From the NCBI GenBank assembly GCA_016647705.1, contig CM028327.1, forward strand, positions 9,557,726-9,621,725: DNA of 64,000 nucleotides. The letters run 5' to 3'. Below, piece after piece: positions 1 through 64,000 of this stretch. The notes under the pieces were generated by a model. That model had not been told where the DNA came from, searched no databases, and saw only the letters and a list, made by a program, of their open reading frames with translations. The DNA is from Eucommia ulmoides (taxonomy: Eukaryota; Streptophyta; Magnoliopsida; Garryales; Eucommiaceae). The number at the start of each line of letters is the position of its first letter. Positions within the stretch are counted from its first letter, which is position 1. A program made the position numbers and the translations under genes.

Positions 1-1220
1 TGGCGAGAAAATCATGACAAACAGGTTATTGATGACGTGACAATTGAATGTCAAGAGATTATATAGAACAGGTGGTAGAGCATGTGTTAGTATTAGACTT
101 GGTGATTATGCCATCCCATCATGTTGATGTGGCGTGACTGTCTTACTGAATAATTTCTTGTTCAGATGAGTGTTTTGCTGTTAAGTGGGTAATTATGCCA
201 TGTCATCATGTTGATGTGGCAGACTATCTCACTCAATAATTTCTCGTTGAGATGATTATTTTGTTGTTCGTTGGGTGATTTTGCTATCATGTTATGCTGA
301 CATGGCAGTCTGTCTCATTAAATAATCTCTCGTTGAGATAAATATTTAGTTGTTGGCTGGGTGACTATGCCACGTCATCATGCTAAAGTGGCAGATATTC
401 TCACTAAATAATTTCTTGTTGGGACGAGTATTTTTCTGTTGATTGGGTGATTATGCCATGTCATCATGCTGATGTGGCATGATTGTTGATTTAGTGATTA
501 TGCAACGTCAATATGTTGACATGCAATACCTGTCTCACTGGCTCATATCTCATTGAGATGAGTATTTTGTTGTTGATTGGGTGATTCCGCAACGTTATCA
601 TTGCTAACATGGTATAGCTGTCACAGTTAATAATTTCTCGGTTTGATGAGTATTCTACTGTTATGTCATTAATATTTGATTGTAATAGGTCTCTTCGAAC
701 ACTATAGACATTCATTTATTTGAGAAATTTATAATATCATTTTATTTTATTTATTTATTTATTAAAGACATTTTGCCTTTTTAATTCATTTGCAAAATAT
801 TTTTTTTAAAATATAATTTTCTATTAGATAGGAATAATTAGTGTATATAAAAATATTTTAAATAATTAATAAATAGGTTCCACATGTTTGGAGATTCCCA
901 ACAAAAAACCTCATTTCAATGATTTTTTGGCTTAATAATCCAATATTTTAGGAAAATATAAATAGTAAAATCCACTATAAAACTTAGGAATCACTTATGT
1001 TGTGTCAAGCAATGGGTTCCAACTAATTATTCTTTGCTAAATCTAAATTAAATATTTTTTTAATATTATAAATAATATTTATTTTTATGAAAATAAATAA
1101 AAAGAAGATGCTTTATTTAATGAGGAAGCTATTGATAAATCCTCCCAAATAATTCTTTAATATTTAATTAGAGTAATATTTTTAGAATAGATTCAACAAT
1201 AAATTAGAGTAATTAATTAA
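1..1220. repeat. Left copy of a ~1.2 kb direct repeat flanking the LINE
   Basis: This block matches 22626-23822 in the same orientation nearly end to end. The first ~700 bases differ by roughly a tenth by eye; the AT-rich second half (from about 715) differs by only a few percent. The left edge runs off the window, so the true length is unknown. Homology stops at about 1220 (after attaattaa), where the LINE 5' region begins. The block codes for nothing I recognise. It could be a tandem segmental duplication, or a pair of long terminal repeats of an unclassified element; I see no PBS next to it. Confidence 0.8.
100..690. repeat. Minisatellite, ~86-bp unit, about seven units
   Basis: The core gtgattatgccatgtcatcatg recurs near 102, 188, 276, 361, 447, 494 and 580, each followed by a variant of gatgtggca, tctcactgaataatttctc and gttgagatgagtattttg. 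Spacing is about 86 bp with one short unit of about 47 bp. The same array is present in the right-hand copy at 22700-23275. Confidence 0.75.
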
Positions 1221-1369
1221 AAACACAAGTGTTTCAATTTCCTTTCTACTTGAAGAAAAGTCACCGGTGATGTTTAGCGGCATTTTTTCTGTTCTGTTTC
1301 TCTGAGTTGTGGTGATCTATTTTTTATTCGCAATCACCGACCGAGATTTGCGACGAAGTTTTACCGATT

Positions 1370-2895
1370 TTGATTTGCGGTGATTGTTTCTGTTCGCCGC
1401 CGACTCCTCACCGCTGGGGACTCATCCATTGTTCCTCTTATCTTCCTACCATGTCATACGTCTCGAAGGTGCTCCCACATCCCTCTCGGAACATGGGCTT
1501 CATCCGATCCTATGCAGCAACTCTTCAGAGCACGATGTGCCTTCCATCTATCGAGGTGGACTCACGTATCTACATGAAAGATGGGATGCTAGCCGTTTCT
1601 TTCTCTACAGCAATGTTGACCCAATCAGAAGCTTTGTTTGATAAAGCTGCAATTCTCAAGTTTCAGTTTGGCCGCCCTTCACTGGAAGAAATTTAGACTG
1701 AGATTAGGAACTAGAACCTTTCCGGTCAGTACATCATGGGTCTGATTGATTCAAAAACTCTTCTTCTTCGCTTCCTCGACGATAATGATTTGCTCAAGGT
1801 TCTATCCCATGAGGTAAATGTTATCAAGGGTTTCTACTACAAATTTTTTTGTTGGAATGAAACATTTAATTCGAAAATCGATGCCTCAATTCTTCCAACT
1901 TGGATTCAATTTTCAAAACTGCCAATTAACTATTTTGTTCCAGAAATTCTTAAAGCTATCGCAAGCATGATTGGTAAGGTCGTTACTATTGATTCCACCA
2001 CTTTAACTTTGACGAGATTGAATTCCGCTAGAGTTTGTGTTGAGGTTGATCTCTCAAAGCCATTACCGCCCAAGATTTGGATTGGTAAACAAGATGGATT
2101 CTCTCAGGAAGTCTACGAATGTCTCCCATCCTTTTGTTCCTTCTGCAATATTCAGGGTCATTCCTTGAAAATATACCATCGGAAAAATCCGGAATTGTTA
2201 AAGAAAACAGTAGAGAAAGGTAATGAAATGGATGTAGGAAAAACAATGTCCAAAAGCTAAAAAAAAAAGGCATAACAGGGCTTTGCGGAAAACCCAACAG
2301 ACCGTGATCCCCATTCTACAACCGAACTCTTCGGTTTCTAATGAGGTTTCTTCTGCTCAAGCCCTTACTTCTGATCCATCCGACGTCAATCAAAACACTG
2401 TTTATGAGAGTGGTGTTGCAGAAAAGGAGGGGGCCTCACCCTCTGACCCTATTCTAGCAGACAAGAATCAGATGACCTGCGGGTGTAATGCAATGGCTTA
2501 TCCGATGATTGTTCTTCTCCGTGTTGAGGAGACATGTGAGGAGCCGAGAGTTGCAGGAGTCCAGGTGGTAGTTCCTGGGCTGAATGTTATTGTCTCAGGG
2601 ACAGTTTTATACCAATTGGGTGCAGGGGAAAATGATCCCATTCAAGCTCTTCAAGTCCCTGTTGCTGATGAACGGGTTGAGAACTATGTAGCCTCTATGG
2701 ATTCTCAGTCTGAGCAAGGGGAAAGTACAGCTATGGATAATGATATGGCTGGATATGTTACGGATACGACGAGCGCGGACCCAGATGGATTTCAGATTGT
2801 TCGTAAGAAAAAAGAAAAAGTTAGTGTTCCGGAGTCGGTGGGAGGTAACTCCAAGTCTTCGGGAATGGTTACAAATAAACAAGTCAAGTTTAATG
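1370..2895 (+). pseudogene. LINE ORF1 (DUF4283 plus zinc knuckle), broken
   Basis: This would be the RNA-binding, gag-like ORF1 protein of a plant L1 element. Frame 2 is readable from about 1370 to 2260, with in-frame TAG codons at 1694-1696 and 1709-1711. The segment SGQYIMGLIDSKTLLLRFLD and the following ~130 residues, with PTWIQFSKLPINYF, are the conserved DUF4283 core. A zinc knuckle follows as CSFCNIQGHSLKIY, where the expected last cysteine is a tyrosine. The frame then shifts at an A-run near 2260-2270 and resumes in another frame at 2283. That part is acidic and low-complexity, ending with DPDGFQIVRKKKEK just before the LTR insertion. ORF1 of intact relatives continues into ORF2 at about this point, so most of ORF1 is present. 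Confidence 0.8.
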
Positions 2896-3163
2896 TAAGA
2901 CCCCGACTCATGCTCGTACATCATTTTAGTTGCATTTAGAGTACTTGAGAAAATTCGGGTGAAATTGGGAAAATTAAAAATTCAAATTAAAAGTTTGGGG
3001 GTCTAATTGGAAATTTCGAAAACATTTAATTTAAAAATTGTTACATCAAATGTTTTCAAAATAAAACTTTGGGGGGAGAAATTATAATTTTTGAAAAGTT
3101 TAAAAACAAATAGGGGCTAGAGGAGGAAAATTAGAAACTTAGGGGGGAGGAATGAGCAATTAG

Positions 3164-3166
<3 letters not shown>

Positions 3167-3211
<45 letters not shown>

Positions 3212-3282
3212 CGTGTGTGCTGCGATCAAATCGGAAGGAACGAGAAAAGGGGAGATGTGGCATGTTTTGGCTCCACAAATTC

Positions 3283-3323
<41 letters not shown>

Positions 3324-3397
3324 CATGTATGGGGATCGGGATTCCCAAAAACTCTAGAGAAAAACCTAAGAGAGAGAGAGAAAGAGAGAGAGAGAGA
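3167..3397. repeat. AT and GA microsatellites inside the solo LTR
   Basis: Two (AT)n tracts (about 3167-3208 and 3286-3319) and a (GA)n tract (about 3371-3397) lie within 230 bp. The two AT tracts are separated by unique sequence. Confidence 0.85.
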
Positions 3398-3785
3398 ACA
3401 GAAATTGGAGGAGAGAAGTCGTCGGAGAAGCTGCCGGAGATCACCGGTGATGGTTCAGGGTGCTTCAAAGGGTTGTTGGTCGTCTTGGTGGTTGAAATAA
3501 GTGAGTGTGTCATCCTTTTGGTTCGTTTGAAAGCTGGTATGTGTGTGTGAAGTGTGTGTGCCCTGTTCGGTTGTTTAGGGTGCAAGCGGTGGTGTGGGTG
3601 GTGGTTTTGGTGTGTGTTTTGGTTGTGTTTGAAGGGGGTGAGGTTGGTAGTTTGAGTGGTTGTGTTGGTGGGGTTGATTGTTGGAGTTGGGTGGTGAGAT
3701 TAGTGGTTGGAGCTGGTGACGCAAAGAAGAGAAATGAAGGGTTGTTCTGTCACAGGAGAAGAAGGTCAGGGATGAAGGGCATTTC

Positions 3786-3990
3786 ACCTAGGCGGTGGAA
3801 GTTCGCTTAGGTGGTAAAAGATCAGTGAGCAAGGAAATCGTATGTTCGCCTAGGCGGTGGGGTTCTCGCCTAGGTGGTGAACTGTCAGTGTGTTATACTG
3901 AGAAAAGAAGAAGCTGGTTCACCGAGGAGGTGAAGCCTGTGCTGAGGTGGTGGAGAAACAGACACTCGTTCGCCTAGGCGATGGGTCGTC
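3786..3990. repeat. CGCCTAGGCG palindrome cluster in the solo LTR
   Basis: Variants of the self-complementary decamer cgcctaggcg, usually followed by gtgg or atgg, occur at about 3787, 3804, 3848, 3868, 3970 and 3990. The stretch ggtgaactgtcagtgtg beside one copy resembles agtgaacgtcagtgtg beside copies inside the Athila element at 52.9-53.2 kb. Confidence 0.7.
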
Positions 3991-4271
3991 ACTTAGGCGA
4001 TGGAGAGCAGAATAAAAAATACATAAAATTTTAGGGAAATCCATGATCGGTTCGGAACGGGTAACCTTTCTAATTTATTTTATGAATTCTAAATTTAGTT
4101 TTCTAACCTTAAAATATCAAAATGAAGATAATAAATGATGAGATCGTTTATATGAATGAGGTTTAAATTGTAAATTTTAATGACGCTAAATTAGTCGAAT
4201 AACATCTTCATGTATCAAAACGTGGGGAATAGAAAATTAATGAACGTAGGGCTTACATTGTATGATTATAT

Positions 4272-4277
<6 letters not shown>

Positions 4278-4334
<57 letters not shown>
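4278..4334. repeat. (GT)n microsatellite
   Basis: An uninterrupted GT tract of about 57 bp inside the solo LTR. Confidence 0.9.
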
Positions 4335-4339
<5 letters not shown>

Positions 4340-4589
4340 GGATTTTACTTAACTTGGATGATTTTAAAACCACGTGGATCAAGCAGGTTTTGGGTGCTTT
4401 GGAATAAATGGATTTTTGGTAAATTGTGTTGGTTTTGTTTTAAAGAAAGAAAATTGAAAAATGGTTCGTTAACTAGGTGATTTTAAAAGAGAGTGGAAAA
4501 ATATATAGTTTTCTAATAATGCTTGGTTTTCTAAAACAAAAGGTGGAAAAATGGGTTTTACTAAATGGGTGGTACTTTTAAAAAGAAAG

Positions 4590-4870
4590 AGAACAACGTG
4601 ATTTGGAAATTCTACCCGAAAAGGGTGTGGTTTAGAAATTCTCCCCGTTAGGGGTGTGGTTTGAATAAATGTGATTTTGGAAATTCTCCCCAAAATAGGT
4701 GTGGTTTATATTCTCTTCATAAGGGGTGTGGATTTTTTAGACGAAATTGTTGATTTGGACGATGCCATAATTTTCTCCCCGTAAGGGGTGTGGATTTCTT
4801 CCCATGGAATGTGGATAGTTCTCCCCGTAAGGGGTGTGGATTATATTTCTCCCCAAAAGGGGTGTGGATA
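4590..4870. repeat. Array of CCCC-spacer-GGGG hairpin motifs
   Basis: About eight variants of ctccccgtaaggggtgtgg occur at irregular 25-50 bp spacing. Each has a CCCC arm, a 4-base spacer (gtta, gtaa, aaaa) and a GGGG arm, so each could fold into a small hairpin. This lies in the 3' half of the solo LTR. Confidence 0.7.
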
Positions 4871-5568
4871 TTTCGTAGGAAGGCATTCCTACGGATATTA
4901 CGGTACCGTTGCAACTCCCGATCGTGAGGTTAAAACGATCATTATGGCTAGCCAGTGAGTGTGTGGTGGGGTGGTGTTTGAGATGTGGTGTTTTACTTAT
5001 ATTGGGTGATTTATTATTTATGGTGATTGGTCTTATTTTATACTGAATGGGTTTGAATGAAACTTATATATATATATATATATATATCTTGAATTATTTT
5101 CACTGCTTATATTATGGCAAGATACTTATATTATGATGATTTTTATTAGATATGTGATATTTGTCTACTTATGCTTGATCCATTTAAATGTCGTATTATC
5201 TAGAATGGATTAATATCTTAAAAATATTTTTATTAAGAAGGCAGTACACTCGCAGGTGGAGCGAATAAGAGTCGATCGATCCCCTACTGGCGCTAGATAG
5301 AGTTATGCGGATCATGCGTTGGAGTCATATGAGTGTCTTTTGAGACGAGCTGTTAGAGGTGAACCTAAGGAAGGTTCATGAGATTTATTTTGTTGTTCTT
5401 ATAATTTGGGACAGGTGTATCCCTATAGTTTCAAATTCATGTATATGATGTATAGATGAAAGTTTGTATATTGTCTTATAGTTGGTTGGTTAGTCGGTCA
5501 AGTGATGTCATGTCGACGTCACGCCGGTCCCATGGTGACGGGTGTTCAGGGTGGGGTGTGACATTTAA

Positions 5569-6212
5569 TGTCTGACGCCATTTTGTTTTGGAATTGTAGA
5601 GGTAATGGTAACCCTAATACCCTTGCTAGATTTAAACGTATGGTGAAGTAGTCGAAAGTTTCCTTTGCCAAAATTATTGATCTATGGATTGATAACTCTA
5701 ACATGGGGAGAGTTAACAAGGCTATCAAGTTTCATAACGCAACTTCTAATTAAGGTGAATTGGGCAAAATTTGGTTTTTTGGAAAAATAATATGGATGTT
5801 CAAATTGTTCGCACACATTGCCAATTTATTGCTTGTAAGGTTTCTTGGTTAAATTTGGAGTTTTTGGTTGTGGCTGTCTGGCTGTCTATGCTAGTTGCTC
5901 GCAGAATTCTTTGGGAAGATCTTATCACTACGCCGATAATTTTTTTTTTTGGGGGGAGGAGGGGAGGAAGGGGGGATTTTAATGTTGTTTGTAGCATTTC
6001 AGAGAAGTTGGGTTGTTTAACCCCTTCTTGGAGTGCCATGCAAGAGTTTAATGTCTGTATTAACCTAGCCGGGCCGGTGGACCCTCCATTCACGAGGTCA
6101 ACTTTCACCTTTTGTAACAATCGTCAAGGGTTGTCCCGACAATATTCTCGATTGGATAGAATCTTGGTTTCGCCTACGATTTGTAATTTGTTCAATGACC
6201 GGGTTGAACAAC
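5569..6212 (+). pseudogene. LINE ORF2, endonuclease N-terminal part, broken
   Basis: This piece encodes the start of the LINE apurinic endonuclease. The opening reads ILFWNCRGNGNPNTLARFKR, the usual N-terminal motif with the conserved N. Farther on come GDFNVV (the catalytic GDFN) and SRLDRIL. Several stops and a homopolymer run near 5940-5960 break the frame. The inverted LTR dimer interrupts it directly after FNDRVEQL; the partner motif SDHCPLIL resumes at about 20930. The target-site duplication acaac of that insertion is at 6208-6212. Confidence 0.8.
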
Positions 6213-6508
6213 TGTAGACACGGCATTTTGACCGCCTCGCAAAAAATTATACTTTATTTTATAGTTACCTTTATTTTATTTTTCTATTTATTTTGTTTTG
6301 ATTGTACCATATTTATGCGGTTTAATACTGCTAAATTAAGTTTTATTAATCTCTTAAGTAAATTAAATATTAGTAATTGATTTTTATTTTTTTGGTTTTG
6401 TAGATTTTTCGAAGTGGAATAAAAACGCGTTAATTCGGAACAAAATGGACAAGAAACAGACGAGAACGAGAGAGGCCTGGACCGAACGGGGGTGGGGGGG
6501 TGCACAAA

Positions 6509-6650
6509 GGTCGCACGTGCGACCAAAAACTGGTCGCACGTGCGACCAGCTGGCCGCACGTGCGACCAGCAAGGGGGGGCAGAGACCTTTTGGGTGCACC
6601 AAGTTTTGGTGCACCCAAAAGGAGGTGGGTGCACCAAATTTCGGTGCACC
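6509..6650. promoter_or_regulatory. Cluster of CGCACGTGCG and GGTGCACC palindromes upstream of the LTR TATA box
   Basis: The 16-bp perfect palindrome ggtcgcacgtgcgacc lies at 6509-6524 and 6532-6547, with a near copy at 6552-6567. Four copies of ggtgcacc follow (about 6593, 6608, 6628, 6643). The CACGTG core is a plant G-box. The cluster is 60-220 bp upstream of the TATA box, where an enhancer would sit. LTR C keeps two CACGTG copies and the ggtgcacc copies (about 20496-20625). A regulatory role is inference. Confidence 0.6.
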
Positions 6651-6709
6651 AACCTCCTTTTTTTTTAACTTTTTCATACTTTGTGCGTTTTTTTTTTCGG
6701 CAGGTTTTC

Positions 6710-6744
6710 TGAGCCTTCATTCTTATAAATAGAATGAAGGCTCA
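6710..6744 (+). promoter_or_regulatory. LTR TATA box in the loop of a perfect inverted repeat
   Basis: Arms tgagccttcattct (6710-6723) and agaatgaaggctca (6731-6744) are perfectly complementary over 14 bp and enclose the 7-base loop tataaat. The TATA box (tataaata, 6724-6731) is therefore at the hairpin tip. LTR C has the same arrangement at 20400-20434 with one mismatch. Transcription would start at roughly 6755. Confidence 0.65.
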
Positions 6745-7084
6745 CAACATAGAGGGGGTGATTTTTTGGAGAAGAGGAATTTTTGAGGAGAATTTTTTTG
6801 AGAGGAATTTTTGTAAGGGAGAAGTGAAATCTAAAGAGAAATTTTGAAGAAAATAATATTATTTTTATTTTATTATAATTTGGAAGAAGAAAAATCTCCA
6901 AGAAGGTGGTAAATTTTCATCTGTTGTAAATCTTACTCTTATTTTTAAATAAGTTGTTATTATACTAATCTTTTTTTTTTTTGTAAATTAGATTTTTTTC
7001 TTCTTCCTTTATTATTTATTTATTTATTACTTTTTATTTTCTTTTTATTTTTATTTATTTTTTTTTATTTTTTTTGAGTAAGTA

Positions 7085-7930
7085 AAACGAGGCGGAAAAT
7101 TCCCAACCTTCAATTTGAACAGTTTAAATTTAGAAGGGAATTACTCCCCTCGATGCGTGTGTGCGGGTGTTTTATTTAATTTGTATTAAATATAATGTGC
7201 TAACAATACGAGGCGGAAAATTCCCAACCTTCGATTTGAAGGTTTAAATTTAGAAGGGAATTACTCCCCTCGATGCGTGTGTGCGGGTGTTTTATTTAAT
7301 TTGTATTAAATATAATGTGTTAACAATACGAGGTGAAAAATTCCCAACCTTCAATTTGAACGGTTTAAATTTAGAAGGGAATTACTCCCTCGATGCGTGT
7401 GTGCGGGTGTTTTATTTAATTTGTATTAAATATAATTTGCTAACGATACGAGGTGGAAAATTCCCAACCTTCCATTTGAACGGTTTAAATTTAGAAGAGA
7501 AATTATTCCCCTCAATGTGTGCGTGCGTGTGGGTGCGTGCGTTTTCTTTAACTCGTATTAAATATAATGTGCTAACAATACGAGGTGGAAAATTCCCAAC
7601 CTTCCATTTGAACGGTTTAAATTTAGAAGGGAATTACTCCCCTCGATGTGTGCGTGCGTGTGTGAGCGTGTGTTTCTTTAACTCGTATTAAATATAATAT
7701 GCTAACAATATGAGGTGGAAAATTCCCAACCTTCCATTTGAACGGTTTAAATTTAGAAGGAAATTATTCCCCTCAATGTGTAAGTGTGTGCGTGCGTGTG
7801 TTTCTTTAACTTGTGTTAAATATAATGTGTTAACAAGATGAGGTGGAAAATTCCTAGCCTTCCATCAGAACGGTCTAGGTTTAGAAGGGAGATCACTTCC
7901 TTCAATGTGTGTGTATGTGTATATGTGTAT
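7085..7930 (+). repeat. ~120-bp tandem repeat in LTR A
   Basis: About seven units contain attcccaaccttc, gaacggtttaaatttagaag, ctcccctcgatg and a GT-rich spacer (gcgtgtgtgcgggtg), at roughly 120-124 bp spacing. LTR C has about seven units (19210-20060, minus); LTR B has about four. Confidence 0.8.
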
Positions 7931-8344
7931 ATGAGGAGGATTTCAAAATAAAATAAAAACATTCGGATTTAAATTCTAATTGGACTTAATCGGATAAGGT
8001 ACCGTCTTTGGACGGGCGTCTTGGGGTGCTTGACACCTTCTCCGAGCGTAACTGACCCCCGAACTCTTTAAACGAATCTTTGGTCAGACCATGTTATTTT
8101 TGGAGTCAAATTTTACTTAAACTATGTTTTTAAATTATTTTTAAAAAAGAAAAATATGGTGACCTAGCACATCATTTAAACCCAATGCTAGGTGGCGACT
8201 CCTTTTTCTAAAACAGGCTTAAGTATATTTTAATGAGAAAATCGACGTTTTTAAAAACCCTTCTCATTTTACCAGCGCCAAGCATATATAATATATATAT
8301 CTATATTTTTTTTATTTTCTCTGAAAAATCGGGGCGCGTTCAGC

Positions 8345-8363
8345 TGGCGACTCCACTGGGGAC
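8345..8363 (+). other. Primer-binding site, internal copy 1
   Basis: tggcgactccactggggac begins two bases after LTR A. It resembles the primer site of Tat/Ogre-type elements, for which a tRNA-Arg primer has been described. The tRNA assignment is from family knowledge, not verified here. Confidence 0.7.
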
Positions 8364-8496
8364 CCACAGAGGGTCGAGCCCAATATGTCTGAATAAGTCC
8401 AACTAATCTAAAATCCGAATGTTAAATTTTATTTTATTTTTTCCCTCAATTCAGTAAATAAGTTGTGATTTTTTTTATATCATTTATTTTTTATTT

Positions 8497-8528
<32 letters not shown>

Positions 8529-8974
8529 TTTCTCTTTTCCTTATTTCCTCTCAGGCTCTTATATCGTTGTAAATCCTTTGACAAAAGCAAAATTGTCTTG
8601 TATCCATATTATCCCCTCAGGATTCTATGATACAAGACGAGAAAGAGATTTTTTTGTACTTGATGGATTTATGACGTCTTGGGAAGTCCTAAAAAAAAAA
8701 AAAAAAAACCAAACAAGTTCAAAGTTTTCAATATCGGTAGGGAACGAAAAAAAAAGATTTTTTATGTACCATCATTTGTTTTAATTGGTCGTTATCGAAA
8801 TTGAAATCTTCGAACTAGAATGGGCTTCGAGACCACCTAAGACCCACGTGAACTAATAAAAGGATTTTTGTTGTAGAAAGGGGCAAGACAAAGAAAATTG
8901 ATCCCAGAAAAACAAATCCAGTTCCCCCCTTTCGAAGTCCGATCTTTACACGCAGTCGAGCACAGACTCATTCC

Positions 8975-9590
8975 AGGATGACATCAGAAAGCAATCTCGA
9001 ATCTCCCCGAACTACCCGCAATCTTCATGTCCCCAAAACTACCCGAACCAGAACAACCAATATCACAACTACTCTCCTCAAAATCGCCAAAACCAAAATT
9101 ATCCTCAAAACCAACCCTATTCCCAAAGCCGCCCCCGCTATTACCAAAATATACCTCCCCTTTATCAAAACCACATTCCCCAATATTACCCTCAAGCCTA
9201 CCCAACACCCTCTTACCATACCTATCAACCACACCCGAACACCCCACCTCAAATTCCTAACTGCACTCCAAGGTCAGGAACCCAATACCACCAAGACCTT
9301 CTACCTCATGCTACTGGGAGAAATTTCCAGAACGACAACAGAGAGCTACAAGACCTTCCGGTCTCGATCACCGAGTTGTACCGAAATTGTTTGAAGCAAG
9401 GGATGCTGACACCCCTTCCATTCTACGAAGTTAAACCTGGGAGTAAAGCAGCTTCTTCAAATGCTTTCTGTGAATACCACTCAGGAACCAGAAGACATGC
9501 GACTGAGCAATGCTTTCAGCTGAAAGACAAAATTCAGGAGTTTATACGGACAGGAGCCATCACGTTTCCTAAAAAAAAAAAACTTGAGGC
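8975..9590 (+). pseudogene. gag C-terminal remnant, Tat/Ogre type, copy 1
   Basis: A Pro/Gln/Tyr/Asn-rich stretch precedes a conserved block with LPVSITELYRNCLKQGML and NAFCEYHSGTRRHATEQC followed by FQLKDKIQEFIRTGAI. This is the characteristic end of Tat/Ogre gag: a C-x2-H-x4-H-x4-C knuckle variant followed by an LK-KIQ-LI helix. No protease, RT or integrase follows. It is a fossil; the same region recurs inverted at 17535-18155. Confidence 0.7.
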
Positions 9591-9599
9591 CGGTACGCC

Positions 9600-11550
9600 A
9601 AACTGTCAGCAGAATCCGTTGCCTGAGTATGCACCTTCAAGGGGTGGTGAAGTCAATCTTTACCAAAATGTTGTTGGAGATGGGAGCGAGTCATGTGCCT
9701 AAGGCTCAATTTGAAAAATCTAAAGACTGCAAAACTGTTTTTTTGTTTGCTTTAAATTTGCGAGGTGTTTTGATAAAATTGGAAAATCTTTGCGTACTCA
9801 CCTTTCCATCCCGTTAGTCTTTTGGATGGAAAAGGATTTGCTCTGTAATGACTTTTAAAATTTCAATAATGCAATACTATTTATTCAAAACTGTGGTCTA
9901 ATGTTTGAATCTTACTATTTCAGGTGCCCAAAATTGCCTGCATATGTTGTACGTGATGTGACTGAGTGAGGATGTGAATGTGTGATTTCAATACAAAGTT
10001 AGACCACGATTCAATGGGACTATAATCAAAGGAAGATTATGTTTATCCAAACGATTGTGAGATCTGAAAAGGCCCGTAACCAAATTCGTCAGCGATTCTA
10101 GAAGTACCGGGGGGTTCAAAAGTCAAGATTGGTATCCATTGTCCTTACGATGCTTTGATATATTGTTGCAAGCTAATCAAACTATCTTTGGTGGTACTTT
10201 AGTGATTGATGAAATTGGGTGTAAATATCCCGATTTGCCTATTGTCTGAGTTACTCAATGGTAAAAAGGGAATACAATCATCTCAGGCCAATGATCCCAA
10301 TGAAAAAATTTTCAAATGTTACAAGAAGGTCTCAATTTCCAAAGAAAATCAAGTTCATTGATAAGCTCGGCTGTCCCTAAATCATTGTAAGTTCGATATA
10401 AAAAATAAAAAAAAAAGAAAAAAAAAAGGAAAAAAGAAGAAAATAATAGAAAAAAAAAAGAAAAAAGAAAAAAAAAAGAGGAAAAAATAAAAGAAATGGA
10501 AAAATGAAAAGTGGGATAACTGAACAAGAAGTATTGGTATAAATGTGGAAGAGATTTGAAGAGGAAAGAAAGATGATAGATAGATTTGTTCATATTTTCC
10601 GCCTCGGTCTAAATTAGCGGCAAATGATATTTTTTTGAATCAGAACTTGATGGATTTGAATGGAATTAGAATTTGAGAAAAGAAACATTGGTCGTGGTCT
10701 GAAAACGTATTAGAATCATATTCCTCTACATTCTTGACTCAAGATCTCACAGAAAATCATATCGGGTATTGAAGGTACTCATTTTAGTAATTTTCGACAT
10801 TTACCCATTTTTGGACTAAATCAGTTTTGCAGGACTTGAGAAAACACAGAGCATGCAGGAGTATTAGAACCCCAAGCATTGAAGCACCTACTAATTTGAA
10901 AAGACAAGAATCCAGTCGAGCAAGCCAAGGAGACCTCGATGAGGTATGTTGGGCCTTCCCCTGAGTCGAAGGGAACTAAAAAAAAAAAATTGTCGCATCA
11001 CCCTGAAGCATGTCGAACTCTCAGTTGAAAAGCGAGACTTCTAAATTCAAAAATGGAAAAATCTCCCGATACTGTCCCGTGACCCGAGAAAGTCAAGCGC
11101 CATCAAATGAGAGATTGCGACGGAAAAGGGGGGGACAGAATTGCGAGTCGTCAAGAGTGACAAGTTTTTCAAACTAAATTTTCGTGTTGCATGTGTTTTT
11201 TGTCCAATTACAGGGTTTTCAAAGGGCAGGGAAGCATGGATTTCTCTCTCACAAAGACTTCTTACCTTCCGGTTCAAATTAGAAACTTTTATTACTAAAA
11301 GTTCGAAAGCTCTAAATGAGCGTCCAGGTATGCGTTTTGCCTTGAAAAGGGCGAAAAGTGAACTACGCTAAACTTGATCCTCGGCATAATACTAAGGTAC
11401 GCAGGCAATCTATAAATGTTCGGTCATCTGAGAGTTCGGCTGGGGCACATTTATATCTTTGCTCTCTCATTCTGGCTCAGTCACAAGTTGGGGCATATTT
11501 TATACTCTTGAACTTTCTTTAAGCCCCTGGCCAAGAGGGCTGGGGCATGA
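9600..11550 (+). other. Non-coding internal region of dimer copy 1
   Basis: No polymerase domain is visible here. There is an A-rich purine tract at 10400-10510 and otherwise unremarkable sequence. Inverted counterpart: about 15590-17530. Confidence 0.7.
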
Positions 11551-12960
11551 ATAATTTTTATTACTCTAAGCGATCCTTTAAACGGACACGTGTTCGTCAT
11601 GAGTATTGTCATGAGTCATTTTTTTATTACTCTAAACAATCCTCTAAACGGACATATGTTCGTCATGAGTACCATCATGAATCATTTTATTATTCTAAAC
11701 GATCCTCTAAACGGACACATGTTCGTCATGAGTACCGTCATAAATTATTTTATTACTCTAAACGATTATCTTAACAGACGCTTGTTCGTTATGAGTATCA
11801 TCACGAGTTAAATTTTTTTATCACTCTAAACGATCCTCTAAACGGACATTTGTTTATTATGAACATCGTCATGAGTCATTTTTTTATTACTCTAAACAAT
11901 CCTCTAAACGGATATATGTTCGTCATGAGTACCATCATGAATCATTTTATTACTCTAAACGATCCTCTAAACGGACACATGTTCGTCATGAGTATCGTCA
12001 TAAATTATTTTATTATTCTAAACGATTGTCTTAACAGACGCTTGTTCGTCATGAGTATCATCACGAGTTAAATTTTTTTATCACTCTAAACGATCCTCTA
12101 AACGGACACATGTTCGTCATGAGTACCGTCATGAATTATTTTATTACCCTAAACGATCCTCTAAATGGATACGTGTTCATCATGAGTATCGTCAGGAGTC
12201 ATTTTTTTTCCACTCTAAACGATCCTCTAAACAGACACGCGTTTGTCATGAGTATCGTCATGAGTCATTTTTTATTATTCTAAACGATCCTCTAAACAGA
12301 CACTTGTTCGTCATGAGTATCGTCATGAGTCATCATTTTATTACTCTACACGATCCTCTAAACGGACACATGTTCGTCATGAGTACCGTCATGAATTATT
12401 TTATTACTCTAAACGATCCTCTAAATGGACACGTGTTCGTCATGAGTATCGTCAGGAGTCATTTTTTTATTACTCTAAACGATCCTCTAAACAGACACGC
12501 GTTTGTCATGAGTATCGTCATGAGTCATTTTTTATTATTCTAAACGATCCTCTAAACAGACACTTGTTCGTCATGAGTATCGTCGTAAGTCATCATTTTA
12601 TTACTCTAAACGATCCTCTAAACGGACACATGTTCGTCATGAGTACCGTCATGAATTATTTTATTACTCTAAACGATCCTCTAAACGGACACATGTTCGT
12701 CATGAGTACCGTCATGAATTATTTTATTACTCTAAAATAATCATCTTAACAGACACTGGTTCGTCATGAGTATCATCACGAGTTAATTTTTTATCACTCT
12801 AAATAATCTTCTAAACGGACATTTGTTTGTCATGAACATCGTCATGAATCATTCTTTTATTTCTCTAAACGGACACTTGTTCGTCGTGACTCTTCTTTTA
12901 TTACTCTAAACGTACACTTGTTTGTCATGAGTATCGTCATGAGTCATTTTACTTTATTTG
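11550..12960 (+). repeat. ~63-66-bp tandem array, copy 1
   Basis: About 22 units built on cgatcctctaaacggacac, tgttcgtcatgagtaccgtc and atgaattattttattactc. Unit length is often a multiple of three, which keeps frames open and yields repetitive, spurious peptides. It lies between the gag remnant and the polypurine tract, a usual position for tandem repeats in Tat/Ogre elements. Confidence 0.85.
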
Positions 12961-13063
12961 TTCTACTACCAAAAAATACACTAAAAAATAAAAAAAAAAT
13001 AAAAAATGGGACGATCAAAATGACGTGGTCTTTTATCTTTGCCAAGCAAGTGGAACTTGCATG

Positions 13064-13078
13064 ACAAAGAGGGGCAGC
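13064..13078 (+). other. Polypurine tract of internal copy 1
   Basis: caaagaggggcagc ends directly at the TG of LTR B, as expected for the plus-strand primer. Confidence 0.75.
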
Positions 13079-14051
13079 TGTAGACACGGCATTTTGACCG
13101 CCTCGTAAAAAATTATACTTTATTTAATTTGTATTAAATATAATGTGCTAACGATACGAGGTAGAAAATTCCCAACCTTCCATTTGAACGGTTTAACTTT
13201 AGAAGGGAAATTATTCCCCTCAATGTGTGCGTGCGTGTGGGTGCGTGCGTTTTCTTTAACTCGTATTAAATATAATGTGCTAACAATACGAGGTGAAAAA
13301 TTCCCAACCTTCCATTTGAACGGTTTAAATTTAGAAGGGAATTACTCCCCTCGATGTGTGCGTGCGTGTGTGAGCATGTGTTTCTTTAACTCGTATTAAA
13401 TATAATGTGCTAACAATATGAGGTGGAAAATTCTCAACCTTCTATTTGAACGGTTTAAATTTAGAAGGAAATTATTCCCCTCAATGTGTGAGTGTGTGCG
13501 TGCGTGTGTTTCTTTAACTTGTGTTAAATATAATGTGTTAACAAGATGAGGTGGAAAATTCCCAGCCTTCCATCAGAATGGTCTAGGTTTAGAAGGGAGA
13601 TCACTTCCCTCAATGTGTGTGTATGTGTATATGTATATATGAGGAGGATTCAAAATAAAATAAAAATATTCGGATTTAAATTCTAATTGGACTTAATCGG
13701 ATAAGGTACCGTCTTTGGACGGGCGTCTTGGGGTGCTTGACACATTCCCCGAGCGTAACTGACCCCCGAACTCTTTAAACGAATCTCTGGTCAGACCATG
13801 TTATTTTTGTAGTCAAATTTTACTTAAGCCATTTTTTTAAATTATTTTCAAAAAAGAAAAATATGGTGACCTAGCACATCATTTAAACCCAATGCTAGGT
13901 GGCGACTCCTTTTTCTAAAACAGGCTTAAGTATATTTTAATGAGAAAATCGACGTTTTTAAAAACCCTTCTCATTTTACCAGCGCCAAGCATATATAATA
14001 TATATATCTATATTTTTTTTTATTTTCTCTGAAAAATCGGGGCGCGTTCGC
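13079..14051 (+). repeat. LTR B, short central LTR of the inverted dimer (973 bp)
   Basis: Starts tgtagacacggc after the polypurine tract and ends gcgcgttc, immediately joined to the complement of the polypurine tract of the second internal copy. It is under half the length of LTRs A and C. It serves as the 3' LTR of copy 1 and occupies the place where copy 2 would have its own. Confidence 0.85.
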
Positions 14052-14066
14052 TGCCCCTCTTTGTCA
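14052..14066 (-). other. Polypurine tract of internal copy 2 (inverted)
   Basis: gctgcccctctttg is the reverse complement of the tract at 13064-13078. It begins at the exact base where a U3 terminus would normally adjoin. Confidence 0.75.
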
Positions 14067-14159
14067 TGCAAGTTCCACTTGCTTGGCAAAGATAAAAGAC
14101 CACGTCATTTTGATCGTCCCATTTTTTATTTTTTTTTAATTTTTAGTGTATTTTTTGGT

Positions 14160-15580
14160 AGTAGAACAAATAAAGTAAAATGACTCATGACGATACTCAT
14201 GACAAACAAGTGTACGTTTAGAGTAATAAAAGAAGAGTCACGACGAACAAGTGTCCGTTTAGAGAAATAAAAGAATGATTCATGACGATGTTCATGACAA
14301 ACAAATGTCCGTTTAGAAGATCATTTAGAGTGATAAAAAATTAACTCGTGATGATACTCATGACGAACCAGTGTTTGTTAAGATGATTATTTTAGAGTAA
14401 TAAAATAATTCATGACGGTACTCATGACGAACATGTGTCCGTTTAGAGGATCGTTTAGAGTAATAAAATAATTCATGACGGTACTCATGACGAACATGTG
14501 TCCGTTTAGAGGATCGTTTAGAGTAATAAAATGATGACTTACGACGATACTCATGACGAACAAGTGTCTGTTTAGAGGATCGTTTAGAATAATAAAAAAT
14601 GACTCATGATGATACTCATGACAAACGCGTGTCTGTTTAGAGGATCGTTTAGAGTAATAAAAAAATGACTCCTGACGATACTCATGACGAACACGTGTCC
14701 ATTTAGAGGATCGTTTAGAGTAATAAAATAATTCATGACGGTACTCATGACGAACATGTGTCCGTTTAGAGGATCATGTAGAGTAATAAAATGATGACTC
14801 ATGACGATACTCATGACGAACAAGTGTCTGTTTAAAGGATCGTTTAGAATAATAAAAAATGACTCATGACGATACTCATGACAAACGCGTGTCTGTTTAG
14901 AGGATCGTTTAGAGTGATAAAAAAATGACTCCTAACGATACTCATGACGAACACGTGTCCATTTGGAGGATCGTTTAGGGTAATAAAATAATTCATGACG
15001 GTACTCATGACGAACATGTGTCCGTTTAGAGGATTGTTTAGAGTGATAAATTTTTTTTAACTCGTGATGATACTCATGACGAACAAGCGTCTGTTAAGAT
15101 AATCGTTTAGAGTAATAAAATAATTTATGACGGTACTCATGACGAACATGTGTCCGTTTAGAGGATCGTTTAGAGTAATAAAATGATTCATGATGGTACT
15201 CATGACGAACATATGTCCGTTTAGAGGATTGTTTAGAGTAATAAAAAAAATGACTCATGACGATGTTCATGATAAACAAATGTCCGTTTAGAGGATCGTT
15301 TAGAGTGATAAAAAAATTTAACTCGTGATGATACTCATGACGAACAAGCGTCTGTTAAGATAATCGTTTAGAGTAATAAAATAATTTATGACGGTACTCA
15401 TGACGAACATGTGTCCGTTTAGAGGATCGTTTAGAGTAATAAAATGATTCATGATGGTACTCATGACGAACATATGTCCGTTTAGAGGATTGTTTAGAGT
15501 AATAAAAAAATGACTCATGACAATACTCATGACGAACACGTGTCCGTTTAAAGGATCGCTTAGAGTAATAAAAATTATTC
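14160..15580 (-). repeat. ~63-66-bp tandem array, copy 2 (inverted)
   Basis: Reverse-complement counterpart of 11550-12960 with similar unit number and order. Confidence 0.85.
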
Positions 15581-15589
15581 ATGCCCCAG

Positions 15590-16689
15590 CCCTCTTGGCC
15601 AGGGGCTTAAAGAAAGTTCAAGAGTATAAAATATGCCCCAACTTGTGACTGAGCCAGAATGAGAGAGCAAAGATATAAATGTGCCCCAGCCGAACTCTCA
15701 GATGACTGAACATTTATAGATTGCCTGCGTACCTTAGTATTATGCCGAGGATCAAGTTTAGCGTAGTTCACTTTTTGCCCTTTTCAAGGCAAAACGCATA
15801 CCTGGACGCTTATTTAGAGCTTTCGAACTTTTAATAATAAAAGTTTCTAATTTGAACCGGAAGGTAAGAAGTCTTTGTGAGAGAGAAATCCATGCTTTCC
15901 TGCCCTTTGAAAACCCTGTAATTGGACAAAAAACACATGCAACACGAAAATTTAGTTTGAAAAACTTGTCACTCTTGACGACTCGCAATTCTGTCCCCCC
16001 CTTTTCCGTCGCAATCTCTCATTTGATGGCGCTTGACTTTCTCGGGTCACGGAACAGTATCGGGAGATTTTTCCATTTTTGAATTTAGAAGTCTCGCTTT
16101 TCAACTGAGAGTTCGACATGCTTCAGGGTGATGCGACAATTTTTTTTTTTTAGTTCCCTTCGACTTAGGGGAAGGCCCAACATACCTCATCGAGGTCTCC
16201 TTGGCTTGCTCGACTGGATTCTTGTCTTTTCAAATTAGTAGGTGCTTCAATGCTTGGGGTTCTAATACTCCTGCATGCTCTGTGTTTTCTTAAGTCCTGC
16301 AAAACTGATTTAGTCCAAAAATGGGTAAATGTCGAAAATTACTAAAATGAGTACCTTCAATACCCGATATGATTTTCTGTGAGATCTTGAGTCAAGAATG
16401 TAGAGGAATATGATTCTAATACATTTTCAGACCACGACCAATGTTTCTTTTCTCAAATTCTAATTCCATTCAAATCCATCAAGTTCTGATTCCAAAAAAT
16501 ATCATTTGCCGCTAATTTGGACCGAGGCGAAAAATATGAACAAATCTATCTATCATCTTTCTTTCCTCTTCAAATCTCTTCCACATTTATACCAATACTT
16601 CTTGTTCGGTTATCCCACTTTTCGTTTTTCCATTTCTTTTATTTTTTCCTTTTTTTTTTTTCTTTTTTCTTTTTTTTCTTATTATTTTC

Positions 16690-16735
<46 letters not shown>

Positions 16736-17530
16736 TCGAACTTACAATGATTTAGGGACAGCCGAGCTTATCAATGAACTTGATTTTCTTTAGAAATTGA
16801 GACCTTCTTGCAACATTTGAAAGTTTCTTCATTGGGATCATTGGCCTGAGATGATTGTATTCCCTTTTTACCATTGAGTAACTCAGACAATAGGCAAATC
16901 GGGATATTTATTCCCAATTTCATCAATCACTAAAGTACCACCAAAGATAGTTTGATTAGCTTGCAACAATATATCAAAGCATCGTAAGGACAATTGATAC
17001 CAATCTTGACTTTTGAACCCCCCGGTACTTCTGGAATCGCTGACGAATTTGGTTACGGGTCTTTTCAGATCTCACCATCGTTGGATAAACATAATCTTCC
17101 TTTGATTATAGTCCCATTGAATCGTGGTCTAACTTTGTATTGAAATCACACATTCACATCCTCACTCAGTCACATCACGTACAACATATGCAGGCAATTT
17201 TGGGCACCTGAAATAGTAAGATTCAAACATTAGACCACAGTTTTGAATAAACAGTATTGCATTATTGAAATTTTAAAAGTCATTACAGAGCAAATCCTTT
17301 TCCATCCAAAAGACCAACGGGATGGAAAGGTGAGTACGCAAAGATTTTCCAATTTTATCAAAACACCTCGCAAATTTAAAGCAAACAAAAAATCAGTTTT
17401 ACAGTCTTTAGATTTTTTAAATTGAGCCTTAGGCACATGACTCGCTCCCATCTCCAACAACATTTTGGTAAAGATTGACTTCACCACCCCTTGAAGGTGC
17501 ATACTCAGGCAACGGATTCTGCTGACAGTT
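15590..17530 (-). other. Non-coding internal region of dimer copy 2
   Basis: Inverted counterpart of 9600-11550. A long T-run (about 16695-16732) is expanded relative to copy 1. No polymerase domain. Confidence 0.7.
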
Positions 17531-17534
17531 TGAC

Positions 17535-18155
17535 GTACCGGCCTCAGGTTTTTTTTTTAGGAAACGTGATGGCTCCTGTCCGTATAAACTCTTGAATTTT
17601 GTCTTTCAGCTGAAAGCATTGCTCAGTCGCATGTCCTCTGGTTCCTGAGTGGTATTCACAGAAAGCATTTGAAGAAGCTGCTTTACTCCCAGGTTTAACT
17701 TCGTAGAATGGAAGGGGTGTCAGCATCCCTTGCTTCAAACAATTCCGATACAACTCGGTGATCGAGACCGGAAGGTCTTGTAGCTCTCTGTTGTCGTTCT
17801 GAAAATTTCTCCCAGTAGCATGAGGTAGAAGGTCTTGGTGGTATTGGGTTCCTGACCTTGGAGTGCGGTTAGGAATTTGAGGTGGGGTGTTCGGGTGTGG
17901 TTGATAGGTATGGTAAGAGGGTGTTGGGTAGGCTTGAGGGTAATATTGGGGAATGTGGTTTTGATAAGGGGGAGGTACATTTTGGTAATAGCGGGGGCGG
18001 CTTTGGGAATAGGGTTGGTTTTGAGGATAATTTTGGTTTTGGCGATTTTGAGGAGGGTAGTTGTGATATTGGTTGTTCTGGTTCGGGTAGTTTTGGGGAC
18101 AGGAAGCTTGGGGGTAGTTCGGGGAAATTCGAGATTGCTTTCTGATGTCATCCTG
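17535..18155 (-). pseudogene. gag C-terminal remnant, Tat/Ogre type, copy 2
   Basis: Inverted counterpart of 8975-9590 with the same knuckle-like block (NAFCEYHSGTRGHATEQC) and the same absence of polymerase downstream. A few percent different from copy 1 by eye. Confidence 0.7.
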
Positions 18156-18593
18156 GAATGAGTCTGTGCTCGACTGCGTATAAAGATCGGACTTCGAAAG
18201 GGGGGAACTGGATTTGCTTTTCTGGGACCAATTTTCTTTGTCTTGCCCCTTTCTACAACAAAAATCCTTTTATTAGTTCACGTGGGTCTTAGGTGGTCTT
18301 GAAGCCCATTCTAGTTCGAAGATTTCAATTTCGATAACGACCAATTAAAACAAATGATGGTACATAAATTTTTTGTTTTTCGTTCCCTACCGATATTGAA
18401 AACTTTGAACTTGTTTGATTTTTTTTTTTTTTTAGGACTTCCCAAGACGTCATAAATCCATCAAGTACAAAAAAACCCCTTTCTCGTCTTGTATCATAGA
18501 ATCCTGAGGGGATAATATGGATACAAGACAATTTTGCTTTTGTCAAAGGATTTACAACGATATAAGAGCCTGAGAGGAAATAAGGAAAAGAGA

Positions 18594-18594
<1 letters not shown>

Positions 18595-18637
<43 letters not shown>
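18595..18637. repeat. (AT)n microsatellite in dimer copy 2
   Basis: An AT tract of about 43 bp. The matching place in copy 1 (about 8500-8530) has a short AT tract followed by a T-run, so the two arms have diverged here. Confidence 0.8.
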
Positions 18638-18643
<6 letters not shown>

Positions 18644-18775
18644 ATAAAAAATAAATGATATAAAAAAAAATCACAACTTATTTATTGAATTGAGGGAAAA
18701 AATAAAATAAAATTTAACATTCGGATTTTAGATTAGTTGGACTTATTCAGACATATTGGGCTCGACCCTCTGTGG

Positions 18776-18794
18776 GTCCCCAGCGGAGTCGCCA
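18776..18794 (-). other. Primer-binding site, internal copy 2 (inverted)
   Basis: The complement reads tggcgactccgctggggac, one base different from copy 1, and lies two bases from LTR C. Confidence 0.7.
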
Positions 18795-18796
18795 GC

Positions 18797-20911
18797 TGAA
18801 CGCGCCCCGATTTTTCAGAGAAAATAAAAAAAATATAGATATATATATTATATATGCTTGGCGTTGGTAAAATAAGAAGGGTTTTTAAAAACGTCGATTT
18901 TCTCATTAAAATATACTTAAGCCTGTTTTAGAAAAAGGAGTTGCCACCTAGCATTGGGTTTAAATGATGTGCTAGGTCACCATATTTTTCTTTTTTGAAA
19001 ATAATTTAAAAAAATGGCTTAAGTAAAATTTGACTCCAAAAATAACATGGTCTGACAAGAGATTCGTTTAAAGAGTTCGGGGGTCAGTTACGCTCGGAGA
19101 AGGTGTCAAGCACCCCAAGACGCCCGTCCAAAGACTGTACCTTATCCGATTAAGTCCAATTAGAATTTAAATCCGAATATTTTTATTTTATTTTGAAATC
19201 CTCCTCATATACACATATACACATACACACACATTGAGGGAAGTGATCTCCCTTCTAAACCTAGACCGTTCTGATGGAAGGCTGAGAATTTTCCACCCCA
19301 TCTTGTTAACACATTATATTTAACACAAGTTAAAGAAACACACGCACGCACACACTCACACATTGAGGGGAATAATTTCATTCTAAATTTAAACCGTTCA
19401 AATAGAAGGTTGGGAATTTTCCACCTCATATTGTTAGCACATTATATTTAATACAAGTTAAAGAAACACATGCTCACACACGCACGCACACATCGAGGGG
19501 AGTAATTCCCTTCTAAATTTAAACCGTTCAAATGGAAGGTTGGGAATTTTCCACCTCGTATTATTAGCACATTATATTTAATACGAGTTAAAGAAAATGC
19601 ACGCACCCACACGCACGCACACATTGAGGGGAATAATTTCCCTTCTAAATTTAAACCGTTCAAATGGAAGGTTGGGAATTTTTCACCTCGTATCGTTAGC
19701 ACATTATATTTAATACAAATTAAATAAAACACCCACACACACGCATCGAGGGGAGTAATTCCCTTCTAAATTTAAACCGTTCAAATTGAAGGTTGAGAAT
19801 TTTCCACCTCGTATTGTTAGCACATTATATTTAATACAAATTAAATAAAACACCCGCACACACGCATCGAGGGGAGTAATTCCCTTCTAAATTTAAACCG
19901 TTCAAATTGAAGGTTGGAAATTTTCTGCCTCGTATTGTTAGCACATTATATTTAATACAAATTAAATAAAACACCTGCACACACGCATCGAGGGGAGTAA
20001 TTCCCTTCTAAATTTAAACCGTTTAAATTAAAGGTTGAGAATTTTCCACCTCGTTTTACTTACTAAAAAAAAAATAAATAAAAATAAAAAGAAAATAAAA
20101 AGTAATAAATAAATAAATAATAAAGGAAGAAGAAAAAAATCTAATTTACAAAAAAAAAAAAGAAAAAAAAAAGATTAGTATAATAACAACTTATTTAAAA
20201 ATAAGAGTAAGATTTACAACAGATGAAAATTTACCACCTTCTTGGAGATTTTTCTTCTTCAAAATTACAATAAAATGAAAATAATATTATTTTCTTCAAA
20301 ATTTCTCTCCAGATTTCACTTCTCCCTTACAAAAATTCCTCTAAAAAAAATTCTCCCCAAAAATCCCTCTTCTCCAAAAAATCACCCCCCTCTGTGTTGT
20401 GAGCCTTCATTCTATTTATAGGAATGAAGGCTCAGAAAACCTGCCGGAAAAAAAAAAAACACGCACAAAGTATGAAAAAGTTAAAAAAAAAGAGGTGGGT
20501 GCACCGAAATTTGGTGCACCCACTTCCTTTTGGGTGCACCAAAACTTGGTGCACCCAAAAGGTCTCTGCCCCCCTTGCTGGCCGCACGTGCGGCCAGCTG
20601 GTCGCACGTGCGACCTTTGTGCACCCCCCCACCCCCGTTCGGCCCAGGCCTCTCTCGTTCTCGTCTGTTTCTTGTCCATTTTGTTCCGAATTAACGCGTT
20701 TTTATTCCACTTCGAAAAATCTACAAAACCAAAAAAATAAAAATCAATTACTAATATTTAATTTACTTAAGAGATTAATAAAACTTAATTTAGCAGTATT
20801 AAACCGCATAAATACGGTACAATCAAAACAAAATAAATAGAAAAATAAAATAAAGGTAACTATAAAATAAAGTATAATTTTTTGCGAGGCGGTCAAAATG
20901 CCGTGTCTACA
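18797..20911 (-). repeat. LTR C of the inverted dimer (2115 bp)
   Basis: Reverse complement of LTR A within a few percent. Its U3 terminus (ccgtgtctaca) forms the right outer end of the dimer, followed by TSD acaac. In a normal element the right outer end would be a U5 end. Confidence 0.85.
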
Positions 20912-20916
20912 ACAAC

Positions 20917-22525
20917 TGGAACGTATTAATTCGGACCACTGCCCGTTGATTCTCCACTCTTCCTATTTTTTCTATAATAGTCGGAAGTTTTTCGATTTCA
21001 ACTGATGTGGACGTTGCATGAGGGATTTCTTGACGTTGTTAAATCTACATGGAAGACTTCTTACCAAAACCCTTTGGTTCTTTTGAGTCTTAACATCAAA
21101 TCGACGAGGGTGGCTCTCAAAGTATGAAATGCTCAAACTTTTGAGAACGTCTTTGTTGATTTAAATTCATGGAAGGATAGGGTGAAAGCTTATGATTCTA
21201 TGCTTCAAATCAACTAGTCCCAAGGTGTATCGGACTTATTAAATCAAGCAATTACGGAATATAATAATCTTCTTAAGAAGGAGGAGGTCTATTGGAAACA
21301 AAAGTCTTGAGAGCATTGGCTAGCAGAGGGAGATAGCAATTCCAAATTCTTTCATACGTCCGTTAAAATGCGTAACTCTTCTCTATGTTTGTTTGTTATT
21401 CTCCATGAAGCTGGAAGTAGCTTGGTTGATCCCAATATGTTTCATGAAGCTGCTATTGAGTTTTTCAAAGATTTATATTCGTTTGCCCAGGTTTCTTACT
21501 TCTACATGGTCTTTGATTCCATCACTCACATTGTTATAAATATGGATAATGCTATGTTATTGGCTCCTTTCTCGGTGGAGGAAATCAAAGATGCACTTTG
21601 GTCCTTTCCCATTGACGGTGCTCCAGGTATGGATTCTCTCTCTTCAAGTTTTTTCCAATCTTCCTAGGATATCATGGGTAAAGATGTTTGGGAAGTCACT
21701 AATTATTTTCTTAAAGGAAATTCTCTTCCTACTGCTCTCTTAAGCACATTATTGGACTTTATTCCGAAGAAGTCTCAACCTTCATCTCTCAAAGATTTTC
21801 GCCCGATCAACTTATGTAATATTTGTTATAAAATCTTTTCTAAGGCGTTATCTACTAGACTGACGTCTCTTCTGCCCAAGTTGATTTCTGGTCAACAACA
21901 CAGTTTTGTTAAAGGCAAGTCTATCGCCGAAACTATCGGGTTAGCCCAAGAACTTGTCAAAGACTTGGGCAAGGATATTCGTGGTCATAATATTATGATT
22001 AAACTCGATATGGCTAAAGCATATGATTAGCTAGAGTGGAAATTTTTAATTGAGGTGCTTAAACGTTATGGTTTCAGCTCGGGATTTATTGTTACTGTTT
22101 CTAGTTGTTTTGACTCGACTTCTTTCTCCGTGGTGTTTCAAAGGGTTTATAAGGGTTGATTTCCTACTTCTAGAGGATTGCGTCAAGGCGACCCTATTTC
22201 GCCTTTATTGTTTATCTTAGCTCAAGAGGTGCTTAGTCGGAATATCTATCGGTCCATAATAGATGGTCGGGTTCAACCTTTTGTTACTAAAAGATGTTGT
22301 CCTCTGGTTTCTCATTTAATATTTGTAGACGATACCCTCATTTTTTGCAACGAGAGTTCTCATAGTATTAGAAACTTAATGAAGGTGCTTGAAAAGTATC
22401 AATTAGCTTCTGGCCAACTGGTGAGTGCTCCGAAAAGTAACTTCTATCTACATCATAACTGTCTAAATGCGCATCGCCTAGCTATTGGTCTTTCAACCGA
22501 CTTTAGCCAAGGTTTTTCAATCACA
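20917..22525 (+). pseudogene. LINE ORF2, endonuclease end and reverse transcriptase, broken
   Basis: The sequence resumes with the endonuclease motif SDHCPLIL. After a degraded linker the RT palm is clear: DFRPINLCNICYKIFSKAL, QHSFVKGKSI, MIKLDMAKAYD, RGLRQGDPISPLLFILAQEV and LIFVDDTLIF (F-x-D-D, with V for the usual A). Stops occur within it, for example in HWLAEGDSNS context upstream, after FFQSS, directly after KAYD, and after FQRVYKG. The thumb and the C-terminal region are missing; similarity ends near 22525 in an AT-rich stretch without a poly(A) tail. Confidence 0.85.
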
Positions 22526-22625
22526 TGTACAAATTTATTTATTTATTTTTTGTTCTTTTTGTTTTTTGATATTGTTGAGATGAAATTATTCAATGTGACA
22601 GTGATGCTACGTGGCAATGATGATG

Positions 22626-23822
22626 TGGTGAGAAAATCATGACAGACAGGTGATTGGTGACGTGGCAATTGATTGTCAAGGTGGTAGAGCATGTGTAAAT
22701 ATTAGACTTGGTGATCATGCCATCCCATCATGCTCACGTGGCATGACTGTCTTATTGAATTATTTCTTGTTGAGATGAGTGTTTTGTTGTTAATTGGGTG
22801 ACTATGCCATGTAATTATGTTGATGTGGCAGACTGTCTCACTGAATAATTTCTCATTGAGATGATTACTTTGTTGTTGGTTGGATGATTTTGCCACCATG
22901 TTATCATGCTGACATGGTAGTCTGTCTCATTATCGTTCAGATGAATATTTTGCTGTTAGCTATGTGACTATGCCACGTCATCATGTTGAAGTGGGAGACA
23001 TTCTCACAGAATAATTTCTCATTGGGATGAATATTTTTATGTTGATTGGGGGGTTATGCCATGTCATCATGCTGATGTGGCATGATTGTTGATTGAGTGA
23101 TTATGCAACGTCAATATGTTGATATGGCAATACCTATCTCATTGGCTCATATCTCGTTGAGATGAGTATTTTGTTGTTGATTGGGTGATTCTGCCACATT
23201 ATCATTGCTAATGTGGCATAGTTGTCACAGTTAATAATTTCTCATTTTGATGTGTACTCTACTGTCATGTCAGTAATATTTGATTGTAATAGGTCTCTTC
23301 GAATACTATAGACGTTCATTTATTTGAGAAATTTATAATATTATTTTATTTTATTTATTTATTTATTAAAGACATTTTACCTTTTTAATTCATTTGCAAA
23401 ATATTTTTTTAAAAATATAATTTTCTATTAGATAGGAATAATTAGTGTATATAAAAATATATTAAATAATTAATAAATAGGTTCCACATGTTTGGAGATT
23501 CCCAACAAAAAACCTCATTTCAATGATTTTTTGGCTTAATAATCCAATATTTTAGGAAAATATAAAAAGTAAAATCCACTATAAAACCTAGGAATCACTT
23601 ATGTTGTGTCAAGCAATGGGTTCCAACTAATTATTCTTTGCTAAATCTAAATTAAATATTTTTTTAATATTATAAATAATATTTATTTTTATGAAAATAA
23701 ATAAAAAGAAGATGCTTTATTTAATGAGGAAGCTATTGATAAATCCCCCCAAATAATTCTTTAATATTTAATTGGAGTAATATTTTAGATTAGATTCAGC
23801 AATAAATTAGAGTAATTAATTA
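22626..23822. repeat. Right copy of the ~1.2 kb direct repeat
   Basis: Matches 1-1220 in the same orientation, starting tggtgagaaaatcatgac. Includes its own ~86-bp minisatellite (22700-23275). Homology ends at attaattaa, after which ordinary flanking DNA begins. The true left edge may lie a little further left (22530-22625), where the partner is outside the window. Confidence 0.8.
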
Positions 23823-24950
23823 AGAGTTTTGAACAATTATCCTTTTATTTTTAGGGGCGTTTATTGAAGGATCCTCGTTTGGACCCAAAACTGTCAAATA
23901 ACCGAATAACCCATTTGGAATATATGGACAAATTTGTCCCTCTAAATATCAGTTGCCTTCCATATTTACGGTCCCAATAATTTTTACAAATATATTCTCC
24001 GAAACTTAAGGATAGTTATTGTAATCGATCAATTTAAAATATTTATTGTAAATCTCCCAATTAATCATTTTATAATTTTATTTTCATCAACAAATTATAC
24101 CGAAATAATCATTTGTTTTTTTAACCTTTAAAATGATATTCTGATCGTGCATTTTGGATTAAAAAAAAATCACGTTTATGTTGAATTCAACACGGTGTAT
24201 TTATTTTAATGGTTGAATCCAACTGTGTTGGATTTAACACATTATGTTAAATATAACATCATATCCTCCATTTGTCTTTCTATTTTTTTTTTAATTTTTT
24301 TTTTGTATCCAACAAAACATGACGATTTTACGTGTATTAAATTCAACGCAAATTTCAAAACCCAATAGTTAAACTTTACTAATAACTAACCATGTTAAAT
24401 TCCACACAAATTATTAAATTGAACACTGTGAATGATTAATTTCAAATTCATAAATAACTTAACGTGGTGAATACAATATAAATTATATATCTTTCATGCA
24501 GAAAATATGATTGAGATGTCATTTGGAAGATTTAAAGTATAGGATCATGGCTGTGTAATTTAATCATGTCAACAAAAAAAAAAACAGAATTATTTTATTG
24601 CGTGATTACTTGAAGAGTTTTTACTATAATTAATTATGGTAAATGTTATTTTTTTTAGAAATAAATATTTCAAGAATATTTTCACTATCTTTCTTTAAGA
24701 TAATTGTTTTATTTGAATTCAACTTAATAAAGAATAATCACATATCAATCCCAAAAATTAGTAGTGGTGGATGTTTTTGCCATGGAAAATCCAAAAAAAT
24801 TTAAAATAAAATTATTATGTTAAAAAAATCAAGTAAACAAGATTATTTGGTTCATTTGTAGTTAATAGATATTGATTAGTAATTTGTATCAAAAAATAAG
24901 TCCCTGCAATTATTTTTCCCTAAAGACAAATTCAATTTACAACATTAAAA
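23823..24950. other. Gene-free AT-rich stretch
   Basis: No coding frame, RNA gene or recognisable repeat. Near 24180-24460 there are several loose variants of gttgaattcaacac and gttggatttaacac, too irregular to call an array. Confidence 0.6.
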
Positions 24951-24954
24951 ACTC

Positions 24955-25135
24955 AAAATTGGTAAGGAGAAGTGTCCTATTTCCTTATCAATTAGAGTTC
25001 GACTCTCCTGGAAAGTATTATAGGTATCAAATCTTGAATTTGATCTTGAATGCATCAGATCAATATGGGAGAGTGCGATCTTAAGATCGTCCAGGGAGGT
25101 GTTTAGTCGAGGTGAGCGTAAACTGAACCGGACAA
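24955..25135 (-). repeat. SINE-like dispersed repeat, minus orientation
   Basis: The complement reads cacctcgactaaacacctcc, gatcttaagatcg, tgatgcattcaagat and gagagtcgaactctaattg. It aligns over ~180 bp with 32880-33075 on the plus strand at perhaps 70-75%. Such short dispersed repeats are common in dicots and look tRNA-derived, but I see no convincing A and B boxes here. Confidence 0.5.
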
Positions 25136-25299
25136 CATCTTACCGTAAAACTTTAAAAAAAAATAAAAAATAAAAAATTCAAAATTGAGATTCTGCATGT
25201 CCATCAAAATAAAAATTAACATACATGTGGAGAGACAAATTAGAATCTCTTTCTTCCGCCATACCCATGTATGGATAGAATTGGAAGCTACATGCTTTT

Positions 25300-25500
25300 C
25301 TCTCCCCCATATTATCCCTTTTCCCCTTGTGCGTGTGTGAGAGAGAGAGAGGGGGGGAGGGAAGGAAGGGGGGAGAGAGAGAGAGACGCATTATCTTTCC
25401 CCCTCCCCTTGTGTGTGTGTGAGATAGAGAGGGGAGGGGAGAGAGACCCATTATCCCTTTCCCCTTTAGTGTGTGTGTGTGTGAGAGAGAGTGGGGAGTG
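25300..25500. repeat. GT/GA-rich minisatellite, three units of ~65-75 bp
   Basis: Each unit has cattatccctttcccct, a gtgtgtgtgtg tract and a gagagagagg tract. Units start near 25310, 25390 and 25450. Confidence 0.7.
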
Positions 25501-25704
25501 GGCTTGGACTGACAAGAGAAGGAAAGGACTTTGTGTACAGATTATGAAAGGTGGAATTCTTCTAAAATCTTGTATATAGAGGTGTGTGTATATATATATA
25601 AGCCGATAACCATATGCATGCATGCATGCATTACAATTTTAGAAAACGTGTCGATAAGTTCCTTATCCATGGACCATATATATCAATTCAAGCACACGTT
25701 CTTT

Positions 25705-25708
<4 letters not shown>

Positions 25709-25752
<44 letters not shown>
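25709..25752. repeat. (AT)n microsatellite
   Basis: A 44-bp AT tract. Confidence 0.9.
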
Positions 25753-25754
<2 letters not shown>

Positions 25755-25800
25755 ATCCCAATCACTTAAAATAAGTGTCCAAACATTTAGGATATGTTAA

Positions 25801-25965
25801 GGAAGCGTTTGGTTAGTGTTTATGACGCCTATAATTTTCAAATTAAAGTAGAACAAAAAATAAAAAATAAATTAAAAATCAAAATGTCAAAATGTTCTAT
25901 TATTTTTTGAATTATTTTGTTTTAATCCTTTGAAAATCAAAGAACAACGCTATCAAATGACCGCC
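25801..25965. mobile_element. Short MITE candidate (~165 bp)
   Basis: Left end ggaagcgtttggttagtg and the complement of the right end (ggcggtcatttgatagcg) are similar, and the left flank is ttaa. The left terminus matches those of the MITEs at 31731 and 40778. The TSD is not clean, so the PIF/Harbinger assignment is tentative. Confidence 0.4.
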
Positions 25966-26452
25966 TTCCGTTTTTTCATCGATCGATCGATTATTGGACT
26001 ATTTTCAACGTATGACCAAACAAGTACAAATTTGTGCTTCTATGCATAGAGTTGGCTCTAGAACTAAGCCGTCGCTTGAGCTTCCTAAATTTTGAGAATT
26101 GACTCTTATATATATATCATATGTCAAATAAAATAATCTGAATTTTAATTCAATCACTATATAAAGTATTTTTTTTATGATATTTTAATTTTATTGAAAA
26201 AATATTTAAGCATGCAAAATGAAAAATTGAGGTGTAAAATCGAAATAAAACCCAAAGCTTGAACCCCTAATTCATGCGAAATGAAAATGCAAGCTAAAAA
26301 AATTTGTCATTTTGCATCATGTATGGGAAAAAACGTTTCTATTTTAGCAATGGATAAAATTTACTATATCCAACCAAAATTTTGCTAGTTACACACCATT
26401 ATCTAACACTTATCTTCTTGCTTTATTTCCCCTATGTCCATCATCTTATTAT

Positions 26453-26454
<2 letters not shown>

Positions 26455-26492
<38 letters not shown>
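26455..26492. repeat. (AT)n microsatellite
   Basis: A 38-bp AT tract, followed 70-100 bp later by gccacgtgttagtgccacg, a G-box-like pair. Confidence 0.85.
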
Positions 26493-26494
<2 letters not shown>

Positions 26495-26764
26495 TCCATG
26501 CAGAGAAAAAACAAAAAGGTTGACTTTTTATATCCCAAAGACATTGGACAGTTGACAAATGCCACGTGTTAGTGCCACGTTGTTAGTAAGCAAAGGTTGC
26601 TCTTTTGAAAATATCTGAATTACCCATTTTGCCCCTCCTTCCCCCTTCCCTCCATCTCATAGAGATATCAAGCTATCTATTTGTGAGTGAGAGAGGATTC
26701 TCTCTCAACTCTATATCGGATGGATTATCCAATTTGCCACACATTTCCCCGTCATGGTGATATC

Positions 26765-26908
26765 CCGAACTGTCTCACGGCGTTCTGAACCCAACTCACG
26801 TATTGTTCTAATGGGCGAACAATCCAACCCTACCCTTGAAACATATACTACAGTCTCAGGTGGCGAAGAGCCGACATCGAAGTGCCAAACCTTCCCGTCG
26901 ACGTCAAC
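26765..26908 (-). pseudogene. Organellar 23S-type rRNA fragment (NUPT, probably plastid)
   Basis: The complement carries gacgggaaggtttggcac, tcgatgtcggctcttcgcc, gttcgcccatta, gggttcagaacg and cgtgagacagttcgg. These are conserved segments near the peptidyl-transferase end of bacterial-type large-subunit rRNA, in the right order over ~140 bp. The wording (ggctcttcgccacct) fits plastid 23S better than mitochondrial 26S from memory. Relative to a plastid gene it shows mostly C-to-T/G-to-A type changes and small indels, as expected for a methylated nuclear copy. It is not functional. It sits inside the minisatellite. Confidence 0.75.
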
Positions 26909-27241
26909 CATCTACTTTAGAGGCAGGGAAGATCTAGAGAGGAGAGAGAGAACTATCTTCCCTCAAAATTAATGGGGTGAGAGAAGACAATCTCAACCCA
27001 AAATGGGCTAAATTACCCGTTTGCCTCCACATACCCTCCCTCTCATGGTGATATCAAACCAATAGAGAGAGAGAAAACCATCTTAACTCAACATGGGCCA
27101 TATTACCAATTTTGCCCCTCCTTCCCTCCCTCTAATGACACCCAACTATGTATTTTAGAGAGAGAAGACTGTCTCAACTCAAAACGAGATAAAATACCCA
27201 TTTTGCCCCTCATCCCCTAGCTCCCCTCTCGTAGTGATACC

Positions 27242-28029
27242 TGTTGGTGTGTAAAATTGGCGAACAACCAGCAGTATAGTTCGGAAAGACAATTTACGTG
27301 CGAGATTGTTGATGGCGTGGGGGAATGGAGAATCTAGAGCTTCTGATGCCCTGAAGGTGTCCACAATCCGACATGGAATCCTCGAGCCGACCTGAGATCC
27401 TCTTCAGACTTCGAGATGAATGCTTCTCTGGACTCTGTCTCAATCCCCGAGCCGAGCTCCACTCCTTCACTCCAAGTACCTGCACAAAGACACACCGGGG
27501 TTGTGCTCGGTGAAGTCTCTCCGACGTGAGAGTAAGTATCCAGAGGAGAATGGCTAAAAATGCTCTTGTGTTAATAGAGAAGACGTATCGTTGGGCATTG
27601 GATGCCACGATGTATTTATAGGCGCTAGACCCGATTAGCGCCGCGAAATTAGGGAGTTAAACTCGGGTTAATTAACCTAATTCGTTCAGCAGCCAATGAA
27701 CTAGCAGATTAGTGCTCTGATCATCTGGATTGGGCTTTTAGGCCCATCTGCAGAGGCCCATGGGCCGGAGCTTCAAGACGGCCTGGAGAGGCCCTCAAGT
27801 GCGGAGAATTCGAGCGGAGGGTGCTCGAGTTCATCAGTTCGGCTTGGATTCCATTGGCTCGGTTCAGACTCCTTCAGCCCAACAAGACGATTTTTAGTTC
27901 GGCTCAGAGATCTTCAAGGAGAACATGAGGGTTCCTACCGGAGGGAATCCTAGCTCTAAGCCCGACCGTTTTTTCATACTTGGAGCGATATCCTCCACGT
28001 GGTGTATGTGATGAAATTCTCCCACATCA
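27242..28029 (-). mobile_element. Solo LTR, Tat-like family (788 bp), minus
   Basis: Begins tgttggtgt and ends cccacatca, flanked by atacc (27237-27241 and 28030-28034). In the complement it aligns with the LTR at 45771-46564: shared landmarks are the TATA region, taatcatgtttaggccc-like text, gggcttttaggccc and the ccggtgaagtctctccgacg block. No internal region, hence a solo LTR. Confidence 0.8.
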
Positions 28030-28596
28030 ATACCAAATAATCTATTTTAGAGACGGAGGAGAGAAAAGAGAGAGAGAGGACTATCTCAACTCAAAATAGG
28101 CTAAATCTACCTCCCTCTCATGGAGATATCAAACCTCCTATATAGAGAGAGAGACAAGATTAAAAGAACAACTCGGTTCTACAAAAATTCCCGCTATGCA
28201 CGATTTGAGGAAGGTCGGACCAAGTTTATGAACTAAAAAATGGGCTTACCATACCAATAATAATTTTAAAAAACATAACACCAAACAAACCAAGTTTTCA
28301 TTGATTGTAGAATCACCAAATATACAATTTACAAGAACATTTTTGATGTCCTAACATGAGTCTTTCACACACAATTCTCCCCCCTAACATCTCCACACAC
28401 AACATAAAAAATAAAAATAAAAAAAAAATTCAAAGAAACCTTAATCACCAAGCACACAATTTCTGCTACACCTATCCCTTTCTGTTTCTGTTTTCTTTTT
28501 CCTTTCTATTTTGTGTTTCAGTTCCCAGAAACCCAAGAACAGAAACAGAAAAAAACAAACAGAAACAGTAACCAATCACGGCCTTCCTTCCTTTTT

Positions 28597-28914
28597 CTAC
28601 GTATCTCTCACTTCAAACTCGTTGCGATTCTTCACAACGATGTCATACATGTGCATGGATTTGAATCTGGAGAAATCTCTGGGGAGAGAGATTAGGTGTA
28701 CGGTGGATCTTTTGTGGTACTGTAGGAGATCCGGATCATCGTAGTACCTCTCCCATCCCAGGGACAGCAGCTTTCTCTCAAGTATTTCGTAGGATGTAAT
28801 GACTTCGCCGGTCGGAACATGGACCAGTACTTTCCGGCGGGTCTGGCACTCGGCTCCGGCCGGGTTCTCGACCAGCCGGACAACCCCGTTCTTGAAGACC
28901 CAAACGCCTGACAT
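28597..28914 (-). CDS. FPF1-like protein (flowering-promoting factor 1-like), 105 aa
   Basis: An intact single-exon host gene of the plant-specific FPF1/FLP family, small cytosolic/nuclear proteins that influence flowering time, gibberellin response and root or cell elongation in Arabidopsis and rice; their biochemical activity is not settled. The start [18 protein letters not shown] is the family signature, so the ATG at 28912-28914 is chosen; the two codons upstream (TTG AGA) are not used. Other hallmarks are [59 protein letters not shown] and the end [12 protein letters not shown]. Length is close to the usual 100-125 aa, and no stops or indels are seen. It resembles the FLP1-type paralogues ([11 protein letters not shown] without the Ser-rich insert of FPF1). 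A TATA box lies ~90 bp upstream and a CT-rich leader precedes the ATG. Transposons lie close on both sides. Confidence 0.92.
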
Positions 28915-28920
28915 TCTCAA

Positions 28921-29012
28921 AAACTTAGAGAGAGAGAGAGAGAGAGAGAGGGAGAAAGAGAGATGATTTGCTTGTTGGGAGAGAGAGGAGAGATGAGTTC
29001 TGTATATATACT
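28921..29012 (-). promoter_or_regulatory. FPF1-like core promoter and CT-rich 5' leader
   Basis: On the minus strand a TATA box (tatatata, about 29003-29010, in tatagtatatataca) is followed after ~30 bases by a likely start site. The leader is CT-rich with an uninterrupted (CT)n tract at about 28928-28952. CT-rich leaders are common in plant genes. Confidence 0.65.
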
Positions 29013-29109
29013 ATACAGGGGGAAGCTGTGGGAGAATTATGGGAATATTAAGGCAAACTACATCAAATACCCCTAAAGTTTTGGGACATTTTCAATTTGA
29101 TACACAAAA

Positions 29110-29497
29110 TATTAGATAGTTGTCCCACATTGATCATTTGAGAGTGACCGAACCACTATGAATCAAGGGAGATGCTTCATTACCACATGATTTTAAATTG
29201 GAATCTCTTATATGTTATCAGAGTCAAGGTTATGTGAATTCATTTCTTACACAGTCAAGGTTATGTAATTTTATTTCTCATTCTCTCATAATGAAATCAT
29301 ACGTGCAAGCTGCAGATTGTACATTTCTCATCATTTTTTTATTATCAAATCATCCATGTAAATCAGAAGTTGTATTTAAGGACGGATGTTAGATTTCTGT
29401 CTCATATCGATTATTTGATAATGTTCAAACCACTATATATGTAAATCAAAGAAATTACTCCAATTGACACAATATGATGATAAGTTAGAATCTCTAA
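29110..29497 (+). mobile_element. TRIM element (terminal-repeat retrotransposon in miniature), ~390 bp
   Basis: Two ~100-110 bp direct terminal repeats (about 29110-29210 and 29387-29497) share tgtcccacattgatcatttg, accgaaccactatg and gttagaatctct with many differences. Next to the first is ttatcagagtcaagg (from 29215), a degenerate initiator-tRNA-Met primer site (consensus tggtatcagagc). Just before the second is a purine-rich ttaaggacgga. There is no coding capacity. Divergence suggests an old copy. It lies ~100 bp upstream of the TATA box of the FPF1-like gene. Confidence 0.6.
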
Positions 29498-29824
29498 AAA
29501 AAACTCTTTTTCATTTCTCTTTTTTATTTTTTCCCGCTTTGGGGTATTTTGATTTGTAATTCTAAATATATTTTTTCAAAATAATATTTTTTAGATTTAT
29601 TCCGTGATTCAAAACCTTGAAAGAATCAGGAATTGAATGAAAATTAATGGATAAGATAATTCAAAATTGAAAAATATAATTCAAATGATGACAAAATTGT
29701 TCAAAGAATCCATTTTCTTTATCCCCACAAAAAAGAAAAAGGAAAAAAAACGAATATATCTTTATATTAAATCGAGAGTTTTCTAGAAAAAAAAAAAAGA
29801 GTAGAGAAAGTGACCCATGCAAAG
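29498..29824. other. Gene-free AT-rich spacer
   Basis: A/T-rich homopolymer runs; nothing recognisable. Confidence 0.6.
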
Positions 29825-30982
29825 TGTTGGTGTCAAAAAATAGCTAACATCTCGAGTTGGTTCGGTCAGAGTACACGTGGACTTTTCTTCTTGAGGTGAA
29901 AGTGATGTGTGCGTGAGGCTAAGATCGGAAATCGATAAACTTTTGTGGCTTTGTGGTGTGAGTCACTTCCATACAATCTGAGCTGGTACCTGCACAAACA
30001 TCCACTGGGGTTGTGCTTGGTGGAGTTCCTCCGACGTGAGAGTAAGAGCTTGGGGGAGAAGACTATAGAGTGCTTCAAATTAAAATGATGAACATTACTT
30101 GCGGCATTGAATACCTGAATATTTATAGGAGAGGAACACAATTAGCGCCACAAGATTAGGGCTCTGAACGTCGTTAATTAAGGTAACTCGACATATGGAC
30201 AATGAGCTGGAGCGTGAGGTGATTAGGCCTTTGGGCCATATCTTTCGACCTATCCAAAAGAGCCCATGGGCTAGCTCAAGTAGTCTAGGAGATTGAGCCC
30301 AGACCCATAGGAGTGATGGAGCCTTCCATGGTGGAGTAGGAGGTCTCTGATCGGAAAGCTATGGTTGGAGAGCTCTAGTCTGATGCCAGTACAGATGTCT
30401 TGGTGGAGAACTCTGGTTTGAGAGCTTTGATCGGCGAGCTCTGGTCGGATGACAATATGGACATCTTGGGGAGAACCTTGGTTGGATGCTAGCACAGACG
30501 TTTTTGTGCAGAACCCTGGTCGAAGAACTCCCATAAGCACTCCTATTGATGATGACCAAGCACAGGTAGTTCGGGAACTCGAGCTCGGGCGATTTGGCTG
30601 ACTTAGTGTTGACAAGCTTGGCCAAATTGGAAGAGTCTCCGCATTAAGGGACTCCGAGAGTTTTGGTCGGAGAACTCTGAGGAGATAGGCGATAGCTTGG
30701 ACAAGATCATGAGGTCGGAGCTTCGGGTCATGAGGTCGGCGCTTGGCCAAGTCATGAAAAGCCACATGAGACTACTATCCTGAGGTTGTAGCTCGACCAG
30801 ATCCTAATGTCGAAGCTCTGCCAAACCTCCACCAATGGGTCTACTTGATCTTCCTTTGTCCTTTGGTCAGAGCACGGCTAGGTCCTAAGGTCGGAGCTCT
30901 ACAAAAACCCCACAGTTGGGTCCACTTATCACGTGGTGCTCGCTGATTAGAGCTCGGTGGTCAGTGAATTTTCCCCACGTCA
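29825..30982 (-). mobile_element. Solo LTR, Tat-like family (1158 bp), minus
   Basis: Begins tgttggtgtc and ends cccacgtca. Flanks are caaag (29820-29824) and caaaa (30983-30987), a 4/5 match. Shares the cctgcacaaac...ggggttgtgc, cctccgacgtgagagtaag and tatttatagg blocks with 27242-28029. It is longer than its relatives, partly through repeated tctgatcgg/gagctctggtcgg-like segments at 30340-30900. Confidence 0.75.
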
Positions 30983-30987
30983 CAAAA

Positions 30988-30989
<2 letters not shown>

Positions 30990-31036
<47 letters not shown>
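30990..31036. repeat. (AT)n microsatellite
   Basis: AT tract starting a few bases after the solo LTR. Confidence 0.9.
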
Positions 31037-31039
31037 GTA

Positions 31040-31730
31040 TGTACTTTTCATGTTGGTAGATTAAAGAGCATTTTTTGTGACTTACAATAATATTTAGCAT
31101 TATTTTTGGTTTATTTATATAATTCAGAGTTTTTCCATGCCTAAATAACAGTTTTGAAAACATTAACTAATTAATTTTGTTATTAAAAATATTATTTATT
31201 CATTAATTAAATTTATTCATTTTTTAATTTAAAAATAGTTACTTTTGGTTGGAAAAAGTAAGGAATTTTAGTAAACCGTCCACAAAATTAAAATTTTAGT
31301 TCATGCAGTCCACACGTTAAAACAATTTTTCCAGAAATACAATATTATTATAATACATATAAGTTACTGTAAGTTTTTTATGTAAATGTATTAACTTTTA
31401 TAACGTACAACGATTTTTGGACTTTTGACAGTAATTTTGAATTCTTGAAAAAATTATTATTGTGTGTGCACTATATGGAGTTAAACTGTTAATTTCGTAA
31501 ACTGTTCATAAAAAATCTCAAAAAATAGTTATACACTGTCTCAAAAAGTTAAGGTGAAAAATAATCGATTTAGAAAAAATTCACAAAAAAAAATAAAAAT
31601 AAAATAAAATTGCCAAACAATTTCATTCCTTCATTTATGTCAAGATAAATCTGAGCCTTTGATTAAAAGACATTTTTTTAAAATATTTTACATATTTTTC
31701 TTGTTGTTTTTACTAAATTCAAATAATTAA
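31040..31730. other. Gene-free AT-rich stretch
   Basis: No coding or repeat signal I can support. Confidence 0.6.
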
Positions 31731-32249
31731 GGCCCTATTTGTTTAGTATTTTCGCTCTCTGATTTCTGATCTTACTTTCTAGATTTTGGGATTGATGTAA
31801 ATAAATGTGTTGGTAAACGTATTTATGTTCCTAAATATTATAAAAAAATTGGAAGTAATTCTGGAATTTTTTAAGAATTAAAAAAAAAATAAAAAAATCT
31901 TGATTCCTATTTACTCTCACAAAACTATTTTCAGTCATATTCATAAGAATAAATGTTAAAAATTTCCTCCCCGCCCGCTACCACCATCCCAATTCACAAC
32001 TACTACCGCTCATCTTAACTTTTTCTCTCATCTCCTATCTCTCTATCATACATATATATATAACAATCCAAATTTAATTGCAACCAAACGTTTTTTTTTT
32101 TTTTTTGTCATGAGAAACTATAAATTATTTTAAAAATAATTATCGTTAACAAACGTGATTTTGTTATCAAAATAAACGAAAAACAAAATTCTCATTCTAT
32201 TTTATGGGGAGTAAAAATAAAAAAATAGGAATGTTAACCAAACGCCACC
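31731..32249. mobile_element. PIF/Harbinger-type MITE candidate (519 bp)
   Basis: Left end ggccctatttgtttagtatt and complement of the right end ggtggcgtttggttaacatt are imperfect terminal inverted repeats. Flanks are taa and tga, close to the 3-bp TAA/TTA target of PIF/Harbinger elements. The termini match those of the MITE at 40778-42599. No coding capacity. Confidence 0.55.
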
Positions 32250-32439
32250 TGAACAAACTGAGCTTAAGTGAATCTTATTGATGTGATATATATATATATA
32301 TATAAGCAATAAGAGGTGGTTACTTGGAGTAGCTTCTTGCACCTGCAGCCACCAAAAATGAACACGAAAAGAATCTATTAATTGAACTTTTTTTAATTAA
32401 ATATTAATGAAGAAAATAATGAGAATCAAGTAATGAAAC

Positions 32440-32655
32440 TAGATGTTGACATGGCATCGACGAAAATTAATCAGCCTATAATTGACTGCCACGTAGGACA
32501 TTTTGATTCTATATGTTTGGTATTGGTGACACGTCAGCCACCTTTTGCTCCTTGTCTTTTTGGATTTATATTACTGCTCATATAAAAGGCTTTTTTTATA
32601 GGGATCATTTGTCTGCCAAACTTTCCTTCCACCTTTTCCCAACATTCTTATATGC

Positions 32656-32663
<8 letters not shown>
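32440..32663 (+). promoter_or_regulatory. Promoter-like stretch without an evident gene
   Basis: Two ACGT-core elements (tgccacgtagg near 32490, gacacgtcag near 32529) precede a TATA-like catataaaagg (about 32579) and a CT-rich leader-like run. The next ATG (about 32717) opens only a very short frame. It could be an orphaned promoter, a non-coding transcript start, or chance. Confidence 0.3.
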
Positions 32664-32702
<39 letters not shown>

Positions 32703-32714
32703 CACACACACACA
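32664..32714. repeat. TC, AT and AC microsatellites in series
   Basis: About 29 bp of TC, then AT, then AC repeats. Confidence 0.85.
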
Positions 32715-32879
32715 TATATGGAACCCCTATATTTGAAAAATTCCTCCAAAGGTTCCATAAGTGAAAAACACCACTTATGAGAAGACTATTCAATTTTTTA
32801 TTTTTATTTTTTGCCTTGAAATGATTCTTAGAAAGTGGTAGTTCCCACTTGTGGGACCTCTCAACAAGAATCTCTATAT

Positions 32880-33075
32880 ATTTTAGGGTAAGGTGTTGTC
32901 TAGGTCAACTTACGCGCACCTCGACTAATTATCTCCTTGGAAGATCTTAAGGGCGGACTCCTCCACATCGATCTGGTGCATTCAAGATTTAATTCTAGGA
33001 GTGCTCCTCAAGAGAGTCAAACTCTGGTTGATAAAGAAAGAGACACCTCCCTTTGTTAATCGAAGTAACACCTCT
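32880..33075 (+). repeat. SINE-like dispersed repeat, plus orientation
   Basis: Begins near gggtaaggtgttgtctagg, continues gcgcacctcgactaatt, gatcttaaggg, ctggtgcattcaagat and gagagtcaaactctggttg. It is the inverted relative of 24955-25135. The opening wording is widespread in plant genomes as a SINE-like repeat. Confidence 0.5.
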
Positions 33076-33529
33076 TGGGTCTCTCTGTATATATATTTAG
33101 AGAGAGAGAATTTTGCTCTTAAAAATTTGGTGAGTTTATGTAATATAAAAGTCAATATAATTTTTTTATGTAAAAAATTATAATAATTTTTTTGGCGTAT
33201 ATTGACTCTAGTTTTTTTTTTTTTTTTTTAGATTTTTGAAAAATTATGGTAAAAAAAACAAACAGAATCACTAAACAAACGTCATCTTAATGAGGTTTTT
33301 ATTTTTTATATTTTGATGTCCTTAAAAAAATGGGATTTTATTATTTAGTCATTTGTTGAGTAGCTGTTTAGGATTCAAACCTGGGATCACTTTTCTTTAC
33401 CCACAAAATGTTTAGAAAAAAGTCCATGCATTTTGCCCACTCTGTTCAACAATATTTACGAATATGTCATTTTATCCTATGCAACAAGATAAAATTGGAT
33501 AACAGTGAGTTAACATTAAAGTAAATTGT

Positions 33530-34075
33530 TTAGACACTATATTACAAAAATACATTTTGAATTCACGTTAACGTTGTTGAATTCATGTTTTTTTTTTTTG
33601 CATGTTAACGTTAACGCATTTTTCATATTTTTTTTTATGTGTTTCACGTTGCCACATATTTTCTCATCTGTTTGTGTGTGTTTAACGTTAATGCATTTTT
33701 TACCATCGGGCTGTGAGTTTTAACGTTAACGTATTTTATTTTTTAAAGGTTCTATGTGTTAACGTATTTTGCTTGAATATTTACATTAACATCCTATCAC
33801 ATATATTTGTCTTGTGCTCGTTTAACGTTAACTATCATATGTGGTATTTTGTCCTTTTAAAGCTGAATGTGTGTTTAGGTTAAGTTTGCGTTAACGTTAA
33901 TATACATTTTTTCTGAGAGTCTTATGTGTTAACGTTAATACGTCAAATATTATCCAGAAAAACATGTGTGCAAAAATTAAAAATTGTTGTGCATTAACGT
34001 TAACTGTTATATGTGGTATTTTGTCCTTTTGAGTTGATTGTGTGTTTAGATTGAGTTTGCGTTTACAAAGAGAGA
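33530..34075. repeat. Cluster of GTTAACGTTAAC palindromes with a 75-bp internal duplication
   Basis: At least ten copies of ttaacgtta or its extensions occur in ~500 bp (for example near 33557, 33604, 33680, 33722, 33820, 33890, 33927, 33996). A ~75-bp segment with gtggtattttgtcctttt and gtgtgtttag is duplicated at about 33822-33902 and 33994-34072. I do not recognise the element. Confidence 0.6.
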
Positions 34076-34450
34076 AAGATAAGAGAGAGAGAAAGAGAAG
34101 CTAGAGAGAGAAAACTACACGGTGCTCAAAACCCTAGAATCCTTCCCTTCGGTTGTATTCGCCGGTGAGGCTCGGAGCCTCGAAGAAGCGGAAGGTCTCG
34201 TCGTTGTCGTAGATCCCTGCAGGAGGACTAGATCCAAGGTCTCGTCATCGTCGGAGATATGTTTCTCTCTTTAGCTACCGGAATTTCCAAATGAGACCGA
34301 GGTGCGAATCATTGCCGCCGACCACTACCGCAGCTTAGGAGGAAGAATGGAGGCACAAAAGAGGGTTTACAGAGAGAGAGAGAGAGAGAAGCTAAAGAGA
34401 GAAAACCACACGTTGTGGTGGGGTTTACAGAGAGGGGAAGTGAGGACTGT
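34060..34450. other. GA-rich stretch with a telo-box-like motif
   Basis: Two similar ~50-bp blocks (gagaagctagagagagaaaac near 34100 and gagaagctaaagagagaaaacc near 34387) flank a less AT-rich segment with aaaccctagaatcc, often seen in plant gene leaders. No coding frame of note. It could be a relic of a gene 5' end or of an unclassified element. Confidence 0.35.
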
Positions 34451-34559
34451 TAATTTGTGAGGTGGGATTGTGGAGTGGTCAGGGATAAAAGAGTTAATGT
34501 TAACATGAAATAAGAGAGAGAAAGGTATATGTGTTTTTTTACCTCCTATTTTATCTACT

Positions 34560-34997
34560 CAAGAACTAAAAACTTAATTGAGGTCTCAATGTTAAGTGAA
34601 CAGCTTAAAAAGATCTGAATCTTACATGATTTCTTAGATAGAGACTTTTTACCGACTAAATAATAAAAAACTCTAAAAAAACAACCATCGAAAATAATTT
34701 AATATATATTATTTTGGAATAGAATAATATTTTTATTCGTATCGAGAAAACCCCAGATTTTTTTATTTTCCATTTTTTATTTGTTTTTTAATAGAAAAAA
34801 GCCAAAATTTAAGTGTTACATAATCTTTAGAAATGCTCATTCCTTTCCATATTCACCTCACCTTTTTGATAGAAAAGAAACCCATCTTATTCATTGAAAA
34901 ATAAATACAGAAGTGTTGATACCCCCCCCAGAATATACAATCATCGAATCATAATATTTTTGTTGGAAAAAAAAAGTTATACACTACAAATAAATAG

Positions 34998-35049
<52 letters not shown>

Positions 35050-35535
35050 TTATTCATGTCCCATATTGATTCTTTGAGATTTTTTAAATTATTGTACATA
35101 AAAAAAGAGAGTTAATATTGTATGATTTTAAGTTAAATGTTCTTAATAGTATAACATACAGATCAAATATCTTACTTTAAAAATAATAGTTTATACATCG
35201 ATCGATAGGCTAATAACGCTGATATAGATTAATAACCGATAATATATTATGAATAAAGTTAAATAAAATAGAAGAATCTAAAAGAGAAGAGTGTTCTTGA
35301 AAATTCTACGATTGTATATAATCCAAAAACTCTAGAACGACTCTAATTTGATAATAAGAGATTGTAGGATTCAAATCAGTAGTGCAAACCAAAAAACAAA
35401 ATTTCACAAACACATAGATCTGAGAGAAAACAAGAGAAGAGACCAAGCTACCTTACGGCTGAAATTTTCAAACTAGTGGGGCCATGAAGTAGCCTGCTAC
35501 CTTATAAATCCAGTTCAGGGTTCAAAACGCTAGAA
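34560..35535. other. Gene-free AT-rich stretch with an (AT)n tract
   Basis: Includes an (AT)n microsatellite at about 34998-35047. Nothing else is supported. Confidence 0.6.
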
Positions 35536-35540
35536 CCCTT

Positions 35541-36304
35541 TGTTGGTGTCCCAAAATGGTCAACACTTCGAGTATGGTTCAGTCAAGTGATAGATGAGTC
35601 ATCTTGTTGAGGTGGAGTTGTTAAGTTAGAGTTGGAGATTTTTCAAGTCAACTGCAATCGTATTCCTGGGGGACCGACTAGCTGGAATACAAAATTCTGT
35701 CCATCAAGGAGTGGTACCTGCACAAGGCTAAGTTGGGATTTGTCCCGGTGAAATCCTTCCGACATGAGAGTAAAGCTCAGAGAAAAAAAATACAGAAACG
35801 CGTTAAGTGTGTAAATAACAATTGAGTGTTAGGCCTTGGAGATGATTAACTTCACCTAATCGAACCTAAACACGGTTAATTAAGCGAAATCATATATTTA
35901 GCCGATAATCCAGGACGTTTGGAAAATAATCAATGGGCTTGGGCTTGTGGGCCCATCTGAAAAAGTCCGCGGGCCTCTATTAGGCCTATGGAGGTGAGCT
36001 TATGGAGAAACTCGGAGATCCATGGAGTTTTGGAAGAGAAACAGACTGAAATAGTGTGCTAGTCGAGACAAGCGGCTAAGTCTCTAAAGTTGGTGTCTAG
36101 AGGCATAGCATAGAGAGTGGCATCTTCCCTACATGGCACATTGCTCCTTTCAGAATGCAAAGGAGATTTCAGGAAATGAGCCTTGGTTGGCGTATGCTCC
36201 TACGTGACACTTTGGATTCCTGAATACGTCTATGCCACGGTGATGGTGGACACGTGGTTGGGGGCCCTAGTGCTGACTCGATCATGCCAAAAATACCCTC
36301 ATCA
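35541..36304 (-). mobile_element. Solo LTR, Tat-like family (764 bp), minus
   Basis: Begins tgttggtgtc and ends cctcatca, flanked by perfect ccctt duplications (35536-35540 and 36305-36309). The complement aligns well with 45771-46564: cttggagatgattaa, taaacacggttaattaag, agccgataatccagg and gggcttgggcttgtgggcc have clear counterparts. No internal region. Confidence 0.85.
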
Positions 36305-36309
36305 CCCTT

Positions 36310-38045
36310 TTTTTGCTTAGTTACACCTTGGCCCCTGAACTTTTTAAATTCAACATTACTATGTGTTCTTTTTTCAAAACTCTTCTTACATCAATTCTCT
36401 ACTTGTATCTATCCAATTAGGTTAATATAAAAAATCTATCCAATTAGGTTAATATCAAAAAGGTGAATTGTTAAATTCATTAATTAATTATTTTACTAAT
36501 TATTTAATAAAAAAATAGAATAATTCTAATTTTGCCCTTTCATAAGAAAATAGTACAATTTATGAATTGAACGACACCAAATGGACCCTAAATGAAAATA
36601 TTTTGGAGGTAAAAAATCAAATATTTTAAAAAAATTATAAAAAATTGAGGAGTTAAAGTGTAATTTTTTAGTATATAATTTTCAAAAGACAAAGTACAAC
36701 TAGAAACGAAAGCACCATAACAAGGGACCAATACATTTCACGTGGTATTCCACTATTCCCCTACCTAAATCATGTGGAATTTGGCTAACAAAGTGCGCCT
36801 TCAAACAATTACCTATCTTAATGAGAGAATGTGACTTTTTATTTATATATTTATTATTTTTAAACTTTAAATTAACAAATACCCATCTCACTTCTAATGA
36901 ATCTATTCTCTAATCTTAAAAATTAAATTAAATTTAAGTCAAATGACATTTTTCACCTCAACAATTTATTCTCAGTTGCGTGTTTCGTTCTAAACAATTT
37001 ATACCAAATTTTTAGGAGTGTATTAGGTATTTTTATGATTCAAAGGGACTTAATGTAAAATTTTAAGAAATTTTAAAAGATTTTTTTTTCTAAAAAAATA
37101 TGGGTGTAATAATAAAAAATTTAAAAATTCAGGGGAACTTGAGTTCTCTCGGGCACCAAACAGCTATATCGCAACTATAAACACAGATTGAAAAGTATGA
37201 ATGATCAACTCTTCGTATTTAACATTTTTGGGTGAATTTTAGTAGGAATCATGTTAATTTTGACGTATTAGACGCCATTTACGAGTTTTGGCATGCATTG
37301 TGATATATAAATATATAATTTTACGGACGGACATTGCGAATGAGCATAAACGTTAGGAGTGCAAAGTATAATTTATCTTAAATATACATTGTATAAATCT
37401 TATTGGGCATGCAAAAAGGTGGCACTTCTTAAAGGGACTTGTTTAGAAAAATAAATTAATTTTGTTCAATTTCAAAGTTAAGGAGTGTGGTTGTGTGTTT
37501 TTGCTATATGGGGAATAAGGTGGGTTTAAAGGCAAAAAAATAAATAAAAAGAAAAGAATAAAAGAATTATTTTATTTATTTATTAATAGGTTTATTCCCT
37601 AATTTTTCATCATAGATTGATAGAATTAGGCCAATAACATAGATTTTGGGAATAAAGTCCAAAACATCTGGAATTTAAGTATAAATTCCCTTCAAAAAGG
37701 GAGGTTATAAGGGTATTTTTTATGATAATATTTCATAATCCATAGATAATGACAAGATAAATACATTGTACTAAAATTAACACAAGAATATTATTGCATC
37801 GTGATGATGTAAGGGATTAGGTCATAAATCATAATTATAACATGTAAAAAAATATATATTTATCAATTTTTTATTGTTTTCCCCTTTTTTGAAATCCCTA
37901 TATTGCCCTACCCTTTTATGTCACTCAATGTATTCTCTATCTAATCATTTTTAATTACAAGAATGCTTATTTTTTCAAGTTATGATTAACTAATTATTGT
38001 ATTAAAATAGTAATTAAACTTTATCTGTTTGAATAATTATTTATA
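36310..38045. other. Gene-free AT-rich stretch
   Basis: A long AT-rich interval with no supported gene, RNA or structured repeat. A local tandem of caattaggttaatat occurs near 36413-36455. Confidence 0.55.
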
Positions 38046-38049
38046 ACAA

Positions 38050-38540
38050 TTATGTATACAACAATAAAAGCCCGGGTGTTTATGGGCTGGGCCGGGCCAA
38101 GTTCAGACTAGGTCGTACTTGAAAATTATAATAATTTTTAGGGCCTAGTCGCAAGACCCTATTTTCCTACCCAAATCCACCCATTCATAAATATATCATG
38201 TCTAAGTACTGTCTAAGAGTCCGTCCGACCCTATAAATTAATGAATAATCTCTAAAATATAAAAAAAAAAATTCATTCATCACTATTAATACTATTAATT
38301 AATAGTTCAATAATAAATTTTAAAAAATATTTATCCATCTTAAAATAAAATGAATATTAGGGTTTACTCTTGTTATCTGTATGAGATATATATATATATT
38401 TGTATTATCTAAAAATATATATTTAATATTTTTTAATAATTAAAATGCAGGCCCAGCCAATGGCCTAAACTTTAAGACTAAGCTCTAAAAATAAACAATG
38501 GGCCGAGCGACTTTGTGTCCCTTCATGCCTGTAGAGTAAG
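38050..38540. repeat. Unclassified GGGCCGGGCC-type dispersed repeat
   Basis: GC-rich ends gggctgggccgggcc (about 38080) and aatgggccgagcg (about 38500) bracket an AT-rich centre. Repeats with such gggcc-rich ends are common in plants and often non-autonomous DNA transposons. Boundaries and TSD are not resolved. Confidence 0.35.
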
Positions 38541-38692
38541 AAATATAAGAACTTAATAACTAAGAAAAGAAAAACTATAATGAACTTAAAGTTATTTTTA
38601 TTTCCACATGTAAAAATTATTCCTTTTATCTCTATATTTGAAAAAAAAAAAAAAATCAATTAAAATCTTTAAAATTTATATAAATTTCCTCT

Positions 38693-39654
38693 ACAACAAC
38701 AATTAAGCTTTTGTCCCACTTATATAGGGTGGGTAACATGAATCCATTTACGCCATAGTGATCAATAAAGGGTCATTCCCTCAGTCAGGTTTAATGTCAT
38801 AAAATCAATTCTAATAGTCTCGTTCAATATTTTCTTAGGTCTATTTCTCCATCTAGTAGCCCCTTGCACTTGAATTAAATCACATTTTTTTACTGGTGAT
38901 TTTATGGGTCTTATATGCACATGTCCTAACCATCGTAAACAATTTTATCTAATCTTCTCTTCGATGGGTGTTATTTCTAATTCTTTCTAATAGTTTCATT
39001 TTTAATTTTATCCATTCTTGTCTTTTTATTCATCCATTGCAGTATTTTCATTTATGTCATCCCAATTTTCTAAACATATGTTATTTTTACCGCCCAATAT
39101 TCTGAATTACACAGAAGCGCTGGTCTTATAGCAGTTTTTTAGAATTTTCCTTTAAGTTTTAACGGAATCCTACGATTACAAATCACCCCAACTAGCATTT
39201 CTCCGGGCATTACTAAAATTACAATACATGTATTCCATCTTGTTTCTACTAACCTTCAAACCTTTAAACTCTAAAGTTTTTCTCTATCTTTCTAACTTAG
39301 TATTAAGCCCTATTTTACTTTCGTCAACTAATACTATGTCATCCGCAAACAACATACTTCAAGGTTTGTGAGCTCATCCATCACTAGAATGAAAAGGTAA
39401 GGATTTAAAGATGATTCTTGATGTAAGCCTATATTAATAGGAAATACATAAGTATCTCCTCCTCCTATTTGAACACTAGTAACTATACATGTCCTTAATT
39501 ACCTTGATGTACACGTTGGATACCTGTTTCTTTTCTAACACCCACCACAAAATTTCTCTGGGTACCCAATCATAAGCCTTTTCCAGGTTCACAAATACCA
39601 TATGCAAATATTTCTTATTTTCTCTATATTTTTCTTTTAGTCTCCTAAGTAAAA
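38693..39654 (-). mobile_element. RTE-type LINE, 5'-truncated (962 bp)
   Basis: The minus strand carries the RT motifs HMVFVNLEKAYDWVPREIL (usual HMVFIDLEKAYD) and MLFADDIVLVDE, then the RTE 3' region with the typical ...ccacttatatagggtgggtaa complement and a gttgttgtag-type tail. The element ends at 38693 in acaacaacaatt. It is flanked by a perfect 16-bp duplication tatataaatttcctct (38677-38692 and 39655-39670), the hallmark of target-primed insertion. About two thirds of the ORF is missing at the 5' side, and the remainder is degraded. Intact plant RTE elements are about 3.3 kb. Confidence 0.85.
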
Positions 39655-39789
39655 TATATAAATTTCCTCTAATTGATAAAAATATTCAATGGACTTTTAT
39701 TTTTTATTTTATTTTTTAATTTTCTAGATTAATTTACTTAAGATAAGAAACTTCCATATGATTTTTTTTAAAGGACCAAACTTCCATAT

Positions 39790-40497
39790 GAAAAAACTAT
39801 GCCTCTGACATATCGTGATGACTATCAATTGTATTTAACTCACCCTCCATGTTCCCATCATACATACCACAATAATTACTGGTGTTGTCGTGCGGTGTAC
39901 TACTTGGCGAATGATGGTGATATGGAGCGACATAATTAGTACCATGATCACAGTCAATCATATTATGAGAATGATATTATTCTGGAATGTAGGGGGTGGG
40001 ATGGTATAATTAAACTAAACTATTTGGGGGTGCGACATGGGAATACTATAGCAAATTATCCGTCACACTTGGTACTACACGGATTAAAACTTTGAGTCAT
40101 TAATTGGGTAAAATGACCATGTTGGAAAAAAATTTGGACCGTGATCAAATGCTCGTTCTACCTCTACATATACCTCAACAGCAAGAAGCGAGGGTATACT
40201 AAGATATAACTCAAGTATTTGGTCTAATGCTAAGTCGTCCCCAATAGAAAACAACGTTTATTTAAAATTTCTCGCTATAAGAACCATCGACATCTTACAC
40301 TTTAATTTCAGATTTCCATTAGTCTCATCCTCAAGGACACACATTTGTAACATCTCAATCAATTTCTTTAAGGTTGTTCCCCTACGGACAACCAAAGATT
40401 TTACTGCAGAGATACTGTAAGACACTTTAAACTCAGTTCCTTCCAATATTTTATTACCCCAATAGAATAGCAACAAAACGTTCTCCATTTCAAACAA
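39790..40497 (-). pseudogene. Mutator-like transposase N-terminal remnant
   Basis: Minus-strand frame from 40497 reads VLLLFYWGNKILEGTEFKVS, then VVRRGTTLKKLIEML. After an in-frame TAA (40258-40260) the same frame continues as TLFSIGDDLALDQILELYLS and AVEVYVEVERAFDHGPNF. This resembles the N-terminal (PB1-like) region of plant MuDR-type transposases, with the ELYVE/EVYVE motif. A His/Ser/Asp-rich tail to about 39790 may belong to it. The catalytic domain is absent. Family assignment is from pattern memory only. Confidence 0.5.
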
Positions 40498-40963
40498 CTA
40501 TCATTTCACAAGTCAAAACAAAACAAGAAAATATTATCGTCAATTAAAACTCAATCACAACATAATTATTTCTCATCTATCAAATCTCAAATTAAATCGT
40601 CAGTTTACCAAAAATATAAGGGATTAAAATGTAGATTTTTAAAATGAAGGGAATAAAATTATAAAAGATAAAACTAAATTGTACTTTTTACTCTTTAAAT
40701 TTTTTACTTTGAAACGTAAACTAAAAATACATCATATAAATCCTAACAGACTTTCAAAATTGTATTTGAATAACTAAGGTGGCGTTTGGTTAGTGTTCTC
40801 ACTTTTCTCAACCCAACTGGGATGAGTTGGGTTGAGAATTTTGTTTCTTTTTGGGAATGGAATTGCGTTTGGTAACGACAATTTTTTTTTTGTGCTGGGA
40901 ACAAAATCGCGTTTGGTAACGATATTATCTTAGAATTGTTTCCTCGCAATCCCATCAAAACAC

Positions 40964-41039
<76 letters not shown>

Positions 41040-41219
41040 TTTGCTCTACATTTCTATTAAAAGACAGAACAAATTAAAAAACACAGACGTAGGTGACGGA
41101 CGAAATCGAAGTTGCTTCTGTTCTGCAGTAAATTTTCAAGAGCAAATTTCTAAGAAAAAGCTAGAAATCGAGCAAACCTAAACCCAGGTGACGGACGAAG
41201 ACGAAAACGAACGAAGAGC

Positions 41220-41510
41220 CGAAATCGATTTCAATAACGAAATTGAAATCAATTTCGTGTTCGAAACCCTAAATCGATTTCAAGAAGAAGAATGATTTCG
41301 AACAAACCCAGGTGATGGACGAACAAACACCACTGCCAGGCGAACAAACACCACTGCCAACAACGAAATCGAAATCGATTTCGTGAATGAATAACGAAAT
41401 CGATTTCAATTTCGTGAACGAACAACGAAATCGAAATCGATTTCATCAACAAGCACTGAAATTGAAACCAAACCTGATCATTAACGGCGAAATCGATTTC
41501 ATCAACGGCG
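41220..41510. repeat. GAAATCGATTTC palindrome cluster in the outer MITE
   Basis: About seven copies or near copies of the self-complementary gaaatcgatttc (for example near 41222, 41270, 41365, 41398, 41430, 41488), separated by gaacgaacaac-like spacers. Confidence 0.65.
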
Positions 41511-42009
41511 AAAACGATGGCAAGATGAAGATGCAAAAGACGATGGCAAGATGAAGATGAAGAGGACAAAAACATACAAACTATTAGGCGGCGATGGCAA
41601 TGGAGGGAGTGAGAGCAACAACGGTGAGCAACGGCGATGGCGATGGTGTCGGTTGGGCGATTTTAGCCGCGACATCGGAGGTAGGAGAGAGAGAGAGAGG
41701 AAGATTGGCGATGGTGGAAGAATGGGTGAGACAACTGAGATCGCGAGAGATGTTTGGGATGAAATTGGAACAGATAATCTCATTAAGTTTTGATAAAATG
41801 ACGAGCGCATCCCTTATTTCTTGGTTGAACTTTTTGGGCACAAAAAGTTTTTTTTTTTTTTTTTTGTTTCTCATTTCCTTAGCTTTTCAAGAATCAATTC
41901 TCATTTTTTGGGTTGGGTTGGGATGGGTTTTGTGTTTGCCAAACGCGTTCTCAAAAATCAAACCAGAATTTTTGGATTGGGTTGGGTTGGAATGGAATAG
42001 AAACACTAA

Positions 42010-42584
42010 GGTGGTATTTGGTAACCGTTTCTGTTTCCATTCCAACAGTGGGATGGAATGGGATGAGAATTTTATTTTTTTCTTGGGAGTAGAGTCGCGT
42101 TTGGTAACGATAAATTTTTTTTTTTTTGGAAGAGAATTATGTTTGGTAATGATTTTATTCTAAAATCTTTTTTTTTTTCTTTTCTTTTCTATTTTGGCCT
42201 GACAGCGGTGGCTCTGGCGCCAGCTACCGCCGGATGGCGGTGTCTCCAGCGCTGGCGCCGGCGACAACGGTGGCTAGTGGGTAACAGTGGCCGGCGGCTG
42301 AAAGTAGCAGGAAAGTTTTCGGCCGGGTGCCCGGCGGTGGCGGGGGACGGTAGTCGGCCGATGGATGAACAGTGACTATGTGTTTTGGGAATGGAATGGG
42401 AATAATGAGAAACAACTTTTTTTTTTATTTCTCATTTCTTAAGAAAAAAGTGGGCACAATTCTCAAATGGGAATGAAATGGAAACGGAAACAAAAATTAC
42501 CAAACACTATTTCCAAACAGAATTTCCAAAAATCTGGGAATGGGATGGGAATTTCTGGAATGGAAACGGTTACCAAATGGGACC
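42010..42584. mobile_element. PIF/Harbinger-type MITE, inner of the nested pair (575 bp)
   Basis: Ends ggtggtatttggtaaccg and (complement) ggtcccatttggtaaccg form terminal inverted repeats flanked by taa (42007-42009 and 42585-42587). The inner element sits in the TAA inside the right inverted repeat of the outer element. Its centre (42195-42365) is strongly GC-rich (gccggcgacaacggtgg, ggccgggtgcccggc) unlike its AT-rich ends, suggesting captured host sequence. Confidence 0.75.
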
Positions 42585-42602
42585 TAACCAAACGGGGCCT
42601 AA

Positions 42603-43870
42603 ATAACTAATTATAACTATAACTAAATCTTTACAACTAATTAACAAAACATTTATGATATCGCTACATCGTTATCACTAATTAACACATGTACACAACT
42701 AAATATCACACAAAATATCACTAATTAACACATATACATAACTAAATATCACACAAAATATCACTAATTAACACATATACATAACTAAATATCACACAAA
42801 ATATATAATTATAACCAAAATCTACTACCAACAATTAACAACATTTTTAAAAATTAAGTAAAACAAAAAGCCTAAACAGCCTAAGAACTACAAACAAATT
42901 ATATAAATAAAAACTAAAACAATTAAACTATAAACAAAAAATAAACTAACAAACTAATTAAACAATATAAACAAAAATCAAACAAATAAACGACAAACAA
43001 CCTAACAAACTAAAAAATAAATAAACTCCAAACAAACAAACTAAACAACAAAAACTAAAACAAATAAAAGAAATAACCACAAATATTGGACGGCAGCGAA
43101 GCAGCAGCGGTGGTGGTGGGGCAACAATGCAGAGTAGTGGTGGCAGTGACGAAGCAGTAGTGGCGGCGACGGAGCAAAACGAAGAGTCGAAGAAGAAGAA
43201 GAAGGCATGGAGAATGAGAGATAGCAGAGGAAGGGAAGAAGGGATAAAAAGAGAAGCGGTGAAGGAGATAATGGGGGAAGAAGAGGAAAGGGTCAGCGTT
43301 TCCACTAGAGCCAGGGTTCACAACCCTGGGCCTAGTGAAAATTCGAACTTAAATCACGATTGTCAACCCCAATTTTAAACAAAAATAAAAATAAAAAATC
43401 ATACCGTATAACCAGGGTTCGTAAAAATAGCCGGGGTTACGAACCCCGACTTATAATAATTTGGTAAATAAGTTTTTTATAACCATTTTTCAGTAAAAAA
43501 AATGAAAATAAAAATATAATTTTTATGTAAACAACTCAATGAACCACAGCCCCAAAACAAGACACTCTCAAATCTCTTTATTCATATCAAATCAATGACC
43601 AAGATCTTCTTTTTCACTATTAATATTCTGACCCTAAATCTTCTATGGACTAATCAACCCTATTTTTTTGAAAATATACATTTTTATCCATTTATTTTTA
43701 AGAAAAATCAATTACAATCTTTAAAATTTCATATATTTCTTCTCTAATTTATATAAATTTCAAGTGAATCCCTAAAAAATTTTGATCCTTTAATTTCAAG
43801 TGAACCCCTAATTTATATATTTTATGTTATATGTATATCAATAATCAAAATTAAATATTTAAATTGAAAA
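42603..43870. other. Gene-free stretch with a 43-bp tandem repeat
   Basis: Three 43-bp units (caaaatatcactaattaac, acatatacataactaaat) at about 42676-42805. A purine-rich patch lies at 43085-43290 and two gggttcgtaa/gggttcacaaccc palindromic bits at 43315-43460. No gene is supported. Possibly the 5' flank of the Mutator-like remnant, but I cannot show it. Confidence 0.55.
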
Positions 43871-45765
43871 TGTTGGCCCAGTGAAATCCCAAGAGGGGGT
43901 GAATTATGTAATTAAAAAAAATGTCAGAGAAAAAATACTTTAATAATCCAAATAATTAATTTTAATCCTAAATTAATTATTATCTTTATATCACAGTGGA
44001 AACATAAAATCAACTAGGTGCACACAAAACAACAAAAATAAATAATGTAAAAATAGCAGCACACCAGAAATTTATACTGGTTCACCAAACTACTCTTGGT
44101 TAATCCAGTCCTCCGAGCCCCACGGAGAGTCGCACCCACTAAACTCAAGATCTCTTTAAAGGTAGGAACCAAACCCTCACAAAGATTCTTTTACAAGCTC
44201 AGAATCAACCTTTACAAAATTTTCTTTTCACAGTCTTAGGAATAACCTCTACTTTTTACAGGCTCAAGAATAACCTAATTCTTTTTAAAACAAAGGCTAA
44301 AGAATCAAAACTTCACAAAAACTCCAAATATCCTTTTACCCAGTAAGGATTGAACCGTTACAAAATTCACACAAAACAATTCAATTCAGGAAGAATTACT
44401 ACCTCAATCTCTTTACAGGAAGAGACTGAAACCAACTACCCTTAGATTAAATACTCCCAACGGTATTTAATCCATTACTCAACTTACCAATTATAAATTG
44501 ACAAGTGATTTTTCTCACTCGGAGCTTCTACCACCCCAGATAAATTAAAACTCAATTAATATCCCAAAACTAGGGATACAAAAGTGAGATATTCAAAATC
44601 TGATTTTAAACAAAAAAATGAGTAGCACGTAATTGACCACGTAATTAGATTGATTCAAGAAATTGTTTAAAAAATATTTTTCAACAAAAATCAGAAAATA
44701 ATTTCTAAAGATCAAATTCTAAAAAATAATTAAGCAATACTAAATAGAAAGTAATTTGGAAAGATCTCACCCGGAATCCACCGAAAGAATAATTATAGCA
44801 ATGTTACTTCAGATTCGGTAGCAGCAATGATTCACAGCAAATAATTCTCAAGAATAACTCTTAGAAAAGCTCTCACAATTTTCAATATAATTTCTCTTAG
44901 AAAAACTCAGTATAATCTCTTGATTTATCTTAATCTCTTTTACTGATATAAAAAAACCCAGGTATATATAAATGGAATTAAAATAAACTCTCTAACGACT
45001 AGTTCCCATTTGATATGACACTAAATTGCTGTTACAGACCCCTTAAATCATTAAGACTTCATTCTTCTTCAAATCACTTAATTATTGCTTTTAAACTTCT
45101 CAATTAAGTCCCCTAAATATTTCTCAATCACAATTAAATAGAATAGAAACAATTATATGTACCAAATTGAGAAATATTCAAACTTAATGAACCAAATCTA
45201 TAGGGATATCATAATATGTGTTGCATATCTCAAATAATATTAAATGCCTGAAATCTCTCATGAATCCTAACAAAAAAAGGGCTAGTAACGGCTACTTTCA
45301 GAATAAAATCTGGAATTCCATAATATCTTGAAACAAACCCATAAGTCGACCGACCAATATTAGCTGTTGACCGTCCGATTCGGGATGTATCCAAGCCAAA
45401 GATTATGTGCCCATCGATCGACCTATCTGTTGACCTAGAGATTTAAAGAGTTATATTTCTCTTTACAGGTCGACCGTTATGTCAACTAATAAATATAGAG
45501 AGTTCATATTCAAGCACAGGTCGACCTATCTGTCGACCAAGAGATACAGATACTTTTTTTTTTCTATGATCCGGTCGACTTACCTATTGACTTATGGATG
45601 CTGGAACATCTTCTAAATTCGTTTTTAATTCATTTTCATTGATGTTTTTGCCCCTTTAACCAATTTTTTTCTTAATTAGCTTCACTAAGTACTTAAATTC
45701 AATTTTAATCAATTATAAATATTTATTTTTCAATTACACATAGGAGCAAATAATTTAGGTAATTA
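43871..45765. mobile_element. Degenerate LTR-like block, unassigned
   Basis: Starts tgttggcccagtg and contains agagggggtgaatt, agcacaccagaaatttatac, ctggttcacc and tctacaggaag-like text typical of long plant LTRs of the agggggtgaatt kind. The right end and TSD are not resolved. A cluster of GTCGAC palindromes lies at 45345-45595. No PBS, PPT or protein domain is visible, so it may be a solo LTR or part of one. Confidence 0.35.
45345..45595. repeat. GGTCGACC-type palindrome cluster
   Basis: Variants of ggtcgacc or gtcgacctatctgtcgac occur near 45346, 45418, 45467, 45521 and 45574, at roughly 50-70 bp spacing. Confidence 0.6.
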
Positions 45766-45770
45766 GGATC

Positions 45771-46564
45771 TGATGAGAGCATTTTTGGGTACCTCTAAGT
45801 CAGCACTTGGGACCCAGCCACGTGTCAACCCTCGCAATGACAATGACGCATTTCAGAATTCACAATGCCAAGTTGGAGCATACGCCGACTAGGGCTCATC
45901 CCTGGAATCTTATTTGCACCCAGGGAGGAGCGAGGAGCCTCGCAGAGACGTGTCGCTCTGAGCTCTACACCATGCCCTCAGTGATCAGTTTCAGGGACTT
46001 AGTCGTTCACCTCGACCGGCTCTCATTTTCACCTTGTTTCTTCTCCAAGACTCTACAGATCTCCGCTCTCCTCTACCAGCTCACCACCGCAGGCCTGACA
46101 AAGGCAGGCTTCGCCAAATAGGCCCAAAAGCCCAAGCCTAACGATTATCTCCTAAACGCCCCGGATTATCGGCTAAACACAGGGTTTCGACTAATTAATC
46201 ATGTTTAGGCCCGACTAATCATCTCCAACGCCTATATATATCGGGGTCTATGTAAGCCCGAGGTACGTGGGAATACACTTACATTACGCATGAGTTCATT
46301 TGTTTACTTGTTATATTCTGTATCTTTTCTCTCTAAGCACTGATTACCACGCCGGAGGGGCTTCACCGGGATAAATCTTGGCATGAGCTTTCTACAGGTA
46401 CACCCCCTGAGGAGCAAAACTCTAGATACAACACGTTAGTCCTCCCAAGACCCATCACATCTCACTCGAAGAATTTCCAACCGATGATTCTACCTCAGTA
46501 AGAAGACCCATCTGTCATCTGAGTGGACCATACTCGAGGTGTGTACCAATTTTATGCACTAATA
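45771..46564 (+). repeat. 5' LTR of the Tat-like element (794 bp)
   Basis: Starts tgatgagagc and ends near gcactaata, three bases before the primer site. Contains a TATA region (cctatatatatcgg, about 46232). It is homologous, in the opposite orientation, to the three solo LTRs at 27.2, 29.8 and 35.5 kb. Confidence 0.8.
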
Positions 46565-46567
46565 GTT

Positions 46568-46583
46568 TGGCATCGTCTGTGGA
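46568..46583 (+). other. Primer-binding site of the Tat-like element
   Basis: tggcatcgtctgtgga resembles the tggcgccgtctgtggg primer sites of many plant Tat-group elements. Confidence 0.6.
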
Positions 46584-46799
46584 AACCGAGCAAAGAGCTT
46601 TTTCCTGATCACTGCTCTCTGCTTAGCTGAGCTTGAGTAATCACAAGGTCTAGTTAGATAGACACAAAATAGAAGAATAAGAAGATATGTTGAAAAATCC
46701 AAGCGCATACTCCCACCAACGAGGATAATTGCCCCCCCATGGTTAGGCAAGACCATCCACTCTACCACCTGGGGCTACGGGACAGACCTCAAGAGCTAT

Positions 46800-48030
46800 G
46801 GAGGCATCTCAGGTTGATCTCCTTGAACGCATGATGTAAGAGTTCAAGTCGAATGTACAACTCATCCTCGCGCGCTTGTTATCGCCCCTACTCAGGGTGG
46901 ACCAACCCTCTAGCCCGCAATGCCTGAGGGGCCACCTCAAGACCGCGATGTTTTCGTGGACACTCCGAATGGGCAGGAGCCAGAGGACCGTCCTTCGCCT
47001 CGCAATCCTGAGGTTGTAGGCAAAGAGAGGTCCCCATCTGCAATGTCGAGATCTCCACCACCACGCGAATTTGTGCCAAGGGATATGTCGGTGTCCCCTA
47101 ATGGTCGAGCTCTTCATCGACCTACCAAGTCCAATCACAGAGGTTGGCATGAGCATGAGGTTGACTCCTACTCACCTCCCTCTCATCACCCTGCCACCCA
47201 AGCAGTGGACTGTCGAATCCAGAGAGAGCCTCGAGTAGGGAAGGTTGTGAAGCGCCGCCTGGCCGACATGAAAGCCCATTTCCAGGAGGTGCAAGGAGGC
47301 CACGTAGGATCGGGTGTTATTCCGGAGGTGAATTCTTCTTTTGTGGATGAGGTTCTGGAAAAAGTAGCGTCGAGGCACTTCACCCAATCCTAGATGAGTC
47401 TGTATGATGGGACTTTAGATCCCGTTGGCCACCTGTCTATGTTTAAGTCTCATATGGACATGCAGGTGACCTCTATAGCTTTGCGGTGCAGAGCTTTTCC
47501 ATCACCCTTATATGTGTTGCAAGATCGTAGTTCCAGAGTTTCAGGCCAGCGTCCATATCTACTTTCGGAGAACTCGAGTAGTTGTTCCTGACTCGTTTCA
47601 GCCGTTCCCGACCGAGGCCAAGGACTGTGGCTCATATCCTCGCTCTTTGACAAGAGCCCACTGAATCTTTGGGTAATTACGTTGAGCGTTTCAACCGAGA
47701 AGCAAATTTATGCGATGACCTTCTTGACGTTGTTGCGCTAAATGCCTTTGTTGACGGGCTCCGACATCTGAGATTATCCTACGATCTCTACTCCAACCCT
47801 GCTCTCACACTTGATCAGGCTCTAGACCGTGGGACTAGATTCCACGGTGCTGACCTCCGTGCTGCAACCAAGAGATGGTAGGAATGAGAAAACAATCCAA
47901 GGGAACCAGAGAATGGAGGTTCGAATCAAGCCCAAGGCTCGAGAAGATTACGAGCTGAAAGGAGGTTCAGACCCCTGCCCGAAGACAGAAGGCCACTTCC
48001 TCCTCCAGGGTGTCACCAACCAGAGTTCAT
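46800..48030 (+). pseudogene. gag region of the Tat-like element, first part
   Basis: Landmarks include a Pro/Arg-rich segment, then YDGTLDPVGHLSMFKSHMDM and, further on, NYVERFNREANLCDDLLDVV with AFVDGLRHLRLSYDL. These correspond to the retrotransposon gag domain of Tat-group elements. It is a fossil with several breaks. The Athila element interrupts it at 48031. Confidence 0.7.
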
Positions 48031-49475
48031 TGTACGCCGAAGAATTCTACAATCCTTCACGTATATGACTACTCGCAAGTGTACGAGATCTAGTTTTAAT
48101 ATAGTGATCGTGAGATCGGATATTGTTCCACTGGGAAGACATGTAATTTAGTTGAATATTGTGATTGACATAGTCTCGTATTATCCCCATTTTTTTAAGA
48201 ATTATTTGTATTTTATTTAATCTACTAAGATAAATGAAAACTATTAGGTTAGTTCTAATTACACTAATTATTTAGGTATTGATTTCTTTCACATAATACA
48301 TATTTGACTTCATTTAGTTAGCTATAATGGTGTTTATCTATTTCGACAATCTCTGTATCTACAACTTTTTCGCTACCTTTCCCGAGTGTAAGACGTAGGA
48401 TTACACGACTTCGTGTCAACGAAGAAGTCCCCCTCAACGCCTTAACGACCGTAGGTCGCGTGAGTCTTAAGCCAACGTCATAGATTGCACACGTTCTAAC
48501 GCCCTCCCGGGTCGTTAGAACGTCACATTGTGTTTTACCCTAGTCCGAATCCGGGGTTACCTCTCCCAAGTGTCAAACCCCGTATTCTCGGTTTATCAAT
48601 ACAAGCATAATATCAAGAATAACAGTAAACACAGTCGAATTTAGACAAACATCCATTAAAGTAACATTAATTCATTCAACTAGCATTTACATGATTTCAA
48701 CAACACCTAAGTAATATTTAACTAATACTACATGATCTTAGTCATATACCATACAAAACAAGAGTGATTCAACATCATTGGATATAGAAAAGTAATTACA
48801 AAGATAAAAATAAAAGAACGATCAAATCTGAAAGTGAAACGATCCACTGTCGCTAATGATCAATCCGCAAATGACTCCTCTTTGCCCAAATGAAGAACCT
48901 TCTTCTTTATCTCTCAAAGATAGCTTAAGAACTCTATATTAGGGTTAGGGATACTGAACAACAACTTTCAGAAGTGGGAAAGGGGTATATATAGGCCAAA
49001 GGTTTCAAAAAGATCTAAAAAATATTTTTTTTGTCTGAACAGAGAATTTCGCCTAGGCGAAGATTAAGTCGGTTAGAAATCCGCCTAGGTGGTGGTTTCT
49101 TCTCCTAGGCGGAGGGCTAAAAACATTCATTCTGATTGATTTCCACCTAGGCAAAGGTTTCTTCGCCTAGGCAGACGGCTGCATTCCAACTCTCTGACGG
49201 AACTTCACCTAGGCGGTTGTTTCTTCGCCTAGGTGGATTTCAGCACTCCAACTTTCTGATGGAACTTCGCCTAGGCGGATTTCAACTGGTTTTAAAACCT
49301 CAATTTTTCATATTTTTTTTACCATTTTTCCCACCGTTTCACTCGGTTTGTCAATTGTTTACGTCCCTACACCTGAATTATATAAAAACAACTAAAACAC
49401 AATTAAAATATTAATAAAACCCTAAAAAAACTAGCAAATTCAGCTTGAAAATAGATAAGTATTATAAACTTATCA
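48031..49475 (-). repeat. Athila 3' LTR (1445 bp)
   Basis: On the plus strand starts tgtacgccgaagaattc and ends acttatca. Contains a CGCCTAGGCG cluster at about 49050-49280 (seven or eight variants, often next to gtttcttcgcctagg or ggatttcagcactcc). Confidence 0.85.
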
Positions 49476-49492
49476 AATACCCCCAAACTTGG
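49476..49492 (-). other. Athila polypurine tract
   Basis: The complement reads ccaagtttgggggtatt, directly adjoining the 3' LTR. Confidence 0.75.
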
Positions 49493-51140
49493 AATTTTGT
49501 TAGTTCTCGAGCAAAACACCCTGACACTAAATAACACTAACTATACTAATTAGCTAATTTCTAAACTAAAAATAAATAAACATTAACAAATAAGAAGTAA
49601 ACACCTGTGAGATTCAAGTTCAATCAAAGAAATCATGTGGTTCTTCCCTTAACAACCCGTAATCAGATCAAGTTAAGGAATAACACACACTACGTGTTGT
49701 TCTAGAATTTCAACACTCAATAGCAGTTAAAACCATTCTAGATCTATTTGAAATGTGTGTGTGTGAGAACTCAGATGTATTAACTAATCAAACACCGGAT
49801 TGGATTATTAAATAAATATGGTCATGACTTAAACTTTTAAAAGATTCAGGACAACCATATGCTTGACTGGGCTCAACTATCTACTAATGTAGGTTCGGAC
49901 ATTCACATAGATCAATAGGGCTCGACTTGGCTTTGGAGAATGACCAAGGGTATCGTAGGAATAGAAAACAGAAACTCGTTATAATTTAATGATACCCGAG
50001 GCACAAACGCTTGTCACTAAATCTCTCTCGTAACCCCCTAACTTTGAAAATACAACCCTAAACAAGATTTAATAAACTTGTATTCACTTGTCACAATAAC
50101 CAAAATTAAAAACTATAAGTACATAGTGTTTTTTTTTTTTTACACCCCCAAACTTATTCGAATTTGTCCAATTTTAGGGGTGTGCAAATAGAACTAAAAG
50201 ACTGATAAGTGAATACACTTATACTTAACCAATAACATTTCGTCTGCAACCCCGATCGCTCACTTCAAGTTAGCATAAACTAATGCTACTTGATTTCACT
50301 CAATTTTGACTTTTATCCTTAGCGGCAATGGTTTTGAAATATTTAATTGGCTAAAGTATAGAAACAAGTTCAGAATTGAAAAGTTTATGGGCTTCGACAG
50401 GGGAACGAGGGAATAAATTTTCAGGTTAGTTTCCAAAGGTTCAAGCGAAAAAAATGAAGGCATATATCATGCCTCCGAAATTACCTCACCTATAATTTCG
50501 CCTCAAACCTCCCCCAATCAAGTTCTAGATTTCTCATTTCTGTCATGAACTTATTACTAAATAATCAGTGTCAAATCGTTCAACTAATTATACAATGAGT
50601 CTATGCGATCGTGCGATTTAGGATCAAAATAAGTTTTACCTAATCGACATGCTAAATACACAAAACACACATGAATGACATTACCCCCAACCTCAATATG
50701 CAATTAGGGGATAATTTTCATCATCGGGACATAGTTCAGATGAACTCAAAAACTCAACATGTACATACAACTACATTCATTAACATATCTACTCTAATTC
50801 TAAAAACTAACATACCTATGCTAGTGAGACATTACACATGCATAACTAATAATTACACATGCACAACAACAAAAAAAAAAAAAACTCTACATTTAACAAA
50901 AGCTAAACATTAATACAATTATAAACACAAAATTTGTACACAAAATTTTTTGTCCTTCATCATTCACATCACAAAAAAATTCATCCTTCATAACAGAAAC
51001 TACATTCTTAATACCCCCGAACTTGAACGAGGCAGTGTCCTCACAGTGTAGACAGCGAACCCAATAATAGATATAGAAAAAGAAATATAGAAAACTGGGT
51101 CGACACATACCTAGGAGGGAAGACATAATAGTCTAACCTC
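49493..51140 (-). other. Athila 3' non-coding spacer
   Basis: No protein similarity. Long untranslated stretches before the 3' LTR are usual in Athila. Confidence 0.6.
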
Positions 51141-51149
51141 CTACCGTTC

Positions 51150-52330
51150 ATTGGGGAGGAGATGGCGACTGCAGCTCATCGGGCTCGAAATGCGGCACTG
51201 GCGTATAGAGCGTCATGTCGATTCCGAGATACTCGAATAAAACCCTTTGATTTTGATCCTGCTGCCTAGTGTAGTGATCCAAGAAAATCCCCATACGAGA
51301 AAAATTATTTTGAAGATGGCTCATGTCGGATTGGAGACCACGGATATCACGAGAAATATGATTCAGTTGGTAGCGGCGGGTTGAGAGTGTCGGTGCCTCT
51401 GATGGACCTGCTTCTTTCTCGTCAGGACCCTCCTCTCCCTCAACTTCCTACTGATCCGGGTTTAATGCTCATCCCTTCCACAATCGGGTAATCATAGCAT
51501 GATCGAGTGGACGTATAGGGGGGCAAGGGCTATTCTCTGTGATGGGTACTCTGGCTCGTATGAATAGTGCAGTCAGGAAGTAGGGAAAAGGAAGACCACC
51601 CTTCGCCATTCTGGCCACATGAAGTATCGAAGAGTAGATGTGCCAACAGATATTGATGGGCGTCTCCCTATAGATGCCATATAACATAAAAGCCCACTCC
51701 TTAGTGACATATGATAAGTGGGATGTAGGAAGGAGATTCCCGCAAATGAAGTAATGTCATATCTTGGGAACCGACTTCAGATACCTTCTAAGAAAGATAG
51801 CCTGACCCTGCCATGTTTCTTTCCATTCGATGTTGCCCGTGGTTAGGGCCCGAATCACAGTATTCATCGTTGGCATGGGAGCTTCAGACAAATCCCGCGA
51901 GGCGTTCGGCCCCTTCAAACCCAGCAGATCATTAAAGTGTTCCCCACTGAATAGGATTGGCCAGTTTTGGACCTTTGTTTGGTAGCCAGTGGCCTCGGTA
52001 ATATTAGCATAGAATTCTCGTACCAAGGCCAACTCGCCTGATTGGGGTGAAGCGCATAATTTCTCCCATCCTCGACTTTGTATGACAGTTCTGAATTCCT
52101 CTGGGAGGTCTTCCAAAGGTCCGAACCCCCATTGACGAATGCCGGTGCGTTTGTGCTCGTGATTGTTGAAATTTTTTTCGGTTTGTTTGGACACGAATCG
52201 TAATCCATGGCGGCCGATGATTTTTCTGTGCGTGGCTGTTTTGCTGCACGACGTTTTGCCATTTTCCCTATCAATCAAATTCACAACACAAGCCACAACA
52301 ATAACAATAGAACACAACAAATCAACTCAT
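51150..52330 (-). pseudogene. Athila third (env-like) region
   Basis: Landmarks ELALVREFYANI, then LFSGEHFNDLLGL, and GGLPFPYFLTALFIRARV resemble the conserved 'putative plant transposon protein' region found downstream of integrase in Athila elements. It is called env-like by position; I see no convincing envelope features. Broken. Confidence 0.6.
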
Positions 52331-52918
52331 TTTCAGCGAACACACATTGGCATAATAACAACCGCATACCAACTAAAACCGCATCATAATAATTTCGCAA
52401 TATAGCATACCAACCAAAATCAAATCAACAATAAATTCACAATGTAGCCTAAAATAAATCATTCCCATAGTGTATCTACACATAAACATGATAATCTTTA
52501 CCAAAAATCAACCCTAAAACCCTAAGAACATGAAAAACACGAAACTAGGGATTGAAGGGTTTAGGGTTCTTTCCAAATCCAATGATTTGTTAAATAAATA
52601 TGCAAATCAAGCAAATATTTCAATAATTAAATGAAAAATAGGATCATTCACACTTGTTGAAAAATTTCGGTCAAATCGCTTGAAGATGGCGATTTCGCAT
52701 TGTTCACCCCTTAAACCCTAGATTTTCGAAAATGGGGGAGAGAATCCGACGTTTTGATGAAGATTTTTGGTGGAAATCCAAGTTTTTCTCAAATTTAGGA
52801 TGAATTTTAAAGTGTGGAAGGATTTGGAATGGTGAAGTTAAGAGGTTTTCGAAAATGCTAGGAGAGAATACCGTTTTGCGAAGGGGAAATGTTGCTCTTT
52901 AAAACAGGGTTGACGCTA

Positions 52919-53240
52919 ATTCGCCTAGGCGGAGGTTTTTCCGCCTAGGCGAAGTAGTGCCCTTTTGGTTAAAAGACCTTCTAACGTTAATCTGCTTAGG
53001 CGGAGGTTTTTTTGCCTAGGCGAGTGAACGTCAGTGTGAAACTCAATTGGTTCTGACGCTAATCCGCCTAGGCGGTGGTTTTTTCGTCTAGGCAAGTGAA
53101 CGTTAGTGTGAAACTCAATTGGTTCTGACATTAATCCGCATAGGCGGTGGTGTTTTTGCCTAGGCGAAGTTACATCAGTGTGAAAACCCAACCTACTGCC
53201 CTTTTTTCGCCTAGGCGGTAGTTTCTCTACCTAGGCGAAA
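52919..53240. repeat. ~70-bp tandem repeat with CGCCTAGGCG motifs inside Athila
   Basis: Four or five units contain cgcctaggcggtggttttt, cgtctaggcaagtgaacg and tcagtgtgaaactcaattgg. Lies between integrase and the env-like region, outside the LTRs. Confidence 0.75.
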
Positions 53241-53719
53241 TTACATCAGTATGAATTTGGGCTGGATTTCTTAATGTTTTCACAACTTTTCTCTACGCCA
53301 CTTACTTCTACTTCGTTTCTCAAACGATTTTTAGCATGCAATTCAACCCTAAGTATTTATACTCATTAGTTCACCACAAAAAATATTTCGAGATCAATAC
53401 GATCTCCAAAAAGTAATTTATAAAAAACTTGGGAATGTTCGTTACCCTCGATGACATATCAAAAGATTTTGCTTGATTTAACGTCCCTAGCTGGACGTTT
53501 ATTAATTTCGGCTTTAGCCTTCAACGAGGGAGATGTTCTCCGCAACTCGCTCTTCATCTTTGAAGTAGTGCTTGATCTGCTCCCTGTTGACTCGGAAAGT
53601 TCATCCGTCTTCGCCCTCCAACTCGATAGAACCGAATGGATAAATATGCTTGATCCGGAACGGTTCAGACCACTAGGACTTCAACTTTCCGGGAAAGAGT
53701 CTCAGCCTTGAATTAAACA

Positions 53720-54530
53720 ACAGAACTTGTTGGCCCGAACTGAACTCCCTCTTGACTATCATTTTATCATGCCACATCTTCATTTTATCCTTGTAAAGCT
53801 TGGCATTCTCATAAGTCTCGTGCCGGAATTCCTCCATTTCATTCAATTAGAGGAGACATTGCACACCAGAAGGCTTGAGGTCAAAGTTGAGTTTCTTTAT
53901 CACCCAGAATGCACGGTGTTCCAATTTAACGGGCAAATGACACGTTTTTCCAAACACCAATCGATACGGAGACATGCCGATCGGTGTCTTAAAAGTCGTG
54001 TGGTACGCCCATAAAGCATCATCAAGCTTTACCGCCCAATCCTTACGATTTGTATGAACCATTTTCTCCAGAATTAGCTTGATTTCTCGGTTAGAAACTT
54101 CAGTTTGGCCATTTGTCTATGGGTGGTATGGTAGCGCCACCTTATGCCTAACCCCATACTTTGCAAACAAAGTATTAAGCATTTTGTTATAGAAGTGGGT
54201 TCCCTCATCACTGATTAAGGCTCGAGGTGTCCCGAACAGTGTCATGACGTTTTGTTGAAGGAACTTTAAGACCACTTTGGCATCGTTGGTAGGTATCGCT
54301 ACAACCTCGACCCATTTGGACACATAATCCACCGCTAATAAAATATACTCATTGCCAAACGACTGCGAAAATGGCCTCATAAAATCAATGCCCCATACAT
54401 CAAATAACTCAAGCTCAAGAATAGACGTCAATGGCAATTCATGCCTTCTCGATATGTTACCCACCCTTTGGTATCTATCACAAGTTTTTACAAACGTGTA
54501 TGAATCTTTAAACAAAGAAGGCCAGTAAAA
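53720..54530 (-). pseudogene. Athila integrase region
   Basis: Landmarks are FDVWGIDFMRPF (first catalytic Asp), LISDEGTHFYNK context (second Asp) and [20 protein letters not shown] (typical gypsy integrase core end). Fossil; broken. Confidence 0.8.
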
Positions 54531-55550
54531 ACCTGATTAAAGCCCTTTCGATGTTGTCCGAGTCGCACCAAAATGGCCACCACAAGGTGATGAATGGCAA
54601 TGATATAGAATACTAGCCATCTCCTCTTCCGGAACACATCTCCGGATCACCTGATCAACACATTTCTTAAATAGCAACGACTCGTCCCACAAATAATACT
54701 TTGAATCAAAAAGGAATTTCTTTCTCTGGGCTCTTGTCAAATCTGGTGGTAACACATTACATGCAAGAAAGTTCACAATGCCTGCAAACCACGGAAGTGC
54801 ATTTTCGACTAAGAATAGCTGTTCGTCAGGGAACACCTCCGTGATGCTAGACTCCTCACCAACGTCTTCTTGAATCAACCTTGATAAATGGTCAGCAATA
54901 ACATTCTTACTCCCATTTTTATCTCTTATTTCAGCATCAAACTTTTGTAATAAAAGAATCCACCTTATCAATCTCGGTTTGGCGTCTTTCTTTGCAAACA
55001 AATACCGGATAGTCGCGTGATCCGTGTAGATGATCACTTTTGATCCAATGATATACGACCGGAACTTATCACAAGCAAAAACAACAGCTAGCATTTCTTT
55101 CTCCGTCGTGGTGTAATTCTCCTGGGCATCATTCAATGTCTTACTTGCATAATAGATGGATCAGAAGATCTTCTCCTTCCGTTGGCCTAATACCACACCA
55201 ACGGCATAGTCACTCGCGTCGCACATAATCTCAAATGGCACCTCCCAGTCCGGAGCGACCATTATAAGAGTCGTGATCAACTTCTCATTTATCACCTTGA
55301 AAGCTTTCATACAAGCCTCATTGAATTCAAATAGAGTATCCTTCTCAAGTAGGTGACATAACGGCTTCACCGTATTCGAGAAGTCCTTTATAAATAGCCG
55401 GTAAAAGCCGGCATGCCCCAAGAAACTTCGAACTTCTTTCACATTAATCGGTGGCGGAAGCTTCTCGATTGCTTCAATCTTTGCTCGGTCCACCTCAAGT
55501 TCCTTGGAAGAGACTTGATGACCTAAAACGATCCCCTCTTTAACCATAAA
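54530..55550 (-). pseudogene. Athila RNase H region and zinc-binding integrase start
   Basis: Landmarks are APDWEVPFEIMCDASDYAVG (RNase H start), [39 protein letters not shown] and, later, [17 protein letters not shown] (HHCC-type region). Fossil; broken. Confidence 0.85.
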
Positions 55551-55559
55551 GTGACATTT

Positions 55560-56370
55560 CTCCTAATTGAGAACTAAATTCTTCTCCTCACATCGGTCAA
55601 GAACAAGTGTCAAATTGTAAAGACAGTAATCAAAAGACGACCCAAAGACTGAAAAGTCATCCATGAAGATTTCAATTTTCTCTTCTACCATATCCAAAAA
55701 TATTGCATTCACACACCGTTGAAAAGTTGTTGGTGCATTGCAAAGGTCGAACGACAAACGTCTATAAGCGAACGTCCCATACGGGCATGTGAAAGTAGTC
55801 TCTTCTTGGTCCTCCAGTGCAATGGCTATTTGATTGTACCCTAAATAGCCATCAAGAAAGCAATAGTAATCATATCCGGCTAATCGATCGAGCATCTGGT
55901 CAATAAAAGGAAGAGAAAAATGATATTTCCTCGTCGCCTTATTCAATCTTCTATAATCAATGCACACACGTCATCCCGTAATGGTCCATGTAGGAATAAG
56001 GTCGTCCTTATCATTCTTCACCACCGTCATTCCTCTTTTCTTGGGCACCACTTGCGCCGAGCTAACCCACTCGCTATCGGATATAGCATAAATAATTCCC
56101 ACATTCAAGAGCTTCAATACCTCCGCTCTCACCACTTCTTTCATCGCCGAATTTAGCCGCCTTTGATGCTCAATAGAGGGTTTGAACAAATCCTCTATCA
56201 AAATCTTATGCATGCATATCGAAGGGCTAATTCCTTTGATATCTGAGATAGACCAGGCGAAAGCGGATCGATGCCGCTTCAAAATTCTCAGCAACTTACT
56301 CTCATCTTCTTCTGTCAATGATGATAAAATTATAACCGGATTGGTTGAATTCTCTCCCAAAAAGATATAC
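55560..56370 (-). pseudogene. Athila reverse transcriptase region
   Basis: Landmarks are MCIDYRRLNKATRKYHFSLP, DQMLDRLAGYDYYCFLDGY, TFTCPYGTFAYRRLSFDLCN and IFMDDFSVFG (F-M-D-D). This wording is diagnostic of Athila-group polymerases. Fossil; broken. Confidence 0.9.
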
Positions 56371-56389
56371 CGAAGATGCTCTGGTAATT

Positions 56390-57105
56390 ATTTGAGTATT
56401 AATCCACCGTGAGGCGAATTTAATTCCTTAGGAGAGTTTATAACTTCTTCAATCACCGCCACATGAATAGGATCCTCTACATCTTTAGATTGAGCATCCA
56501 AAGTCAGCACGTAGTCTACAACTTCAAGTTCTGTGGTAGAGCCTTCCTCACCAAGATCCCCCATAAACAAGGAATTTGTGAGAGTTTGCTCTAATGAATC
56601 CGTCTCCACATTTGCAAGAAAGAATTCCCTCACATAAGAGTCCATAACATCAACTCGATTGTATTTGGGAAGTTCATCCGAAAAGTTCATTGTTTTAAAA
56701 ATGTTGAACTTTATCTCTTCATCATTCACCTTTAACGTCAGATTTCCATTATGCACATCGAGTAAGGCTTTTCCCGTTGCAAGGAAAGGTCTTCCTAGGA
56801 TGATCGGGATTTCTCTATCTTCTTCCATTTTTAGCACAACAAAATTCACCGAAAAGATGAATTTGTCGACCTTCACCAATACATCCTCAATGATGCCTTT
56901 AGGATAGGTTAATGAACGATCCGCCATTTGGAGGGTAATCGTTGTTGACTTTGCACTCCCAAGTCCCAACTTCCGATAAACGGAAGAAGGCATCAAATTA
57001 ATACTAGCCCCAAGATCACACAGAGCCTTATCAAAATAAGATTTCTCGAAAGTACACGGCATTGTGAAACTACCCGGATCCTTCAATTTGGTAGGCAACT
57101 TTCTT
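56390..57105 (-). pseudogene. Athila aspartic protease region
   Basis: KALCDLGASINLMPSSVYRK contains the DLGAS active-site variant of Athila proteases; IPIILGRPFLATGKALLDV is the second conserved block. Fossil. Confidence 0.85.
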
Positions 57106-57109
57106 TATA

Positions 57110-58940
57110 GTATTGCACTACATTTCTCCATTAACTTTACCGTTTTGTATTCCTCCAACTTTCTCTTCTTTGTCATGATATCTTTCAAAAAAAATTCATA
57201 GTTGGGCATTTGCTCCAATGCATCCGCAAAAGGAATGTTGATGTGAATTTTCTTGAAGATTTCAAGAAATTTTTCAAATTGTGAATCTAACTTCCTCTTT
57301 TGGAATCTTTGAGGATATGGCAACGACGTAGCTAGAATTGGTGGATTTTCAGAAAATATTACTCATCCCGGCATCACCCTTTCATCTCTTCTTCTCTCCT
57401 CGACTTTCTCTTGTTTATTCTCCTAATTCATGTCTCATTTTTTGTATTCATTCGGCTTTCATCGATTTTCTCTTTAACTTCCTCCTCCATATTTGTTCTT
57501 GGTTCATCATGTTGAAACTCATGACTTACCCTCGGCTCGTTTTCCATTGGCTTGCTCACATCTACTTCTCTTCTACTTTTTAACTGAATCGCCATGTATT
57601 CTCTAGGGTTGATTTCCGTATTGCTTGGAAACTTTCCTTTTTGTTGCTCTTAGATGGATCTAGCAAGTTGCGCGATTTGAGTTTCTAAAGATTTCACCGT
57701 AGCATTGGTGTTTATACAAGTTGTATCAATCGAGTCAAGTCGTGTTTTATGTTTGTTCAACCGGTTATGCGTCTCACGCATAATAGTCTGAGTCTCCTTC
57801 ATGAAATAACCCAAAACTTCATCCAAATTTGATTTTGGATTATATATCAGGGGTTGCTGCACTTGACGGTTGGGTTGCATCGGAAATCCCTGATTTTGGT
57901 TTCCATATCCCGGAGGTGGCCGCAAAGAATTTCAATTATTCGCATAAGAAAAATTCTCATGGTTGCGAAGTTCAGGATTGTAATGAGTTGGAATGTTTGT
58001 AGTGAGCCTGAAAGTATAGGCTCGATTGTTCAGAAAGTGGCATTCCTCAAACTTATTATCAAATTCGGTTTGAGAACAACTTGAAACATTCTCCTCTCCA
58101 TGACTTGACAAAGCATCATTTGTAGACAAGACGACCAATTGTTCTGAGAGCTTGGACACTTGCGCCGATAAAGTTGCGATATGGTCAGATTCTTGAATAG
58201 AAGAGACCCTTCTTCTCGTGTTCCTCTCATTTGGCCATTGATAATTATTGGCCGCCATTTCTTATAACAATGCATTAGCTTCAGTCGGGGGTTTTGACAA
58301 CAATGATCCTTCCCGAGGCAGCATCAACGATTGTTCTGGTTTAGCCGTCCAACCCGTTGTAAAAGAGTTGAGTTTGAAACTAATCCTGATACCCGTGTTG
58401 AGGGCACCTTCGCAATAAATCTTTAAATCGCTCCCACGTTTCAAATAACGGCTCAAAATCTCGTTGGCGAAACTGCGCAATCTTGCCTCGGAGCTGAGAA
58501 GTCTTAGAAGGCGGGAAGAACTTAGTTAGGAACCTTTGAACTAGGTCCTCCCAAGTGTTTATGCTTTCCGATTAGATAGATTGGAACCAACCCCATGCTC
58601 TATCACGCAATGAGAATGGAAATAATCGCAAACAGATAACATCCTCAGCAACTCCATTTATCTTCACAATATCACATATCTCCAGAAAAGTGGCCAAATG
58701 GACATTGGGATCCTTGTGAAGATTCCCGCCATATTAGTTTTGTTGAACCATGGTGATCAGGGCGGACTTCAATTCGAAATTGTTCGCCTGGATCGGTTGC
58801 CTCCAGATGCCGGAGAAGTTCTCCAACATCAATGGTCGATAATAATCCCTAAGGACTCTTTGTGGGTGCTCTGGTTCCGAAGGCTGGAATGCCTGTGGCT
58901 TCGGCGGTTGTGGGAAATTCTCACCTCCACCGGCCATAGT
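57110..58940 (-). pseudogene. Athila gag region
   Basis: Begins MAGGGENFPQPPKPQ and runs through RVLRDYYRPLMLENFSGI, typical of Athila gag N-termini; downstream parts include AANNYQWPNERN and a Gln/Asn/Pro-rich stretch (GYGNQNQGFPMQPN). Fossil; broken in several places. Confidence 0.8.
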
Positions 58941-59114
58941 AGTAGATTACTCTTATTTCTTTTGATGTATTCTTTTACTACGCCGCATGCATTGCTCAAT
59001 TCAAACAAATAAATCAAATAAATAAATGAATTGAATGAAATTAAAAACAAAATAATTATCGTGATTAATATTCAACTACTTGGTCACAATATCAACCCAA
59101 ATTAAAAACACCGT

Positions 59115-59133
59115 TTCCCCGGCAACGGCGCCA
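59115..59133 (-). other. Athila primer-binding site
   Basis: The complement reads tggcgccgttgccggggaa, the tRNA-Asp-type primer site known from Athila elements, six bases from the 5' LTR. Confidence 0.85.
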
Positions 59134-59139
59134 AAAATT

Positions 59140-60584
59140 TGTACGCCAAAGGATTCTACTATCCTTCGCGTATATGACTACTCGCAAGTGTATGGGGTTT
59201 AGTTTTAATATAGTGATCATGAGATCAGATATCGTTCCACTGGGAAGATGTGTAATTTAGTTGAATATTATGATTGACATAGTCTGATATTATCCCAATT
59301 TTTTTAAGAATTGTTTGTATTCTATTTAATCTACTAAGATAAATGACAACTATTAAGTTAGTTCTACTTACACTAATTACTTAGGTATTGATTTCTTTCA
59401 CATAATACATATTTGACTTCATTTAGTTAACTATAACAGTGTTTATCTATTCTAACAATCTCTGTATCTACAACTCCTCCGCTACCTCTCCCAAGTGTAA
59501 GACAGAGGATTACACGACTTCGTGTCAACGAAAAAGTCCCCCTCAATGCCTTAACGACCCTAGGTCACGTGAGTCTTGAGCCAACGTCATGGATTGCACA
59601 CATTCTAACGCCCTCCCAGGTTGTTAGAACGTCACATTGTGTTTTACCCTAGTCCGAATCCGGGGTTACCTCTCCCAAGTGTCAAACCTCGTATTCTAGG
59701 TTTATCAATACACGCATAATATCAAGAATAATGGTAAACACAATCGAATTTAGACAAACATCCATTAAAGTAATATTAATTTATTCAACTAGCATTTACA
59801 TGATTTCAACAACACCTAAGTAATATTTAACTAATACTACATTATCTTAGCCATATACCATACAAAACAAGAGTGATTCAACATCATTGGATATGGAAAA
59901 GTAATTACAAAGATAAAAATAAGAGAAGAACGATCAAATTTGAAAGTGAAACGATCCATTGTCACTAATGATCAATCCGCAAATGATTCCTCTTTGCCCA
60001 AATGAAGAACCTCCTCCTTGATCTTTCAAAGATAGCTTAAGAACTCTATATTAGGGTTAGGGATGCTGAACAACAACTTTCAGAAGTGGGAAATGAGTAT
60101 ATATAGGCCAAAGGTTTCAAAAAGATCTAAAAAATATCTTTTTTGTCTAAACAAAGAATTTCGCCTAGGCGGTAGAATCTTCGCCTCGGCGAAGGTTAAG
60201 TCGGTTAGAAATTCACCTAGGTGGTGGTTTCTTCGCCTAGGCGGAGGGCTAAAAACATTCATTCTGACTGATTTCCGCCGAGGCGAAGGTTTCTTTGCCT
60301 AAGCAGATGGCTGCATTCCAACTTTTTTACGGAATTTCGCCTAGGTGGATTTCAGCACTCCAACTTTCTGACGAAACTTCGCCTAGGCGGATTTCAGCTG
60401 GTCTTGAAACCTCAATTTTTCATCTTTTCTTTACCATTTTCCCACCGTTGCACTCGGTTTGTCAATTGTTTACGTTCATATACCTGAATTATATAAAAAC
60501 AACTAAAACGCAATTAAAATATTAATAAAACACTCAAAAACTGGCAAATTCGGCTTGAAAATAGATAGGTATTTAAACCTATCA
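59140..60584 (-). repeat. Athila 5' LTR (1445 bp)
   Basis: Same length as the 3' LTR. On the plus strand starts tgtacgccaaaggattc and ends acctatca. Its CGCCTAGGCG cluster is at about 60165-60395. Confidence 0.85.
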
Positions 60585-61020
60585 TTCACCCCGCTCACGG
60601 CCTCAGTGGACACCGTCTTCGTAAAAAACTCAGGGCAACACTTCTTTCCTCCTCCGCTGCCCCTAAGGGAAAGGCCGATCGGGAGATCGATAACCCAATA
60701 CTGTGAGTTCTACCAAGATCGAGGTCACTCCACAGAGAACTATTTTCAGCTCTGGCAGGAGATTGAAACTCTTGTCCAAAAAGGCTATTTTCAAAACTAC
60801 GTCCAGAGAGAAAATCAGGAGCAGCCTGACGAGGATGAACCACAAGGAGAGCCCCGGGCCCAAAGAAGAAGGGAAAACCACAACTATCCATTTCCCCGGG
60901 GGGCTGAGGCCAGAGAGGATCGCCAATGTAAGGATGGTGAAATCAACCACATCCACGGTAGATTCAACTCTAGGGATGTACAGAGTCACCAGGGTCACAC
61001 GTTCGGGCACATACGATCTT
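60585..61020 (+). pseudogene. gag region of the Tat-like element, continued after the Athila insert
   Basis: YCEFYQDRGHSTENYFQLWQ followed by EIETLVQKGYFQNYV is the knuckle-plus-helix block that ends Tat-group gag. No polymerase follows. Fossil. Confidence 0.75.
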
Positions 61021-61189
61021 GAAACAAAAGAGAATGTGCCGCTCAGGCACCTAAGGAATGCTGACTAGCTGAAGTGCAACTTCTGTAGCGATGATCCACT
61101 TTTGTGAACAACTTCCAGTTTGTACAAAGTGTAGTAGTTTTGCTTATCAAAATAAAGAATGCATTTTGTGCAATATGCCTTATGTTTTA

Positions 61190-61580
61190 TCTGGTCAACG
61201 GCATTTCGACCCTCTAAGTCGTGTCTCGGCTCCCGGCGTCTCGAGTGATTCTCCATGATTGTATTCCGACCCCCTGAGTCGTATCTTGACTCTCGGCGTC
61301 GCAAGTGATTCTCCACGGTTACATTCTGACCCCCTGAGTCGTATCTTGGCTCTCGGTGTCACGAGTGATTCTCCACGGTTACATTCCAACCCCCTAAGTC
61401 GTATCCTGGGTCTCGGCATCGCGAGTGATTCTCCATGGATGGATTCTGACCCCCTGAGCCATATCTTGGCTCTCGGCGTCCTGAATGATTCTCCACGGTT
61501 GTATTCCAACCCCCTGAGTCGCGGATAATTCTCCACCCAATATCTCGACTCTTAGCGTCGCGAGTAACTCTCCACAAACC
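61190..61580 (+). repeat. 60-bp tandem repeat in the Tat-like element
   Basis: About six units of cggcgtcgcgagtgattctc, cacggttacattccgacccc and ctgagtcgtatcttggctct. The unit is a multiple of three, so frames stay open on both strands (for example DSPRLHSDPLSRILALGV), but these peptides are artefacts of the repeat. Confidence 0.85.
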
Positions 61581-61599
61581 TTATCTTGGCGCTCAGTAT

Positions 61600-62935
61600 C
61601 GAGGGTGACAACCGGACCCTCTCTGAAAGTCAATAGTTCGTACTCGAGAAAAAATCGAGGTCGTCCACCAAGGGCAGGGCATTGATCGGGTCTAAGGGCC
61701 TGCAGCTAAGTACCTCTCCCCACCAGTCGACTAAGTCTGACGCTCTAAAGGGAAAAGTGCTCTTGCATGGACCAAATGGAGATAACCTGAAAGGGTTCTT
61801 GAATAGGCTTGATTACGGAGAACTCCCCAATAACCGGCCATGGGGGTCCAACCATCGCGTTGTACCCCTGTGGACCGAGAGGACCAAGCACCCTAGGAAA
61901 CTATTCTCCTAAGTCCGCGACATGATTTTCTCGCGATCAACTCGTGTCCCAGACTGGGAGGGTAGTGGTCCAAGGCCCTGGACAAAGATAAGAAGTTCTT
62001 GAAGTTTTTGTAAACTTTTCAAAAATTTACAACTCTAAAAACCATGCTAGGTAGAGAATGACCTGACAAAAACGTTGAGAGAAATGAGTAGACTTTTAAG
62101 TGCCCTAGTTATGCCACTCAAAAGCTTACACGCTTGTGCGCAGAAAAACAAGAATAAGCGAAAAAGAGTTTACAAAATCCTAAGTCCTGAAAAAGTGATG
62201 GTTTGAGCTCAGTCCTCTCTGCCTTCGTTGCGAGGGGCATTCGTGCGAGGAGAAGTGAAGTCAATCTCGCCTTCCTCGGGGGGGCCCTCGTAGCATTGTC
62301 CACTTCGGCGCCCTTGTGCATGCCACCGTTTAGGGGTTCAGCCTCAGTGCCCCGTAATCGGAACTATCAATTTTGACAGGCACTACCATGTCGCGCTACT
62401 GCTAGCCAGCAGGGTCCGAGTAGCGACGGACACCGCCCTACCGTGCTACTCCTAACCGGCAGGGTCCAGTAACAACATTCTCCAAGAACGTCGTCCAGGA
62501 GTGTCGTCCAGAAATTGCATCATATCTCCTCGGGCCGGCGTCGTCTAATCCGGCTCCCCCTGTCCTACTGTGTTGCTTCAGGCTGACTGGACACAGATAG
62601 GGGTCTATCCCAAATTCTCTCCTAAAAAAAAATATCATTAATGCAAAAAATAAAAAATAAAAATAAATAAATAAATAATTTGAGGGGGTGTTAGGGGCGC
62701 CCTCCCCCCATAAAAAAAATAAAATAAATAAATTTAAGGGGGGAGATGTGCCCCCTTCCCCCCATGCTGGCCGTAAGGCCAGCGCCACTACTGGCCCCAA
62801 AAGGGGCCAGCACAGCGCTAGTCCTGAGGGGCAACAAAGGGGTAAAGTTGCCCTCCTTAAATTTTAAATGAGAGGCACAGCCCCTCGCCTTTCTGCCTAT
62901 TTGCGGTGCGCACTCCCCTGGGGCTCACCTCAATT
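61600..62935 (+). other. Non-coding interior of the Tat-like element
   Basis: No protein domain. Includes repeated ccctaccgtgctactcctaa-type phrases (62390-62470) and an A-rich/G-rich patch at 62620-62770. Confidence 0.55.
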
Positions 62936-62939
62936 TTCT

Positions 62940-63350
62940 CCGCGGTGAAGGTCAGTCCGTGTTTAGAGCATGTTCACGGTGAACGTGTGTCGCCCTAAAA
63001 ATTAAAAAAAATTGGGGCCACCCTGCTGTGCTACCTGACCCTGGACCCCGACCGTGTGGGAGCCTATCTCAAATTAGCTCCTCTAAAAAATATTAACCGT
63101 GGAAAAGTGACGCCCTAAAAATTGAAAAAAATTCGGGGTCGCCCTGCCGTGCTACCTAACCCCGAACCCCGGTCGTAGGGGAGCGTATTTCAAATTAGTT
63201 CCTCTAAAAAACTTCAACTCTTGAAAAATTATTGTCCTAAAAATTAAATAAATTCGGGACTACCCTGCCGTGCTACCTGACCCCAGACCCCGTATGGAGG
63301 CCTATTTCGAATAAGCTCCTCAAGAAAAAACTAAGTCTTGAAAAAATGTC
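62940..63350 (+). repeat. ~120-bp tandem repeat near the 3' LTR
   Basis: Three to four degenerate units: gccctaaaaattgaaaaaaa, ttcggggtcgccctgccgtg, ctacctgaccccgaacccc and tttcaaattagctcctct, starting near 62990, 63110 and 63230. Confidence 0.75.
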
Positions 63351-63459
63351 GATCAGAGCTGTTTCTCGTGCTCCAAAGTCTCCAAGACACCTGTTTCAGC
63401 CAGGAATTGATATCTCTGACCGCCTCGCTTCCATCGCTACACAGGGCTAGGAGGGCAAC

Positions 63460-64000
63460 TGATGAGGGTATTTTTGGGTACCTCTGAGTTAGCACTTGGG
63501 ACCCAGTCACGTGTCAACCCTCGCAATGACAAAGACGCATTTCGAAATCCATAACGCCACGCTAGAGCATACGTCGACTAGGGCTCCTCCCTGGAATCTT
63601 ATTTGTACCTAGGGAGGAGTGAGGAGCCCCGCAAGGATGTGTCACTCTAAGCTTTGCGTCGTGCCCTCGGCGATCAGTTTCAGGGACTCAGCCGTTCACC
63701 TCGACCGACTCCTCTTTTCACCTTGTTTCTTCTCTAGGACTCCACGGATCTCCGCTCTCCTCTACCGACTCACAGCCGCAGGCCTAACAAAGGCCCACGG
63801 GCTTCGCCAAATGGGCCCAAAAGCCCAAACCCAACGATTATCTCCTCAACGCCCCGAATTATCGGCTAAACACAGAGTTTCGACTGATTAATCGTGTTTA
63901 GGCCCGACTAATCATCTCCAATGCCTATATATATCGGAGGCTTTGTAAGCCTGAGGTACATGGGAATACACTTACATTACGCGCGAGTGTATTTGTTTAC
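63460..64000 (+). repeat. 3' LTR of the Tat-like element (first ~541 bp)
   Basis: Starts tgatgagggtatttttggg after the polypurine-like aggagggcaac and aligns with 45771-46311. Continues beyond the window. Confidence 0.85.

Follow-up and report, generated by a model that had tools for sequence, protein, structure and literature searches.

A tail-to-tail inverted dimer of an LTR retrotransposon in Eucommia ulmoides, probably inserted as a single dimeric cDNA

Introduction

Plant template-switching complexes, which have three LTRs and a target site duplication (TSD), have been explained by faulty reverse transcription ahead of a single integration (Sabot and Schulman 2007, PMC1950507). One orientation is given for each complex, and in the model two RNAs become linked via their R regions; as we read it, this yields same-direction dimers with the usual ends, and an inverted dimer is not mentioned in the text. 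The recombinant three-LTR complexes of Devos et al. (2002), as far as they are summarised in PMC1950507, lie on one strand, have outer LTRs that differ in origin and lack TSDs. According to the available part of PMC3625200, HERV-K124 likewise combines three LTRs with two internal regions, and its 5′ LTR is opposed in orientation by the other two, the internal and the 3′ LTR. Its second internal region measures 206 bp and its inverted LTRs 78 bp; LTR inversion plus template switching was invoked, with the mechanism left unresolved by the authors. In the accessible portion of PMC4751563, Ty circles are described in which LTR ends were closed by non-homologous end joining, and part of PMC5407846 deals only with neighbouring inverted elements that served for PCR.

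Here we describe an insert in a 64,000-nucleotide stretch of Eucommia ulmoides DNA, the whole of which is referred to as the window. It resembles the complexes of Sabot and Schulman in having two internal regions, three LTRs with a common central one, a 5-bp TSD and near-alike outer LTRs. However, its arms are inverted and its central LTR is internally deleted. A common central LTR is also found in the recombinant complexes as summarised, from which the insert differs by its TSD, the similar divergences of its LTRs and its inverted arms. HERV-K124, as partly described, is degraded and partly inverted, whereas in the present insert a single central LTR serves two almost complete arms. The Ty circles likewise have joined LTR ends but are, in the portion cited, circular rather than an integrated inverted dimer. 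The sequence-only reading had stated that no class of integrated inverted dimers was described. This survives for near-whole inverted dimers, none of which was found among titles and abstract openings of one open-access library searched with chosen words; it is too broad insofar as three-LTR complexes with TSDs (PMC1950507) and, from the part available, HERV-K124 (PMC3625200) have been published. The closest published relatives seem to be same-direction doubles, and the present form seems to be a rare by-product of copying.

Results

BLAST self-comparison of the window recovered an inverted pair (6213-13078 against 20911-14050, 6.9 kb, 96.6% identity), which bears out the pair of ~6.86-kb inverted arms previously reported from the sequence alone. 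By global alignment the two 6.86-kb arms are 97.8% identical over aligned sites, with 148 of 6822 sites different (114 transitions, 34 transversions), 20 gap events and a K2P distance of 0.022. Each arm consists of an LTR, a primer binding site (PBS), an internal region and a polypurine tract (PPT), and a single 971-bp LTR lies between them, giving three LTRs and two internal regions in all. The arms had been called head-to-head; it is their 3′ (PPT) ends that converge at the centre of the insert, and tail-to-tail is the correct term.

The outer LTR of arm 1 (6213-8342, forward strand) runs from the U3 terminus TGTAGACACGG to a U5 terminus ending in GCGCGTTCA and contains 6.6 tandem copies of a 120-bp repeat as well as a TATA-like box recognised by eye. 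It is followed after 2 nt (GC) by the PBS-like TGGCGACTCCACTGGGGA (8345-8362, forward), a 63-bp tandem array of 20.4 copies (11546-12871, forward) and the PPT with its seam (AAAGAGGGG CAGC, 13066-13078, forward), next to which stands the TG of the central LTR. On the reverse strand, arm 2 comprises an outer LTR (18797-20911), which closes the insert on the right with its U3 terminus, the PBS-like TGGCGACTCCGCTGGGGA (18777-18794), a 63-bp array of 20.3 copies (14256-15573) and a PPT (14050-14062). Its outer LTR also holds 6.6 copies of the 120-bp repeat, so that the copy numbers of both arrays agree between arms (6.6/6.6 and 20.4/20.3). U3 sequence thus forms both outer termini, with TGTAGACACGG starting at 6213 and CCGTGTCTACA ending at 20911, and the same five bases, ACAAC, flank the insert at 6208-6212 and 20912-20916. 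Both points agree with the sequence-only reading. The chance of such a 5-base flank match, given the composition of the window, is 0.0014.

A shared central LTR had also been proposed. There is indeed one LTR between the arms, but it is incomplete: its 971 bp compare with 2132 bp in the first outer LTR and 2117 bp in the second, the following GC being counted in each of these two. It lies in the orientation of arm 1 (13079-14049, forward) and corresponds to the 3′ LTR of that arm with an internal deletion of ~1.15 kb (1158 bp relative to the first outer LTR, 1143 bp relative to the second), located at a 7-bp microhomology, TTTATTT, between the start of U3 and the tandem array. Its left boundary is a normal PPT-TG junction. 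At its right seam the U5 end, GCGCGTTC, lacks the terminal A and stands directly against the PPT/U3 boundary of arm 2 (GTTC followed by GCTGCCCCTCTTT). The motif CAGCTG is present at the U5/PBS and PPT/U3 seams. However, it occurs seven times in the insert, where ~1.6 occurrences are expected in total, and only three of these are at seams, so it is not peculiar to them. A special hairpin at the seams was considered and rejected, as DNA folding of three short seam stretches was unremarkable (z -0.61, -1.49 and 0.10).

Several features are those of an LTR retrotransposon. Both outer LTRs have TG...CA ends (TGTAGACACGG...GCGCGTTCA), the central LTR lacking the last A; a PBS-like TGGCGACTCC[A/G]CTGGGGA, recognised by sequence, follows U5 by 2 nt in both arms; the PPT AAAGAGGGGCAGC precedes TG; and ACAAC on either side falls within the 4-6 bp of a TSD. 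The LTR-end pattern and the LTR/PBS pattern each gave 0 matches in viral contigs. The PBS pattern gave 27 in prokaryote genomes, which we take to be chance matches since the record titles are bacterial.

For coding content, 36 ORFs of at least 90 aa were listed over 6000-21100, five of which, four of them in the arms, were scanned against Pfam; a further 34 of at least 45 aa in 8350-11600 were read and in part scanned. Each arm carries a gag-like ORF, of 266 aa stop to stop in arm 1 (8902-9702, forward) and 241 aa stop to stop in arm 2 (17544-18269, reverse), neither with a Pfam match. The former includes a zinc-knuckle-like stretch, seen by eye, and has one database relative, P0001 (88% identity over 32% of the query), itself free of Pfam domains. 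These ORF listings and the Pfam scan of four arm ORFs revealed neither an integrase nor a reverse transcriptase in either arm. Protease, reverse transcriptase, RNase H and integrase are the mark of an autonomous element, and the four scanned arm ORFs returned no Pfam family. The element therefore seems to be a non-autonomous, plant-like LTR retrotransposon; as no pol was found in the arms, any placement in Ty3/gypsy, which is judged by RT/integrase order and RT phylogeny, would be conjectural, and the enzymes that would have moved it are only inferred.

The insert lies within what appears to be a LINE. On the forward strand the flanks contain, in order, an ORF1-like reading frame (1715-2257, DUF4283, 5.8e-21), an interrupted frame and two reverse-transcriptase ORF pieces (21668-22639). 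The left part of the interrupted frame has 151 codons (5759-6212) and the right part 29 codons followed by TGA (20917-21002). The reverse-transcriptase pieces (21668-22027, RVT_1 6.6e-12; 22160-22639, RVT_1 1.2e-10; positions obtained by adding 14704 to the numbering of the joined flanks) are in a frame other than the interrupted one. When the insert and one ACAAC are removed, one forward frame stays open for 180 aa across the junction, against 58 and 5 aa for the others. Judged from these features, the flanks are two parts of a single degraded LINE that would join in frame. The frame of this reconstructed empty site argues less strongly for it than its length suggests, since the right flank contributes only 29 of the 180 codons before the stop, the reverse-transcriptase pieces are in another frame and the joined piece has no database match. 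In the protein collection a 109-aa portion of the joined piece yielded one candidate and nothing that qualified as a relative at E 0.001; for the whole 180 aa, neither solved structures (E 10) nor Pfam (E 0.01) provided a match. We take the interrupted frame to be endonuclease-like, from its motif SDHCPL and its place between DUF4283 and the reverse transcriptase.

The three LTRs look equally old, with 9, 14 and 12 private substitutions over their shared stretch and 0 three-way sites. C>T or G>A accounts for 22 of the 35 private substitutions, as in the decay of methylated DNA after insertion. Between arms, 92 of 4724 internal sites differ against 56 of 2098 LTR sites (p 0.07, boundary one site apart). 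The internal regions thus diverge no more than the LTRs, and nothing suggests two different parents of greater age; an origin of the arms from two different RNAs was set aside on the same ground.

Discussion

The common TSD, two flanks of a single LINE that would join in frame, the alike LTR divergences and the LTR/PPT seam short of one base together point to an inverted, tail-to-tail cDNA dimer that was formed before integration and inserted once by its two U3 ends. We consider this origin probable, as an inference from one locus, and the earlier proposal of a single insertion of a pre-formed cDNA with two U3 ends is retained as the best reading. The U5 end of a normal linear cDNA (LTR-internal-LTR) would have become linked to another molecule, one bearing only a 5′ LTR, at that molecule's PPT end, and the product would be a dimer with two U3 ends. 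Such a one-LTR molecule could be left over if the plus strand went no further than the PPT/U3 nick and breakage of the one-LTR intermediate occurred at that point. Integrase, probably acting in trans, would then have paired both U3 ends in one concerted insertion with a 5-bp stagger. Alternatively, fold-back priming of the plus strand at CAGCTG could yield the same product from one molecule. The central LTR may have lost its ~1.15 kb at the 7-bp microhomology during synthesis, or later by deletion at the palindrome centre.

Among these routes to a dimeric cDNA, the joining of a full-length to a one-LTR cDNA is favoured and receives somewhat over half of the weight, fold-back priming is a close alternative with about a third, and strand transfer of one cDNA end into another is left with a small remainder. 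Fold-back priming, strand transfer and the joining of unprocessed ends all predict a clean CAGCTG join, whereas the observed seam is short of one A.

Routes in which the dimer arose after integration are less likely. A single target could have received, in a concerted manner, one U3 end from each of two separate cDNAs; host repair would then have joined the free inner ends of the gapped chromosome, and one 3′ LTR would have been lost as far as its PPT boundary. Identical TSDs and U3 sequence at both ends would be expected from such an event, CAGCTG does stand at the U5/PBS and PPT/U3 seams, and the loss of one base fits end joining. We nevertheless regard it as unlikely, as a whole LTR would have to be lost after integration exactly to the PPT boundary. 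Independent insertions of separate elements are somewhat less probable again. Plant genomes often contain nested or adjacent insertions, and a burst of activity could give three LTRs of one age. However, the same five bases would have to be reused, with a deletion ending at both a U5 terminus and a PPT/U3 boundary, and the LTR divergences are alike and both tandem arrays match in copy number between arms. Inverted duplications arise elsewhere through chromosomal fold-back template switching, and here one inserted element would have undergone it while being replicated or while a break was repaired. This explanation is very improbable: the switch must stop exactly at an LTR terminus and rejoin at the right-hand ACAAC, replacing the U5 end, yet the right end of the insert is an exact U3 terminus. 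That the structure is an artefact of assembly or library, for instance a read turned back on itself, can scarcely be credited, since such a read should give near-identical arms, while the present arms differ at 148 of 6822 sites with an excess of transitions (114:34), have a longest identical stretch (270) that is ordinary beside the mean of 253 after shuffling (p 0.31) and are followed by a distinct right flank that carries the LINE onward. LTR-LTR recombination in a normally inserted element was ranked lower, as it would not place an exact U3 terminus at the right end.

If insertion of a pre-formed dimer is right, integrase here brought together a pair of U3 ends instead of the customary U3 and U5, and the locus records an error of reverse transcription or end joining that fused two cDNAs tail to tail. 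It would have a simple signature that can be searched for in any plant genome, namely U3 at both ends, one TSD and a U5 joined to an inverted PPT. As a search string, the seam is the U5 end GCGCGTTC or GCGCGTTCA within 3 bases of GCTGCCCCTCTTTG. Insertions of this type are long inverted repeats. Moreover, the central LTR is without most of its U3, the TATA-like box included, so a transcript from an outer LTR might run into the opposite arm and form double-stranded RNA. In maize, as set out in part of PMC3440606, Mu killer is an inverted duplication of one portion of a transposable element, and the silencing of its family is ascribed, as a proposal, to a hairpin RNA and siRNAs; it resembles the present insert in being inverted, but by that partial account derives from a DNA transposon. 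Tentatively, some cDNAs of plant LTR retrotransposons may form inverted U3-U3 dimers with a fixed U5-PPT seam, accepted by integrase in vivo, and their insertions may constitute an unrecognised class of long, ready-made hairpin loci able to supply small RNAs for silencing the family they belong to.

The inner 2.4 kb of the arms is less divergent than the outer part (33/2403 against 115/4419, p 0.0007, the split being post hoc), which could reflect later exchange between the arms.

Two inverted arms around one internally deleted LTR

Self-comparison of the window recovered the long inverted pair expected from the sequence-only reading, 6213-13078 against 20911-14050. Each arm consists of a 2.1-kb LTR (LTR1, 6213-8342, at the outer end of arm 1, the left, plus-strand arm; LTR2, 18797-20911, at that of the minus-strand arm 2), two nucleotides (GC), a PBS-like stretch (TGGCGACTCC[A/G]CTGGGGA in both arms), about 4.7 kb of internal sequence and a polypurine tract (PPT) terminating in GGGGCAGC. 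Within the internal sequence lie a gag-like ORF and a tandem array with a 63-bp unit; another array, with a 120-bp unit, lies in the LTR. In an end-to-end alignment, 148 of 6822 sites distinguish the two arms (114 transitions), with 20 gap events, and the copy numbers of both arrays agree between them (6.6/6.6 for the 120-bp and 20.4/20.3 for the 63-bp array). No pol gene was found in the arms by a Pfam scan, in which four arm ORFs, drawn from 36 ORFs of at least 90 aa in 6000-21100, matched no family; the shorter ORFs of arm 1 were read and in part scanned. A search of the protein collection at E 0.001 found one relative for the gag-like ORF, with 88% identity across 32% of the ORF. We call the element putatively non-autonomous. 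Imperfect repeats of GGTCGCACGTGCGACC occupy 6509-6568 in the U3 of LTR1, where 23 bp are absent from arm 2.

The arms had been described as sharing one central LTR. A single LTR, oriented as arm 1, does lie between the two PPTs (13079-14049), but it is internally deleted, lacking 1158 bp relative to LTR1 and 1143 bp relative to LTR2. Its left boundary is a normal PPT-TG boundary; 47 bases of the U3 start are kept, with one substitution, before a direct jump to the 120-bp tandem array, and TTTATTT is found at both edges of the gap. Its U5 extends to GCGCGTTC and abuts arm 2's inverted PPT, GCTGCCCCTCTTTG. A clean join of the U5 end and the PPT/U3 boundary would read GTTCAGCTGCCCC; the observed fused seam is short of one A. 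CAGCTG is found at three junctions of LTR and internal sequence (8341, 13075 and 18793), the fourth, PPT/U3 of arm 2, being the fused one. Across the insert it occurs seven times (the three seams and four other places) against about 1.6 expected from composition. Because the PPT ends meet in the centre, the dimer is tail-to-tail and not head-to-head, as first proposed.

A probable single insertion into a LINE

The same ACAAC, the target-site duplication (TSD) reported from the sequence, lies outside both ends (6208-6212 and 20912-20916). When the insert (6213-20911) and one ACAAC were removed in silico, one forward frame ran uninterrupted through the junction for 180 aa (151 codons to the left and 29 to the right, then TGA), compared with 58 and 5 aa for the other two. 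The joined flanks carry a DUF4283 ORF (5.8e-21) upstream of the junction and, on the same strand downstream, two RVT_1 pieces (6.6e-12 and 1.2e-10). These pieces lie in a different frame from the joined one, and the target LINE is therefore itself degraded. The joined frame contains ...VEQLERINSDHCPLI, which we take to be an endonuclease motif of plant LINEs; database searches with this frame gave no match backing that name. Both flanks, we conclude, come from a single LINE that was hit once and visibly lost nothing; the main grounds are the TSD and the way the LINE parts are ordered, with the open frame weighing less. Direct repeats at 1-1220, beginning at the left window edge, and 22626-23823 (91% identical) bracket this LINE, and both contain an 86-bp tandem array.

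Divergence of the LTRs and arms

In the stretch common to the three LTRs, with gap columns excluded, private substitutions number 9 in the centre, 14 on the left and 12 on the right, with no three-way sites. The LTRs form a star in which no pair is clearly closer, and 22 of the 35 private substitutions are C>T or G>A. Between the arms, the LTR parts differ at 56/2098 sites and the internal parts at 92/4724 (p = 0.07, test boundary one site apart); the internal regions therefore hold no extra, older differences. A K2P of 0.022 between the arms corresponds to about 0.85 million years, assuming a generic plant rate of 1.3e-8 per site per year that may not fit this species.

Divergence is lower in the innermost 2.4 kb of each arm (near 10.7-13.08 kb, and the mirror stretch) than in the outer 4.4 kb (33/2403 vs 115/4419, p = 0.0007; transitions per G+C site, p = 0.007), the split being post hoc and set after the profile was seen. 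This could reflect arm-to-arm conversion or fewer mutable cytosines, and it speaks against a fully simple one-age picture.

Origin of the dimer

The right end of the insert is an exact U3 terminus, where a normal LTR element has its U5 end; the two ends have little in common beyond TG/CA. Events after integration could not easily yield such an exact terminus, so a two-U3 molecule was most likely present beforehand. The earlier proposal of a two-U3 cDNA, made before integration and inserted once, is backed by the structure with this right end, the TSD, the presence of one LINE on either side and the comparable ages. From these we infer the joining or priming steps and the use of two U3 ends by integrase.

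The fused seam points to a full-length cDNA joined by its U5 end to the end of a PPT. In the established retroviral scheme, a plus strand halting at its priming nick and a one-LTR intermediate opening there yield a cDNA that ends at the PPT. End joining of a complete and a PPT-ended cDNA would give the order seen here, LTR-internal-LTR-inverted internal-inverted LTR. Alternatively, by fold-back priming, the plus-strand 3′ end ...CAGC would anneal to the GCTG of the PPT/U3 boundary, either on its own strand or on a sister plus strand; extension back to the 5′ LTR, with the central LTR left as a loop, would let a single molecule produce this order. The missing base at the fused seam leans slightly towards end joining over fold-back priming. 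By either route, integrase would next have used two U3 ends.

Three-LTR complexes with TSDs are found in Triticeae, rice and maize and have been explained by a template switch from one RNA to another (Sabot and Schulman 2007, PMC1950507). That model, as we interpret it, gives same-direction dimers, whereas the arms here are inverted. The Cassandra arrays described in PMC7215508 are tandem. Among the titles and abstract openings listed for the chosen terms in one open-access library, none described an inverted dimer that was integrated, nearly whole and built around a shared LTR. We regard the dimer as a well-supported single case, a variant of known complex LTR insertions; its interest lies chiefly in the U3-U3 integration that it implies and in the precise signature it offers for genome searches.

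Other features of the window

A 137-aa minus-strand ORF (28597-29010), without a Pfam match, presumably resembles FPF1-like plant proteins. Direct repeats of about 1.45 kb (48030-49483 and 59139-60592, 89.7% identical) enclose minus-strand ORFs (54117-57104) with matches to aspartyl protease, RVT_1, RNase H and integrase; together they probably represent another LTR retrotransposon, of ordinary type, whose frames are broken. Outside it lie direct repeats at 45770-46307 and 63459-64000 (87% identical), of which a weaker inverted copy (69%) is found at 35830-36304.
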